Shown here: one piece after another, positions 1-57,980 of the stretch | How the letters are laid out: each line of letters starts with the position of its first letter | Position numbering within the stretch: position 1 is the stretch's first letter | From: an uncultured Clostridia bacterium | GTDB taxonomy: Bacteria > Bacillota > Clostridia > Christensenellales > Borkfalkiaceae | Assembly: GCA_947629095.1 (NCBI GenBank) | Contig: CANRCK010000008.1 | Location: 1-57,980 of the forward strand | Length of the DNA stretch: 57,980 bases | Reading direction: 5' to 3' | Notes under the pieces: generated by a model | The model's input: only the letters and a program-made list of their open reading frames with translations | What the model was told of the DNA's origin: nothing | Databases searched by the model: none | Program-made: the position numbers and the translations under genes

Positions 1-1
1 T

Positions 2-85
2 AACTACAAAAACGGAACGCAAACGGTCAGCCTTGACGAGCTTTCGTGTTCGGATTATAATTGTCTCGGTGCACCATCACCTTAA
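2..85 (+). CDS. C-terminal end of an unidentified protein
   Basis: An open frame enters from the left edge and gives 27 residues ending in CLGAPSP before a TAA stop. A strong hairpin with a T-rich arm follows at once, which supports this being the true 3' end of a gene. The fragment is too short to assign a family. The flanking genes to the right run the other way. Confidence 0.5.
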   Translation, partial: NYKNGTQTVSLDELSCSDYNCLGAPSP

Positions 86-119
86 AATCGGGGGAAATTA
101 AAAAATTTCCCCCGATTTT
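84..119. terminator. Bidirectional intrinsic terminator
   Basis: Perfect 16-bp inverted repeat with an AAAA loop: arm 84-99 (AAAATCGGGGGAAATT) and arm 104-119. The A/T ends of the arms give a U-tract on both strands, so it can end the plus-strand gene on the left and the minus-strand lipoprotein operon on the right. Confidence 0.9.
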
Positions 120-173
120 AACTATGGCGGTCAATTATTATATTCAACTGTTTGACAAGTGCGGCGCGGTGCG

Positions 174-587
174 TTAAGGAATAGACGCGCCGCGTTCCGC
201 AAAGGCAAGGGTATAGCCCGCGCAATATTCGCAGTTTTTTACAAAACGGGTAGAATATGCGCCGTTTAAATACAGAACGACGCCCTCCGGCTCGCCCGGT
301 TGCAGATTACCTATGGAGACGACATAGTCCCCCCTCCAAACCGCCTTTGAGCGTTCGCGCGTGCTGCCGTCAAATTCGCCTGCGATTAGCTCCGTCCAGG
401 AGGAATATTTGTTGTAATCCACCTCTATTTCCATAAGCTCATAGCGGGTGAGCACGTACACGGTTACGATATCTTCGCCTTTGCTTTTGGCAAATTCGGG
501 GATTCGAGCCGTCTGCTTACAGCTTGCCGCAACAAAGAGACTAATTGCCGAGGCTGTCAATATAATCAAAAACTTCTTTAACGACAT
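174..587 (-). CDS. Small lipoprotein with DUF4430-like pattern
   Basis: This is a 137-residue protein with a short basic start, a hydrophobic core and a lipobox (VAASC, Cys23), so it is predicted to be lipid-anchored outside the membrane. The mature part alternates short beta strands. Its run VTVYVL, then YVVSIGNL, then GVVLYLNGAY, then YTLAFAE follows the order seen in DUF4430, the beta domain of transcobalamin-like proteins; this is a pattern match by eye, not a profile hit. The start lies 47 bp inside the upstream lipoprotein gene, so translation is probably coupled. It is the last gene of a block that holds B12-dependent MetH and an ECF S component, so I infer a role in cobalamin capture. 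The alternative is an unrelated small beta lipoprotein. Confidence 0.6.
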   Translation of the reverse strand: MSLKKFLIILTASAISLFVAASCKQTARIPEFAKSKGEDIVTVYVLTRYELMEIEVDYNKYSSWTELIAGEFDGSTRERSKAVWRGDYVVSIGNLQPGEPEGVVLYLNGAYSTRFVKNCEYCAGYTLAFAERGASIP

Positions 588-2457
588 TTGCCATTACCTG
601 CCCGCAGGCGTTTTTTTGCACGTATTCGCGGTAGCTTTCAACCGTGTAGCCCTTTACGTAATTCCCCGAGAGAGTCCACTCCGCTCCCAGCCTGTCCAAA
701 ATCAGTGAAAACGTCATATTCAAATCGTCGATATTACCTATGGTGAAGGAGGTTTTGGGAGTAAATTGCGGCACATATTGTTGCACTATTTCCAAAATTA
801 TAGCCTCGTTGTTCGCCCAATTTCTCTTTGCGCCGCCGTTGGGATTTATAAAACTCGACAGAAGCTGATTCCCTAAGGATATCTCCGAAGCGCCGCATTT
901 TAGCATATCATATGCGTATGCCCAGAGATTGTTTGCGGCGGGTCCCTTGTAATCGGTGAGAATATCGCAGTACCAATCGTCGTAAATGTTGGCGTTGGTG
1001 AACACGGCGGGTCTGCCGAGGTCCGCCGCGCCCGATTTATAGAGTTGATATGTTGCCCAGGCAAGCACCCACTGCTTTGACTGCAAGTCGTTTGTGCCGA
1101 GATTTGCAACCGCCTGCAAAGCGGATTTGAGAGAGTCGGGAATATTTTTGCCGTCGGGAACTGTGGGTTTTTGCGGCTCGGCGGGTACTGTGGGTCTGTC
1201 GCCGGGGTCGGTGGGGGTTTGCCCGTTTTTGACGTAGCCGCAATAGATATCTTCATATAATAACGGCGCATAACTTTGGCTCTCTTCCTCGTAAGCGTGC
1301 TCTACATAGCGCCAGATTTTAAAAGAATACCCTTCGCCCGGATAAGGCTCCCACCAGCAGGAATAGGCATCGTTGGTTTTGTCGTCGTTGCCCGGAATTT
1401 GGCTGAGCGCCTCGTTTACGCTGTCGGCGCGGCAGAACGTGCGGTAGCGCTGCGTGCCGTCCGAATTCATTATATGTAACGTGAATTGCCCTATTCTTCG
1501 CACTCCCGTTACGCTCAATTCCACGTCGCCCGAAAGAGTCAACGGATATATGAGCATATCCGAAAAAGGGTCGCTGGAGTCCGCGCCGTCGCCCTGCGTG
1601 CCATAAATTTCAACGCCGTTTGCAAAGAGCTGCGCGCCTGCCGCGGTGTAGTCGCTGTCGCGGCGAATTACGAGATTTAAAACCGTGCCCTTCAAAAACT
1701 TTGATTCGCCTGCCAAAACTTGTTCGGCGTCGGATATACCGTCGTTATTGTTATCAATTAGCGCGCGCAGGGTGTAGCCCTCGCCGCCGGTGTGGGTTAA
1801 AGTTGCATAGTCGGCAGCGTCGTGAGTATCCGCAACCACGCCCGCTATGCCCACAGTGGTATTTTCAAGCACTTCGATAACGTAAAACGAGTGATATCCT
1901 TCGGCTTTGAGCTTTACTTCGTCGAGCCCCCAAGGGGCAAGGGAAGCCACGGCTTGATATTCCGCCCCGACTATTATGGGCTTGATTTGGGTTGAGGAAT
2001 TTTTGCGGTAGCCGTTCTCCAGATAAATCCCCACCAAAGACGTGTAGCCGACCTTGTTTTCAACGCGTTTAAGCTCTTTGAACTTATAGCCGACGCCTTC
2101 GCCGAGATACAGCGAAATATTATTATTGGGAGTTGCATTTATTTCAACCCTGCAAACGGAAGCAGGCACAAGGTGCGAGTATACTGTTATTCCGTCCGCC
2201 TTGATTGTGGGGGCGGTCTGTTTATAGCCGTCCTCCAGATCTACCGAAATTGAGATATCCTCGGTTGAATAAGTGGAGATTTCGCCGTTTTTTGGAAAGA
2301 GCCTTTCATCGCCCTGTGAAAAGACGACTCCGCCGACGCCCTCGGACCAGCTGACCGCGATTTTGTGCGGTTGCTGCGGCTGTTCCGCGGCGCATGCAGA
2401 AAGCAACGCCGTGAGAGCAACGAGCAATGCCGCTATTTTAAAAAAGTACTTTTTCAT
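541..2457 (-). CDS. Large lipoprotein of unknown function in the metH operon
   Basis: This 638-residue lipoprotein has a signal sequence with lipobox LLSAC (Cys22). The first half, to about residue 330, is beta-rich and holds a calcium-loop-like DNNNDGISDAEQ segment near residue 235. A Pro/Thr-rich linker (TPTDPGDRPTVPAEPQKPTV) follows near residue 425. The last 200 residues are mostly helical and repeat short aromatic helices such as WVLAWATYQLY and NNLWAYAYDML. That is what an alpha/alpha barrel would look like, but I cannot assign a fold. It sits between an ECF S component and the DUF4430-like lipoprotein. An extracellular ligand-capture role is inference. The 3' end overlaps the next gene by 47 bp. 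Confidence 0.75.
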   Translation of the reverse strand: MKKYFFKIAALLVALTALLSACAAEQPQQPHKIAVSWSEGVGGVVFSQGDERLFPKNGEISTYSTEDISISVDLEDGYKQTAPTIKADGITVYSHLVPASVCRVEINATPNNNISLYLGEGVGYKFKELKRVENKVGYTSLVGIYLENGYRKNSSTQIKPIIVGAEYQAVASLAPWGLDEVKLKAEGYHSFYVIEVLENTTVGIAGVVADTHDAADYATLTHTGGEGYTLRALIDNNNDGISDAEQVLAGESKFLKGTVLNLVIRRDSDYTAAGAQLFANGVEIYGTQGDGADSSDPFSDMLIYPLTLSGDVELSVTGVRRIGQFTLHIMNSDGTQRYRTFCRADSVNEALSQIPGNDDKTNDAYSCWWEPYPGEGYSFKIWRYVEHAYEEESQSYAPLLYEDIYCGYVKNGQTPTDPGDRPTVPAEPQKPTVPDGKNIPDSLKSALQAVANLGTNDLQSKQWVLAWATYQLYKSGAADLGRPAVFTNANIYDDWYCDILTDYKGPAANNLWAYAYDMLKCGASEISLGNQLLSSFINPNGGAKRNWANNEAIILEIVQQYVPQFTPKTSFTIGNIDDLNMTFSLILDRLGAEWTLSGNYVKGYTVESYREYVQKNACGQVMANVVKEVFDYIDSLGN

Positions 2458-2486
2458 AAATTACTCCTTTTCATAAATTACTCCGG
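2455..2486 (-). promoter_or_regulatory. Tandem duplicated SD-start with six-codon mini-ORF
   Basis: On the minus strand a 17-bp unit (GGAGTAATTTATGAAAA) occurs twice head to tail, so there are two SD-plus-ATG cassettes before the 638-residue lipoprotein. The upstream ATG (2472-2474) opens M-K-R-S-N-L and stops at a TGA that overlaps the real ATG (2455-2457) as ATGA. Ribosomes could therefore reinitiate directly on the lipoprotein. Confidence 0.6.
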
Positions 2487-2493
2487 GTTATTA

Positions 2494-3012
2494 TTATGCG
2501 GCGGATTTGAAAACCCGCGAAAGGGGAATAAAAAGCAGCCCCACGCTTACGAGTGTGCATATGCACTGCGGGAGCATTACGTACAGGGAAGCGATGAAGT
2601 ATCCGTAAGCCGCCTCTGCCGTGTAGCCGTAAAAAAGCGGGCTTATTATATCGTCCAAAAAAGTAAAGCACGCCGTGCATACGACGGCAAGGGCGGTGAC
2701 GGTTATAAGTTCAACCGCCTCTTTTTTGCCCGAGGCGGAAAATTTTTTGCCGAGCACGCCGAAGAGAAGCGCAAAGGCATTATAGTAAACGAGATACAAA
2801 ACGAGCACATTTGGATAAAAACTGAACAAAAGGCACCGCAAAAGCGAAAAGCACGTTGCAGTTAACACGCCCGCAAAGGCGCCGAAGGCATAGCAAAAGC
2901 ACAAAAGAAAAACAGTTACAAGCTCCACGCCCGGAACAAAACCCAAAGTATATTGCAGCGCAATCAAAAGCGCAACCGATGCGGCGCACAGCGCAATCTT
3001 TCTTGACCTCAC
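2494..3012 (-). CDS. ECF transporter S component, probably for cobalamin
   Basis: This 172-residue protein is almost entirely hydrophobic, with about six membrane helices, and has the size and layout of a substrate-binding S component of energy-coupling-factor importers. The GTG start lies 3 bp after the metH stop and 'caggt' serves as a weak SD. No EcfA or EcfT gene is nearby, which is usual for group II ECF systems with a shared module elsewhere. The substrate cannot be read from sequence. Its place directly behind B12-dependent metH and ahead of two lipoproteins makes cobalamin the best guess, with a folate or methionine precursor as the alternative. Confidence 0.7.
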   Translation of the reverse strand: MRSRKIALCAASVALLIALQYTLGFVPGVELVTVFLLCFCYAFGAFAGVLTATCFSLLRCLLFSFYPNVLVLYLVYYNAFALLFGVLGKKFSASGKKEAVELITVTALAVVCTACFTFLDDIISPLFYGYTAEAAYGYFIASLYVMLPQCICTLVSVGLLFIPLSRVFKSAA

Positions 3013-3015
3013 AAT

Positions 3016-5355
3016 TTATACCTGCCGCTTTATCGTTTGCAGAACTTTTACAAATTCAAGGGCGTCCTTTGTATAGTAATCCGCGCCTATTTCCCTTGCG
3101 ATTTCACTGTTCAAAACCGCGCCGCCCACAAAAATATTTGACGTGCAACCCGCCGCGCGAAGAGCCTTAATCGTCTCTTCCATTGATTTTACGGTGGTGG
3201 TCATGAGCGCGGAAAGCCCCACGGCAAGGGGCTTGTTTTTTTGATACGCCTCAACAACCTTTTCGGGGGGAACGTCCTTGCCGAGGTCGAGAACGGAGAA
3301 ACCGTGGGATTCCAGAACTACTTTTACTATATTTTTGCCTATATCGTGCACGTCGCCCTTTACGGTTGCAAGAATTATTAAGCCGTTGCCGCTTCCCTCC
3401 TTGGGGAGTCTTTTGCCTATCACCTCGAAGGCTGCCTTTGCCGCCTCCGCCGAAGAGACGAGCTGGGGCAAAAACAGCTTGCCGCTATCGTATAATTTGC
3501 CGACTTCGTCGAGCGCTTTTATGAGAACTTCGTTTACCAATACCATAGGTTCGGTGCGCAAAAGCTCGGCTTCGCAAAGCTCCGCCGCCCTGCCCTTTAC
3601 GCCCTTTTTTACGCAGTCGTATAAGGTTGCGGCAGACTTGTCCTCTCCCTTTGCCGCAAGGGTTGAATTGGCGGCGGCAGGGGTGAAATCTCTATATATA
3701 TCTATATATTTTTCGGAATTTTCATCCTCGCCCGAGAGCACGGCAAAGGCGCGCACCGCGCCCGTCATCTCGCCGTCGAGGGGATTTAAAATGGGCATAT
3801 TCAGACCGCAGGTCATCGCCATTGTTAGAAATGTTTTATTAAGAAGTCCCCTGTTGGGCAGTCCGAACGACACGTTGGACACGCCGAGCGCAGTTTTTAC
3901 GCCGAGCGCTTTTACAAGGCGCAGGGCTTTTACCGTTTCCGTTACGAGCTTCTGTTCGGCGGAAGCCGTTAAAACAAGGGTGTCTATCATTATTTTATGG
4001 CGGGGGATTCCGTAGCTTTGGGCGCGCTCTATTATGCGCTTTGCTATATCGAAGCGCTCCTCCGCCGTTTTGGGAACGCCGTTATCGTCCATTGTGAGCC
4101 CCAAAACCACCGCGCCGTATTTTTTTGCGATGGGGAAAACGCGCTCCATTACGCTCTCCTCGCCGTTTACGCTGTTGATTATGGGTATGCCGTTATAGCA
4201 GCGCGCGCCCGCCTCTATCGCGTCCCTGTCCGAAGAATCTATCTGCAAGGGCAAATCGGAGTATTCCTGAACTCTTTGCAAAACTTCCGCCATGACGCGC
4301 GGCTCGTCGATTTTGGGAATGCCGACGTTTACGTCTAAAATATCCGCGCCCGCCTCCTGCTGCCTTACAGCCTCGTCCACAAGATAGTCGTAGTCCCCGT
4401 TTATAAGCGCCTCTTTGAGCTTCTTTTTGCCCGTGGGATTTAGCCGCTCGCCGCAGATTTTTACGCCGTCGATTTCCACAAGTTTTGTAGCCGAGTTCAC
4501 AGCCGTCTTTTTTACGACCGTGCGGGGAACGACCTCTCTTTGGGAGTACTTTGAAATTGCATTGATAAATTCGGGGGTGGTGCCGCAGCAGCCGCCGACT
4601 ACGCTCACGCCCATTTCAACGAATTTGCCGATATAATAACCGAACTCCTCTGCGCCGAGTTCGTAAACCGTTTTGCCGTTTTGAAGTTTTGGAAGCCCGC
4701 GGTTAGGCTCCACTATTACAGGCAGGTCGGTTGCCGCAAGCAACCGCTTTACTACGCTCTCCATCTCCTTGGGACCCAAGGAACAGTTTACGCCGAGAGC
4801 GTCCACGCCCAGCCCCTCCAAAGTGTTTGCAACAATCTCCGGCGTGGAACCCGTCAACGTTCTGCACGAGGAATCGAAAGTCATTGTCACGTATATCGGC
4901 TTATCCGCGTGCTCCTTTAAGGCAAGCACGCACGCCTTTGCCTCATATAAATCGGAAAAGGTTTCCACAAAATAGCCGTCTACGAGGTCCTTGGTAATTT
5001 CGGCAAGTTCCGCAAAGGCGGAATATGCCCCGTCGAACAAGAGCGTGCCCAAGGGCTTTAACATTGCGCCCGTGGGGCCTATGTTGAAGAACACGCTTTT
5101 TTTTGCGGCGCGGGCGTTTTCTATGGCTCTTAAAGCCACTTCCTCTATTGAAAACGCGCCCCTGTATTTGATTTTATTCAGTCCGAAAGTATTGGTTAAA
5201 ATTATATCCGCCGCCGAATACGAACGGTGGATAGCCTTGATTTTTTCGGAGGCGGTTATATTGAAGTCTTCGGGGCAACCTTCAAGCCCCATATCTTCGA
5301 GCTGAGTGCCCATTGCGCCGTCCAGAACTATTACTTTTTTTCCGAGCCGTAACAC
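3016..5355 (-). CDS. metH: Cobalamin-dependent methionine synthase, lacking activation domain
   Basis: MetH transfers a methyl group from 5-methyltetrahydrofolate through cobalamin to homocysteine. At 779 residues it has the homocysteine domain (DGAMGTQL at the start; zinc cysteines in GVNCSLGP and GGCCGTTP), a pterin-binding domain from about residue 300 (ICGERLNPTGKK), the four-helix cap, and a B12 domain with the DxHxxG motif as GDVHDIGKN near residue 670. The C-terminal reactivation domain of E. coli-type MetH (about 1230 residues) is missing and is supplied by the gene just upstream. I chose the GTG at 5355 because an excellent SD (GGAGGG) lies 6 bp before it and DGAMG follows soon after. 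An in-frame ATG further upstream would only extend the overlap with that gene. Confidence 0.96.
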   Translation of the reverse strand: MLRLGKKVIVLDGAMGTQLEDMGLEGCPEDFNITASEKIKAIHRSYSAADIILTNTFGLNKIKYRGAFSIEEVALRAIENARAAKKSVFFNIGPTGAMLKPLGTLLFDGAYSAFAELAEITKDLVDGYFVETFSDLYEAKACVLALKEHADKPIYVTMTFDSSCRTLTGSTPEIVANTLEGLGVDALGVNCSLGPKEMESVVKRLLAATDLPVIVEPNRGLPKLQNGKTVYELGAEEFGYYIGKFVEMGVSVVGGCCGTTPEFINAISKYSQREVVPRTVVKKTAVNSATKLVEIDGVKICGERLNPTGKKKLKEALINGDYDYLVDEAVRQQEAGADILDVNVGIPKIDEPRVMAEVLQRVQEYSDLPLQIDSSDRDAIEAGARCYNGIPIINSVNGEESVMERVFPIAKKYGAVVLGLTMDDNGVPKTAEERFDIAKRIIERAQSYGIPRHKIMIDTLVLTASAEQKLVTETVKALRLVKALGVKTALGVSNVSFGLPNRGLLNKTFLTMAMTCGLNMPILNPLDGEMTGAVRAFAVLSGEDENSEKYIDIYRDFTPAAANSTLAAKGEDKSAATLYDCVKKGVKGRAAELCEAELLRTEPMVLVNEVLIKALDEVGKLYDSGKLFLPQLVSSAEAAKAAFEVIGKRLPKEGSGNGLIILATVKGDVHDIGKNIVKVVLESHGFSVLDLGKDVPPEKVVEAYQKNKPLAVGLSALMTTTVKSMEETIKALRAAGCTSNIFVGGAVLNSEIAREIGADYYTKDALEFVKVLQTIKRQV

Positions 5356-5948
5356 GTTGTTCCCTCCTTCCGGTATTCGCATGCAGAAAAGTTGAAGCAG
5401 TTGCCGCACGTTTTTTTTGCCGTCTTGCCCACGCCAATCACTCCCGCCATAGATTTCATCGGCAACATAAGATTGCTTTCAAGCAGGGTAATTCCAATCT
5501 TTTCGGGCTTCAATAAATCAAATATATATCCGATATCCGAAATATCGCTGCCGCCGTAGCCGGGACAGAAACGGTATGTGAGATTTTTGCCCAAACCCGC
5601 TTCGAAATTATCGGCTCGGCGCTCCAGATACGCGCTTGCACAGGCGTCGAATATCAGCGATTTTTGCATATCCGCCCTTTGGAGATACTTTATTTTTCTA
5701 TCAACTTCCGCGCCGAGGGTACAAACGCACAAAATAACCGCGGAGCACCCCGTTAAAAAGGATAAATAAGGCTCCTTTTGCAAAAAGGCGGGAATATCTT
5801 CAAATATTTTATAGTGATATCTGAACCCCTGAATTTTTTCAAGTTCTTCAAGACACGACAAAATGAGGCGGTCTACCCGTTCGTCCGGTTTTACCCCCTT
5901 ATAGCCGAGATAGGTGTGAATAAGCGGCTGCAAATCAAAAGAGTTCAT
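5331..5948 (-). CDS. Stand-alone methionine synthase activation domain protein
   Basis: This protein of about 205 residues has the fold signature of the AdoMet-binding reactivation domain of B12-dependent methionine synthase. It includes a YRFCPGYGGSD segment near residue 130, equivalent to the RxxPGYP region, and a following LLESNLMLPMKSMAGVIGVG stretch. In the family this domain binds S-adenosylmethionine and remethylates oxidised cobalamin on MetH. A cysteine cluster ends the protein (CGNCFNFSACEYRKEGTTC), as in other stand-alone versions. The ATG at 5948 overlaps metF by 14 bp; a TTG at 5987 is an alternative start. The 3' end overlaps metH by 25 bp, consistent with a split MetH whose parts are made together. 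Confidence 0.9.
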   Translation of the reverse strand: MNSFDLQPLIHTYLGYKGVKPDERVDRLILSCLEELEKIQGFRYHYKIFEDIPAFLQKEPYLSFLTGCSAVILCVCTLGAEVDRKIKYLQRADMQKSLIFDACASAYLERRADNFEAGLGKNLTYRFCPGYGGSDISDIGYIFDLLKPEKIGITLLESNLMLPMKSMAGVIGVGKTAKKTCGNCFNFSACEYRKEGTTCYGSEKK

Positions 5949-6804
5949 TGAAAAAATTATTGAGCCTTTCGTAAATTTCAATAGCAATATCTGCGTGGTT
6001 CATTATACAGAGATGAATGCCCGGCGCGCCCTTTGCTATCAAATCCATAATCTGATACACGGCGTAATTTATGCCCGCTTCCCGTACGAGAGAGGGGTTG
6101 CCCGAATAAATTTCAAGCATATTCCTAAGTTCTATGGGAATGGTGCTGCCGCACATGCTCTTTATGCGGGCTATGTTTTTGGGGTTGGTTATGGGCATTA
6201 TCCCCGGAATTATGGGCGACGATATACCTATCCTGCGCGCCTCGCTTACAAGCCTGTAATAATAGGCGTTGTCGTAAAATATCTGGGAGATAAAGAATTT
6301 TGCGCCGCACTCCTCTTTCTTTTTGAGATTTACAAGGTCGGCATAGAGAGACTCGCACTCGGGGTGCCCCTCGGGATAACAAGCCGCGCCCATAGTAAAG
6401 CCGTATTTTTTTAGATATTCCTGCAAATCCGTGGCATGCTTGAAATATTTGCAATAATTCCCGTCATTCACCATGGGCTTGTCGCCGCGGAGAGCCAGCA
6501 CGTTTTCAACGCCGTACTCCTTGAGCTTTTGGGCTACGGCGTCAATCTCGCCGGGGGTGGAAGGTCCGCCCGTAATGTGCGCAATAGGCTCTATTCCCTC
6601 GGACTTGATTAATCCCGCAATCTCCGCCGCGTTGCGGACATCGGAGCCGCTTGCGCCGTAGGTTACGCTGATAAAATCGGTGCGGAGCTTTTTTAGCTCT
6701 CGTATGGTTTCAAACAGCTTTTCCGTTCCCGTTTCTGCTTTTTGGGGAGGAAAAACCTCAAATGAAAGCGTTCTTTTGTTCTTTAAAATTTGATCTATTC
6801 TCAT
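5935..6804 (-). CDS. metF: 5,10-methylenetetrahydrofolate reductase
   Basis: MetF reduces methylene-THF to 5-methyl-THF, the methyl donor for MetH, using a flavin. The 289-residue length is normal. The family's opening signature LSFEVFPPQKAETG is at residue 13, DFISVTYGASGS near 41 holds the folate-site segment, and VLALRGDKP near 100 is the conserved flavin/folate loop. It is followed by the MetH activation protein and MetH with overlapping ends. A TATACT -10-like box lies at 6826-6831 on this strand, but its -35 is poor, so the gene may also be read through from lysR. Confidence 0.96.
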   Translation of the reverse strand: MRIDQILKNKRTLSFEVFPPQKAETGTEKLFETIRELKKLRTDFISVTYGASGSDVRNAAEIAGLIKSEGIEPIAHITGGPSTPGEIDAVAQKLKEYGVENVLALRGDKPMVNDGNYCKYFKHATDLQEYLKKYGFTMGAACYPEGHPECESLYADLVNLKKKEECGAKFFISQIFYDNAYYYRLVSEARRIGISSPIIPGIMPITNPKNIARIKSMCGSTIPIELRNMLEIYSGNPSLVREAGINYAVYQIMDLIAKGAPGIHLCIMNHADIAIEIYERLNNFFNELF

Positions 6805-6921
6805 TGTTTTTATCCTGTATGCAACAGTATATCATAAATTTTTTGTTATGTGATAATATTAAAAATTTATCGGCTGATATAGATTTTAACTATAATAAAT
6901 CATAAAAAATAAACTCCCTCA

Positions 6922-7833
6922 TCACAATGAGCAGTGAGATATAAACTCTTTAAGGTGATATATAAAGCGCTCGGCGAGAACGCCCGGCTTATTATCCTGA
7001 ATACAGATATAGCCTATTTTCATATGTTCGTCGCTCTTTAGGGGAACAGACACTATCTCGTTTCCGTTCAAATCGGCGCTCAATATACCCGAAGAAATAG
7101 TATATCCGTTCAAGCCTATCAACAGATTGAAAAGCGAGGCTCTGTCGGAAACTACTATGCTCTTTGGAACGTCCTCGGTGATATGCGGCTCTTCGGCAAA
7201 ATAGAAGGAATTGTTTATACCCTGCTCGAAAGTCAGGCGGGGATAGGGCTTTAAATCTTCCAAAGTTACTTCCTTTTTGCCTGCAAGCGGATTTTTTGCG
7301 GAGACGAACACGTGGGGACGCGCGGTAAACAAGGGGGTGAATTTCAGTTCTGCCTTTTTCAAAATGCCGAGGATTATGTTGCGGTTGAATGAGGATAAAA
7401 ATATTACGCCTATTTCGCTGCGGCGGGTGCGCACGTCCTCGATTATATCGTCGGTGCGTGTTTCGCGCAGAGAAAATTCGTATTCGTCCTTTCCGTATTC
7501 TTTTACGAGAGATACAAAAGCGTTTACAACAAAGGCATAGTGCTGTGCGGATACCGAAAAAATTCTCTTGTGCGGGGAAGATTGCTTGTATTCGCCCTCG
7601 AGCAAATCGGCTTGCTCTACCACCTGTCGGGCATATGAGAGAAACCTCAGCCCTTCCTCGGTGAGAACTGCGCCGCGGTTGCTGCGGATAAATATTGTTA
7701 TGCTCATCTCCTTTTCAAGCTCCGCTACCGCGCTTGAAAGACTCGGCTGGGATATATACAGCTTTTGTGCGGCGAGGTTTATGGAACCCGATTGCGCAAT
7801 CTGTATGACATATTTGAGTTGCTGTAAAGTCAT
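6922..7833 (-). CDS. LysR-family regulator of the methionine/sulfur block
   Basis: This is a 303-residue LysR-type transcription factor. The N-terminal winged helix-turn-helix is typical (MTLQQLKYVIQIAQSGSI, then AAQKLYISQPSLSSAVAELE), and a periplasmic-binding-like effector domain starts near residue 90. The ATG lies one base after the stop of the MalY-type gene, with its SD (AAAGGGA) inside that gene's end, so it is cotranscribed with the trans-sulfuration genes. metF starts 117 bp downstream. By position it should control sulfur amino acid genes (CysB/MetR-like logic). The ligand cannot be read from sequence. Confidence 0.9.
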   Translation of the reverse strand: MTLQQLKYVIQIAQSGSINLAAQKLYISQPSLSSAVAELEKEMSITIFIRSNRGAVLTEEGLRFLSYARQVVEQADLLEGEYKQSSPHKRIFSVSAQHYAFVVNAFVSLVKEYGKDEYEFSLRETRTDDIIEDVRTRRSEIGVIFLSSFNRNIILGILKKAELKFTPLFTARPHVFVSAKNPLAGKKEVTLEDLKPYPRLTFEQGINNSFYFAEEPHITEDVPKSIVVSDRASLFNLLIGLNGYTISSGILSADLNGNEIVSVPLKSDEHMKIGYICIQDNKPGVLAERFIYHLKEFISHCSL

Positions 7834-7834
7834 T

Positions 7835-9007
7835 TTAGTTCCCTTTTATCGCCTCTTTCAATCTTCCGAGGGCACATTCCAGCGTTGAACGGGGGCAGGC
7901 TATGTTCAGCCTTTCGAAGCCGCTGCCGCCTGCGCCGAAGATATAGCCGTCGTCAAGCCATAATTTTGCCTTTTGCTCCACGAGAGCCTGAAGGGCTTGG
8001 TCGTTTAAGCCGAGAGCGCGGCAGTCGAGCCACAGAAGGTAAGTGCCCTCCGGTTCGATGAGCTTGATGTGAGGAATATCTTTGAGATAATCGCGCACGA
8101 ACGCGAGGTTTGCGGCAAGATATTCTTTTAAGCAATCGAACCATTCTCCGCCCTTTTGGTATGCGGCTGCGCAGGCGGTCATGCCCATTACGCCCGGTTC
8201 CCAATAGCCCACCCGGTCAAGCTCGTCCTCAAACTTTTTGCGCACTTCCGGACTCGGAATGTAGATATTGGATATCTGCAGACCGGCAAGATTGAAGGAT
8301 TTGGAGGGCGCGGTGCAGATTGCGCAGTGCTCCTCAAACTCCTTTTTTACCGTGGAAAATACAATATGTGTGTGGTTTTTAAAGGTAAAGTCGCAGTGGA
8401 TTTCGTCCGAAATGACAAACACGCCGTGCTTTAAGCATATATCGCCGAGGCGCGTAATCTCTTCCCTTTCCCACACTCTGCCCACGGGATTGTGCGGGCT
8501 GCATAATATAAACGCCTTTACGTTGTTTGCTGTTATTTTGTTTTCGAAATCCTCGAAATCGATATAATATCTGCCGTCTTTGAGTTTTAACTCGCTTACT
8601 ACGAGTTTGCGGTTATTGTTTGTTACGGAAGTTGCAAACGGATAGTACACGGGCTGGCAGCAAATTACTCCGTCGCCCTCTTTTGTGACAGCTTTTATGA
8701 GAGTGCAAATGGCAAATACTACGCCCGGGGTGCAGATGAATTTTTCGGGGTCGGCGTTCCAGCCGTGACGCTGTTTAAACCATTTTGCAACGACCGAAAA
8801 ATAGTCCTTTTTAGGCATAGTATAGCCGAAAATGCCGTGCTCCGCGCGTGATTTTAGCGCGTCTGTAACCGCGGGGGCGGTGGGTATATCCATATCGGCA
8901 ACCCAAAGGGGCAGAACGGAGGCAGGTCTGCCGCGTTCAACGGCAAAATCGTATTTTAAGCAACTTGTATTTTTTCTGTCTGTAATTTTATCGAAATCGT
9001 ATTTCAT
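7835..9007 (-). CDS. MalY/PatB-type cystathionine beta-lyase
   Basis: This is a fold-type I PLP enzyme of 390 residues. It has the subgroup's opening (PLWVADMDIPTAPAV), substrate and PLP contacts in SPHNPVGRVW and ISDEIHCDF, and the Schiff-base lysine in APSKSFNLAG near residue 234. Family members cleave cystathionine, and also cysteine, to homocysteine, pyruvate and ammonia. The ATGA overlap with the upstream gamma-replacing enzyme and the homocysteine-using MetH downstream fit a complete trans-sulfuration route. A catabolic cysteine desulfhydrase role is possible. Confidence 0.92.
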   Translation of the reverse strand: MKYDFDKITDRKNTSCLKYDFAVERGRPASVLPLWVADMDIPTAPAVTDALKSRAEHGIFGYTMPKKDYFSVVAKWFKQRHGWNADPEKFICTPGVVFAICTLIKAVTKEGDGVICCQPVYYPFATSVTNNNRKLVVSELKLKDGRYYIDFEDFENKITANNVKAFILCSPHNPVGRVWEREEITRLGDICLKHGVFVISDEIHCDFTFKNHTHIVFSTVKKEFEEHCAICTAPSKSFNLAGLQISNIYIPSPEVRKKFEDELDRVGYWEPGVMGMTACAAAYQKGGEWFDCLKEYLAANLAFVRDYLKDIPHIKLIEPEGTYLLWLDCRALGLNDQALQALVEQKAKLWLDDGYIFGAGGSGFERLNIACPRSTLECALGRLKEAIKGN

Positions 9008-10140
9008 TTTTCAAATACCTGCTTTAAATCCTCAATCAAGTCGTTTACGTTTTCAATGCCGACGGAAAGCCTCAAAAATCTGTCGTTTATGCCCCGCCTT
9101 TCGCGCTCTTCCTTGGGAACGTCGGCGTGGGTTTGCAACATGGGGTAGGTTATTAGGCTCTCAACTCCGCCGAGGCTTTCGGCGTATTGGAACACTTTTA
9201 CGCCTTTTAAAATACGCTCCGCCAGCTCCTTGCTTTCAAGCTCTACCGATATCATACCCCCGAAGCCCGCAGACTGTTTTTTGGAAACCGAATATCCCGC
9301 GTGGTCCTCAAAGCCCACATAGTATACCCTTTTTACTTCCCTTCTGCCGCGCAGCCACGCGGCGATTTTTTGTGCGTTATAATTTATTCTGTCCATTCTC
9401 AGGGGCAAAGTTTTTATGCCGCGCTCAATCAAAAAACACTCCCACGGGGCAAGGCAGGCGCCGATCGTCTTATAATAATATCCCAACCGCTCGGCAAGGT
9501 CCGCGGAATTGACTACGGCAAAGCCCGCGAGGGCGTCGTTGTGACCGCCGAGATACTTTGTGCCGCTGTGTATTACAATATCCGCGCCGAGTTCTATGGG
9601 TCGCTGGAAATAGGGCGTTAAAAACGTGTTGTCCACAATCAGCAAAAGCTTATGCGCCTTTGCAAGCGCAGAGAGCGCGGCAATATCGGAAACCATCATC
9701 AAAGGATTGCTGGGAGTTTCTATATAGAGCGCCACGGTCTGCGGTTTTATAAGCGACTCTACCTTTTTCAAATCGCCCGTATCGGTAAAATCGAAAGACA
9801 TTCCCTCGTGAGAGTTGACGTTGTTGAAGAGCCTTAAACTGCCGCCGTACAAATCCTCGGAAGCTATAATGTGCGAGCCACCTTCAAAGAGCTTCATCAC
9901 CGTTGTTATCGCCGCCATACCCGAAGAAAAGGCATATGCGACAACGCCGCCCTCCAAAGCGGCGACCGTGTTTTCCAGATGGGTGCGCGTAGGGTTTGAA
10001 AGCCGTGAATAGCTGTAGTCCGAGGGCACGCCCACTCCCTTATGTACAAACGTTGCCGACTGGCAAACTGCCTGCGTAAGCGTTCCCCATTCGTCTTTTT
10101 TGTTGCCGTCTGCATGCAGACAGAGCGTTTCGAACTCCAT
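9004..10140 (-). CDS. Cys/Met metabolism PLP enzyme (cystathionine gamma-synthase-like)
   Basis: This 378-residue member of the Cys/Met metabolism PLP family shows YSYSRLSNPTRTHLE near residue 43, SSGMAAIT near 71, the PLP aspartate in IVDNTFLTPYFQRP and the Schiff-base lysine in HSGTKYLGGHNDALAG near 190. Family members use activated homoserine plus cysteine or sulfide. With the MalY enzyme next door, cystathionine gamma-synthase is the most likely role; O-acylhomoserine sulfhydrylase or gamma-lyase cannot be excluded. I chose the ATG at 10140 because CGAGG is 7-10 bases upstream and the family normally begins this way. A longer in-frame start at 10209 would run through the structured leader. 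Confidence 0.9.
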   Translation of the reverse strand: MEFETLCLHADGNKKDEWGTLTQAVCQSATFVHKGVGVPSDYSYSRLSNPTRTHLENTVAALEGGVVAYAFSSGMAAITTVMKLFEGGSHIIASEDLYGGSLRLFNNVNSHEGMSFDFTDTGDLKKVESLIKPQTVALYIETPSNPLMMVSDIAALSALAKAHKLLLIVDNTFLTPYFQRPIELGADIVIHSGTKYLGGHNDALAGFAVVNSADLAERLGYYYKTIGACLAPWECFLIERGIKTLPLRMDRINYNAQKIAAWLRGRREVKRVYYVGFEDHAGYSVSKKQSAGFGGMISVELESKELAERILKGVKVFQYAESLGGVESLITYPMLQTHADVPKEERERRGINDRFLRLSVGIENVNDLIEDLKQVFEK

Positions 10141-10248
10141 ATTTGAACCTCGATGTAAATATTTTTTTAACAATCTGCCCATAGTTCCGCCTCGGGAGAG
10201 GAAATCCATAGGGATAGCAAGCGGAAGCGGCTGAAAAATCGATTGTAC
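10141..10248 (-). ncRNA. Structured 5' leader, possible unassigned riboswitch
   Basis: The transcript from the promoter at 10255-10283 starts near 10248, leaving a leader of about 108 nt before the PLP enzyme gene. It can close on itself: ACAATC (10241-10246) pairs with GATTGT (10170-10175), TTCCGC (10221-10226) with GCGGAA (10185-10190), and inside that lie the hairpins ATCC-CTAT-GGAT (10204-10215) and CTC-TCCC-GAG (10191-10200). The result is a closed stem around a three-way junction, followed by an A/U-rich run and the SD. I could not match it to SAM-I, SAM-II, cobalamin, THF or T-box signatures. Confidence 0.45.
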
Positions 10249-10254
10249 AGTTAA

Positions 10255-10283
10255 AATATATACAAAATTGATTAAAATGTCAA
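10255..10283 (-). promoter_or_regulatory. Consensus promoter of the methionine block
   Basis: On the minus strand, a perfect -35 TTGACA (10278-10283), 17 bp, then -10 TATATT (10255-10260). The predicted start is near 10248. It would drive the run of same-strand genes down to 174. Confidence 0.8.
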
Positions 10284-10312
10284 TTAGTTTATGGGTAAGA
10301 AGCCGCCGCAGC

Positions 10313-10341
10313 TTGCTTCTCCCCTGCTTTTACTGTATAAT
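10313..10341 (+). promoter_or_regulatory. Promoter for the 332-residue protein
   Basis: -35 TTGCTT (10313-10318), 17-bp spacer, perfect -10 TATAAT (10336-10341). The start would be near 10348, about 29 bases before the GTG start codon of the next gene. Confidence 0.7.
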
Positions 10342-10376
10342 CGGATTGGAAAAAGTAATTTTTGGGGTGAATATAG

Positions 10377-11375
10377 GTGGGGTTTATCTCGTTCAGCTTG
10401 GAATTTTATAAAAACGAATTGCAAAAATTGGAGACGGCTGCCGTAAGCGAAGAAACGATTTATCGGGCAAAGCAACTGCTGAAAATGCTTGACGACTTGC
10501 TTGACGAAGGATATACGGAGCTAAATAATAAATTGGAGGAAGCTTTTTTAGGGGTATCAAAATTAAGAGCATATATAAAGAATAACAATGCCGAGCCGTT
10601 TAGCGTTCACAAGCCGTTTCAGACAACAGACGTCACATACTACAACCGCGCATATGAGCTTACAGAGGCAATAAAAGAACTTACAGGGAAAGCCGAAAAC
10701 AGTGCAGGGATATGCTGTGACGCATTTTTACAGGAGTTAATTGATTTTTGCAAATGGACAGGTTATGAGGCAGATACGGCGTACATCTTTTTGCTGCGCG
10801 ATACATTGCTGCCATTTATTTATTATCAAAATAAAGGCAGAAAAGATATTTATCCGTGGCTACTCGGCAGAAAAACACTTGCAAAGTTAACAGGCGCGGA
10901 TAACGTAGACGACGAAATCAGATTTGCCATTATCAAAGCGTTGGAATCGGGCAAATGCCTCAGTTATAAAGATTTTTGCGGTATGGTTTTACCAAACATA
11001 CGCTCCGTTTTGAAGAAGTATCCCCAAATGGAAAATCAATTGATCGAATTGCTTGGAGAAATTAAAAAAGAGCATATTATTGTAGTTGAATCGGGATGTT
11101 TCGGCACTTTTCCAATGTTGCTTATGAGCTTGGACGACCGTGTAGATTTGCGTATGTTTACTACCTATCCCTATCTGTTAAAGATATATGGCAATAAAAT
11201 TTATTCGCCGAAATATGAAAACGGTCGTTTGTTTGAAACTATGTATTCGCAGGATTTGTACTTCCGTTTTTGCGATTTAAGGGACGGCAAGTTCTTTGTT
11301 GAAAAATGCAATAACAAACAAATAGAAACATATGCACTTGCAGAAATAAGAGCTGTTTTGCAACTATCGCAATAA
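10377..11375 (+). CDS. Conserved-looking protein of unknown function
   Basis: This 332-residue soluble protein has no signal or membrane segment. The first 90 residues are charged helices (ELQKLETAAVSEETIYRAKQ). Near residue 235 a buried strand and glycine loop, HIIVVESGCFGTFPMLL, is followed by DDRVDLRMFTTYPYL, which looks like the core of an alpha/beta fold with a nucleotide or phosphate loop. I do not recognise the family. The start is GTG with GGGGTGA as SD, behind a good promoter of its own. It is alone between the divergent methionine block and popT. Confidence 0.75.
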   Translation: MGFISFSLEFYKNELQKLETAAVSEETIYRAKQLLKMLDDLLDEGYTELNNKLEEAFLGVSKLRAYIKNNNAEPFSVHKPFQTTDVTYYNRAYELTEAIKELTGKAENSAGICCDAFLQELIDFCKWTGYEADTAYIFLLRDTLLPFIYYQNKGRKDIYPWLLGRKTLAKLTGADNVDDEIRFAIIKALESGKCLSYKDFCGMVLPNIRSVLKKYPQMENQLIELLGEIKKEHIIVVESGCFGTFPMLLMSLDDRVDLRMFTTYPYLLKIYGNKIYSPKYENGRLFETMYSQDLYFRFCDLRDGKFFVEKCNNKQIETYALAEIRAVLQLSQ

Positions 11376-11441
11376 TATGGTCCGAAATAAATATTTGCGG
11401 GGGGCGCATATGCGCCGCAGTCAGTGCGACGTTAAATAATG

Positions 11442-11470
11442 TTGACAAGACCGCCGCGAACAGGTAATAT
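11442..11470 (+). promoter_or_regulatory. popT promoter, nearly leaderless
   Basis: -35 TTGACA (11442-11447), 17 bp, -10 TAATAT (11465-11470). The predicted start near 11477 is only about three bases before the ATG at 11480, and no SD precedes that ATG. Confidence 0.6.
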
Positions 11471-11479
11471 ATTATACAT

Positions 11480-12367
11480 ATGAAGATAAAAGAATTCTTT
11501 AAAAATATGGGCTGCGGGGCGGCAATCGGCGTGGCGATGATAATCCCCGGCGTGAGCGGCGGAACCATTGCGGTGCTTTTGGATATTTACGACAAGCTTA
11601 TAGACGCGCTTGGGAACCTGCGCAAAAATTTTAAAGAAAACGCGGCGTTTTTGCTGCCTGTGCTGCTGGGCGCGGCTCTGGCGTTTGCGGCGGCGTACTT
11701 CCCCCTGGACTACGCGCTGCGCTATGCCCCCTTGCCAACGGTGCTGCTGTTTGCGGGGCTGATGACGGGGTCGTTGCCCAAACTTTTTAAGGATTGCAGA
11801 AGCAACGGCTTTAAAAAATCGAATATATTTTCGGTAATTCTGCCTTTTTCGGCGATTATAGCAATATGCGTTATTAAGCTGTTTGTTGCGGCGGGGTCGG
11901 CGGACCTTTCGGCGGGAATGCCCGTTTGGGGATATTTTGCGCTTGTTGCCGTGGCTATGCTTGCAAGCTGCGCGCTTGTGATTCCCGGCGTGAGCGGAAG
12001 TATGCTTTTGATGATTTTGGGATATTACGACGCAATATTTGCCGCAGTGCGCGCGGCAACGGACGATTTTTGGCATGCCGCGCTTGTTTTGGTGCTGTTT
12101 GCTTTTGGGTTGGTGATAGGATTTTTCAGCATTGCAAAGCTTATGAAATTGTTTTTGGAAAAATTCCCCCGCGGAACGCACTGGGCCATATGGGGCTTTG
12201 TTTTGGGGAGCATACCTGCCATATTTATAGTTTTCGACTATTCCTCCGCCCCCCTCGGCGCCGTGCAGATTGCAATAGGCTGTATTCTTTTTGCGCTGGG
12301 CGCGATAGGCACATACGCGCTTACGGCGTACCTCGGGCACGCGGAAAAAACCAAAAAAACCGAATAA
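11480..12367 (+). CDS. popT: DUF368 undecaprenyl-phosphate translocase (PopT)
   Basis: This 295-residue polytopic membrane protein has the duplicated DUF368 signature: MIIPGVSGGTIAVLLDIYD near residue 20 and VIPGVSGSMLLMILGYYD near 160, each opening one inverted half. DUF368 proteins (PopT) are known to recycle the lipid carrier undecaprenyl phosphate across the membrane for cell wall synthesis. Length and start fit the family. No SD is visible and the promoter predicts an almost leaderless message. A terminator hairpin lies 30 bp after the stop. Confidence 0.88.
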   Translation: MKIKEFFKNMGCGAAIGVAMIIPGVSGGTIAVLLDIYDKLIDALGNLRKNFKENAAFLLPVLLGAALAFAAAYFPLDYALRYAPLPTVLLFAGLMTGSLPKLFKDCRSNGFKKSNIFSVILPFSAIIAICVIKLFVAAGSADLSAGMPVWGYFALVAVAMLASCALVIPGVSGSMLLMILGYYDAIFAAVRAATDDFWHAALVLVLFAFGLVIGFFSIAKLMKLFLEKFPRGTHWAIWGFVLGSIPAIFIVFDYSSAPLGAVQIAIGCILFALGAIGTYALTAYLGHAEKTKKTE

Positions 12368-12397
12368 ATGCAATACCGTGTTGAGTTTTTTAAAAGA

Positions 12398-12434
12398 GCG
12401 GGCGGCAATCAAGAGATTGCCGCCCGCATTTTTT
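12398..12434. terminator. Terminator between popT and the rpoBC operon
   Basis: A 13-bp perfect stem (GCGGGCGGCAATC, 12398-12410; partner 12415-12427) with loop AAGA is followed by ATTTTTT on the plus strand. On the minus strand it is followed by a shorter T run, so it probably ends both convergent transcripts. Confidence 0.9.
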
Positions 12435-12454
12435 AAGTTTGTTTTTTATGATTT

Positions 12455-12787
12455 TTACTGCAAGGAAGATTTTACCGAAGCGCAGCATTTGAGCATAATT
12501 TCAAGGCACTCGTTTAAAAGTTCCTTGTCCTCGTTGGAAAGGCTGCCGTTCTTTACGGCGTTGTTGACTATTACGGCGGCGTAGTTGAAAGAGGAGAACA
12601 TATTCTTCAAGAGTTCCTGCTGCTTTTCATAGCCGCCCTCGGCTGTGATGAAAAAATCGTATACGCTTTGAAGCTGCTTGCCCGCGGGCTTTAAAAGGGA
12701 TAAATTCCGCGTTGTAACAATTTCTGATACGGTCTTTTCGAACTTGCCGATAAGGTCCAAAAGCCTTAAATCTTCAAAATTCAACAT
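12455..12787 (-). CDS. Small helical protein cotranscribed after rpoC
   Basis: This 110-residue, all-helical, soluble protein (MLNFEDLRLLDLIGKFEK..., ending CASVKSSLQ) has no recognised domain. The ATG at 12787 comes one base after the rpoC stop, and no clear SD is seen, so translation is probably by reinitiation. A TTG at 12808 would be an alternative start overlapping rpoC. It is the last gene before the bidirectional terminator, so it is made with RNA polymerase, but nothing in the sequence says it binds it. Confidence 0.75.
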   Translation of the reverse strand: MLNFEDLRLLDLIGKFEKTVSEIVTTRNLSLLKPAGKQLQSVYDFFITAEGGYEKQQELLKNMFSSFNYAAVIVNNAVKNGSLSNEDKELLNECLEIMLKCCASVKSSLQ

Positions 12788-12788
12788 A

Positions 12789-16463
<3,675 letters not shown>

Positions 16464-16475
16464 ATATTACCTCCC

Positions 16476-19400
16476 TTAGTCCTTATCCTCTTTGTCGTCG
16501 TCGTCATCGTCCTCGTCGAACAGGGTGAACTTGTCGCCGAGGTCATCGTCGTCGCCGAAGGCGTCCATATCATCGTCCTCGTCGTTGTCGCCGAAGAGTT
16601 CCTTGCTGGTGAAGTCGTCCTCGTCGTTGTCGAATATGGACCCGGGTTCGAGGTCGACGTCCTCCACGCCGTGTTCCGCTGCGATTTCCACTTCTTCCTC
16701 GGGCTTTTCGTCCTCGATTTCCTGTATTTCGCGCGCCTTTGCGGTGGGGATAGCGTCGTCTTCGTCGTCAAGCTCGCGAATGACTAACTCTTCGCCGCTT
16801 TCGGTGAGTACTTTTACGTCGAGGGCAAGCGACTGCAATTCCTTTAAGAGCACCTTGAACGCTTCTGGAACGCCCGGCTCGGAAATGTTGTTGCCCTTTA
16901 CTATGCTTTCGTAAGTTTTTACACGGCCCACAACGTCGTCCGACTTAACCGTTAGGATTTCCTGCAACACGTGCGCCGCGCCGTAGGCTTCCAAAGCCCA
17001 CACTTCCATTTCGCCGAAACGCTGTCCGCCGAACTGCGCCTTGCCGCCGAGAGGCTGCTGCGTGACTATGCTGTAAGGTCCTATCGAACGCGCGTGGATT
17101 TTATCGTCGACGAGGTGGATGAGCTTTATCATATACTGCACGCCGACGGTTACGCGGTTTTCAAAAGGTTCGCCCGTTCTGCCGTCGTAGACCTGTATTT
17201 TGCCGTCTACCTTGCCTTCGGGGTTCAATATGTTGTTTTCCTGGAACAGCTTTTTGATGTCCTGCTCGGTTGCGCCGTCGAATACGGGCGTTGCAATCTT
17301 CCAGCCGAGCTGTTTGCAGACAAGACCCAGATGCACCTCGAGCACCTGACCTATGTTCATACGGGAAGGCACGCCGAGAGGGTTTAAAACTATCTGCAGG
17401 GGAGTTCCGTCTGCAAGGAAGGGCATATCCGCCTGCGGCAGAACGCGGGATATAACGCCCTTGTTGCCGTGGCGGCCGGCCATTTTGTCGCCGACCTGTA
17501 CTTTACGCTTTTGCGCTATATATACGCGCACCAACTTGGATACGCCGGGGGAAAGCTCGTCCTTGTTTTCACGGGTGAATATCTTTACGTCAACAACTAT
17601 GCCGCCTTCGCCGTGGGGAACTTTTAAGGAAGTATCGCGCACTTCCCTTGCCTTTTCGCCGAATATGGCGCGGAGAAGCCTCTCCTCGGGGGTAAGCTCG
17701 GTTTCGCCCTTGGGGGTAACCTTGCCCACGAGAATGTCGCCCGTCTGAACTTCGGCGCCTATTCTTATAATGCCGTTCTCGTCGAGGTCTTTAAGCGCGT
17801 CCTCGGAGACGTTGGGAATATCCCTTGTTATTTCCTCGGCGCCGAGCTTTGTGTCGCGCGCTTCGGTTTCGTGTTCTTCTATATGAATGGAGGTGAATAC
17901 GTCGTCCTGTACGAGCTTTTCGGAGATGAGAATGGCGTCCTCGTAGTTGTAGCCCTCCCACTCCATATAGCCGATTAAAATATTTTTACCGAGAGCAAGC
18001 TCGCCGTTGTTGGTTGCGGGACCGTCGGCGATTATTTCGCCTGCCTCAACCCTGTCGCCCGTGTTGATGATGGGGCGCTGGTTTAAGCAGGTGCACTGGT
18101 TGGAGCGCTCGAATTTTTTAAGCTTGTATTCGGTTATAAGTCCATTATCTTCCTGAATCTTTATGCAGTCGGAGGCAACGCCCACGGCTACGCCCGCGTT
18201 CTTTGCGCGCACCAAAACGCCGCTGTCACGCGCGATTGCCGCCTCTATGCCCGTTGCGACTATCGCCGATTCGGTCTTCATAAGGGGCACCGCCTGACGC
18301 TGCATGTTGGAGCCCATCAGGGCGCGGTTGGTATCGTCGTTTTCAAGGAAGGGAATGAGCGCCGTGGCAACCGAGACGAGCTGCTTGGGGCTGACGTCCA
18401 TATAGTCCATCTTTTCGGGAGGATACTGCGTTATTAAATCGCGGTGGCGGCAGCCTATGTGGGAGTTGACAAAGTGATTGTTTTCGTCCAACGGCTCGTT
18501 GGCCTGCGCAACGATATATCTGTCCTCTTCGTCCGCCGTTAAATAGTCCACGTGGTCGGTTACCGTGGGTATGCCGTTTTCGTCCCTTTCAACCTTGCGG
18601 TAGGGGGACATTATAAATCCGTACTCGTTTACCTTTGAGAATGTGGCAAGCGAGGATATAAGACCGATGTTCTGACCTTCGGGGGTCTCTATGGGGCAGA
18701 GCCTGCCGTAGTGGGAGTGGTGAACGTCGCGCACCTCGAACGTGGCTCTGTCGCGGTTTAAGCCGCCGGGACCGAGCGCGGAGAGCTTACGCTTGTGGGT
18801 AAGCTCGGCAGCGGGGTTGGTCTGGTCCATGAATTGGGAGAGCTGCGAGGAACCGAAGAATTCGCGTATAACCGCGGAAACGGGACGGACGTTTACAAGT
18901 CCCGAGGGGGTGACTTCCATTGCGTCCTGCGTTGCCATACGCTCTTTTATAAGCTTTTCGAGCCTTGCAATACCTATCCTGAGCTGGTTTTGCAGAAGCT
19001 CGCCCACCGAACGTACGCGGCGGTTGCCGAGGTGGTCTATGTTGTCTATGGTGCCGATGCCGTACTGCAAATCGATATTTGTGGAAATGGAGGCAACTAT
19101 ATCGTCCACCGTTATGTGCTTGTGGCACAGCTTTTCCACAACCGCCTTTATTTCCTTCTTTTCGTCGTTTTCAAGCTCGGTTTTATCCGAAAGGAGAAGT
19201 TCGTTGAACTTTTTGCAGGCGGATACGAACTTGATTCTCTGCTCCCTTCTCCTCTCCCTGTTCTTTTTATCCTCGGGCTTTTCGTCCTCGGACTCGGGAG
19301 TTTCGGCAACATAGTATATTGCGTTTATTTCGTTGATAAACTTTTCGGCTACTTCCTCCACCTTTGCGTTTTCGCACTCGGCGGCTATCTGCTTCATAAA

Positions 19401-20519
19401 TACGAAGTTGGGATAGTACACCGTGGGCAGAAGCCCGAACATCTTGTGGGGCTTATCGGAAAGCGCGCGCCAGTTTACCGTGTTGTTTGCTATTATCTTG
19501 TGCTTGATTTCGCCCTGCTCGGGGTCGGAGACAAGCACGAACACTTCGTTTACGCCCGAATCCTGCAGTTCGATTGCGCGGGACTCGGAGATAACGTCGC
19601 CCGCGTGCGCCATAATTTCGCCCGTGTAGGGGTTTACCACGTCCTCGGCAAGCTTGCAGCCGGGGAGCCTGTATGCAAGATTGAGCTTTTTGTTGAACTT
19701 ATATCTGCCCACTTTTACAACGTCGTAGCGGCGGGGGTCGAAGAACAGGTTGTTGAGATGCTGCCTGACGGAAGCCTCGGTGGGAACTTCGCCCGGGCGC
19801 AGACGGCGGTATAACTCAACGAGACCGTCGCTCTCGGACTTGGTAGTGTCCTTGGCGATGGTGTTTTCTATCATCTTGTCGTTCGCAAACAGGTCCATAA
19901 GCGCCCTGTCCGAACCGAAGCCGAGGGCGCGGAGAAGCACGGTGACGCAGATTTTACGCTTTCTGTCCACATGGACCCACAGAACGCCCTGCGCGTCCTG
20001 CTCCAGCTCGAGCCACGCGCCGCGGTTGGGAATGACGGTTGTTGCAAACATCTCCCTGCCCGATTTATCGCGCGAGGAGGCGTTGTATACGCCGGGCGAA
20101 CGGACGAGCTGGGAAACTATAACGCGCTCGGCGCCGTTTATTATGAACGAGCCGGAGTCGGTCATAAGGGGGAATTCGCCCATAAACACGTCCTGGTCTA
20201 TAACGTCGCCGCGCACCTTGTTTACGAGGCGCACCTTTACGTGCATGGGCAGGGCGTAGGTGGCGTCGCGGTTGCGGCACTCCTTTTCGTCATACTTGGG
20301 CTTTTCGTCGAACCAGTGGTCGAGGAAATACAGCTCGTAGTGGTCGGAGTAGTCGGTGATGGGCATAAAGTCCTCGAACACCTCGGAGATGCCCTCCTTG
20401 ATGAACGCGTCATAGCTGGACTTCTGTATTTCAACGAGGTCGGGAATATCTATTACCTCGTTGATTTTGCCGAACTTACGCCTTTCGGTTTTGCCATACT
20501 TGTGAATTGGTAAATTCAT
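16476..20519 (-). CDS. rpoB: RNA polymerase beta subunit with long acidic tail
   Basis: This is the 1347-residue beta subunit. The rifampicin region is typical ([29 protein letters not shown]), as is the C-terminal clamp ([24 protein letters not shown]). After the normal end of the protein, about 95 extra residues follow that are very rich in Asp and Glu, ending in [12 protein letters not shown] use the ATG at 20519 because AAAGGAG lies 9 bp upstream; an upstream in-frame ATG at 20603 has no SD and would add 28 non-homologous residues. No rplJ or rplL gene precedes it in this window. Confidence 0.98.
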
Positions 20520-20864
20520 TAAAAAGAACTCCTTTGGGGCGGTTATCCGCCATATATTTTCACATCTCAGGCTATCGCGCGGATATATCTTTTCACCGCG
20601 CACAATACTGCAAATGTATATTTACCGTTGGGGGCTTAAAAAAAATTTTTGGGCGGAAGCGGCTTTTTTTGCGTTCCGCACTTTACAAGTTGAATTTTTT
20701 GGTGTATACTTAGCACGAAAAACTCAATACATACGCACAATTTCGACGCGATTTTTTCACTTTAAACTTTGAAAAAAAGTAAAAAGGTGATAAAAATCGC
20801 ATTTTAATACATTGTACTATTGTACACTTTGAAAGAAGTAAAGTCAAGCGTTTTTTGGAAATTT
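20520..20864. other. rpoB-rqcP divergent intergenic region
   Basis: About 345 bp between divergent genes. The plus side holds the rqcP promoter at 20682-20710. On the minus side, GCGGAA and TTCCGC arms at 20651-20680 can form an imperfect hairpin followed by an A/T run in the rpoB leader, a weak attenuator-like shape. Two copies of an ACTTTGAAA(G/A)AA-type sequence lie at about 20765 and 20826. I found no convincing rpoB promoter. Confidence 0.4.
20682..20710 (+). promoter_or_regulatory. Promoter for rqcP-yitT-ispDF-radA
   Basis: -35 TTTACA (20682-20687), 17-bp spacer, -10 TATACT (20705-20710). The predicted start near 20717 gives a leader of about 148 nt before rqcP. Confidence 0.6.
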
Positions 20865-21113
20865 ATGAGAATCGACAAATTTTTGAAGGTATCGCGCATA
20901 TTGAAGAGGCGGACGTTAGCCGAGGAAGCCTGCGAAAAGGGGAAAGTTTCGGTGAACGGCAGGGAGGTTAAGCCCGGGCACCGCGTAAAACCCGGCGACC
21001 GCGTGGAGATTTGCTTTGCCGGAGGCTCGGTGAAGTTTGTAATCAAGGACATAAAGGAGACGGTTAAAAAGGATGAAGCCGCCTCGCTTTACGAAATTAT
21101 TGAGGGCGAATGA
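20865..21113 (+). CDS. rqcP: S4-domain RNA-binding protein (RqcP/Hsp15 family)
   Basis: This 82-residue protein is essentially one S4 RNA-binding domain: MRIDKFLKVSRILKRR, then AEEACEKGKVSVNGREVKPG, then GDRVEI. That is the layout of RqcP (YabO), the ribosome quality control factor that works with RqcH to add alanine tails on stalled 50S subunits. I start at ATG 20865, where the S4 fold begins; a TTG at 20820 is possible but adds residues outside the family. Its stop overlaps the next start as ATGATG. Confidence 0.9.
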   Translation: MRIDKFLKVSRILKRRTLAEEACEKGKVSVNGREVKPGHRVKPGDRVEICFAGGSVKFVIKDIKETVKKDEAASLYEIIEGE

Positions 21114-22162
21114 TGGCTCACGTTCATTTTAAGGTAAAAAATTTCATTATGCTGTTCGTGGCGGGCGTTATAAACGCCACGGGCGTTACGCTGCTTCTGC
21201 TGCCTTCCAACTTTTACGACAGCGGGCTTTCGGGCGTGTCAATGCTCATTATCCAGCTCTTGCCCGCGGGCGTGCGGCAGTTCATACAGCTGTGGCTGCC
21301 CTTGATTGTGCTAAACGCGCCCGTGTTTTTGTTTGCGATGAAAAGGCAGGGCATAGAGTTTACTTTGTATTCTCTATTTGCGATTATGGTCTACTCCCTC
21401 TCCTCGCTCGTTTTCGAACAGGTAATCCCCAAGTTTTTGCCCAACTTTTTCAGTTCGGGGTCGCCCATAGGCGGGGGCGAAAAGATAATCTGCGCTATAT
21501 TCGGCGGGTTGCTTTCGGGAATAGGCAGCGGAATGGCTATACGCTACGGCGGCACGATGGACGGCATGGAGAGCCTTGCCGTGATGTTTGCAAAGAGAAT
21601 GAACCTTTCGGTGGGGAATTTTGTGCTGGCGTTCAATATATTGCTTTATATATTGGTAGGAATTCTGGCGTTTGCGGGGGCTATACCCAACAGCGGAACT
21701 TCGGACTTCACCCCCGCCCTCTACTCCATTGTGGCGTACTTTGTGGCAAGCAAAGCCGTGGACTTTATTTCTGACGGTCTGGACCAGGCAAAGGGCGCGC
21801 TTATAATAACATCCAAATATAACGACGTGTGCAAGGCGCTTTCAAACGTATTCGGCAGGGGACTTACCGTTTGGGAGGGGCGCGGATACTATTCAAAGAG
21901 CGAAAAACAGATTATATATTGCGTTATCAACCGCTTTCAGGTGGCAAAGCTAAGGGAAGTTGTGTCCCGCCACGACCCGATGGCGTTTGTAACGCTGATG
22001 GATATAACCGACGTTATAGGCACGAGCATTAAGTACAGTCGTGTAAACGAAAAGCTGCTAAGGCAGCGGCAAAAAATGCAGGAAGAGCTTGAAAAAGCCG
22101 AACGTGAAGCGGAAAAATCCAAGGAGAGAGTGTACAAATATGACACAGGCGAAGAACCTTAA
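21110..22162 (+). CDS. YitT-family membrane protein
   Basis: At 350 residues, this has five or six N-terminal membrane helices (FVAGVINATGVTLLLLPSNF, GGTMDGMESLAVMFAKR) of the YitT family, then a C-terminal DUF2179 domain (ALIITSKYNDVCKALSNV, VTLMDITDVIGTSI) from about residue 225. The last 35 residues form a charged helix. The function of the family is not established. It overlaps rqcP by 4 bp and ispDF by 23 bp, so these are translationally linked. Confidence 0.88.
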   Translation: MMAHVHFKVKNFIMLFVAGVINATGVTLLLLPSNFYDSGLSGVSMLIIQLLPAGVRQFIQLWLPLIVLNAPVFLFAMKRQGIEFTLYSLFAIMVYSLSSLVFEQVIPKFLPNFFSSGSPIGGGEKIICAIFGGLLSGIGSGMAIRYGGTMDGMESLAVMFAKRMNLSVGNFVLAFNILLYILVGILAFAGAIPNSGTSDFTPALYSIVAYFVASKAVDFISDGLDQAKGALIITSKYNDVCKALSNVFGRGLTVWEGRGYYSKSEKQIIYCVINRFQVAKLREVVSRHDPMAFVTLMDITDVIGTSIKYSRVNEKLLRQRQKMQEELEKAEREAEKSKERVYKYDTGEEP

Positions 22163-23297
22163 AGTGAGCGTTATAATTGCCGCGGCGGGCAGGGGCGAAC
22201 GCGCGGGGTTTTCAAAAAACAAACTGCTTGCTCCCCTGTGCGGCGCGCCGGCGCTTTGGCATACCTTTAAAAAATTCGATATACCCGAGGTGGACGAGGT
22301 TATAGTTGCCTCGTCCGAATATGATTTTGAAGAAATTTCCACCCTCGCCGCGCCATTCGGCTACAAAGTGGTTTTGGGCGGGGAGACGCGCACGCAAAGC
22401 GTAAAAAAGGCGCTTGCGGCGGTGACGGGCGACATAGTTTTAATTCACGACGGAGCGCGCCCCTACCTCTCCCGAGAACTGATATTAAAATGCATAGACA
22501 GCGTTGTGCGGTTTGGGAGCGGCGTATGCGCGCTGCCCTGCACGGACACTATTGCAACCTCCAACTACGGGTTGATTACGGGCTGCCACGACAGGCACTC
22601 CCTATACCGCGTTCAGACGCCGCAGGGCTTTTATACCGAAGATATCCGCAACGCCTACGAAATGGCGGGAAACGCGGAATATACCGACGATTCGCGGGTA
22701 TATTGTGAGTTTTGCGGTTTACCGCGCGTTGTGGAGGGCGAAGAGAGCAACAAAAAACTGACATATGCGCGGGATTTTGCCGAGGGGATACCTCAAATGC
22801 CTTCGGCAGGGGGTGTGCGCGCCGGATTCGGCGTGGACGTGCACGCGTTTTGCAAGGGAGATTACATTACGCTCGGCGGCGTTAAAATAACCTGCGGAAA
22901 GGCGCTTTGTGCGCACAGCGACGGGGACGTGGTTTTCCACGCCGTGACGGACGCGCTATTATCGGCGGCGGGCTTGAAGGACATAGGGCACTACTTCCCC
23001 GACTCGGACCCCGCCCTGAAGGGCGCCGACAGCGCGCATATGTGCAAGATTGCACTGAACGAAGTAAAAAGGGCGGGATATGCGCCGCTGAACATATCAA
23101 TTTCCGTGCAGGCGGAAACGCCGAGGCTTGCTCCCCATATAGACGAAATGGTTAAAAATATTTCACATGTATTGGATATTCCGCAAAGTTCGGCGGCGGT
23201 TGCCGCGGGGACGGCGGAAAAGCTGGGGTTTGTGGGCGAAGGGCTGGGAATTGCAGCCTACGCCGTAGTTCTTTTAAAGGGGGCCGAAAATGGCTAA
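22140..23297 (+). CDS. ispDF: Bifunctional IspD-IspF isoprenoid enzyme
   Basis: This 385-residue fusion covers two steps of the MEP pathway. The N-terminal part is CDP-methylerythritol synthase (IIAAAGRGERAGFSKNK nucleotide-binding loop; LIHDGARP near residue 105). From about residue 228 comes methylerythritol cyclodiphosphate synthase (FGVDVHAF and AHSDGDVVFHAVTDALL metal ligands; IGHYFPDSD). IspC and IspG are not in view. The ATG at 22140 has AAGGAGAG upstream and falls inside the end of yitT. The IspF end reads AAGTAEKLGFVGEG, where the family usually has a Lys-Ala-Thr-Thr stretch before Glu-Lys-Leu-Gly. Confidence 0.95.
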   Translation: MTQAKNLKVSVIIAAAGRGERAGFSKNKLLAPLCGAPALWHTFKKFDIPEVDEVIVASSEYDFEEISTLAAPFGYKVVLGGETRTQSVKKALAAVTGDIVLIHDGARPYLSRELILKCIDSVVRFGSGVCALPCTDTIATSNYGLITGCHDRHSLYRVQTPQGFYTEDIRNAYEMAGNAEYTDDSRVYCEFCGLPRVVEGEESNKKLTYARDFAEGIPQMPSAGGVRAGFGVDVHAFCKGDYITLGGVKITCGKALCAHSDGDVVFHAVTDALLSAAGLKDIGHYFPDSDPALKGADSAHMCKIALNEVKRAGYAPLNISISVQAETPRLAPHIDEMVKNISHVLDIPQSSAAVAAGTAEKLGFVGEGLGIAAYAVVLLKGAENG

Positions 23298-24654
23298 ACA
23301 GATTTCGCGGTTTGTATGCTCGGAGTGCGGCGCTGTAAGCCCGCGCTGGCTGGGGAAATGCCCCGCGTGCGGGACATTCAACACTATGGTTGAAGAAATT
23401 GCCGAGGCTGCGCCCGCGCCCCTTAAAACGGCCAAAAAACCCACCGCGCCGAGGGCAAAGCCCCTTTCGGAAATAACGTACGAAAAATTCAACCGCACGT
23501 CCTCGGGCATTTCAGAGTTCGACAACGTTTTGGGCGGCGGGATCGTGGCAGGTTCGCTTGTGCTTTTGGGCGGCGATCCCGGCATAGGCAAGTCCACCCT
23601 TTTGACGCAGATTGCCGCGTATCTTTCGGAGGGACACAAGGTTTTGTATGTCTCCGCCGAGGAGAGCTGCGCGCAGGTGAAAATGCGCGCGAAGAGGCTG
23701 AACCTGAGCTGCGAAAACATGCTGCTTTTGAACGAGACGTGCATAGACGACCTCGGGAGCGAGCTTGACGGCGTGGAGTTCTGCGTTATAGACTCAATAC
23801 AGGCGGTGTATACGGACGACCTTTCCTCCTCCGCAGGGTCCGTGGGGCAGGTGCGGGAATGTGCCGCAAAGCTTATGCGGATTGCAAAGAGCCGGAATAT
23901 AACCTTTTTTATAGTCGGGCACGTTACAAAAGAGGGCGCCCTTGCGGGTCCGAAGGTGTTGGAGCACGTAATGGACACAGTGCTGTACTTCGAAGGCGAA
24001 AAACAGGAAAATTTCAGAATTTTGCGCGCCGTGAAAAACAGGTTCGGGAACGTTGCCGAAGTGGGAGTTTTTGAGATGACCGAGAGCGGGATTGTAGCCG
24101 TTACGGACTACTCGGGCATATTCCTTTCGGAGAGCCGCGGCGAAGAAGCGGGAAGCGCGGTTACGCCCGCCGAAACGGGGGCAAGGTGCATGAACGTGGA
24201 AATACAGTGCCTTGTTTCCAAAACGGCGTTTGGGCTGCCGAGGAGAATGCCGCTCGGGATAGACTACAACAAGCTGGTGCTTTTGATTGCCGTTCTGGAA
24301 AAGAGGTGCGGGCTGTCCCTCGGCGGATACGACGTGTACGTGAACGCCATGGGCGGGATAAAGCTGAACGAAACGGCGTGCGACCTTGCGGTGTGCGCGG
24401 CGCTTGCTTCGGCTTATTTTTCCGAGCCGATAGATAAATATACCGCCGTTTTCGGGGAAGTGGGGCTTACGGGCGAGGTACGCGCCGTGAGCTACTGCGA
24501 AAAACGGGTTGCGGAGTGCGTTAAAATGGGCTTTAAAAAGGTGCTGGTGCCCGCCAAAAATATGAAGTCGGTGGTAAAATACGCCGATAAAATTGCAATC
24601 GTGCCCGTGCTCTACGTAAACACGATGATTAAAAATCTGTTCAAGGACAAGTAA
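23290..24654 (+). CDS. radA: DNA repair ATPase RadA/Sms
   Basis: RadA is a RecA-like helicase that drives branch migration in recombinational repair. The 454-residue protein has an N-terminal zinc finger (Cys10, 13, 24 and 27), Walker A GGDPGIGKSTLL near residue 95, the RadA-specific KNRFG motif near 248, and a C-terminal Lon-protease-like domain (YDVYVNAMGGIKLNE, GEVGLTGEVRAVS). It overlaps ispDF by 8 bp. It is full length. Confidence 0.97.
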   Translation: MAKQISRFVCSECGAVSPRWLGKCPACGTFNTMVEEIAEAAPAPLKTAKKPTAPRAKPLSEITYEKFNRTSSGISEFDNVLGGGIVAGSLVLLGGDPGIGKSTLLTQIAAYLSEGHKVLYVSAEESCAQVKMRAKRLNLSCENMLLLNETCIDDLGSELDGVEFCVIDSIQAVYTDDLSSSAGSVGQVRECAAKLMRIAKSRNITFFIVGHVTKEGALAGPKVLEHVMDTVLYFEGEKQENFRILRAVKNRFGNVAEVGVFEMTESGIVAVTDYSGIFLSESRGEEAGSAVTPAETGARCMNVEIQCLVSKTAFGLPRRMPLGIDYNKLVLLIAVLEKRCGLSLGGYDVYVNAMGGIKLNETACDLAVCAALASAYFSEPIDKYTAVFGEVGLTGEVRAVSYCEKRVAECVKMGFKKVLVPAKNMKSVVKYADKIAIVPVLYVNTMIKNLFKDK

Positions 24655-24661
24655 AATTTTT

Positions 24662-24689
24662 GCGGGCGGCAGGGACTCCTGCCGCCCGC
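24662..24689. terminator. Strong hairpin after radA, without U-tract
   Basis: A perfect 12-bp G/C stem (GCGGGCGGCAGG, partner 24678-24689) with loop GACT directly follows radA. No T-run follows on either strand, so it may stabilise the 3' end or act as a pause rather than be a full intrinsic terminator. Confidence 0.55.
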
Positions 24690-24723
24690 GATCGGATAAA
24701 GCATATCTCAAGGGGGAATTTTT

Positions 24724-25827
24724 ATGGTAAATTGCGCCGTTATAGGAATAGGAGCGATGGGGAAAAAGTACGCCGCAATGCTCAACTCAAATAAAATAGA
24801 GGGGCTTAAGCTTGCGGCGGTGTGCTGCCGCAGCGACGGAAACGCCGCCTGGGCGCGGGAAAACCTCGGCGGGGACGTAAGGATTTTTAAAAGCGAGGAC
24901 GAGCTTTACAAAAATGAGGAGCTGTTCGACGCCGTTATAATAGTCACCCCGCACAAGCTGCACCCTGCAATGGCTATACGCGCCTTAAAGGCGGGAAAGC
25001 ACGTTATGTGCGACAAGCCCGCAGGGGTTACGGCAAGCGGCGCGGGAGAGATAAACGCCGTTGCGGAGCAATCCCGCGGGGTTTACGCCATGATGTGCCA
25101 CCAGAGGACGTATGAAAAATATATTAAATTAAAAGAGCTTCTAAACGCCGGCGCCATAGGAAAGTTGAGGCGGATTTTGATGGTGAACGGAAAATTTTTC
25201 AGGACGGAGTTCTACCACGCCTCCGCCTCCTGGCGGAGCAGCTGGCAGGGCGAAGGCGGCGGCGCGCTGATAAACCAAGGGTATCATCTGCTGGATATGT
25301 GGCAATATCTGTTCGGAATGCCCGAATCGGTGTACGCCGATATCCCGTTTGGGAAATATAATAATTTTGCCGTGGACGACGAGGCGACAGTTATAATGAA
25401 CTATCCCGACAAGGCGACGGGGACTTTTATAATTTCCACGGGCGAGGGATATCCCGAAGAGAGGCTGGAAATTGCGGGAACGCGCGGACAGATTATTTTG
25501 GACGGGCAGACCTTAACCCTTACGCGGTTCGGCGCGGACCTGCGGGAATATGCAAAAAATGCCGCGGTGACTTCAACGCAGGAGCTTGAAAGCTCGGCGG
25601 AAGTTTTCAGATTCGGGGAGCCGTCGGACGCCTACGGGAAGATGCTGAACAACTTTGCGGGGGCTGTTTTGAAAGGGGAAAAATTGATTGCGCCCGGGCA
25701 GGACGGCGAAAAGACCTTGCAGATAATCAACGCCGCGTACCTTTCGGCTTGGACGGGCAAAAAAACGGACTTGCCCGTGGACCCGAGCGAATATACAAAG
25801 CTTTTAAACGGCAAGCGCGACATATAG
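24724..25827 (+). CDS. Gfo/Idh/MocA-family oxidoreductase
   Basis: This is a 367-residue NAD(P)-dependent dehydrogenase. The Rossmann start is VIGIGAMGKKYAAML, and the family's cofactor/substrate motif CDKPAG (EKP-type) is near residue 97. The C-terminal alpha/beta domain has the GGGALINQGYHLLDMWQYLFG segment with the usual metal or substrate His. Members oxidise sugar or inositol hydroxyls, and the substrate here is unknown. An AAGGGGGAA SD precedes the ATG. It is a single gene bounded by hairpins. Confidence 0.88.
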   Translation: MVNCAVIGIGAMGKKYAAMLNSNKIEGLKLAAVCCRSDGNAAWARENLGGDVRIFKSEDELYKNEELFDAVIIVTPHKLHPAMAIRALKAGKHVMCDKPAGVTASGAGEINAVAEQSRGVYAMMCHQRTYEKYIKLKELLNAGAIGKLRRILMVNGKFFRTEFYHASASWRSSWQGEGGGALINQGYHLLDMWQYLFGMPESVYADIPFGKYNNFAVDDEATVIMNYPDKATGTFIISTGEGYPEERLEIAGTRGQIILDGQTLTLTRFGADLREYAKNAAVTSTQELESSAEVFRFGEPSDAYGKMLNNFAGAVLKGEKLIAPGQDGEKTLQIINAAYLSAWTGKKTDLPVDPSEYTKLLNGKRDI

Positions 25828-25868
25828 CCGCACCCGAAATTTTGACCTCGCGCTCTGCGACCTCTCCC

Positions 25869-25938
25869 ACCCGCCGAACACTCGCACCCCCTGTTTACAC
25901 AGAAGAAGGTAAGGGTGAGCGCTCACGGCGGGGTCTTT
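25869..25938 (+). terminator. Terminator of the oxidoreductase gene
   Basis: ACCCGCCG near 25869 can pair with CGGCGGGGT near 25927-25935, enclosing the palindrome GTGAGCGCTCAC (25915-25926). TCTTTTTTT follows directly on the plus strand. Confidence 0.6.
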
Positions 25939-25945
25939 TTTTATA

Positions 25946-25972
25946 CGAAAATCCGGCGCTTTTCACGCCGGA
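25946..25972 (-). terminator. Terminator of the XRE regulator gene
   Basis: TCCGGCG / CGCCGGA arms (25952-25958 and 25966-25972) with a 7-base loop. On the minus strand the stem is followed by TTTTC. It lies about 60 bp beyond the XRE stop. Confidence 0.65.
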
Positions 25973-26031
25973 CCCCAAAATTCTGAATTTCAAAAACCAA
26001 AAAATTTTTAGCCGCAAGCAGTTTAATTTTT

Positions 26032-26253
26032 TTAAATATCCGTAAGCCCCAAAAGATAGTCTACCGTAACTCCGAAAAAGCAAGCCATGTCCGCAAGAAG
26101 CGCCAGCGGCGGCTCCCTTTGCCCCTTTTCGTAGTGCAGATAAGTTACGGGGTTTATGCCGAGCCGTTCGGCAAGCTCCCGCTGGGTGAGTTCAAGCTCC
26201 TCCCGCTGCTCCTTTAATCTTTCTCCTAAAAATATTTTCATATCACTTGACAT
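26032..26253 (-). CDS. XRE-family repressor (autoregulated, divergent)
   Basis: This 73-residue single-domain helix-turn-helix protein of the Cro/CI type shows LTQRELAERLGINPVTYLHYEKGQREPP, with the fold filling nearly the whole protein. Residues FFGVTVDYLLGLTDI form the last helix. Two ATGs are possible. The one at 26253 overlaps the operator and has no SD; the one at 26241 has a weak AAGTGA and would give 69 residues. It is divergent from the zinc-ribbon membrane protein. Two matching operators lie between them, one of them inside the spacer of the plus-strand promoter, so it should repress that gene and probably itself. Confidence 0.88.
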   Translation of the reverse strand: MSSDMKIFLGERLKEQREELELTQRELAERLGINPVTYLHYEKGQREPPLALLADMACFFGVTVDYLLGLTDI

Positions 26254-26303
26254 ATTACCATTTTGGTAATATAATTATCAAAAAACTACCAATTTGGTAG
26301 TTT
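26247..26303 (+). promoter_or_regulatory. Promoter with two perfect palindromic operators
   Basis: The plus-strand promoter is perfect: TTGACA (26247-26252), 17 bp, TATAAT (26270-26275). Operator 1 (26252-26272, arms ATATTACCA/TGGTAATAT, 3-bp centre) fills the spacer. Operator 2 (26283-26303, arms AAACTACCA/TGGTAGTTT) begins at the predicted start site. The centres are 31 bp apart, three helical turns, so two repressor dimers would sit on the same face. The shared core is TACCA-NNN-TGGTA. Confidence 0.85.
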
Positions 26304-26318
26304 ACGGAGGAAAATCAA

Positions 26319-28007
26319 ATGCAGAGATGTCCTAATTGCGGCACAACGTTCAACGGGAAGTTTTGCCCGGAGTGCGGCGCCGAATACAAAGGCAGTAAAC
26401 ATTGCCCCGAATGCGGAGCGCTGTGCGAGGATAGTGCCAAATTCTGCCCCGTATGCGGATATTCGTTTTCGGGCAAAACGGCCGCCGCGCCTACCGAATA
26501 CAAACAAATGGTCCTCTACACCGCAGGCCGTCAGCACAGGGCATTAAGCGTGTTGCCGGCGGCGCTGTTCGGGCTGTTTACTGTACTTTCCCTTATATTC
26601 TTTGCCTTGCCGACGGGCGTGGCCGTTACCGTTGTAGGCGAGGAGAGTTGCGGGAGCATATACCAGATTTTCGGCGGGTACGCAACCATTCTCGACGTGC
26701 GTGGTTGCACAATAGCCGCCATGATATTCGGGCTGTGCGGGGTGCCCGTAACGTTATTTGCCGCTCTTTTCACCTTTTCACGGCTCAATGCGGGCGAAAA
26801 AATGCGCTGCAGCGCATATGTCAGAAATTTTAAGCTAATCGCCTTGGGTTTAGGATACGGAATATATATCGCCTTTATTGTGATAAGCTCGGTTATTCTT
26901 GCAAAAATCCCCCAATTTGAAAGCCTGTTTGTGCAGGTAAATACGGGCGTCTGCCCCATACTTTTGCTTGTTTTTTCCATAACGTTCGCCGTATTGTCTG
27001 CGGCGTGCAATATTGCAGACTATATTCTTAAACAAAAACATCCCGAGCTTGTTGAGCAATACAAATCCCTTAATTACGCCGAACCCAACCCCGTGCATCC
27101 AAATACCGTGGACGCTCCGAAAGCGGCTATGGCAAAGGGCGACATTCTTTACAACCATAAAAAGGCAATGAGGTTTGCCGATATAATATCGGTTATTGGG
27201 CTTATTGTAGGGATTCCTATGATAATAACCTCATATTTTCCAATCCCGATAAATCAATCGGAGCAGTTAGCATTGATACTACCACCTTATTTTGCTTTAT
27301 GGCTTTATGCGATAATAATAGCTATTCCTGTTTCGGTAAAAAAACTGAAAAAGAAAAAACTTTATTACAACTTTAACAAAGCAAAAAAAAGACAGAAGAG
27401 GCTTTTGGTGTACACAATAATCTCCGCCATTTTGCTGTTGCTTTCGGTTGTGCGGCTGGTTGTAGCAAATGTTGCACCCAATGCCATAAACGGAATTGCA
27501 CACTATAGTTACACATCCTATGGAAATTACACATATTTATTTATATTCAATTTTATCCCCGTCGCAGCCAATCTGGTTGTTAGCCTAATAGCCTTATATA
27601 TGGCAGGTCAAGCAAATATTTCACTTGTGGGGCAGAGGAAATTGAAGGACGGAGAACTCACCATAGCCGGTAAAAAACTTGTTGAAGCGGACGAAGCGTA
27701 CATATCGCATTACGAGGAACAGTACGCAGCTTACACCGCCTATCTAAAAGCTATGAAAAAGTACGCCGCGGAGTGCAAAAGACATGGGCTTGAAAGAGAA
27801 ATGTGCCAAGACGGACTTGACTATAAAAACGGCAAGGCACGCGCGGCCTATAAAATTGAGCGGAACGGGAGTAAGTTTATGTTAATTACTATTATTTTTA
27901 TAATTGCCGTTGTTATTGCCGTTGTTATTCCCGCGGCGGTCATAAAGCCCGAAACGGTTGAAGGGCTGACCCGAACCGTAGACCGTTTTGCGGATATGCT
28001 TAAATAA
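26319..28007 (+). CDS. Double zinc-ribbon multi-pass membrane protein
   Basis: This 562-residue protein starts with two zinc ribbons in the first 50 residues (CPNC...CPEC, CPEC...CPVC), which should lie in the cytoplasm. About eight membrane helices follow between residues 70 and 440, and a final membrane helix near 525-548 (LITIIFIIAVVIAVVIP). A charged helix with KLVEADEAYISHYEEQYAAY precedes that last helix. Membrane zinc-ribbon proteins of this type are common in Clostridia and their function is unknown. The start has a GGAGG SD next to operator 2, so it is controlled by the divergent XRE repressor. The 3' half is richer in A/T than the 5' half. Confidence 0.85.
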   Translation: MQRCPNCGTTFNGKFCPECGAEYKGSKHCPECGALCEDSAKFCPVCGYSFSGKTAAAPTEYKQMVLYTAGRQHRALSVLPAALFGLFTVLSLIFFALPTGVAVTVVGEESCGSIYQIFGGYATILDVRGCTIAAMIFGLCGVPVTLFAALFTFSRLNAGEKMRCSAYVRNFKLIALGLGYGIYIAFIVISSVILAKIPQFESLFVQVNTGVCPILLLVFSITFAVLSAACNIADYILKQKHPELVEQYKSLNYAEPNPVHPNTVDAPKAAMAKGDILYNHKKAMRFADIISVIGLIVGIPMIITSYFPIPINQSEQLALILPPYFALWLYAIIIAIPVSVKKLKKKKLYYNFNKAKKRQKRLLVYTIISAILLLLSVVRLVVANVAPNAINGIAHYSYTSYGNYTYLFIFNFIPVAANLVVSLIALYMAGQANISLVGQRKLKDGELTIAGKKLVEADEAYISHYEEQYAAYTAYLKAMKKYAAECKRHGLEREMCQDGLDYKNGKARAAYKIERNGSKFMLITIIFIIAVVIAVVIPAAVIKPETVEGLTRTVDRFADMLK

Positions 28008-28039
28008 CCGCAAACAAATTTGCAGCTGAATTGTTTTTA

Positions 28040-28079
28040 TAAACCGACCCCCGTAGCGCAGGCTACGGGGGTCGGTTTA
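28040..28079. terminator. Convergent terminator
   Basis: An 18-bp perfect stem (28040-28057 with 28062-28079), loop GCAG, lies between the zinc-ribbon gene and the end of the sugar operon. T-rich sequence on the plus side is modest (TGTCTGTTTATTT). Confidence 0.75.
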
Positions 28080-28086
28080 TGTCTGT

Positions 28087-29391
28087 TTATTTATTGCTGT
28101 TTTTCTCTTCAACGGACCTTTTTTCGGGACTCTTTTCACTTTTTTCGGCTTCGTCCTTCTTGCCCTTGGTCTTGTTTTTGATTGCGCCCAAAGCCTTGGA
28201 GAACACGCCCTGCTTCTTTTGCTCAATTATGGTTACGTTGTCCTCGTCAAGGGACTGCGTAACTTCTATTTCCTCATACTCGCAGTAGTCGGGAGTGATA
28301 GCCTTTGTGGTGGTTTCGTTGAAGAAACGCTCGTAAGTGCTTTCCACCGCAACCTTTATTACGTCCCCCTCCTTTACGGCGTATTTGTTGGGCATTTTGA
28401 TTATAACGTCCGTGTTGCCTACGGTGCCGTGAACGTTGAGTATGTCGCCCAAAAGCTCTACAATGCCAACCTTTATTTCAAACGACGCGTTCTTGTAGCG
28501 TTCAAAGCGTTCGTCCTGCTCGAAAATGAGATTTTCGGGGCGGATGCCGTACACAAGCCCGTGACCGACGTAATTTTTAAGAAGCTGCATCTGTTCGGCG
28601 GTCATATTGATTTTTTGGTCGCAGCCGTTTATGGCAAATTTGCCGTCCTCCAGCTTGCCGTAGAGGAAGTTCATTGCCGGGGTACCTATAAAGCCTGCAA
28701 CGAACAGGTTTGCGGGGTGCTGGTATACCTCGTTGGGCGTGCCTATCTGCTGGATGAAGCCGTCCTTCATAACTACTATGCGCGAAGCCATTGTCATAGC
28801 CTCTATCTGGTCGTGGGTTACGTATATGGTGGTTGCGCCCACTTCCTCGTGGATTCTTACGATTTCGCTTCTCATTGCAACGCGCAGCTTTGCGTCGAGG
28901 TTGGAAAGAGGTTCGTCCATAAGGAACACCTTGGGACGGCGGACTATGGACCTGCCGAGCGCAACCCTCTGCCTTTGACCGCCCGAAAGAGCGCGGGGCT
29001 TTCTGTCGAGATAGGGCGTGAGCTTTAAAATTGCCGCTGCGTCGCGGACGCGCCTGTCAATTTCTTCCTTGGGAACCTTGCGGAGCTTTAAGGCGTACGC
29101 CATATTGTTATACACCGTCATTTGGGGATAGAGGGCATACGACTGGAAAACCATGGCTATATCCCTGTCCTTGGGGGCGGCGCTATTCATCAAAACGTCG
29201 TCTATATAAAACTCGCCGTAGGAAATTTCCTCAAGCCCCGCTATCATTCTTAGGGTTGTGGATTTCCCGCAGCCGGAAGGTCCTACGAATACTATGAATT
29301 CCTTGTCCTTTATGTCGATGGAGAAATCATGCACGGCATGAACGCCGCCGTCGTACACTTTGTTTACGTTTATAAGTTTAACAGATGCCAT
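28087..29391 (-). CDS. msmX: MsmX/UgpC-type sugar ABC transporter ATPase
   Basis: This 434-residue ATPase powers oligosaccharide importers of the CUT1 type. It has Walker A GPSGCGKST near residue 37, signature ALSGGQRQR near 135, Walker B VFLMDEPLSNLD near 155, the H-loop VTHDQIEAM, and a C-terminal MOBE/TOBE region. About 60 extra lysine-rich residues end the protein (SKALGAIKNKTKGKKDEAEK). It is the last gene of the fructan operon, 3 bp after fructokinase. MsmX-type ATPases often serve several importers; the LplABC-type importer upstream has no other ATPase in view. Confidence 0.95.
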   Translation of the reverse strand: MASVKLINVNKVYDGGVHAVHDFSIDIKDKEFIVFVGPSGCGKSTTLRMIAGLEEISYGEFYIDDVLMNSAAPKDRDIAMVFQSYALYPQMTVYNNMAYALKLRKVPKEEIDRRVRDAAAILKLTPYLDRKPRALSGGQRQRVALGRSIVRRPKVFLMDEPLSNLDAKLRVAMRSEIVRIHEEVGATTIYVTHDQIEAMTMASRIVVMKDGFIQQIGTPNEVYQHPANLFVAGFIGTPAMNFLYGKLEDGKFAINGCDQKINMTAEQMQLLKNYVGHGLVYGIRPENLIFEQDERFERYKNASFEIKVGIVELLGDILNVHGTVGNTDVIIKMPNKYAVKEGDVIKVAVESTYERFFNETTTKAITPDYCEYEEIEVTQSLDEDNVTIIEQKKQGVFSKALGAIKNKTKGKKDEAEKSEKSPEKRSVEEKNSNK

Positions 29392-29393
29392 TT

Positions 29394-30353
29394 TTATTTT
29401 ACCGCCTTATCTACATTTTCTTTATTCCCCATTGCGGAGATTGCGCCGTAGTTCATTGTGGTATACGCCCCGCATTTGCATGCAAACGAGAGCATATGTT
29501 TGTAGGGAAAATCGGCTGAAAGCAGATTTTCGTTAGTTGCGCCGCGCTCCATAAGCTGGGCTATGAACGCGCCGAAGAAGGAGTCGCCCGCGCCGGTGGT
29601 GTCCACCGTTTTTACCTTGTATCCGGCGCAGTCCACATATCTTCCGTCCGAAAGATACAGCTCCGCGCCCTTGCCGCCGTCCGTTACGAGCAATAACTTT
29701 AAATTGCCGCCGAACATCGACTCCGCCATTTGTTTGCCTTTTAGCCCGGTTATGAATTCCAGCTCCTCCACGCCGACTTTTATTACGTCGGCATACGCCG
29801 CAAATTCCTTTACAACTTTTTTAAGCTCTTCCGGGTCTTCCCATAGGTTGAAGCGGAGATTGGGGTCAAAGCACACCAGAGCGCCCGCTTCCCTTGCCTT
29901 GTCAATTAAATATTTGTGGGTTGTTCTTGCAACGAATGTTTTGAGGGCTACGCTGCCGAATTCGAGCACATCGCCCTCCTTAAACTCAACGTCCTTGAAG
30001 TCGCCCGTGGTGAAGTACAGATCCGCCGCAGCTTTTCTGAAAAAGCTGAACTCCCTTTCGCCGTCCTCCTTAAAGCTTACAAATGCAAGGGACGTATCGT
30101 ATTCCGAACTTCTTGAAATATAAGTTGTGTCCACGCCCTCGTTTTGGAGAGTTTCTATTAAGAAGTCGCCGAAGCCGTCGTTGCCGACCTTGGTGAGATA
30201 TACGGCTTTTTGACCGAGCTTTACTGCCTGTACGCATACGTTTGCGGGTGCGCCGCCCGCCTTTTTTACGAACTGCCGCGTGTCCTTTAAGGGCGCCGCG
30301 CCCACCGATTGGAAATCGATTAACAGTTCCCCGACGGAATATAATTTACTCAT
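29394..30353 (-). CDS. scrK: Fructokinase (PfkB family)
   Basis: This 319-residue ribokinase-fold sugar kinase shows N-terminal GELLIDFQS, the PfkB signature 1 region KAGGAPANVCVQAVKLG near residue 31, and signature 2 VDTTGAGDSFFGAFIAQL near 250 with the catalytic Asp in GAGD. Its place beside two GH32 fructosidases identifies fructose as the likely substrate, giving fructose 6-phosphate. It overlaps the upstream GH32 lipoprotein gene by 8 bp. Confidence 0.93.
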   Translation of the reverse strand: MSKLYSVGELLIDFQSVGAAPLKDTRQFVKKAGGAPANVCVQAVKLGQKAVYLTKVGNDGFGDFLIETLQNEGVDTTYISRSSEYDTSLAFVSFKEDGEREFSFFRKAAADLYFTTGDFKDVEFKEGDVLEFGSVALKTFVARTTHKYLIDKAREAGALVCFDPNLRFNLWEDPEELKKVVKEFAAYADVIKVGVEELEFITGLKGKQMAESMFGGNLKLLLVTDGGKGAELYLSDGRYVDCAGYKVKTVDTTGAGDSFFGAFIAQLMERGATNENLLSADFPYKHMLSFACKCGAYTTMNYGAISAMGNKENVDKAVK

Positions 30354-31881
30354 AAATCTTTATATCCTGTATCTCCGCCTCCGCGCCGTTTGAATAGAAC
30401 GCAAAGTTTGAGCCTTTCATGTCGGTTATTCTTGCCGTGAGGGCAACCTCTCCGTTGAGATAGAGGGTTATAACTTCGCCGTCGATTATAACGTCTACGC
30501 CATAGCTCTTGCCCTGCTCGAAGTTATAGGCAACCGTTGCAAGGGGTGAACCGTAGCGGAGCACGTTGGAAACGCCGTTGTAGCACGTTACGCTGCCTGC
30601 GCCAAGCTCGAATGCCATTACCGCGCTGCCGAGACGGTTGTTGTAGTCGCCGTCAAGCCCGAAGGAAAGCCCGAAATCGCCGCCGAGCGCGCCCGGTTTT
30701 ACGGTGAAGCTCATACGCGTTACGTTTTTGGAGAGCTTTTGCACGCCGTATGCGCTGAACTTGTCGCCCGTGAATTGATATTTTGAAACCTTTTCGCCAC
30801 CGACGGAATTATAAGTTACTTCGTGGCTGAAATAGTCTTTGTAGTTCTGAGGGATAACCGCGGAAAGTTCGCCCGTTTCAGCGTTCTGCTTTAACTCGTG
30901 CGTTACGAGGTTGCCGCCCCAGTCAAACCCGCCGGACGAGCCGCCCGAAAGACGCGCGCACCACGCAAAGGCGTAGAGTTTTTCGCCCGCCTTTTCCAGC
31001 CTGCCCGCATAGAAGCCGCTGGCGTCGATGCTGTCGCGCTCGAACTTATGCCATTCGGGATCATCATGGGAGGTCTTGTAGCGGTAATGGGTGACGCGGT
31101 TGTCGCCCTGTTCGCTGTAAGCAAGATAATAATATCCGTTCAGCTCTATATACGAGGGACACTCCATGTTGTAGGTGCCTTCGTCGTTTTCAAAGAAATT
31201 GTCCACATAGGTCCACTGCGCAGAGGTTGCGCTGAGCGACGTTGCCGTGTAGCGCTGGATTACCGCTATTTCGCCGGATGAATTCCTGTCGCGCGTGGTT
31301 ATGAGCATATAGTAGCAGTTATCAACGCTGTCGCGGTACACATAAGGGTCGCGGAAGTCGTTTTTGGTGTAGTCGTCCTTCGCCCCGTATATTTTGAAAT
31401 CCTCGTCCTTTTCCCACGTCTTTTGGTCCGCGCTTGTGGCGTGGCGGATAACCTCGGTGTGGGGCAGCCCCTCTTCGCCCGCCCTGTCGTTGTGACCGGT
31501 GTAGAAGGCGTGATACAGACCGTTTTCGTCCTTTATGAAGGAACCCGTGCCGAGCGCCGTGTCAACGGAGGAGACCTCCTCCTCGAAGTTCAGCGCAATG
31601 CCCTCGTCGGTGTAGTGGATGAAGTCCGTGGTAGTAACGCGCGCTATGGGGTGATAGAACATACTGTTAGTGCCGGTGCTGTTGCGGAGATGATAGATAT
31701 TCATCACTCCGTTGTCGTAGAACGGCATTACGTCGCCCATGGTTATATCCAGCCCCTCTTCGGAGGTGGAAACGGGGAAAACGTTTGCACCGTTTTGGTT
31801 AACCTCCCCTCCCGAGGCGCATGCAGTTGCACCCAAACAAATTGCCGCCGCCAATACGGGGATTGCCCACATCTTTTTCAT
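30346..31881 (-). CDS. GH32-type fructosidase lipoprotein
   Basis: This 511-residue lipoprotein (lipobox GATAC, Cys21) has a five-bladed GH32-like catalytic domain. The usual WMNDPNG is replaced by GDVMPFYDNG with the candidate nucleophile Asp50. The transition-state Asp178 sits in FRDP and the acid/base Glu240 in MECPSY. A C-terminal beta-sandwich follows from about residue 360. It should cut fructan or fructo-oligosaccharides at the cell surface. It overlaps the neighbouring genes by a few bases on both sides. The altered first blade suggests a specificity different from the classical GH32 next to it. Confidence 0.88.
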   Translation of the reverse strand: MKKMWAIPVLAAAICLGATACASGGEVNQNGANVFPVSTSEEGLDITMGDVMPFYDNGVMNIYHLRNSTGTNSMFYHPIARVTTTDFIHYTDEGIALNFEEEVSSVDTALGTGSFIKDENGLYHAFYTGHNDRAGEEGLPHTEVIRHATSADQKTWEKDEDFKIYGAKDDYTKNDFRDPYVYRDSVDNCYYMLITTRDRNSSGEIAVIQRYTATSLSATSAQWTYVDNFFENDEGTYNMECPSYIELNGYYYLAYSEQGDNRVTHYRYKTSHDDPEWHKFERDSIDASGFYAGRLEKAGEKLYAFAWCARLSGGSSGGFDWGGNLVTHELKQNAETGELSAVIPQNYKDYFSHEVTYNSVGGEKVSKYQFTGDKFSAYGVQKLSKNVTRMSFTVKPGALGGDFGLSFGLDGDYNNRLGSAVMAFELGAGSVTCYNGVSNVLRYGSPLATVAYNFEQGKSYGVDVIIDGEVITLYLNGEVALTARITDMKGSNFAFYSNGAEAEIQDIKIYE

Positions 31882-33239
31882 TGATTTTTACCTATTTCCT
31901 TTATGCGGATTTGAGATACGTTGCCATTGACTTGGATATTGTAATCTCCGTCAATGTAAATTCTGCTGCTTATTACTTCCCTGCCGCCGTCCACGAACAC
32001 CTCTATACTTGAAACGTCAAGCAATATACGGACTTCGCAGGAAGGATAACTGCGGTTTGTTCTGCGCACGCATCCGAACATATTGTTTGTGCGGTTTGTG
32101 TCCAGATATATCCCGCCGTCGTTGCCTATTATAACTTCACCGTCGGCTCCCTTTATTTTAAGTTCGCCCGCGCCGCCGAAAATGAGTCTTATGTCCGCGC
32201 ACTTGGGGACCACGCCTTGGGGGACGTCGCTAAGATACGCTTCAAGGCTATTGACCGGGGTTTGGAAAACTTCGCCCTCCCTTATGGATATCTCCCTCGG
32301 AATGGTGAACGCGCCAACCCAGCCGTGGTTCTTTTCCTGCGTGGGATACTTCCTTTCCCACATCTCCAGCCAGCCTATCATCACGGGGGTATCTATTCCC
32401 CTTATGAACTGCGGGGCGTAGAAGGAGTCGCCCTTGTCGATTTCACGGATGAAGTCGACCTTGAAGTTACCCGCCTTGAAATCGAGGTCGCCCACGATGA
32501 ATACGCTGGAATTGATATTTTTGAAGTCGTTGCCCCGGGCGGGCACATTGCAGCCCGAAACTATTATCACGTCCTTGCCGTCCACCCTGAAGTAGCAGGG
32601 GCACTCGCCCATATCGCCCAGCTCGTAGAAGGGACCTATAGTGAACGCGTAGGACAGTTTTTCGGGAGAGTCGCCGCTGAGAACTATTATGAGTCCCTTG
32701 TCCAGAGCCACGTCCTTGCCGCCCAAAAACACATAGTATGTACCGTCTATTCTTACGGGGCAGGGGTCGCGGAAGTCCGTGCGGCTGACGTTTTTGGGGA
32801 GAGTTTCGTTTTCGAAAACTTTAACGCCCTGGTCAAAGCAATAGCCGAGCGACGAGGTCGCCTTGTAAACCTCCTCCGTCTTGCCGTTTGCGTTTTCCCT
32901 GTGCAGTGTGTAAAAGGCGTGTATTTTACCGCCTATCTCTATTGCGCCGCCCGAGTAGGCGCTTGCGTCCTCCATGTCGGGTTTCAGCGCAACGCCGTCG
33001 TCGAAGTATTCAATGAGGTCGTCCGAAACGAAGTGCCCCCAAAACATCTTGCCCGGTTTGCTGGCATAGGGATTAAACTGATAATACAAGTGATATTTGC
33101 CGTTGAAATATATAAGTCCGTTGGGGTCGTTGAGCCAGCCTATCGGCGGCATCATATGATATCTTAGCCTGTATTCGTCGTTGACAGTACGTCTGGATTT
33201 TTCTATATATTTGTTTGCCGATTTGATTTTGTCCGTCAT
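31878..33239 (-). CDS. Cytoplasmic GH32 beta-fructosidase
   Basis: This 453-residue classical GH32 enzyme without a signal peptide has nucleophile Asp38 in WLNDPNG, Asp158 in FRDP and acid/base Glu212 in GECPCY. A short C-terminal sandwich includes SIEVFVDGGREVISSRIY. It should hydrolyse imported fructo-oligosaccharides or sucrose to fructose for the fructokinase downstream. No PTS component is present, so a sucrose-6-phosphate role is unlikely. Its stop is shared with the next start by a 4-bp overlap. Confidence 0.95.
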   Translation of the reverse strand: MTDKIKSANKYIEKSRRTVNDEYRLRYHMMPPIGWLNDPNGLIYFNGKYHLYYQFNPYASKPGKMFWGHFVSDDLIEYFDDGVALKPDMEDASAYSGGAIEIGGKIHAFYTLHRENANGKTEEVYKATSSLGYCFDQGVKVFENETLPKNVSRTDFRDPCPVRIDGTYYVFLGGKDVALDKGLIIVLSGDSPEKLSYAFTIGPFYELGDMGECPCYFRVDGKDVIIVSGCNVPARGNDFKNINSSVFIVGDLDFKAGNFKVDFIREIDKGDSFYAPQFIRGIDTPVMIGWLEMWERKYPTQEKNHGWVGAFTIPREISIREGEVFQTPVNSLEAYLSDVPQGVVPKCADIRLIFGGAGELKIKGADGEVIIGNDGGIYLDTNRTNNMFGCVRRTNRSYPSCEVRILLDVSSIEVFVDGGREVISSRIYIDGDYNIQVNGNVSQIRIKEIGKNQ

Positions 33240-34988
33240 TTAGGTGTCCAGTTGTCCGTTTTTAAGGCATATCCTTATGTCGCTTATCTCTATAGTGACA
33301 TTTGAATATTGCGTGTTGAACGCCGAACCGAACTGCCATGCTATTTTGTGGAGCCTGTCGGCGTCGTTTTTGTTGCACATAAAAGTGAATATTGTTTCCT
33401 CTTGGGAAAGTCTTACTTTTTGCCAGAGGATTGTGGGGTCCCAGCCGCCCGCAACGGGGATTGCAACCACCGCCTCTATGGGAGCGGTTGCCTTTGCCTT
33501 GAAGGTTAATACATAGTTGCCTCCGCTGCCCGAAACGAGGAACGAGGGGCTTTCAATCGCCGTGTCGCCGCCGTTTTCTTTAAATTCGGAAACGTTGAAC
33601 ACTATGTTTCCGTTGTTTGTGGTGCGCGTGCCGCCGTTGCAAGTGAAATCCTCTATGGCGTAGCTATCCTTGCCTGTGGAAGTGAGAACTTCAACAACGC
33701 TGAGGTCTTTAATTATGATTTCGTTAGCCTGCATTCCCGACATAACGTATAACCACAGGGAGCCTGCAAACTTTTGGGTTACGTTGAGCACTACTTCACA
33801 GTCGCCGTTTTCGTTTATGCCAGCCGGGTATACTTTATCTATCATAACCTCGTCGTCGGAGCCCCACTGCATATTCTGGAAGTGGATTTCAAACTGATCT
33901 TCCGTTCCTTCAACCCAACCTTCGGGGTGTATGCATGTGGCGTTTAAAGAAACTTTATATTGTACGCCGGCTTTGAGCGCAATGCCCGTGTTTATGAACA
34001 TTCCGCCTGCCCAAACCGTTTCGGGTTTAGTGCTGGGGTTTGTAATTTCAAGGTGAGCTTCGTTGCCGCCGTCTGCCGTCCACGTGTTGCCCACAAGCCC
34101 GTTGTTTACGGTGGGGTCGGCATTTTGCTCGGCTTCGCTGTAACCTGCCTTTGTGTCTATTCTCGACTCCACCTTGCCGCCGAACTTGAAGTTTTCGGCG
34201 CGCTCAACCTCTTTGCCGGCTTGCTGGGGATATTCTATTTCCACATTGCCTATGGTGAGGTTCATATCGCCGAGGTTGCCGAGGCAAACGTCTATGGCGA
34301 CCTCTGCCAAAGCTTCCCCGCCGGAAACGGGAGCGTGCATAAACTCTACGTTGTTTGCGCCCGCTTGCAGGTACAACTCCGCGCAGTCGGCGCCGTCGGC
34401 TTTGATTTTTATTTTGCCAGCCTTATCCGTATTGATATTATAGTGGAAAGTGCAGGGACCGCCCTCGGCGTAGTATGTGTCGCTTACGGTATAAGTGCGG
34501 CTGAGCACCACATCCTCGGCGATTACGCCGCCCGTTGCGGAGAGTTTGAACTCGCCGTTCTTCAGTCCCGCGTCCGTTATTTTTGCATTGCCGTAGGCTT
34601 CTGCCGTGAAGCCCTCGGGAAGGGCGAAAGTTTTATATGTTTCGCGGTCGACAACGTTGACGTAGGCGCGCTTGGAAGCCGTTCTACCCTTGCTGTCCGT
34701 TACGGAATAGGTTACGCTGTATTCTCCCTCTTCGGAAAAAGTTGCATAGCCGTTATTAACCTCCACTGCGGGGGATACGTTTATATCGAGCGAAGGGGTC
34801 AAGTCGCCGTCCTCATAGTCGAGCGCAGCCACGCCGTCGAGGAAATCGATCCGGCTGTTTACCATACATTGGATATCCTTTACTCCCACAACCGTGGGGG
34901 CTTTGTTGACCTCCGCGGGAGCAGCCGAACAGCCGGCAAACGTCATGGCGGCAAGCACGGATATTGCAATAAATTTAGTCTTGTTCAT
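33240..34988 (-). CDS. Surface lipoprotein with Ig-like and CBM-like domains
   Basis: This 582-residue lipoprotein (lipobox TFAGC, Cys20) carries, at residues 30-115, an Ig-like fold of the DUF5011/HYR kind (YEDGDLTPSLDINVSPAVEV, GEYSVTYSVTDSKGRTASK). Three jelly-roll domains follow that look like family 4/9 carbohydrate-binding modules; the middle one includes AGVQYKVSLNATC and GSLWLYVMSG. There are no catalytic motifs. By context it is a fructan-binding protein that holds substrate near the membrane. It overlaps the upstream YesL-like gene by 14 bp. Confidence 0.8.
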   Translation of the reverse strand: MNKTKFIAISVLAAMTFAGCSAAPAEVNKAPTVVGVKDIQCMVNSRIDFLDGVAALDYEDGDLTPSLDINVSPAVEVNNGYATFSEEGEYSVTYSVTDSKGRTASKRAYVNVVDRETYKTFALPEGFTAEAYGNAKITDAGLKNGEFKLSATGGVIAEDVVLSRTYTVSDTYYAEGGPCTFHYNINTDKAGKIKIKADGADCAELYLQAGANNVEFMHAPVSGGEALAEVAIDVCLGNLGDMNLTIGNVEIEYPQQAGKEVERAENFKFGGKVESRIDTKAGYSEAEQNADPTVNNGLVGNTWTADGGNEAHLEITNPSTKPETVWAGGMFINTGIALKAGVQYKVSLNATCIHPEGWVEGTEDQFEIHFQNMQWGSDDEVMIDKVYPAGINENGDCEVVLNVTQKFAGSLWLYVMSGMQANEIIIKDLSVVEVLTSTGKDSYAIEDFTCNGGTRTTNNGNIVFNVSEFKENGGDTAIESPSFLVSGSGGNYVLTFKAKATAPIEAVVAIPVAGGWDPTILWQKVRLSQEETIFTFMCNKNDADRLHKIAWQFGSAFNTQYSNVTIEISDIRICLKNGQLDT

Positions 34989-35658
34989 TTTCTTTCTCCC
35001 TTTCTTCGCGCTTTACTGCGCCCTTTTCGTCAAGATAATCGTCCTTGTTCTCTTTGCGTTTGAGTTCGAATACGCTTGTGTTAAGCGCCTTTGCCTTTAA
35101 ATAATAGAAGTTTTCGTTCATTAAGCGGGATATCAACAAAGGCACCGCGTACAGCGTTAATATAACCACGTAGGGATAGTAGAGTATTAAAAGTACTACC
35201 CCGGCAATCAGAAGCACCGCCAGCAAACTCCGCCACAGAGAACCGAAAATCATCATTATGCCGTTATATATAAGCTGGCGGAACTTTACGTTCATATTTA
35301 CTATGACCGTGGGCGCGGTTGCAAGATATATTATTCCCACAAGGAGAGCCACTACGCTGACAGCCAGCACAAAATAATTTACGTTGTCGGGGTGCGTGTT
35401 GAAGAAATAGATGTTGAGTATGGGGAAAACTATTATTATAAGCTGGAACAGCGTATAAAATATGAGTATCGTCCAGTTTTTACCTATGGTTGTGAAGATA
35501 TCCTTGAACCTGCGGGCGTCGATTCCGTTTGAAAAATATCCCGTTACGCCCACTATCACCGGAACGAAGAATATAACCGAGAGGGCGGAAACGGCTACAA
35601 GCAGGGTAACCACGAGAAATTCCAGCGCATAGTCGCCGAAAAGCCGGAATCCTTTCAT
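34975..35658 (-). CDS. DUF624 (YesL-like) membrane protein
   Basis: This protein of about 227 residues has five or six membrane helices and a charged tail (KRKENKDDYLDEKGAVKREE). DUF624/YesL proteins are regularly encoded beside LplABC-type polysaccharide importers, and their function is unknown. I use ATG 35658, preceded by GAGGGGG at good spacing; the GTG at 35667 lies within that SD region. Confidence 0.8.
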   Translation of the reverse strand: MKGFRLFGDYALEFLVVTLLVAVSALSVIFFVPVIVGVTGYFSNGIDARRFKDIFTTIGKNWTILIFYTLFQLIIIVFPILNIYFFNTHPDNVNYFVLAVSVVALLVGIIYLATAPTVIVNMNVKFRQLIYNGIMMIFGSLWRSLLAVLLIAGVVLLILYYPYVVILTLYAVPLLISRLMNENFYYLKAKALNTSVFELKRKENKDDYLDEKGAVKREEREKENEQD

Positions 35659-35680
35659 AGTTGCCACCCCCTCGCTAATT

Positions 35681-37279
35681 TTAGGCTATTGCCGCAAGAT
35701 ATCTGTCGTAAGCCGTTTGGTTGATTCTGAGCACGGTGTCGATAGACGTCCTGTTTGTGTTCAAAAGATTCTGCCACGAATCCTTTGTTGGAACGCTGCC
35801 GCCCGTTATTGCGCCGGTGAACCAGCTGGCCACGTTGTTGGAAAGTGAGGACTCGTATGTGTTGAGCATTACAAGTTCCTCCTGCGTGTAGTTGAGATTG
35901 GGAATAGAAGTTACACCCGTGTACGTGTAGGGCTTTACGTAATTTTCGAGATTTTCGAGCCTGAGCTTTGCACGGGACTCCATTTCAACCGAATTGTCCC
36001 AAACTTCCTTTGTGAGATATACAACGCCGTAGGGCGCGTTCTTCATACGGAAGTCGTCGGCGGACTGTATGCCGTGGTCGTCGTTGGGAATGAGCTTGCC
36101 GCCAACCTTTTCCGAGAGGAATGCTCCCGATTTTACGGAGCCGTAGTTGAGCTGCGCGGAATACTCCGGTTCGAAGAACTTATCGAAATAGGAGAGCAAG
36201 CCCTCTTTGTCTCCGCAGGAATCGAGTATTACGCACTCGCCCTTTTCAACTTCAAGCTCGTTGCTAACGCCCACGTAGCGGCTGCCGTCGCTGTTCTTTA
36301 AGGGAAGAACTATGATATAGTCGTCCCTCTTGTCCTTGGCTACTACCGTGTCCTTTTCCCACCAGTAGAAGGCGCCGTATCTGCCGTCCTGACCGCGGGC
36401 AAGGAAGTCGTTGTCCGTTTGGGTGAACGCCGACGAGCGGATAAGTCCGCGGCTGTACCAATCGGCAAGCTCCTTTACGGCTTCGAACCACGCTTCGTTT
36501 TCAAAGGTAAAGGTGACCTTGCCGTCCACTATGGTCTTGTGCTCCCTGTTTTCGGGAACGCCGAAGGAAGCTATAAGGTCGCTTTCGTTGCCCTGCCAAT
36601 TGCCGCTTACGAACGCAAGGGGAACGGTTTTGCCGCCGCCCGCAAAATCCTTTTCGTTGAACTTTTCCAAAATTGCCTTGAAGTCGTCTCTCGAGATATC
36701 CAAACCGTCCTTGAGCTGGTCCTTTGTGAGATTTACGCCCTTGGGCAAGTCGTTTGCGTCGATGAGCTTTTCAACCCACGCCTTGTTGAGATACAGAATA
36801 TTGGGATAGGCTTTAAGACCCATTTCCTCCACTCTGGGGAGGGAATATATGTGACCGTCGGGGGACTTTAAAGCCTCTCTTATGTCCGGGCGGGAGTCCA
36901 GAATCTTTTTGAAGTTGGGCATGCATTTATCGACATATTCGTCGATTGCCACTATCCTGCCTCTCCTGCCGTAGTCATAGAGCTTGAGATTTGAAAATCC
37001 CGAGTGATATATTGCGTCTATGCCCTTTATGGCTACGGGGTCGATATTGTTGCTGTACTGTGCGGATGTGTTGTAAGTCCAGTGTACCTCTATACCCGTG
37101 TCCTCGGCAAGCTCTTTGAAAACGGGCATTGTATTGTAGTCCTTTACGGCGTCCTCCTTTACGGTGAGCACCGTGAACTGGTGTTCGGAAGTGCCCGAGT
37201 CGGCTGACGCCACGGCAAAGGCTATGACGCACACGAACCATAGGACTGCGACCGTTATTCCGATAATCGCTTTTTTCAT
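35681..37279 (-). CDS. Extracellular sugar-binding protein of the importer
   Basis: This 532-residue solute-binding protein of the LplA/type-1 class has the hinge-lobe pattern of large oligosaccharide binders (GRRGRIVAIDEYVDKCMPNF, GHIYSLPRVEEMGLKAYPNI, ADWYSRGLI). The N-terminal membrane segment (ITVAVLWFVCVIAFAVASA) has no lipobox cysteine in the right place. The protein is either cut at AVASA or stays anchored by this helix, unlike most Gram-positive binding proteins. It lies first after the two permeases, with a GGGAGG SD. Confidence 0.9.
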   Translation of the reverse strand: MKKAIIGITVAVLWFVCVIAFAVASADSGTSEHQFTVLTVKEDAVKDYNTMPVFKELAEDTGIEVHWTYNTSAQYSNNIDPVAIKGIDAIYHSGFSNLKLYDYGRRGRIVAIDEYVDKCMPNFKKILDSRPDIREALKSPDGHIYSLPRVEEMGLKAYPNILYLNKAWVEKLIDANDLPKGVNLTKDQLKDGLDISRDDFKAILEKFNEKDFAGGGKTVPLAFVSGNWQGNESDLIASFGVPENREHKTIVDGKVTFTFENEAWFEAVKELADWYSRGLIRSSAFTQTDNDFLARGQDGRYGAFYWWEKDTVVAKDKRDDYIIVLPLKNSDGSRYVGVSNELEVEKGECVILDSCGDKEGLLSYFDKFFEPEYSAQLNYGSVKSGAFLSEKVGGKLIPNDDHGIQSADDFRMKNAPYGVVYLTKEVWDNSVEMESRAKLRLENLENYVKPYTYTGVTSIPNLNYTQEELVMLNTYESSLSNNVASWFTGAITGGSVPTKDSWQNLLNTNRTSIDTVLRINQTAYDRYLAAIA

Positions 37280-37294
37280 ACTTGCCTCCCGATA

Positions 37295-38200
37295 TTACTT
37301 GAACGAACCTACTAATACGCCCTGCCCGAAATGCTTTTCTATCATGGGATAGATTACCAAAATGGGCACCGTGGCTATTATTATAGAGGTAAATTTTATT
37401 TGTGTTGCCAGCCGCATTTGTTCGAGAACTACTTCGCCCTCGCCGCCGCCGGTGGCTTGCAAAAGCTCGTTTATGACCGTTTGCAGGGGATAGAAATTTT
37501 TGTCGATGCTGAAAATGTACGCGTCGATGTAGTTGTTCCAGTGACCTACCGCATAGAACAGAACCATTACGCTTATTATGGACTTTGCTATGGGAAGGAT
37601 AAGGTCGAAGAAGGTTCTTATTTCGCCTGCGCCGTCTATTGCCGCCGCTTCAAGAACCTCCTGCGGGACGTTGGACTGGAAGAACGATTTGCACATAAAT
37701 ACGTTATATACGCTTACGCCGCCGCCGATTATGAGAATGAGCGGGTTTTGGTAAAGCCCGAGGGCACGGCACACTATAACGTAGGGAACCAGACCGCCGC
37801 CGAAGAACATCGTTATGATGAGAAGCGCCATTATGAGCTTTCTGCACGGCAGATAGTCCCTTGAAAGCGCCCAGCCGGCGGGGATTGTGAGCGCCACGTT
37901 GAACACGGTGCCGAGCGCGGTGTATGCAAGAGTGTTGAAGTAACCCCGCCATACGTCGTCGCTCTTAAACAGGTTTACGTAGCCCGAAAATGTTACCTTT
38001 ACGGGATACAGCCAAACCTCGCCCGTCATTACGGCGTCCGCGTCCGAGATGGAAGCTATTACGATATAATAGAGAGGATAAATTACTATCACGGCAAGAA
38101 GGAACAGTATAAACCCGCAGATTGCGTAGTATACATAGTCCGTTTTGCTCTCCCTTATTTTGTTTTTCTTTTTTGCTGCTTTTAATTCCTGAGCGTCCAT
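37295..38200 (-). CDS. Sugar ABC importer permease, LplC type
   Basis: This 301-residue integral membrane subunit has six predicted helices. The EAA loop that docks the ATPase reads VLEAAAIDGAGEIRTFFDLI near residue 190. The N-terminus has the lysine-rich start usual for the MalG/LplC group. It pairs with the permease encoded just upstream and with MsmX. The operon context points to fructo-oligosaccharides as substrate. Confidence 0.94.
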   Translation of the reverse strand: MDAQELKAAKKKNKIRESKTDYVYYAICGFILFLLAVIVIYPLYYIVIASISDADAVMTGEVWLYPVKVTFSGYVNLFKSDDVWRGYFNTLAYTALGTVFNVALTIPAGWALSRDYLPCRKLIMALLIITMFFGGGLVPYVIVCRALGLYQNPLILIIGGGVSVYNVFMCKSFFQSNVPQEVLEAAAIDGAGEIRTFFDLILPIAKSIISVMVLFYAVGHWNNYIDAYIFSIDKNFYPLQTVINELLQATGGGEGEVVLEQMRLATQIKFTSIIIATVPILVIYPMIEKHFGQGVLVGSFK

Positions 38201-38215
38201 ATACCGTTACCCCGC

Positions 38216-39247
38216 TTACCACATACTGTTTCCCGAAAGTTTTTTGGAAGTGAAGTTTGCTATTATGAGCAACACTACGTTTATAACCGAGTTGAAGAGA
38301 CCCGCCGCCGTACCTACGCCGTACTGCCCGCCTATGAGACCGAAGTTGTACACGTAGGTGGATAGGATTTCACTCGTTTCGAGGTTGCCGTTGGTCTGCA
38401 TAAGGAGTACCTTTTCATATCCGCAGCTCATAAGGTTGCCCACGGAAAGTATCATAAGCATTACTATCGTGGGAAGTATTGCGGGAAGGTCCACGCTGAA
38501 TATCCTTCTGAACCGCGAAGCGCCGTCAACCTTTGCAGCCTCGTGCAGGGCGGGGTCTACGCCGGAGAGCGCGGCAAGATATATTATTGCCGACCAGCCG
38601 AAATCCTGCCAGTTGCCCGAGAAGATGAACAGGGGTCTGAACGCCTCCGCCTTTAAGAAGAGGTCTATGCCCCCGCCGCCCAAAGTCTTGCTTAAATTAT
38701 CCAAAAGACCTTCGGAGCCGAACAGGAACTTCATCATACCCACGAGAACGACGAGGGATATGAAGTGGGGCGCATAATACAGTATTTGCAGTCCCTTTTT
38801 AACCTTTTTGGGGCGCACCGAGTTGAGAAGAAGCGCTACTATTATGGGAAGCGGGAAGCCCACTATAAATCCCAAAATACACAAAAGGAACGTGTTTACA
38901 AAATAGTCCCAGAAGTTCGGATTGGAGAAGAACGTGTTAAAGTTGTTCCAGCCGACCCAAACGGTGTTGCTGCCTATTATCTGGTCGCCGGGCATATAGT
39001 CCTGGAACGCAACCAGAATGCCGTACATGGGAACGTAGCAGAAGATTATTACGTAGATGAGCGCGGGAAGAATGAATATGAGAATCCAGCCCTTGCGCTT
39101 GAAATTGTCCTTCCACTTCTGCCACTTCGTCTGCTCGTGCTTCCCGGGTGCCGCAGGTGTGCCGCCGTCCAGCGCTTCATACGCTTGCTCGACCAAATCT
39201 TCGTCGACGGCGCTCTGCGCCGCTGCCGCGGCTTCGACGTTTGCCAT
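38216..39247 (-). CDS. Sugar ABC importer permease, LplB type
   Basis: This 343-residue first permease of the importer has about 45 cytoplasmic residues followed by six helices. The EAA loop is LHEAAKVDGASRFRRIFSVD near residue 245. It is the first gene of the nine-gene fructan operon. GGGGGT precedes the ATG, and a consensus promoter with two regulator sites lies upstream. Confidence 0.94.
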   Translation of the reverse strand: MANVEAAAAAQSAVDEDLVEQAYEALDGGTPAAPGKHEQTKWQKWKDNFKRKGWILIFILPALIYVIIFCYVPMYGILVAFQDYMPGDQIIGSNTVWVGWNNFNTFFSNPNFWDYFVNTFLLCILGFIVGFPLPIIVALLLNSVRPKKVKKGLQILYYAPHFISLVVLVGMMKFLFGSEGLLDNLSKTLGGGGIDLFLKAEAFRPLFIFSGNWQDFGWSAIIYLAALSGVDPALHEAAKVDGASRFRRIFSVDLPAILPTIVMLMILSVGNLMSCGYEKVLLMQTNGNLETSEILSTYVYNFGLIGGQYGVGTAAGLFNSVINVVLLIIANFTSKKLSGNSMW

Positions 39248-39304
39248 AATGTTACCCCCTTTATAGAGATGTTAATTCAATTCAAAATAAGTTACTTTTG
39301 TTCA

Positions 39305-39396
39305 AGAATAAACCGACTATATATTATTGTCAATAAGCGGTTTTAAATTTTTGCATTTGCACTAAAAATCCAGCCGTGATTTTTTGCGTTTGCAAA
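39305..39396 (-). promoter_or_regulatory. lplB operon promoter with paired regulator sites
   Basis: On the minus strand: -35 TTGACA (39328-39333), 17 bp, -10 TATTCT (39305-39310). Upstream are two 14-bp palindrome-like sites: 39350-39363 (plus strand TTTGCATTTGCACT) and 39383-39396 (TTTGCGTTTGCAAA). They lie at about -58 and -91. The spacing is identical to the promoters at 42897 and 46409. Confidence 0.8.
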
Positions 39397-39397
39397 A

Positions 39398-42300
39398 TTA
39401 TTTTTTGCGGCGTTTGGAAATTACGGAGTAAACTATATATCCCACTATAGCCGTGCCGAATATTGCAAGGTCTATCCAAAGGAACACATGCGTTGCCTGT
39501 ACTATTGGCTCGGTCACCGTTTCAACGGGTTCGGATACGGTTATGGAAACTTCCGGTCTGCCCTTGTCGGTGTAGAGCTTTACAACGTGCTTGCCCGTGG
39601 AGAGTGTGCCGGAAACTTCGGGGGCGATTATTACCTTGCCGCCCTGAAGGCTGAACGCGCATTCCTTGCCGTCGACCAAAAGCTTGCTTACCGTTGCACC
39701 GCCCAGCTCAATTGCCATCTCTTCGCCGCGGTAGAACTTTTCAGCCGAAGGGGTTGCCGTTACCGCCGTGAAATCGTTTGCTACGGTAAAGTCGAATTCG
39801 GTGAAGCCCGTAACCACCCTGAATACATAGTTGCAATTTGCTTCGAGCGTCTTTAAATATGCGTCCGAAAGGGTGACCGTGCCGCCGTTAACGGCGTATT
39901 CGCCCTCCTTTAACATATAGTTGCCGTCGGTGAGGTTTATTACCTTTTCAACGCTGTAACCGCCCACGAAGATGCCGTTATCGGCGTCGGTATCGATGAA
40001 CTTTACGTTGTTTATGTGGAATTTGCCGTTGAATATGTTCAGCCCGAGCTTGCCGCCGGAATAATTTTCGATTTTATATGTGAGCGCGGCAACCTTGTCG
40101 TCGTTTATGAATATCTTTGCAACGCCCTCGTTCATGGTGACAGTTATTTTAACGGTCTTGCCCGCTTCAAAGGAGTATTGGGTCTCCTTTAAAACGTCGC
40201 CGGGCGCTCTCCAAAGCTTAACCGTTTCGTTAAAGAGGTCTGCCGTGGCTACATAGTAGGACGTGAGATTGTCGCTTACGTTGAATATGAGCGCCGCAGC
40301 CTGCGAGTTTGCATCGGTGGGCGTGAACTCCGCGGAATAAACGTAGTTTTTGCCGCTCTTATCGCTGAAACGGAAGGCGTCGCCGTTGTTTTTGAGGTAC
40401 ATACCCTCTTCACACATATATGATAAATATGAGTCCCTATCGCTATAGTTGTTATAGGGGTATTCCACGTCGCTCACCCAGCCGTTGTTGTAGATATATA
40501 TCTCTATATTCTGCGACTGCCCTTTATATGTTGCCTGCACCTTTGCGAAACCCGTGTTGAGGAGGGTTATATAGGCGATTGCGCCGTCCTGAATTATTTT
40601 TAAGTTGTTATCTGCAGCGGTGAAGGTGACTTCCGCCGGGTCGAAGTCCGCAGCGAACGAGGAGGCTATGACGGAATAGGTTTTGCCTACAACTCCGTCT
40701 ATCTTATTTGTGGTTAAAACCAAATCGCCGTCGGCGCCTTCGAATACGCCGTCAAGCGCATACACGTCGGCTTTTACGCCCATTTCGCCGTCCGCAGTAA
40801 GCTTCATTCCGTTTGAAACTGCCGAGGGGAACACTGCCGAGAACCAGCTTGCCCTGCCGCCGTTTGCAAACACGCTTATGAACGCCCTGTCAAGCAAAAT
40901 CCTGAGCGAAAGCTTGCCGTCAACCAATTGAACGCGCTTGGAATAGGGCACGGTGTAGAGCGCGGTATCCTTTGCAAGGAGGGAACTCTGCGACCTGTCG
41001 AGGGTGAGAAGCTCCTCCTCTACGTCGTAAACGAGCTTTATTTTTTCAGCCGCGGACGAGCGCAGCCACAGCTCGGCATGGCTTGCCGTGCTGCCCGTGA
41101 AGTCAAGTTCTATTTCAAGGTCCGCAACGTCGGCTTCCGCATCCCCAAGCGCGCTTTTGCCTGCGGCGAGGTTGCCCGAATACGTTGCAAGCTTTTCGCC
41201 GCGAAGTTTTTTGTATTCATCTATGGGGTTGCGGGTTAAAACGTAGCCGTCGCCCTCTTTTTGAAGCGCGAATTCGGTCACTATCGTCATTCCGCCGTTA
41301 TACGTCTTTCTTATATTTTCATACAAGCCGCAGGTCTTCCAGCTTGCCGACCAGCTTACGCCGTAAACCTTGCCGTCGGGGGCGTTGTTCCACGTCTGCA
41401 CCGCGTAGCAGTCTATGCCTTCGTTGAGCCTCGTCACCTCGCCTTCCCCAACGAAGAGTCCGTTTTCGTTTAAATCGCCCACTACGTAGTATTCTGCGGG
41501 ATAGTATGTTTCGGCACGGTTTGTGCCGTTGTATTTGTGACTGTTTACCTTATCCTCGGGGGACATCATCAAAACGTACTTCTCCGCGCCGTCAACTTCA
41601 TAGCGGGAGATGTCGGGGCACTCTCCCCAATAGCCCGTCTCGCCGAGATATTCCCATTCGAGAAGGTTTTGGGAGCTGTACATTCTTATAGAGCCGCCGC
41701 CCACTGCCATCAGCCATTTGCCGAGCTTGTCATTCCAAAAGACCTTGGGATCGCGGAATTCGCCGTCGTTCTTGCCGCCGTCCTCGCTTTGGGAAATTAT
41801 TACGCTCTTTATGGCAAAGCTCTGTCCGCCGTCCTTGCTGTATGCAAGCATCTGCTTCTGCCCTTCCGTAGGCTCGGTGAATACGGCAACAATGCCCTGA
41901 CCTTCAAGGAGCTTGCCGTCGGCGTCTACGTCAAACAGACCGCTGGTGTTGTCTTTGTCATACACCGCGCTGCCGGAGAACGCCGCTTCGAAGTTCTTGA
42001 TTGAGTCGGCGGTCTTCATGGGAAGGGGTGTTACGCTGAAATCTTCTTGCGCCCATACGTAGTCGGCTATGCCCACGGACCATGCAGACTCGTCTTTGAG
42101 GGTAGCTTCAAAGTCGTTTGCAAAAGTTACGGGCTCTGCTTCGGACGCGGTATTATCGGTAATTTCAACGGAGAACAAGCATTGGTTGGGGTCCGCTTCC
42201 TTTTGAATGAGGGCGTAGAATGTGTCGTTTTTATTCACGCTGATAACCTCATCAAGGGAAATTTCCTTGCCGTCGCCGCCCCAGAATGCCTTTCCGTCGT

Positions 42301-42838
42301 TGGCATTGATTTTGCCGTCCTCATCCTTAACCGCCCAGCGGAGGCTGAATTTGCTTGCACCGTCGGTGCCGTTTACGTGAACGTTTACTTTATATTCACC
42401 CGCGGCGGAGAACTTGTAGCTTACGGCGGTCATTGCGTTGATTTCCATCCAATCCTTTTTGACGGTCATGGGCTGCAAGCTTGCGGGAATAGCCACGGGC
42501 TGCTCCTCCCAGTGAACCAAATCTTCGCTGGTTGCGTGCCCCCAGCTCATATTGCCCCAGCCGATTTCCGTGGAATTACCGAACCTGTTGTAGTTGTACT
42601 GGTAGTACATATGCCATGTGCCGTCAACGTACAAAAGACCGTTGGGGTCGTTGTTCCAGCCGCGCTTTGCAGAAAATGCAAGACGGTTGCGGTATGCGCC
42701 GTCGTAATTATCTGCCATCTCCATTGCGCTGGCGGTTGTTGCGGACTTAAAGCCGAACGCGGCAAGCCCGAACCCGAACGCGACGAGCATTACGGCGGTG
42801 AGAATTGCAATGAGCAAGCTTTTTGTTTTTGTGTTCAT
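39398..42838 (-). CDS. Large membrane-anchored GH32 fructanase with inserted module
   Basis: This 1146-residue exported enzyme has a signal peptide at 1-38 and a GH32 catalytic domain with nucleophile Asp64 (WNNDPNG), FRDP at 361-364 and acid/base Glu406 (GECPD). The enzyme is interrupted at about residues 122-286 by a beta-sandwich insertion. That insertion lies between SEDLVHWEEQPVAIP and FSGSAVYDKDNTSG, which are adjacent in normal GH32 proteins. After the GH32 C-terminal sandwich come a Big_2-like Ig domain (about 730-805) and a LamG/CBM66-like domain (about 815-980). The protein ends with a membrane helix and KRRKK, so it is anchored at the cell surface. It should be the primary fructan depolymerase of the locus. 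Confidence 0.93.
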   Translation of the reverse strand: MNTKTKSLLIAILTAVMLVAFGFGLAAFGFKSATTASAMEMADNYDGAYRNRLAFSAKRGWNNDPNGLLYVDGTWHMYYQYNYNRFGNSTEIGWGNMSWGHATSEDLVHWEEQPVAIPASLQPMTVKKDWMEINAMTAVSYKFSAAGEYKVNVHVNGTDGASKFSLRWAVKDEDGKINANDGKAFWGGDGKEISLDEVISVNKNDTFYALIQKEADPNQCLFSVEITDNTASEAEPVTFANDFEATLKDESAWSVGIADYVWAQEDFSVTPLPMKTADSIKNFEAAFSGSAVYDKDNTSGLFDVDADGKLLEGQGIVAVFTEPTEGQKQMLAYSKDGGQSFAIKSVIISQSEDGGKNDGEFRDPKVFWNDKLGKWLMAVGGGSIRMYSSQNLLEWEYLGETGYWGECPDISRYEVDGAEKYVLMMSPEDKVNSHKYNGTNRAETYYPAEYYVVGDLNENGLFVGEGEVTRLNEGIDCYAVQTWNNAPDGKVYGVSWSASWKTCGLYENIRKTYNGGMTIVTEFALQKEGDGYVLTRNPIDEYKKLRGEKLATYSGNLAAGKSALGDAEADVADLEIELDFTGSTASHAELWLRSSAAEKIKLVYDVEEELLTLDRSQSSLLAKDTALYTVPYSKRVQLVDGKLSLRILLDRAFISVFANGGRASWFSAVFPSAVSNGMKLTADGEMGVKADVYALDGVFEGADGDLVLTTNKIDGVVGKTYSVIASSFAADFDPAEVTFTAADNNLKIIQDGAIAYITLLNTGFAKVQATYKGQSQNIEIYIYNNGWVSDVEYPYNNYSDRDSYLSYMCEEGMYLKNNGDAFRFSDKSGKNYVYSAEFTPTDANSQAAALIFNVSDNLTSYYVATADLFNETVKLWRAPGDVLKETQYSFEAGKTVKITVTMNEGVAKIFINDDKVAALTYKIENYSGGKLGLNIFNGKFHINNVKFIDTDADNGIFVGGYSVEKVINLTDGNYMLKEGEYAVNGGTVTLSDAYLKTLEANCNYVFRVVTGFTEFDFTVANDFTAVTATPSAEKFYRGEEMAIELGGATVSKLLVDGKECAFSLQGGKVIIAPEVSGTLSTGKHVVKLYTDKGRPEVSITVSEPVETVTEPIVQATHVFLWIDLAIFGTAIVGYIVYSVISKRRKK

Positions 42839-42896
42839 ATTATCCCCCCGAGGTGATATTTATGTCAATATTTATCAAAATATTGTAGATACCAAC

Positions 42897-42988
42897 ATCT
42901 TATAAATATTGTTTTGCAATGTCAATTGCCGCCAAATATTTTGTGCAAATGCATATTACATAATTCAAATTAATTGTGCAAATGAAAA
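42897..42988 (-). promoter_or_regulatory. GH32 fructanase promoter with paired regulator sites
   Basis: On the minus strand: -35 TTGACA (42920-42925), 17 bp, -10 TAAGAT (42897-42902). Sites: 42942-42955 (plus strand TGTGCAAATGCATA) and 42975-42988 (TGTGCAAATGAAAA). The distal site overlaps the T-run of the preceding gene's terminator. Confidence 0.8.
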
Positions 42989-43006
42989 AGGACGGCATTG
43001 CCGCCC
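42985..43006 (-). terminator. Terminator of the modular lipoprotein gene
   Basis: The stem 43000-43006 with 42990-42996 (GGGCGGC / GCCGTCC, one G-U pair, loop AAT) is followed by TTTTT on the minus strand, 44 bp after the stop at 43050. Confidence 0.8.
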
Positions 43007-43049
43007 TTTTTCGAAGAGGTTTAAAGTGTGATTGGTTATGTTCCGATAT

Positions 43050-46000
43050 TTATGCTCTGGGCGTTATAACAAGGCTGTAATTGCACTGGTCGCCATCTAT
43101 GTCGGCGTTCCTCTCGATGAAGATATAGAATATATCTCCAGCTGCCACCGTTACGTCCGTGTCGAGCGTTACTTCGTTGCCGCCGCCTACCCACGCGGGC
43201 TTGTTGCCATCGTTTTTAACGTTGCCCTCGCTGTCGGTTATGGCCCACCTTATGTTGTACTGATTGTTGCCCGTGCCCTTTATTTGGAAATTAACGTGCG
43301 CGTTTACGGCACTGCCAAACTTGTATCTGAATGCAGCCATGCCGTTTATCGCTGCCCAGTCGCCCTTGATTTCTTTCCAGTTTTCGCCCGTGTTGTCAGT
43401 GAACGCGTCGCCGCCGTCGTTCTTGTTCGTTATCTTTGTGAACGTGAACGTCTCTTCGGGGAACTTGTAATCGACTACGCCTACTTCCCAATTCGAAGTT
43501 CCTGCAAGCGTTCCCGCAAAATCTTCGTTAAAGTTCGTTATCACGTTTTCGGGTCCGGATTGCTGCGCTTCACCCGTTATTACGAGGCTGTAGGTGCACT
43601 GGTCGCCATCTATGTCGGCGTTCCTCTCGATGAAGATATAGAATATATCTCCAGCTGCCACCGTTACGTCCGTGTCGAGCGTTACTTCGTTGCCGCCGTT
43701 TACCCACGCGGGTTGGTTGCCCTCGTTTTTAACGTTGCCTTCGCTGTCCGTTATCGCCCACCGTATGTTGTATTGATTGCTGCCTGTGCCCTTTATGTGG
43801 AAATTTACGTGCGCGTTTACAGCATTCGTAAATGTATACTTGAATCCAACCATTCCGTTGATTGCTGCCCAGTCGCCCTTGATTTCCTTCCATTTGTCGC
43901 CCGTGTTGTCCGTGAACGCGTCGCCGCCGTCATTCTTGTTCGTTATCTTCGTGAACGTGAACGTTTCGTGTTCGCCGGAACCCTCCGCAGGGAAATGATA
44001 GTCCACTACGCCGACTTCCCAATTCGAGGTGCCCGCAAGCGTTCCTTCAAATTCTGCAGCAAAGTCGGTTATTACGTTTCCCGTTGTAGGCTGTTGCGCT
44101 TTTTCGCCGTTGATGGTGATTTGCAGTTTGCCCTGCTTATAGCCGGAATCGCCCTTGGGGAAGAGTATTACGTAGATTATATCGCCCTCGGAAACATTAA
44201 CTTCGTGCGTTATGTTCCAGTCCTGCTTGCTTTCGCAATCGCCGAAGAACTCCGCGCTCTGCGTTGCATTATTTCTTACGACAAGTATGCGGGGCGCAAT
44301 TTGCGTTTCGGCGTTTGAGCCTGCAAAGTCTACGTTGACCTTTAACTTGCTTTGACCTGCGGGAACCTTGTAGCCTACTGCAAGATCCCTGCCGCCGTAT
44401 TCGCTAAGTACAAAGTCTTTTTTGATTTCCAGCCTGTTGTTGCCGTCTATCGACGTGTAGTTGTCCTCATCGTTTGCGGTAAGTTGATTGAACGTGAAGT
44501 TGTTCGTATCCCACTGATAGTCCGTGGAATAGCCGTAAACCCAAACGTCCTCGTTGCCGAAGTCCTCGTAGAAGTTGGCAATCTCCTCTTCCGCGGGAGC
44601 GGTGCCCGTGGCGGTGAGAGTCATGTTAAAGTCGCCGTGCCACCAGCCGTTGCTGCCCTCTCTTGTGAATATCACGGATATAACTCCGCCCTTTTGAACG
44701 GTAATCGTCTTGGTAAGGCTCCAGCCCTTGCTGTCTGCTTTATATATAAATTCGGGGTTATCTTTGATGCTGCCGTCGAGGTTGCCGGAAGCATCGGTTA
44801 CGTGCAGCCTTGCGGACATGCGCGTTACGTCGTTGGAGCCGTTGAACGACATTGCAACGGTTATTTCACGCGTTTCGGGCATTATATATCTTATTACAGC
44901 CATAGAGCCGTCCGTTTCGTTCATTAACCAGCCGCCCTTTATCTCTATGTTGCCGCCGTCCTTCCATGCGTCCGTGCCTACGGGCTTAGCCTTTTCAAAC
45001 GTGAAGGTGTTTGCGGCGAAATCATAATTTTTGGTGTAGCCGTACTCCCAGTTGGGTTGAGCCGTGGTGCTGAAATCCCTTGCAAAGTCCGCGCCGTTGA
45101 ACGTTGAAGGTGCAAGCTTGGGGATTTTTTCCGTCTTTGTTTCGTTGCAGCCATCGTTTTGGCAGGTGAATTTCTTTAAGCCCTCTTCCGTTTCGGTGGG
45201 TTCATTTTTCACAACACCGTCATCCCAATTGTGGGGAGTTTTTTGGATATCGCCCTCGTACGTTGCACTGCAATTGAGGCAGGAATATTTCATAACGCCC
45301 TCTTTTTGGCAGGTTGCGGGCGTTTTTACCGTGCCGCTGTCCCACAGGTGGATGCAGGGCGAAGTGAGCGTGAAGGTAAGCTCGCCGCCCGCCTTGCCGG
45401 TGCATGCCGCAGCTTTTTCAAATATAAGATAGAATACGTAGCCCTGTTTGAGATCTATAGCCTTTTGCGAAGAGTACTCCCAATCCTTTGCGCCTTTGGA
45501 ATTAAGCTCGGTCAGATAAGCGTTATCTTGGGAATCCTTTGCGGGGTTGCCCTCGGCGTCCAGAACTATGAGATGGGCGTTGAGAACGGTGCCGTCTTCC
45601 TCTCCCTTAAAGGAAATATTAACGTTGGTTTGGATCTGTTCGGGAATTACGCCGTTGAAAGAATAGGATACGACCGCTTTTTTGTCGCCCGTGGCTACGT
45701 AGCCCTTGCCTATTTCAACGTCCCCCTCTTTCCACGTGCCGCTCTGGGCGTCCGATTGGAGAATGGGGATAAATTCAATTGTGCCATCGCCCGCGTCGAA
45801 AGCTTGCGCGTAGCCGTAACCCCAGCCGTTCTGCTCGGTCAGCGTGGTATAGTACTGCTCGGCAAAGTCGGCATGAGCCGCAACAGGCTCGGTTTTGGTT
45901 GCGCCGCAGCCGTTTTGGCAGGTAAGCTTTCTTTCACCCGCGTTATAGAAGTCGGGAACTTTGCTGAGAACGCCGTCGTCCCAGCTGTGCGGCGTTTTGC

Positions 46001-46337
46001 CCACGGTCTCGGTTTTGGTTGCCGTGCAGCCTTCGTTGGTGCATTTATAGGTTTTTTCGCCCTCGGTTTTGCAGTCGGGATGCTTTGTCTCTTCGCCGTT
46101 GTCCCAGCTGTGCTCGGTGGTGCCAATGTGCCTGGTTTTGGTCTGCGTGCAGCCCTCCACCGTGCACTTATAGGTAATTTCGCCCTCGGAATGGCAGGTA
46201 GGCTCGGTTGTAACTTCGCCCTCGTCCCACTTGTGGTCGTGGTCAGCCACTCCGCCCGTGCCGCACGCGGCAAGCCCGGTTGACGCAAACATTACGGCTG
46301 CCGAAAGAATACTCAAAAACTTGAATTTCCTGTTCAT
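43050..46337 (-). CDS. Modular surface lipoprotein with five repeat domains
   Basis: This 1095-residue lipoprotein (lipobox GLAAC, Cys25) has five beta-sandwich modules of about 165 residues: 155-326, 413-578, 585-745, 754-922 and 931-1093. Each opens with a DFxxxF...W-(E/V)-x-G-Y/V pattern and ends in a ...GD-IFYIFIER...-like strand. The last two modules are nearly identical. Five short Cys/His repeats (H-x-W-D-x-G ... C-x-x-E-G ... Y-x-C ... G-C) are inserted, three at 34-150 and two at 330-405. Such repeats are common on Clostridia surface proteins. There are no catalytic motifs. The same module sits inside the GH32 fructanase next door, so I infer a fructan-binding role. I use ATG 46337, with AAGTGGGG upstream as SD. 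Confidence 0.85.
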   Translation of the reverse strand: MNRKFKFLSILSAAVMFASTGLAACGTGGVADHDHKWDEGEVTTEPTCHSEGEITYKCTVEGCTQTKTRHIGTTEHSWDNGEETKHPDCKTEGEKTYKCTNEGCTATKTETVGKTPHSWDDGVLSKVPDFYNAGERKLTCQNGCGATKTEPVAAHADFAEQYYTTLTEQNGWGYGYAQAFDAGDGTIEFIPILQSDAQSGTWKEGDVEIGKGYVATGDKKAVVSYSFNGVIPEQIQTNVNISFKGEEDGTVLNAHLIVLDAEGNPAKDSQDNAYLTELNSKGAKDWEYSSQKAIDLKQGYVFYLIFEKAAACTGKAGGELTFTLTSPCIHLWDSGTVKTPATCQKEGVMKYSCLNCSATYEGDIQKTPHNWDDGVVKNEPTETEEGLKKFTCQNDGCNETKTEKIPKLAPSTFNGADFARDFSTTAQPNWEYGYTKNYDFAANTFTFEKAKPVGTDAWKDGGNIEIKGGWLMNETDGSMAVIRYIMPETREITVAMSFNGSNDVTRMSARLHVTDASGNLDGSIKDNPEFIYKADSKGWSLTKTITVQKGGVISVIFTREGSNGWWHGDFNMTLTATGTAPAEEEIANFYEDFGNEDVWVYGYSTDYQWDTNNFTFNQLTANDEDNYTSIDGNNRLEIKKDFVLSEYGGRDLAVGYKVPAGQSKLKVNVDFAGSNAETQIAPRILVVRNNATQSAEFFGDCESKQDWNITHEVNVSEGDIIYVILFPKGDSGYKQGKLQITINGEKAQQPTTGNVITDFAAEFEGTLAGTSNWEVGVVDYHFPAEGSGEHETFTFTKITNKNDGGDAFTDNTGDKWKEIKGDWAAINGMVGFKYTFTNAVNAHVNFHIKGTGSNQYNIRWAITDSEGNVKNEGNQPAWVNGGNEVTLDTDVTVAAGDIFYIFIERNADIDGDQCTYSLVITGEAQQSGPENVITNFNEDFAGTLAGTSNWEVGVVDYKFPEETFTFTKITNKNDGGDAFTDNTGENWKEIKGDWAAINGMAAFRYKFGSAVNAHVNFQIKGTGNNQYNIRWAITDSEGNVKNDGNKPAWVGGGNEVTLDTDVTVAAGDIFYIFIERNADIDGDQCNYSLVITPRA
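43059..43547 (-). repeat. Direct repeat copy 2 (module 5 of the lipoprotein)
   Basis: This encodes residues 931-1093. It matches 43572-44078 over nearly its whole length at DNA level (for example GAAGATATAGAATATATCTC occurs in both), with an eight-residue indel near SGEHETF. The near identity indicates a recent tandem duplication. Confidence 0.85.
43572..44078 (-). repeat. Direct repeat copy 1 (module 4 of the lipoprotein)
   Basis: This encodes residues 754-922, the partner of the repeat at 43059-43547. Modules 1-3 of the same protein are clearly related in pattern but much more diverged. Confidence 0.85.
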
Positions 46338-46408
46338 TTTTACCCCACTTAGATTAATTATTTTTTTGCGGTATGCGCCATGTTGAGCGCATAGCCCTCT
46401 TCGCCGCA

Positions 46409-46501
46409 ATAATATTTTGTATTGGAGCGGACTGTCAAGCAGGTAAAATAAGTTTGTGCATTTGCAAATTATAATATTTTATAATTTTGTGCATTTGAAA
46501 A
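46409..46501 (-). promoter_or_regulatory. Modular lipoprotein promoter with paired regulator sites
   Basis: On the minus strand: -35 TTGACA (46433-46438), 18 bp, -10 TATTAT (46409-46414). Sites: 46455-46468 (plus strand TGTGCATTTGCAAA) and 46488-46501 (TGTGCATTTGAAAA). The distal site also lies just upstream of the -35 of the divergent regulator gene, so it could serve both directions. Confidence 0.8.
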
Positions 46502-46503
46502 AG

Positions 46504-46532
46504 TTGATTTATTAAACGATACGTATTATAAT
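46504..46532 (+). promoter_or_regulatory. Promoter of the LacI-family regulator
   Basis: -35 TTGATT (46504-46509), 17 bp, perfect -10 TATAAT (46527-46532). The spacer holds the palindrome ATACGTAT (46519-46526). The predicted start is near 46539. Confidence 0.75.
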
Positions 46533-46535
46533 TTA

Positions 46536-46610
46536 TTTGCGCGCCAAGGCGCAAAAGACCGATAGGATTTGTTGCCCCGCGGGGCAACCGTGTTCTGCTC
46601 CCGGAACACG
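46536..46610 (+). other. Three-hairpin 5' leader of the regulator mRNA
   Basis: Three consecutive stems lie between the predicted transcription start and the gene: TTTGCGC/GCGCAAA (46536-46542 with 46549-46555), the self-complementary GTTGCCCCGCGGGGCAAC (46571-46588), and CGTGTTC/GAACACG (46589-46595 with 46604-46610). An A/T-rich run and a GCGGGGA SD follow. I do not recognise a known RNA class. Confidence 0.45.
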
Positions 46611-46644
46611 CCGTTGGAAAAATTTTTTATAAGCGGGGAAATTA

Positions 46645-47682
46645 ATGAAAAAAGCGGTTACCATAAAGGACATTGCCGAACAGCTCAACCTTTCGCGCAA
46701 TACCGTTGCAAAGGCGCTTAACGGGCAGTACGTGCCCGAAAAAACGCGGGAAGCGGTGCTTAAAAAGGCGCAGGAAATGAACTATAAATCGCTGAACGCA
46801 AGCCATATAGACATAGGCGAAAAACGCTTTAGGATTTTGCTTGTTTCGGGCAAGCCGCTGAACAATATGAACTACTTTGTGCCGATAGTTCAGGGCATTG
46901 AAAATTATTGCTACGAGCGGAACTACGAGTTTTTTCAGCATACGTTCAACGTAAACCGCACTCCTTTTTCCGTTTTTACGGACTACGTTAAGGAACTGCA
47001 CCCCGACGGGATAGTGGCAATAGAATGTTTTGACAAAGGGCTTATCGGCAAGCTGATAAATTTGGGGAAGCCGATATGCTTTGTGGATTTTACGGCGTAT
47101 GACGCGGCTTTTGAAAAGCGCTTTGACATTATATCCAACAACGACGAAAAGGCGGTGTGCGATCTTGTAAAAACGCTTTGCGCAAGATATAAACTTGCCA
47201 ACTTCACCTTTGTGGGCGACCACAGGCACTGCCTGAGCTTTTACGAACGTCACATGGGAATGTTCAGGGGCGTGCTCGGCTCCAAGGGGGCGCACTCGAG
47301 AAAGGACGATATACTCTGCAGCGACGAGAGCTTTGACTACGGCAACGCCGAGGCAATAAAAACGGAGATTTTAAAACTTAAATATAAGCCCGAGTGCTTT
47401 ATTTGCTGCAACGATTTTGTGGCGAGGAACGTTTGCAACGCCTTGAAGAGCCTTAAAATACGCGTTCCGCAGGACGCCCTTGTGGTCGGCTTTGACAACG
47501 TTTCCGAAGCTACGGCATACAGCCCGGAAATTACATCCTTTGCGGTGGATAAGGAATTTTTGGGCAGGGAGACTATGCGCACCCTTGTGCACAGGATAGA
47601 AAACCCCGGAATCCCCTCCAGAAGAATTACCGTGAGCACGGATTTGATAGAGCGGCAATCCACGCAGAGAATAGTTTTTTAA
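46645..47682 (+). CDS. LacI-family regulator of the fructan locus
   Basis: This 345-residue LacI-type regulator has an N-terminal helix-turn-helix (VTIKDIAEQLNLSRNTVAKALNG, residues 5-27), the hinge region YVPEKTREAVLKKAQEMNY, and a periplasmic-binding-type sensor domain (IVQGIENYCYERNYEFFQ, ALVVGFDNVSEATAYSPEIT). It is divergent from the modular lipoprotein gene and is the only local regulator. The paired 14-bp sites upstream of all three fructan promoters are its likely targets. Because those sites lie upstream of the -35 boxes rather than over them, activation is as likely as repression. The effector is probably fructose or a fructo-oligosaccharide. Confidence 0.92.
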   Translation: MKKAVTIKDIAEQLNLSRNTVAKALNGQYVPEKTREAVLKKAQEMNYKSLNASHIDIGEKRFRILLVSGKPLNNMNYFVPIVQGIENYCYERNYEFFQHTFNVNRTPFSVFTDYVKELHPDGIVAIECFDKGLIGKLINLGKPICFVDFTAYDAAFEKRFDIISNNDEKAVCDLVKTLCARYKLANFTFVGDHRHCLSFYERHMGMFRGVLGSKGAHSRKDDILCSDESFDYGNAEAIKTEILKLKYKPECFICCNDFVARNVCNALKSLKIRVPQDALVVGFDNVSEATAYSPEITSFAVDKEFLGRETMRTLVHRIENPGIPSRRITVSTDLIERQSTQRIVF

Positions 47683-47706
47683 AGCGGCAGACCCGCGCTT
47701 TTATAA

Positions 47707-47744
47707 GCCGCCCGAAGCAAAAATATGCTTCGGGCGGCTATTTT
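47707..47744 (+). terminator. Terminator of the LacI-family gene
   Basis: A perfect 12-bp stem (GCCGCCCGAAGC, 47707-47718, partner 47727-47738) with an 8-base loop is followed by TATTTTG. Confidence 0.9.
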
Positions 47745-47883
47745 GTTATTAATTTACATTTTTAGCGGTTAAACAAACATTTTTTCAAAGTGAAACTTTG
47801 TGTTTCACAAAATAGAAATATTTAAATGAAAATTTTGATAATAAATAACAAAAATCAAATTTTAAAAATTTTCATAAATGTAA

Positions 47884-47912
47884 TTGACTAACAAAAATCC
47901 GCGTATTATACT
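47884..47912 (+). promoter_or_regulatory. Promoter of the small peptide unit
   Basis: -35 TTGACT (47884-47889), 17 bp, -10 TATACT (47907-47912), predicted start near 47919. Very A/T-rich DNA with a long imperfect inverted repeat (about 47826-47875) and a perfect GTGAAAC/GTTTCAC repeat (47790-47808) lies upstream. Confidence 0.75.
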
Positions 47913-47989
47913 GCAAGTGTAATCGGGGTGCGGAACAGCCGCCGCCGAAATGAAAAACGACTATAAATATCTTTAAAGGAGATTTTTTT

Positions 47990-48091
47990 ATGATTTACCA
48001 ATTGTTTTATGAAATGAAGGACAACGACGAAAGAGAGAACAGCTCATATTTTTCGGGTGCATTTATCAACGCATTCCTGCGCACTATGTAA
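47990..48091 (+). CDS. 33-residue peptide, single-gene transcription unit
   Basis: This short ORF starts with ATG behind a perfect AAAGGAG SD at good spacing. The peptide begins MIYQLFYEMKD, has a highly charged centre (DNDERENSS) and ends in a hydrophobic run, FINAFLRTM. Its promoter lies at 47884-47912 and a strong terminator at 48121-48150, so it forms its own transcript of about 230 nt with a 70-nt leader. I do not recognise the sequence. It could be a signal peptide precursor, a small toxin or a leader peptide. The nearest gene is an XRE regulator transcribed toward it. Confidence 0.6.
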   Translation: MIYQLFYEMKDNDERENSSYFSGAFINAFLRTM

Positions 48092-48120
48092 AATAAGAAA
48101 TACAATAAACGTAAAAAACG

Positions 48121-48150
48121 AGCGTTACCGCAAAGGTAACGCTTTTTTTG
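48121..48150 (+). terminator. Terminator of the small peptide unit
   Basis: The 9-bp stem AGCGTTACC/GGTAACGCT (48121-48129, 48135-48143) with loop GCAAA is followed by TTTTTT. Confidence 0.92.
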
Positions 48151-48183
48151 TATTGCCGGATTTCAGGCAGGGCAAAGCGCCGC

Positions 48184-48465
48184 TCAGTCCGCTCCCTTCA
48201 AATCCCCTATTAAAAGTTTGATATGGTCTATCTGTATGTCGCTAAGCCCCTCCACGGAGATTGTTTTTATGTTTTCAAGCCCCAAAAGCGCGTCGGTGGA
48301 AACGCCGAAAAACTTTGCGATTTTAACAAGCATCTCCACGGACGGAAGTATATTGTCGTTTTCCCAATTTGAAACGCACTGCTTGCTTACATGCAGCCCT
48401 TTTGCAAGTTCAACCTGGCTTAAATGCCGCACCTTTCTCAACTTGCGGATGTTTTCGTTCAACAT
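48184..48465 (-). CDS. XRE-family transcriptional regulator
   Basis: This 93-residue protein has a Cro/CI helix-turn-helix (LSQVELAKGLHVSKQCVSNWENDNILPS, residues 16-43) and a short C-terminal helix. Residues VGVSTDALLGL-like (FFGVSTDALLGL) match the usual end of the DNA-binding domain. I use the ATG at 48465, with GTGGGA upstream; a GTG at 48477 is possible. It is divergent from the secreted-protein cluster at 48581. A TTTTAC/GTAAAA palindrome lies between them. Confidence 0.88.
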   Translation of the reverse strand: MLNENIRKLRKVRHLSQVELAKGLHVSKQCVSNWENDNILPSVEMLVKIAKFFGVSTDALLGLENIKTISVEGLSDIQIDHIKLLIGDLKGAD

Positions 48466-48503
48466 GGTATTTCCCACTATTATTCCCTCTTAATCAAATA
48501 TTA

Positions 48504-48519
48504 TTTTACTATTGTAAAA
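48504..48519. promoter_or_regulatory. Candidate operator between XRE and secreted cluster
   Basis: A perfect palindrome with 6-bp arms TTTTAC/GTAAAA and centre TATT sits just upstream of the -35 of the secreted cluster. A minus-strand promoter (TTGCCA, 16 bp, TACAAT) overlaps it, so binding would shut the regulator's own gene. Confidence 0.5.
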
Positions 48520-48525
48520 AATTAC

Positions 48526-48554
48526 TTGACATTGGCAAAATACTTTGGTATAGT
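48526..48554 (+). promoter_or_regulatory. Promoter of the secreted-protein cluster
   Basis: Perfect -35 TTGACA (48526-48531), 17 bp, -10 TATAGT (48549-48554). The ATG at 48581 has a GGGAGGA SD. Confidence 0.85.
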
Positions 48555-48580
48555 AATCCTGTACTTTTGCGGGAGGACAT

Positions 48581-49540
48581 ATGAAAAATCGCATGGACAA
48601 AAATTCGGTTATGGCGATATTTACGGCGTTCGTTTGCGCGCTGCTGTTTTTGTGTGCCTCCGCCGCCCGCCCCACAAAGGCGTATGCCGACAGTAGCTCC
48701 ATAGACGAAGAAATCACAATAAGGGCGATCAACACAGGATTGCTTGGTGGTGATACATCAGGCGATCACGAGTATGATTGGGCTGTGTTTTATCGCGGAA
48801 TAGAGCTGTTGGCGGAAGCAAAATGGAAAACGGACGACGCCGAAGGCACGGTGGAGTTTGCGGAGGGCAAAATTGTTGCCGTGTATGATTCAGTGAATAA
48901 CAAACAATTAGATACCGACGGAGATATTTTTGACACCCCTTTGGATGAGGAGCACACTCATGACTTTATCTCCGACGCCGGCAGCAGCAAATGGGAATCT
49001 ACCGATAGCGGACACTATGCCGTGTGCTATGAGTGCGGCTTGATGTTAGAGGCAACCCACCGCCCCGACGGCGATGGCGGGTGCAAGGACTGCGACGCCG
49101 CCCTTACCGGCTATGACAACACATATTCTTTTAAGATCCCCGAACCCGAAGAACTTGAAGACAAGTGGGACGGATACACAATAACTTTCGATATTGAATA
49201 TAGCGCCGATATCGTTATGGGATATACGCTGAATCTCTATTTGCAATGCTCCGGTGAGCTGAGCGAGGCTGACGCGGACGGGACTGCCATTCCTTATACC
49301 ATAGAAGTTATTCCGGATAGTTACGGCGAAGCAACTGATCCCGGTAATTGGGGTGAAAATGAATTAATTTGGTGGTATCAAACGTCCGGCGACGATAGTA
49401 AAGACGACGGTATAACAGCAGAAATTTCCGGCACAATTACCATAACACTGACAATTGAGGAAGCTATCTACCCCGGCACATATACGGATACGTTGACCTT
49501 TTCCGCAAACATTTTGGAGTACGGGAGCGAGGAGAGCTGA
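48581..49540 (+). CDS. Secreted beta-rich protein with Cys/His motif
   Basis: This 319-residue exported protein has a signal peptide ending near AYADS (about residue 37). A Cys/His segment at about 125-165 (HTHDFISDAG, HYAVCYECGLM, CKDCDAA) resembles the metal-knuckle repeats of the modular lipoprotein at 43050. The C-terminal 150 residues are beta strands and finish with YPGTYTDTLTFSANI. That last motif recurs in the 172-residue protein two genes on (YTDTLTFTV), so both may belong to one extracellular structure. I do not recognise the family. It overlaps the next gene as ATGA. Confidence 0.75.
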   Translation: MKNRMDKNSVMAIFTAFVCALLFLCASAARPTKAYADSSSIDEEITIRAINTGLLGGDTSGDHEYDWAVFYRGIELLAEAKWKTDDAEGTVEFAEGKIVAVYDSVNNKQLDTDGDIFDTPLDEEHTHDFISDAGSSKWESTDSGHYAVCYECGLMLEATHRPDGDGGCKDCDAALTGYDNTYSFKIPEPEELEDKWDGYTITFDIEYSADIVMGYTLNLYLQCSGELSEADADGTAIPYTIEVIPDSYGEATDPGNWGENELIWWYQTSGDDSKDDGITAEISGTITITLTIEEAIYPGTYTDTLTFSANILEYGSEES

Positions 49541-50043
49541 TGAACAAAAAACGTGTTTTATTTATAGCCGCAACCGTTATACTTGCCGTGCTTTTGCTGT
49601 TTGACATAATTATGCTGTACTTTGTGCTTGTTATGAGGGAGCCGCCGCAGACGGTCAGCGGCGTTGTGTTCGACCCCGGCGCAACCGACGAACGGCCGAA
49701 CGAGGAGCATGGCGCGGCCCATGGGGTGACCGTGGCAGGATTTTCCGCACTGACCGTTCCCGCCGACGTAGACACTGTTGCAATAGATTTATATAACCCC
49801 ATTGAAAACAACGGGCTGTACTATATGACCTTTACCCTCCGCCTGCCCGACGGCGAGGGCGGCTATGAAGTGCTGTTTGAAACGGGCTATGTTCCGCCCG
49901 GAAAGCACATATATCAGGTTACGTTATCCCGCGGGCTGCCTGCGGGGAAATACACAGCGCAACTTATCATTCAGCCCTACCGCATGAGCAACCTTTCCAC
50001 AACAAACAACGTATCTGCGGCGGTTGCGCTGACTGCAATTTAG
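49540..50043 (+). CDS. Membrane-anchored beta-sandwich protein
   Basis: At 167 residues, this has an uncleaved N-terminal membrane helix (VLFIAATVILAVLLLFDIIM), a Pro/Glu-rich linker and an outside domain of about 105 residues. Its strand pattern (IENNGLYYMTFTLRLPDG, GKHIYQVTLSRGLPAGKYTA) suggests an Ig-like sandwich. It could hold the secreted neighbours at the surface. Family not recognised. It is translationally coupled to the gene before it. Confidence 0.75.
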   Translation: MNKKRVLFIAATVILAVLLLFDIIMLYFVLVMREPPQTVSGVVFDPGATDERPNEEHGAAHGVTVAGFSALTVPADVDTVAIDLYNPIENNGLYYMTFTLRLPDGEGGYEVLFETGYVPPGKHIYQVTLSRGLPAGKYTAQLIIQPYRMSNLSTTNNVSAAVALTAI

Positions 50044-50095
50044 GTGACAACGGGCAAAACCCGTATCATAAAAAATTTTTTAAGGAGACATTAAA

Positions 50096-50614
50096 ATGAA
50101 AAAGAAAAAATTGGTACTTTTGAGTGCCGCGGCAATGCTCTCGCTGGCTGTCGCGGGCTCGATCGGCGCTACCGTCGCTTCGGCAGAGACAACACTTGAA
50201 CCGGGTAGCGCATCAAGCACAACGACTGTTACTTACCAAGTGGATAGTACTTGGGAAGTTACAATCCCAGACTCCATAGAGCTCCATGCAGATGGCTCGG
50301 AAACAACCGCAAGTGTTTCGGCAAGCGGCGTAAAAATCGAGCAGGGACAGAAATTGACTGTTACTGTAGAAAGCGAAAACGAGTGGAAAGTGCAAGATTC
50401 GGGTAAAACTAACGGATTCGACTATCAGGTCACAAAAGATGGCACATCGCTTGACAACAGTTCAAACAATACAGTTCTCGAAGTAGAGGCAGGAACCGCT
50501 AGCGGTTCACAAGAATTAAAAGCAAAGCTGACGGATGCAACAGATGCCGGCAAGTATTCCACGGGCGAAGAGGCTTACACCGATACGCTTACCTTCACCG
50601 TTACTGTTGCATAA
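50096..50614 (+). CDS. Small secreted beta protein, pilin-like size
   Basis: This 172-residue protein has a clear signal peptide (MKKKKLVLLSAAAM..., cleavage after TVASA near residue 31). The mature part is Ser/Thr-rich and beta-stranded (VDSTWEVTIPDSIEL, GQKLTVTVESENEWKV) and ends in AYTDTLTFTVTVA. There is no LPXTG motif and no sortase nearby. An AAGGAGA SD suggests strong translation. It may be the main structural subunit of a surface layer or fibre made by this cluster; that is inference. Confidence 0.75.
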   Translation: MKKKKLVLLSAAAMLSLAVAGSIGATVASAETTLEPGSASSTTTVTYQVDSTWEVTIPDSIELHADGSETTASVSASGVKIEQGQKLTVTVESENEWKVQDSGKTNGFDYQVTKDGTSLDNSSNNTVLEVEAGTASGSQELKAKLTDATDAGKYSTGEEAYTDTLTFTVTVA

Positions 50615-50642
50615 TCTTTTGCTATAATAAAAGGGAAATATT

Positions 50643-50849
50643 ATGTTAAACTTGATTGCGGCGACATTTTCGGCGTTGAAAGGCGCGGCGATTGCAGTTG
50701 CGGCTGTAAACGCCGCCGTGATTGCCGCGGTGCTTGTGTGCCTGTTCTTTTTGTACCGTTCGGCAAAGAAAAAAGGCCAAACGCCAAACTCTTCCGCCGA
50801 ATGTACAATAACGGGCGCAACAGTTAAAAACAAAAATAAGCGGGTTTAA
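50643..50849 (+). CDS. Small single-pass membrane protein
   Basis: This 68-residue protein is mostly one long hydrophobic stretch (AAIAVAAVNAAVIAAVLVCLF, with FLYRSAKKK as the stop-transfer), then a polar tail. It is 28 bp after the secreted 172-residue protein gene and before the terminator, so it is the last member of the cluster. Function unknown. Confidence 0.65.
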   Translation: MLNLIAATFSALKGAAIAVAAVNAAVIAAVLVCLFFLYRSAKKKGQTPNSSAECTITGATVKNKNKRV

Positions 50850-50865
50850 GCCCAAAACATTATAG

Positions 50866-50893
50866 TCCGGCATTTACAAACGCCGGATTTTTT
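50866..50893 (+). terminator. Terminator of the secreted-protein cluster
   Basis: TCCGGC/GCCGGA arms (50866-50871, 50882-50887) with a 10-base loop are followed by TTTTTT. Confidence 0.85.
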
Positions 50894-50961
50894 GTGTTAT
50901 GCCCCTTGAAAATCCCCGCCCGTGACATTAAATATCGAACATATACGCGCCAAAACCGCTT

Positions 50962-51233
50962 AAGCTTTCGCGGCTTGCCCCAAAAGTTAAGCTCGAACAG
51001 CAAAAAATAAAACAGCCCGTAAAAAACGGACTGTCTATTTTTGAAATCGGGCAACGATTTTTCTCACACGGCGCAAGGAACAACGCCGTGTTCGGTCACC
51101 GTTCGCGCGAGACGTTTGCGCTCACTCATCTCGCTTCGGCACGCACAGCGCACAGTGCTGTGCTATGATATGCCTCGCTCGTCCTCCCAGCCTTAAAAGG
51201 CAAGTACTTTCGGCAACGCAAAGCTTAACAAAA
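50962..51233 (-). pseudogene. Broken duplicate of 5S rRNA 3' half and terminator
   Basis: The stretch 51184-51233 repeats the 3' half of the 5S gene (GTTGCCGAAAGTACTTGCC, CTTTTAAGGCTGGGAGGA). It then breaks off into 126 bp of unrelated sequence (51058-51183, with hairpins such as GCACAGC/GCTGTGC) and resumes at 50962-51057 with the 5S last bases (TTGCCCGA), the same terminator hairpin (51012-51034) and the same downstream flank as 51316-51409. The 5' half of the 5S is missing, so it is a remnant. No gene is seen in 50894-51400. Confidence 0.75.
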
Positions 51234-51355
51234 GGTGTAAAGCCGTTTCGTGCGGCGTGTCGCCGCTGCCGAGTTTCTTTATTGCGATAATGCTTAACTT
51301 GCCTTTGCGCAAATCAAGCTTTCGCGGCTTGCCCCAGAAGTTAAGCTCATACAAC

Positions 51356-51388
51356 AAAAAAATAAACAGCCCGTAAAAAACGGACTGT
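51356..51388 (-). terminator. 5S rRNA terminator
   Basis: The minus-strand stem ACAGTCCGT/ACGGGCTGT (51380-51388 with 51366-51374, one U-G pair) is followed by TTATTTTTTT. Confidence 0.85.
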
Positions 51389-51400
51389 CTATTTTTGAAA

Positions 51401-51514
<114 letters not shown>

Positions 51515-51711
51515 ATGGCTCCGCTTGTTGGACTTGAAGCGAGTTGTCGGATTTCAAAATGCTTGAAATTTAACGCATTTTTACAAGTTTTGACACTAAA
51601 ACTGCTCATTTTAGTACTCGGTACTTTTCAGTGCCCCACCAATGCCCCACGGCAAAAAATATTAAATTTTAACCGCCAACTTCAAAACAGACTTCTTTTA
51701 CTCTAAAAACG

Positions 51712-52617
51712 CTATTTTTTATATCTCTGACGTACATTATCTCCAAGAGCCTTCCTAAAATCATCCAAGTCATAATTTGACTGTTTAACAAAATTTAATG
51801 CATTGATTTTATCCAAAGTACCAATATTTCTTTGTAATTCTTTGCGCATAGATTTTTTAGTAATATATCGTGAACCATCTTTCCGAGTTTGGATTAAAGA
51901 CGACTCGTCTCTTGCTAATTCCTCATCAATCAAATTAGGCAAAACCGATAAATTGAAGAAACTTGTAGTATTATATCTGCTATTTGTTAAGAAACATTTT
52001 GGAACCAATAACTTAGGTAATCCATCATCCGACCAAACATATTGTTCTTTATTACCCGCAGCCCATAAGCGTTGAGAATCATCCCAGTACTTATAAGATT
52101 TATTATTCAACTTTCTAGTCGGCTGACCATACAACTGACATTGCTCATAAGTATAATCAATAAGAATTTCCCTTATAACATTTGTGCAAATATCACTTAC
52201 CCTATCATCACCGATATTAGGCACAAAGAGTTTTATATCTTCAATATGCCTAATAGTTTTAGATAAAGTTTCGTCGTCATAAATCGTCTTTAGTGCATAT
52301 TCAGCTAACTCTTTCAGACCTTTACCATATACTCCCGAATAAGATATTCCCAGACACGTCTCTTTAGGCTCCGTTAAATTATTGCAAAATGTTTCCCTCG
52401 CATTATCATAATCTCCAGAAGCAAGCGATTCCCTTACCGTCTCAAAAAAATTTACAATACAATTATTAGCTTTGACCGCTACAGGGTGACTAAGTGTTGC
52501 CAAATAGTAGGGATCAATAAATTTGCGATTATCATTAGCTAAATCTATATTATAGAAATCAGCCGTGTCAATTCCAAACACATCATAAACAAATCTTGGG
52601 TTATTAAATTTTTCCAT
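51712..52617 (-). CDS. Unknown protein in accessory island
   Basis: This 301-residue soluble protein starts at an ATG with AAGGAG SD (52617); a longer frame upstream lacks support. Recognisable segments are FIDPYYLATLSHPVAVKANN near residue 33, EPKETCLGISYSGVYGKGL near 80, and DDRVSDICTNVIREILIDYT near 135, all of which look like conserved motifs of a defined family. I cannot name it. Base composition is A/T-rich like the rest of the island. A defence role is suggested only by location. Confidence 0.7.
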   Translation of the reverse strand: MEKFNNPRFVYDVFGIDTADFYNIDLANDNRKFIDPYYLATLSHPVAVKANNCIVNFFETVRESLASGDYDNARETFCNNLTEPKETCLGISYSGVYGKGLKELAEYALKTIYDDETLSKTIRHIEDIKLFVPNIGDDRVSDICTNVIREILIDYTYEQCQLYGQPTRKLNNKSYKYWDDSQRLWAAGNKEQYVWSDDGLPKLLVPKCFLTNSRYNTTSFFNLSVLPNLIDEELARDESSLIQTRKDGSRYITKKSMRKELQRNIGTLDKINALNFVKQSNYDLDDFRKALGDNVRQRYKK

Positions 52618-52680
52618 CTTAAAATCTCCTTGAATATAATTTTTTAATATTGATTTCGTTTTGTGAAATAAATAATTACA

Positions 52681-52709
52681 AAACAAAACCCGCCTATTTA
52701 TTATGGCGG
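52681..52709 (-). terminator. Weak terminator/attenuator before the 301-residue gene
   Basis: CCGCC/GGCGG arms (52705-52709 with 52690-52694) are followed on the minus strand by GTTTTGTTTTG. It lies between the 124-residue gene and the 301-residue gene, so it could limit read-through. Confidence 0.4.
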
Positions 52710-52752
52710 ATACAAAATCATACAAGGAAATCAAAAAATTTTTTGCAAATAA

Positions 52753-52857
52753 TTGACTAAAATTTATTTATGTGCTAAAATTATACTGCTTCTAGGGTAC
52801 GATTATGTATCCGCCTAAGGCTTTTAGAAATTGCCGTTTCTAAAGCCTTTATTTTTT
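52753..52857 (+). ncRNA. Small RNA-like transcription unit of about 70 nt
   Basis: On the plus strand, between two minus-strand genes: -35 TTGACT (52753-52758), 17 bp, -10 TAAAAT (52776-52781), predicted start near 52788. A hairpin GGGTAC/GTATCC (52795-52800, 52807-52812) follows, and then a strong terminator stem (52817-52830 with 52837-52849) ending in TATTTTTTG. No ORF fits inside. It could be a trans-acting small RNA, or antisense to a read-through transcript of the 124/301-residue pair. Confidence 0.5.
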
Positions 52858-52894
52858 GCAATCAAGTATAACCACCTCCTATGTCCATTTAATT

Positions 52895-53269
52895 TTATTT
52901 CTTCTTAAGTTCAACAATAAGAAAAATTTTTCCATCTTCCTCATCCGTTGTTGCCAAATAGGGTATGGACTCTTTACCGAGCGTTACTTTTGCTATTTTT
53001 TGGATTTCATTTAGAATTTGCTTAGACTGAATGCGAATCCAATTCCTTTTTTTCTCATTTGTTACAAAGTCAAACGCCTTTATGGTAGTATTCTCATCTG
53101 CCGCGCAAACGCCTAAAACCCCTTTTTGTCTATCCAGACCAATATTAACTTTTCTGGGAAATCCCAATTTTTCAATTGCTTCACGACTAAATATAATACC
53201 GGCATTTGAAAGAGAAATTTTAGCCATTCCGCTTGTATCAATCGAATAGTCAAATGAATACTTACCCAT
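52895..53269 (-). CDS. Small unknown protein upstream of the 301-residue gene
   Basis: This 124-residue soluble protein has AAGGAG before the ATG. The core segment AGIIFSREAIEKLGFPRKVNIGLDRQKGVLGV resembles small phage and plasmid proteins that pair a strand-helix-strand unit with an acidic C-terminal part, but no known domain is certain. Its promoter is at 53292-53320. It is probably cotranscribed in part with the 301-residue gene 277 bp downstream. Confidence 0.65.
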   Translation of the reverse strand: MGKYSFDYSIDTSGMAKISLSNAGIIFSREAIEKLGFPRKVNIGLDRQKGVLGVCAADENTTIKAFDFVTNEKKRNWIRIQSKQILNEIQKIAKVTLGKESIPYLATTDEEDGKIFLIVELKKK

Positions 53270-53291
53270 AGAAAAACTCCTTAGTAATCAT

Positions 53292-53320
53292 ATTGTATCA
53301 TAGGACAATTGAAAAATCAA
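53292..53320 (-). promoter_or_regulatory. Promoter of the 124-residue gene
   Basis: On the minus strand: -35 TTGATT (53315-53320), 17 bp, -10 TACAAT (53292-53297). Confidence 0.6.
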
Positions 53321-53434
53321 GCAATTTGACGTTAAAATATAGAAATTATAAGTTATAAAACATAACGCGAGTAGCTGTAAAAATTAGTAGTAGCCGCAAA
53401 TATCACGACAGTATAAAATATTTTAATATTCATA

Positions 53435-53477
53435 AATAAATCGTGCGCGAAGAAATAAACTTCGCGCACGATTTATT
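53435..53477. terminator. Long perfect hairpin terminator
   Basis: An 18-bp perfect stem (AATAAATCGTGCGCGAAG, 53435-53452, partner 53460-53477) with loop AAATAAA lies 8 bp beyond the XRE gene's stop. A/T-rich ends on both sides allow termination in both directions. Confidence 0.8.
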
Positions 53478-53485
53478 GCATACAT

Positions 53486-53788
53486 TTACAAAGTTTTTAT
53501 AAACTCCAAAAGGAGGGATTGTTGCTTGGGGGTGAGGCGGGCGGTGAGAGTTTGGATTGCAGAATTCAATTCCTTTTGCTCGTCCGTGTCGCGGAAAAAT
53601 TCCGCAAGAGTAATTCCTAAACCAAAACATATATATCCCAAATATTCAACGGTCGGGCAACGCTCGCCGTTTTCAAGTTTATCTATATACGTTGGCGAAA
53701 CCCCTGCAAGGTTCGCCAATGTATTTTTTTTTAAACCTTTTTTCTCGCGCAGATATTTTATCCTTTTCCCGACTTCTTCCGCTGTCAT
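53486..53788 (-). CDS. XRE-family controller next to methylase genes
   Basis: This 100-residue protein has a Cro/CI helix-turn-helix (LKKNTLANLAGVSPTYIDKLENGERCP, residues 19-45) and a C-terminal helical part (LTPKQQSLLLEFIKTL). It is divergent from the first methylase gene, with a 19-bp palindrome between, as in C-protein control of restriction-modification systems. AGGGTGA serves as SD. Regulation of the defence operon is inferred from position. Confidence 0.88.
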   Translation of the reverse strand: MTAEEVGKRIKYLREKKGLKKNTLANLAGVSPTYIDKLENGERCPTVEYLGYICFGLGITLAEFFRDTDEQKELNSAIQTLTARLTPKQQSLLLEFIKTL

Positions 53789-53806
53789 ATTTCACCCTAA
53801 AATTTT

Positions 53807-53825
53807 AAACTATTGTATATAGTTT
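53807..53825. promoter_or_regulatory. Operator of the island's XRE controller
   Basis: A palindrome with 7-bp arms AAACTAT/ATAGTTT and centre TGTAT, 19 bp upstream of the controller's start codon. Further half-sites AAACTAT (53850-53856) and ATAGTT (53900-53905) flank the methylase promoter. Confidence 0.65.
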
Positions 53826-53860
53826 ATGTTAAATTTTAGAGTATTATTTAAACTATCGGG

Positions 53861-53889
53861 TTGATTTATTAAGACGATTGTATTATAAT
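53861..53889 (+). promoter_or_regulatory. Promoter of the methylase operon
   Basis: -35 TTGATT (53861-53866), 17 bp, perfect -10 TATAAT (53884-53889); start near 53896, 23 bases before the ATG. The sequence is strikingly like the LacI-family promoter at 46504-46532. Confidence 0.75.
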
Positions 53890-53918
53890 ACTTGTACAAT
53901 AGTTCAAAAGTGTAAAAA

Positions 53919-54569
53919 ATGACGACTAACGAAAAACAGACAAAATCAAAAGACCGAGTCAGGGAACACGGCGAGGTTTTTACAGCCGAGCGCGAGGTAA
54001 ACGCAATGCTCGACCTTGTAAAATGCGAAACCGAGCGGATTGACAGCCGTTTTTTGGAACCGGCGTGCGGCAATGGCAATTTTCTTATAAAAATCCTCGA
54101 ACGCAAGCTCGACGTCGTTGACAAGGCGTACAAACGCAGTCAGTGGGATTGGGAAATCCACGCGATGGTCGCCGTTTCAAGCCTTTACGGCGTTGAGCTG
54201 TTACCCGACAACGTAGCAGAGTGCGTATCCCGCCTCTTTGACTACTTCAAGCAAAGGTATAAAGCGCGTTACAAGGCGAAAACCTCGCATATATACCTTG
54301 AAAACGTCCTGTACCTTCTCAAAAAGAATATTGTCTGCGGCGACGCGCTCACACTGTTGCAAGCGGATGGCAAGCCGATAATTTTCAGCGAATGGGGTTT
54401 TTCGGGCAGTAAAGTAATACGCCGTGATTTCACAATGAGCAACCTTTTGAAAAGCAGCGAAAAACAAGCTAAGCCCACCCTTTTCGACTTACAGCCCGAA
54501 GAAAAACTGCCCGTACCCGTGCGGCAATACCCCGCAGTAAACTACCTGGAGATAAAAAACTATGCTTAA
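53919..54569 (+). CDS. Adenine-methyltransferase-like protein without NPPY
   Basis: This 216-residue protein has the AdoMet-binding motif I of N6-adenine DNA methylases ([17 protein letters not shown], residues 44-60) and a [17 protein letters not shown] lead-in. The catalytic (D/N)PPY motif expected after VCGDAL is absent; [20 protein letters not shown] stands in its place. It may be a regulatory or structural partner, or a degenerate half-enzyme. It overlaps the second methylase gene by 8 bp, so the two are translated together. Each has its own motif I, so this is not one gene split by a frameshift. Confidence 0.8.
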
Positions 54570-56061
54570 AAACTACAATCCCGACGTTTTGAGCTGCCTC
54601 GCGAATCTTTCGAACGACGAAGTTTTTACCCCGCCCGAGCTTGCAAACGCAATGCTCGACACGCTGCCAAAGGAGTTATGGCAAGACGAAAATACCACGT
54701 TTTTGGACCCGTGCTGTAAGTCGGGCGTTTTTTTGAGGGAGATAGCAAAGCGGCTTATCGCGGGACTTAAAGATAAAATCCCCGACGAACAAGAGAGAAT
54801 AAATCATATCTGCACCAAACAGCTTTTCGGGATTTCGATAACGGCAATGACGGGTATGCTGTCGCGGCGGAGCGTGTATTGTTCCAAACATGCAAACGGG
54901 AAATATTCGATGTGTACGGAGTTTTATGACGAGAGCGGCAACATAATTTTCAACGAAACAAAGCACACATTCAAAAACGGCAAATGCACCTTTTGCGGCG
55001 CGGCGGAAGCCGAATACGGCGAAAAAGCAAGAAAAGACCTTGAAAGCCATGCCTACCAATTTATACACACGCTTAACGCGGAGGAAATTTTCAATATGCG
55101 ATTTGACGTAATTATCGGCAACCCGCCCTATCAACTTTCCGACGGCGGCGGCACGGGTTCAAGCGCAATGCCTATATATCAAAATTTTGTTACGCAAGCC
55201 ATGAAATTAAATCCGCGTTATTTGGTTATGATTATTCCCTCGCGTTGGTATGCCGGCGGTAAGGGGTTGGACGATTTTAGAGAAATGATGTTGAATAATA
55301 ATCATATCCGTGTATTACACGACTATTTTGATTCTAAACTCTGTTTTCCAGGCGTCGATTTGTCTGGCGGAGTATGTTATTTTTTATGGGATAGAGATAA
55401 TGAGGGAAAATGTAAAGTTATATCAACTATTACAAATAGTGAAACTATACAAGAGCGGTATTTACTTGAAGAAAATGCCGATACATTTATCAGGTTTAAT
55501 AGGGCAGTAAGTATAATACAAAAAATCAGAGCATTAGGCGAAAAACCGTTTGACCAAATAGTAAGCGCAAGAAAACCTTTTGGATTAGATTCGTCAATTA
55601 AGTTGTCCGAAATTGGCAATCAAGACATGGTATATGTTTATGCTTATCCTAAAAATGGTTATTTGGATAAAATCAATATTTACAACGGCAAAAACGCAAT
55701 ACCTTTGTATAAGGTTTTTATTGCAAAAGCATATGGTGAGCGCGGTGATTTCCCTTATTTAGTTTTAGGGAAACCGTTCATAGGTGAACCTAATACAATA
55801 TGTTCGGAAACCTATTTAATGGTTGGCGAAACAACTGAAAAGAACATTGCAGAAAATATAATAAGCTACATAAAAACTAAATTTTTCCGCTTTTTGATTT
55901 TACAGAAAAAGAACACCCAAAATGCTGCTAAAAATGTCTATTCTTTTGTTCCAATGCAAGACTTTTCTAAACCCTTGACAGACGAGTTTTTATATGCTAA
56001 ATATAACTTATCCGACGAGGAAATACAGTTTATAGAGTCTATGGTTAGACCTATGGAGTAG
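54562..56061 (+). CDS. Eco57I-like adenine DNA methyltransferase
   Basis: This 499-residue N6-adenine methyltransferase has a variant motif I ([16 protein letters not shown], near residue 47) and catalytic motif IV ([14 protein letters not shown], near 187). A Cys/His insertion near 110-150 (CSKH, CTE, CTFCG) looks like a zinc knuckle. The C-terminal half has a target-recognition-like region ([32 protein letters not shown]). Family members methylate one strand of the target, and some are fused to a nuclease. Here nuclease and helicase functions are encoded downstream. The 3' half is more A/T-rich than the 5' half. Confidence 0.9.
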
Positions 56062-56072
56062 ATTTGTAGTAA

Positions 56073-56939
56073 ATGACAAATATTTTTATAAGTTCTTATG
56101 AAGAATTGATTGAAAAAATCAAAGAAATAACTTCCAAACCGATTTTGATTTTTTCTGATAAAGAAAAAAGAGGATACTATTTTAGGGGGCACGCAAATAA
56201 GGATTGGAAGTTGTTGCCCACTCTATTAAGAGATAAAAATGCGCAAGAAGATAAAGAGTTATCAGAGTCATTGTGCATAGATGAAAACGATAAAAGTAAA
56301 ATGTCATTAGCTGTCGCACAACACTACGGTAGAAAAACGAGGTGCCTTGATTTTACAAGTAATTATAAAACTGCTTTGTATTTTGCGAGCAATCCGGATA
56401 GCTCGGATTATGATAAAGACGGGGCAATTATTATTCTTGAAAGAGATTATCATCTTCCTAATTGGTTCACTAATTATTTGGTTTATTTTGTGGCAACAGA
56501 TAATAGAAGCTATGTATCTGCTTGGGAATATGCGAATGAAATTTTGCAGAAAAATGAAATTGTTAGTGAGTTCATTAGAACGGGCAGAAATTTGGCAATA
56601 GATGACGTAGAATCTGAAATTCAAGCCTATTTAAGTAAGGGTTTTATGGTGGATTTTAGAAATAATGATTGCGGGTTTGAGCGAATTAAAAAGCAAGAAG
56701 CGGCATTGTATTACTTTGGTTCAAAGTTTTATGCGGATAGTGAAAATGAAAGATATTATCATGACCCAGATGACCTTTCAAGATATTGGAGTTCGCAAAA
56801 TATGCTTAATATCGATTTGCATAACCTTTCAGATCCCCACCTTGGAGATGATTATTGCACTAAAATAATTTTCCCACAAAGATTGAAAAAAGAAATTTAT
56901 GAAAAAATAGAAATTAAAGCGGCTGATTTGGGATTATAA
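56073..56939 (+). CDS. FRG-domain protein
   Basis: This 288-residue protein has the FRG domain signature YYFRGHANKDWKLLPTLLR near residue 35 and AQHYGRKTRCLDFTSNYKTALYFA near 81, the conserved features of the PF08867 family. FRG proteins often sit in phage-defence loci and their activity is not settled. It starts 11 bp after the methylase stop with no clear SD. It is A/T-rich. Its presence inside a methylase-helicase operon suggests it is an effector or accessory part of the system. Confidence 0.88.
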   Translation: MTNIFISSYEELIEKIKEITSKPILIFSDKEKRGYYFRGHANKDWKLLPTLLRDKNAQEDKELSESLCIDENDKSKMSLAVAQHYGRKTRCLDFTSNYKTALYFASNPDSSDYDKDGAIIILERDYHLPNWFTNYLVYFVATDNRSYVSAWEYANEILQKNEIVSEFIRTGRNLAIDDVESEIQAYLSKGFMVDFRNNDCGFERIKKQEAALYYFGSKFYADSENERYYHDPDDLSRYWSSQNMLNIDLHNLSDPHLGDDYCTKIIFPQRLKKEIYEKIEIKAADLGL

Positions 56940-56996
56940 AATTAAAAATTCAAATTGTAAAATAAAAAATGATTTACAATATTAAGGAGGTAATTT

Positions 56997-57167
56997 GTGT
57001 TTTATCTGCAATTAGCAATAGGCGAATTAAAAAAACAAACGGCGCAAAATGTTGTAGATATATTTTATCCTAAAAACTCTTATATGAATTTATGGCTAAC
57101 ACACTGGATTAACGTTTTTGCTACCTGCGACAAAATAAAAACTTTTACTGATTACATAAGGTATTGA
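56997..57167 (+). CDS. 56-residue ORF before the nuclease-helicase
   Basis: A GTG start follows a perfect AAGGAGG SD at 56984-56990. The peptide begins MFYLQLAIGELKKQ and has a Trp/aromatic-rich middle (NSYMNLWLTHWINVF). It ends one base before the next ATG, so it is probably coupled to the nuclease-helicase. No family is recognised. The strong SD argues that it is a real gene rather than spacer. Confidence 0.55.
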   Translation: MFYLQLAIGELKKQTAQNVVDIFYPKNSYMNLWLTHWINVFATCDKIKTFTDYIRY

Positions 57168-57168
57168 T

Positions 57169-57980
57169 ATGCCGAATTCATTTTTCCCGAAAAGGGGCGA
57201 GGCGCAACCTAAAATATACGCTTACAGCGACAGTCGATTCCCCAATATGCTGAAAGTGGGCTACACCACGAAAAGCGTTGAAGAGCGCGTTGCCGAGCAG
57301 TACCCCACCCTCACCCCCGAAAGGTCGTATAAAATAGAATATATCGCGCCCGCAATGAAGAACGACGGCACGACTTTCACCGACCACGACGTACATAAGG
57401 TGTTGAAAAACAAAGGGTTTTCAAACCCAAACGGCGAATGGTTCAAGTGCTCGGTTAAAGACGTTGAAGCGGCAATATATGCCGTTAAATCGGGCAAAGT
57501 CAACATTGAAAACCGCAATCAAACCTTTTGTATGCGACCCGAACAGCGCGAAGCCGTGCAAAAAACAGCCGAATATTTCACCGCGTATATGGCGGAGGAA
57601 AACGGCAAGTCGCCTCACTTTTTATGGAATTGCAAAATGCGCTTCGGCAAGACTTTTGCAACCTATCAGCTCGCCAAAGAGTTGGGCTTTACCAAAGTTT
57701 TGGTGCTCACATTCAAGCCCGCAGTTCAAAGCGCGTGGGAAGAAGACCTTTTAACTCACGTCGATTTCGAGGGCTGGCAGTTCATCGCAAGGGGCGGGCT
57801 TACCTATGAAGAAATTGACCATAACAAGCCCTTTGTGTGCTTTGCTTCGTTTCAGGACTTTTTGGGCAAGAACAAAGCGGGTGGAATAAAGCTCAAAAAC
57901 GAGTGGGCGCACACCGTGGCGTGGGATATGGTCGTATTTGACGAATATCACTACGGCGCGTGGCGTGAGAACGCGAAAGA
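57169..57980 (+). CDS. GIY-YIG nuclease fused to SF2 helicase (cut by window edge)
   Basis: The first 270 residues of a larger protein are in view. Residues 15-95 match the GIY-YIG/T5orf172 nuclease pattern (KIYAYSDSRFPNMLKVGYTT, then GEWFKC). A helicase core follows, with Walker A-like NCKMRFGKTFATYQLAKELG near 155, VLVLTFKPAVQSAW, and a DEAD-box-type Walker B VFDEYHYGAW near 257. It is likely the restriction or translocation component of the methylase locus. The AAGGT SD is weak, and the start lies one base after the upstream small ORF. The remainder lies beyond the right edge. Confidence 0.88.
   Translation, partial: MPNSFFPKRGEAQPKIYAYSDSRFPNMLKVGYTTKSVEERVAEQYPTLTPERSYKIEYIAPAMKNDGTTFTDHDVHKVLKNKGFSNPNGEWFKCSVKDVEAAIYAVKSGKVNIENRNQTFCMRPEQREAVQKTAEYFTAYMAEENGKSPHFLWNCKMRFGKTFATYQLAKELGFTKVLVLTFKPAVQSAWEEDLLTHVDFEGWQFIARGGLTYEEIDHNKPFVCFASFQDFLGKNKAGGIKLKNEWAHTVAWDMVVFDEYHYGAWRENAK

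Follow-up and report, generated by a model that had tools for sequence, protein, structure and literature searches.

How did a GH32 fructanase come to carry, within its catalytic domain, a stretch resembling the modules of the lipoprotein encoded next to it, and what could this stretch be doing there? We addressed this question in a genomic region of an uncultured Clostridia bacterium (the window, meaning the whole 57,980-nucleotide stretch of DNA that was analysed), and compared it with genomes of the same genus, family, order and class.

The catalytic domain of the fructanase is interrupted

The fructanase gene (39398–42838, minus strand; 1146 aa) encodes a GH32 enzyme in which both the propeller with its three acidic motifs and the C-terminal beta-sandwich are present, along with a signal peptide and a C-terminal membrane segment, both read from the sequence. 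The first part of the propeller (residues 44–121; 42476–42709, minus strand), placed by Pfam and by alignment to the exo-inulinase structure 8i12, includes the motif NNDPNG with D64, which we take to be the nucleophile, the roles of all three acidic motifs being assumed from what is known of the GH32 family. Pfam matches place the second part at residues 282–530 (41249–41995), with FSGSAV, FRDPK (D363) and GECPD (E406), and the C-terminal beta-sandwich domain at residues 541–686 (40781–41218). Further downstream lies a CBM66-like domain (residues 811–945; 40004–40408) related to levanase CBM66 entries of the PDB (best E 1.3e-6); these three domains are likewise on the minus strand.

Between the two propeller parts lies the insertion, about residues 122–281 (41996–42475, minus strand), delimited by comparison with the empty site of the orthologue G212. 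That site reads Q-APEGVT-F, compared with 159 residues between Q122 and F282 in the window. Gene and insertion are located where the earlier note had put them, and its description of a split catalytic domain proved correct: Glyco_hydro_32N matches the fructanase in two stretches, and the alignment with 8i12 covers residues 48–119, is interrupted, and resumes over residues 283–686.

The insertion follows the final strand of blade I and precedes the FSGS strand of blade II. In exo-inulinase 1y4w, with a numbering offset estimated from its residue range, the equivalent residues immediately precede about F102-S103. In the propeller topology, this loop is on the same face as the endo-inulinase loop that widens the substrate pocket, and by this topology it would lie on the active-site face. 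The endo-inulinase loop has been described in this way (PMC6560043).

The insert is ordered like a circular permutant of a lipoprotein module

Directly upstream of the fructanase gene, a lipoprotein is encoded (43050–46337, minus strand; lipobox LAAC, read from the sequence) that carries five modules of about 155 residues: module 1 (45363–45872), module 2 (44613–45092), module 3 (44112–44579), module 4 (43575–44066) and module 5 (43062–43535), all on the minus strand. It had been suggested from the sequence that the insert contains the parts of such a module in swapped order, and the profile searches agree. A profile built from 62 modules, from which the inserts were excluded, matched the fructanase at model positions 50–155 first and at 3–46 second. 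In a whole-genome scan with a module-only profile the insert was recovered at positions 50–155 (E 3.4e-29) and then at 2–45 (E 6.0e-9), and a whole-genome scan with a second module alignment returned the same swapped order. According to the profile, half A of the insert (residues 126–227; 42158–42463, minus strand) corresponds to module positions 50–155 and half B (residues 239–275; 42014–42124, minus strand) to positions 2-3 to 45-46. The two halves are joined by the linker DNTASEAEPVT (residues 228–238; 42125–42157, minus strand), which in the junction alignment corresponds to the linker that separates modules in the arrays.

Pairwise scores point in the same direction. Reordered to B+A, the insert scored 256 against module 5 of the lipoprotein, compared with 205 in the fructanase's own order, which equals the score of half A alone; half B alone scored 78 (shuffle maximum 41). 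Chance likeness of insert and module 5 is excluded, because the reordered score is far above the maximum of 63 that was reached in 500 shuffles (mean 33.5). Both ends of the insert fall in the surface loop between module strands 31–36 and 56–58, and the short module strand 47–49 is missing from the insert together with most of that loop. Judged by the order of its parts in the sequence, the insert is a circular permutant of the lipoprotein module.

Structure prediction gave a beta-sandwich for module 5 (pLDDT 96.4), and most blocks over the insert reached 82–95 in the model of the fructanase. The latter model was built on a smaller alignment (A5), in which about 14 end residues per lipoprotein piece are misplaced, and confidence in its catalytic part is low because A5 is shallow there. 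The helix and eleven strands correspond between the module and insert models in permuted order, and the short module strand 47–49 falls in the cut loop. Differing predicted folds, named earlier as a finding that would speak against the relationship, were not seen; the predicted secondary structures of module and insert agree. From sequence and models, the new ends of the insert would meet the host loop.

A module family beside fructan genes

Neither the whole lipoprotein (best SH3_9, 19.1 bits vs cut-off 30) nor the insert (best PKD, 19.1 bits vs cut-off 23.5) reached a Pfam cut-off. Scanning 34 modules singly yielded a best E of 0.005 in Pfam (CBM_56, one member) and of 0.0016 in NCBIfam (choice_anch_R, two members); cut-offs were given for the first member alone, which had no Pfam match and one NCBIfam match far below the cut-off. 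In fold searches no single known module family stood out; the CBM4-like beta-sandwich was one candidate considered. The insert showed no sequence match to CBM66, whose entries match the fructanase at residues 811–944/945, in one stretch each. In genome G391, module matches follow the GH32 domain within one polypeptide. The module family, which in the window's proteins stays below every Pfam cut-off, is found both free and embedded, as the earlier note had postulated, and, in G391, also fused behind GH32. Since a separate beta-sandwich is predicted, and since it is embedded in GH32 here and located behind GH32 in G391, the module is, by these models, a discrete domain in carbohydrate-active enzymes, outside the catalytic motifs.

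Profile searches detected modules in 19 of 396 genomes of the order, spread over six families, and in 3 of 391 genomes of the class, and an identity-based search detected them in 3 of 151 genomes of the family; each of these counts includes the window's genome and refers to a sample of a larger group. Eighteen of the 19 module loci were examined, with G325 omitted as a fragment at a contig edge, and the loci of G434 and G440 end at a contig edge. In all 16 readable loci of the order scan, the module gene lies beside a GH32-CBM66 enzyme (11 loci) or beside a CBM66-anchor gene without a catalytic domain (5 loci), in a neighbour survey that looked only for genes resembling the window's and from which the genus loci L043–L060, chosen by enzyme search, were excluded. 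Importer permeases come next in 15 of these 16 loci, the exception being G391, and the LacI regulator is found on the other side of the module gene wherever this side is covered, again except in G391.

The corresponding genes of the window encode an ABC importer (35681–39247, minus strand), with two permeases and a solute-binding protein whose match of 20.3 bits is below the cut-off of 27, and a divergent LacI-family regulator (46645–47682, plus strand), which is at the same place in most related loci. A second GH32 enzyme of 453 aa, which lacks the module and shows no evident signal peptide, is encoded at 31878–33239 (minus strand). Two distant arrays from the class scan adjoin genes with GH32 as best Pfam match (100 and 107 bits); these genes also match GH43 with 36–37 bits, above the cut-off, and have a BT1760-like C-terminal match below the cut-off. 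The distant array protein of G800 exceeds the whole-protein cut-off of AbrB-like (32 vs 25) and 4PPT_N (27.8 vs 27), but no single stretch passes, and these matches were regarded as spurious.

Because the module genes adjoin GH32 and CBM66 genes, our best guess from gene context is that the module binds fructan. Binding of fructan by the insert is likely as well; its role is less secure because most orthologues have no insert and one tryptophan is not kept. In its embedded position, the insert would most likely hold fructan chains beside the active-site funnel, acting as a carbohydrate-binding module.

Empty sites and probable origin from a tandem array

A survey of the genus revealed some fructanase match at E up to 0.001 in 29 of 93 genomes, and 11 of these 29 have an orthologue of the fructanase (44–75% identity). 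The insert is present in two of the 11 (the window's genome and G209) and absent in nine, and two of the insert-free orthologues are 72–73% identical to the fructanase. Nine genomes of the genus encode an extra, distant GH32 paralogue (25–28% identity), which is outside the 11 orthologues. For a wider view of the flanking loop, we used 133 proteins from protein searches, dropping 19 without a motif (12 lipoproteins and 7 GH32s); in the GH32 search, the 8000 candidates sharing most words were scored, and the best 120 of 569 were taken. The loop has 15–27 residues in 111 of the 114 proteins and 175–176 in the other three, which are the window's enzyme, P0004 and P0007. This is the picture of a module inserted into one loop of a GH32 enzyme, as originally suggested. 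Among the matches listed, no insert-bearing GH32 enzyme unrelated to the module was found: P0004, P0007 and G209 carry the same module.

A natural junction supports the proposal that the insert derives from a tandem array, as a unit cut out of phase. Against the junction of modules 4 and 5 in G290, the insert aligns without gaps over 150 residues with the between-module linker kept, as expected if a single repeat had been copied with a shifted phase.

We infer the genetic event that made the insert as follows. A stretch about one repeat long would have been copied out of phase from a module array, consisting of the second part of one module, the linker, and the first part of the next. This piece would then have entered, in frame, the GH32 loop that connects propeller blade I with blade II, replacing about six residues there. 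We propose that it could fold as a complete, permuted module with ends fitting the loop because the cuts were made in the same surface loop of successive modules.

Donor and later history of the insert

In the module tree, the four inserts (window, P0004, P0007 and G209) form one clade (100/100), which lies within the module subfamily that includes modules 4 and 5 and is placed, with moderate support (94/93), next to the modules G290 4, G290 5 and G445 4, which belong to a different family of the same order. Junction scores summed over two inserts result in a tie among G290 4/5 (663), G445 4/5 (663), G570 (662) and G290 5/6 (659), in a ranking that omits the two top "junctions", which are the inserts themselves. 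For the window's insert alone, the best junction is G209 3/4 with a score of 324, compared with 260 for the resident 4/5 junction. No weight was given to the fraction from the comparison of recombined halves, as the inserts themselves dominate there. Because tree and junction scores place other modules nearer, the resident modules 4 and 5 are relatives and probably not the donor. The earlier match to these two modules therefore stands insofar as they are clear relatives (34–39% identity), and has to be revised in that closer modules, by tree or score, exist in other lipoproteins (G290, G445, P0006, and module 3 of G209).

A tree of the enzymes computed without the insert groups G209 and P0007 with the insert-free G212 and G216 (100/99); the insert-bearing enzymes are not joined, and the insert label needs two changes. 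The informative sites differ along the gene: in residues 41–121 and 282–360, G000 is joined with G209 32 times vs 3, whereas in residues 361–1146 the ratio is 63 vs 116. The Fisher p of 3.9e-10 for near-insert vs distal sites is only indicative, because the segment boundaries were set with the profile already in view; residues 1–40 (2 sites for G000 and G209, 3 otherwise) were excluded from the count. Since the gene is mosaic around the insert, species have apparently exchanged the segment that bears it through homologous recombination. The mosaic pattern is explained by homologous recombination in which the insert was either transferred along with its flanks or removed. After the insertion, the segment would have passed between related species together with flanking catalytic DNA. 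Recent gene conversion near residues 170–201 found no strong support at the DNA level (0.74–0.77 identity). The identity profile also displays more mosaic patches, for example near residues 575–634.

Relation to known systems

Gut-bacterial polysaccharidases with a module inside the catalytic domain have been described: the GH13 alpha-amylase SusG has an embedded CBM58, and Xyn10C-type GH10 xylanases have embedded pairs of CBM4 (PMC7848910). By its sequence, the fructanase fits the SusG type of surface enzyme that has a module inserted in its catalytic domain, the surface location being read only from the signal peptide and the C-terminal membrane segment. It differs from this type in that the host is a GH32 propeller, the module family is unnamed and its order circularly permuted, and in that module arrays and empty sites are both visible here, in few species. 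CBM66 of the Bacillus subtilis levanase SacC is a fructan-binding module on GH32 enzymes (PMC6560043, PMC13003330). The fructanase shares with SacC its CBM66-like domain (residues 811–945), whereas the insert has no sequence match to CBM66, lies away from the C-terminus and represents a different family.

For circular permutation, CP90 has been described, a permutant of RoCBM21 that still folds and gains affinity (PMC3511584). CP90 is a laboratory-made variant of a starch-binding domain, in contrast to the natural permutation of the insert, which is coupled to an insertion. For natural circular permutation, a duplication/deletion model has been put forward (PMC3281007), in which tandem copies permit an out-of-phase unit, as in the case presented here; unlike in that model, the array would have pre-existed and the unit would have moved to another gene. 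Titles and abstract openings of the papers listed by our literature searches, which covered few subscription papers, mentioned neither a natural permuted binding module in a glycoside hydrolase nor a GH32 enzyme with an embedded module. Embedding and circular permutation are each known; their combination is a new variant.

The insert illustrates how an accessory domain can become embedded in an enzyme in nature. Seen to date in a single genus, this natural domain insertion leaves its arrays, empty sites, linker and permutation all readable, and the route from array to embedded module is therefore directly testable. In the readable loci of our scans, the fructan genes of these gut bacteria are accompanied by what seems to be an undescribed module family, and if binding is confirmed, the results would provide an added fructan-binding family and a ready-made example of embedding a module in a propeller enzyme. 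A more general view, which we put forward as speculative, is that tandem module arrays could serve as a store from which a neighbouring enzyme receives units of any phase in its loops. In the present case, one such out-of-phase unit would have turned into an embedded fructan-binding module of permuted order, lengthening the substrate path at the active-site rim, and the embedded copy would have kept exchanging segments with array modules and spread between gut species by recombination.

Constraint on the insert and alternative explanations

The explanation that we consider fairly probable as a whole is that an out-of-phase array unit became an embedded, permuted, fructan-binding module whose segment was later exchanged by recombination. 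The insert is under weaker constraint than the adjacent catalytic parts: between G000 and G209, dN/dS is 0.27 for the insert (0.25 for half A and 0.11 for half B) and 0.15–0.17 for the catalytic parts next to it, and it rises to 3.1 in the ten-codon linker of the insert. This rate, the rapidly changing linker, the replacement of the KKDW tryptophan by arginine in two of the four inserts, and the fact that most orthologues manage without the insert would all fit a homologous and permuted insert that has no binding role and is tolerated as a decoration of the loop. We regard such a passive insert as unlikely, as it has stayed in frame in two lineages that share about 75% identity, has a dN/dS well below 1, was apparently exchanged by recombination, and evolves comparably to the CBM66-like domain of the same enzyme (dN/dS 0.20).

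The location of the module lipoprotein beside a GH32 or CBM66-anchor gene in the 16 readable loci, and the occurrence of the same module family in both partners here, could also mean that modules pair with each other and that the embedded copy ties the fructanase to the surface lipoprotein and not to sugar. However, 9 of the 11 genus orthologues have no module although they too are encoded beside module lipoproteins, and the CBM66-like domain already gives the fructanase a likely link to fructan, which makes docking of this kind rather improbable. That the order in the fructanase is ancestral and the lipoprotein arrays represent the permuted form has the formal symmetry of permutation in its favour, nothing more, and is highly improbable, given that native-order modules are spread over six families of the order, with distant cases in other parts of the class, and that the insert turned up in a single genus, surrounded by empty sites. 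An assembly or binning artefact, conceivable for a draft genome that is 85% complete in 14 contigs, has a negligible probability, as the insert is also present in P0004, P0007 and G209 (on a contig of 78,976 bases), all of them on other contigs.

Variation within the insert

One stretch of the permuted module copy inside the GH32 propeller of the fructanase differs between the enzymes that carry it. Over enzyme residues about 170–201 (window 42236–42331), the insert of the window's own genome (G000) and those of G209 and P0007, another genome and another insert-bearing GH32 protein, are just 38–50% alike, and each side is 62–79% like a different class of array module, the WGGDG type vs the FVGN type. 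This pattern of sequence likeness hints at an exchange of this segment later than the insertion. A recent date for such an exchange is unlikely, because the DNA identities for the stretch are 0.74–0.77.

Modules and enzyme parts in other loci

The module family of the arrays and the insert is also fused behind a GH32 part, in a 1623 aa protein of genome G391 (L103:6109-10977), where the module matches follow the GH32 part (63.7 bits) in native order and a FIVAR domain is also present. More distant arrays occur in two genomes from another family of the class, with nine weak profile matches within one 1727 aa protein (G800, L125:6120-11300) and five weak matches in G919 (L126:8444-11230); both lie close to a GH32 gene and to one for a LacI-like regulator.

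In 12 related loci (L053–L060, L094, L095, L101 and L104), a protein of 248–382 aa stands where the GH32 enzyme would otherwise be. It consists of no more than the CBM66-like part, the C-terminal anchor part or both, a pattern that would fit loss or gain of the catalytic part as one block. A module gene beside this protein was looked for in L060, and none was detected.

Other genes of the window

Three small genes in a row (48581–50614, + strand) have starts resembling those of secreted proteins; a Pfam scan of the first and third gave no match. A second lipoprotein of the locus (33240–34988), with a sub-threshold Ig-like match, is found in most related loci and varies more than the importer genes. 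In the five-module lipoprotein, repeated cysteine-rich units (PTC..EGE.TYKC...C) are present at the N-terminus (residues about 30–150, window 45888–46250) and again in the stretch that separates module 1 from module 2. They resemble small metal-binding or knot-like spacers.
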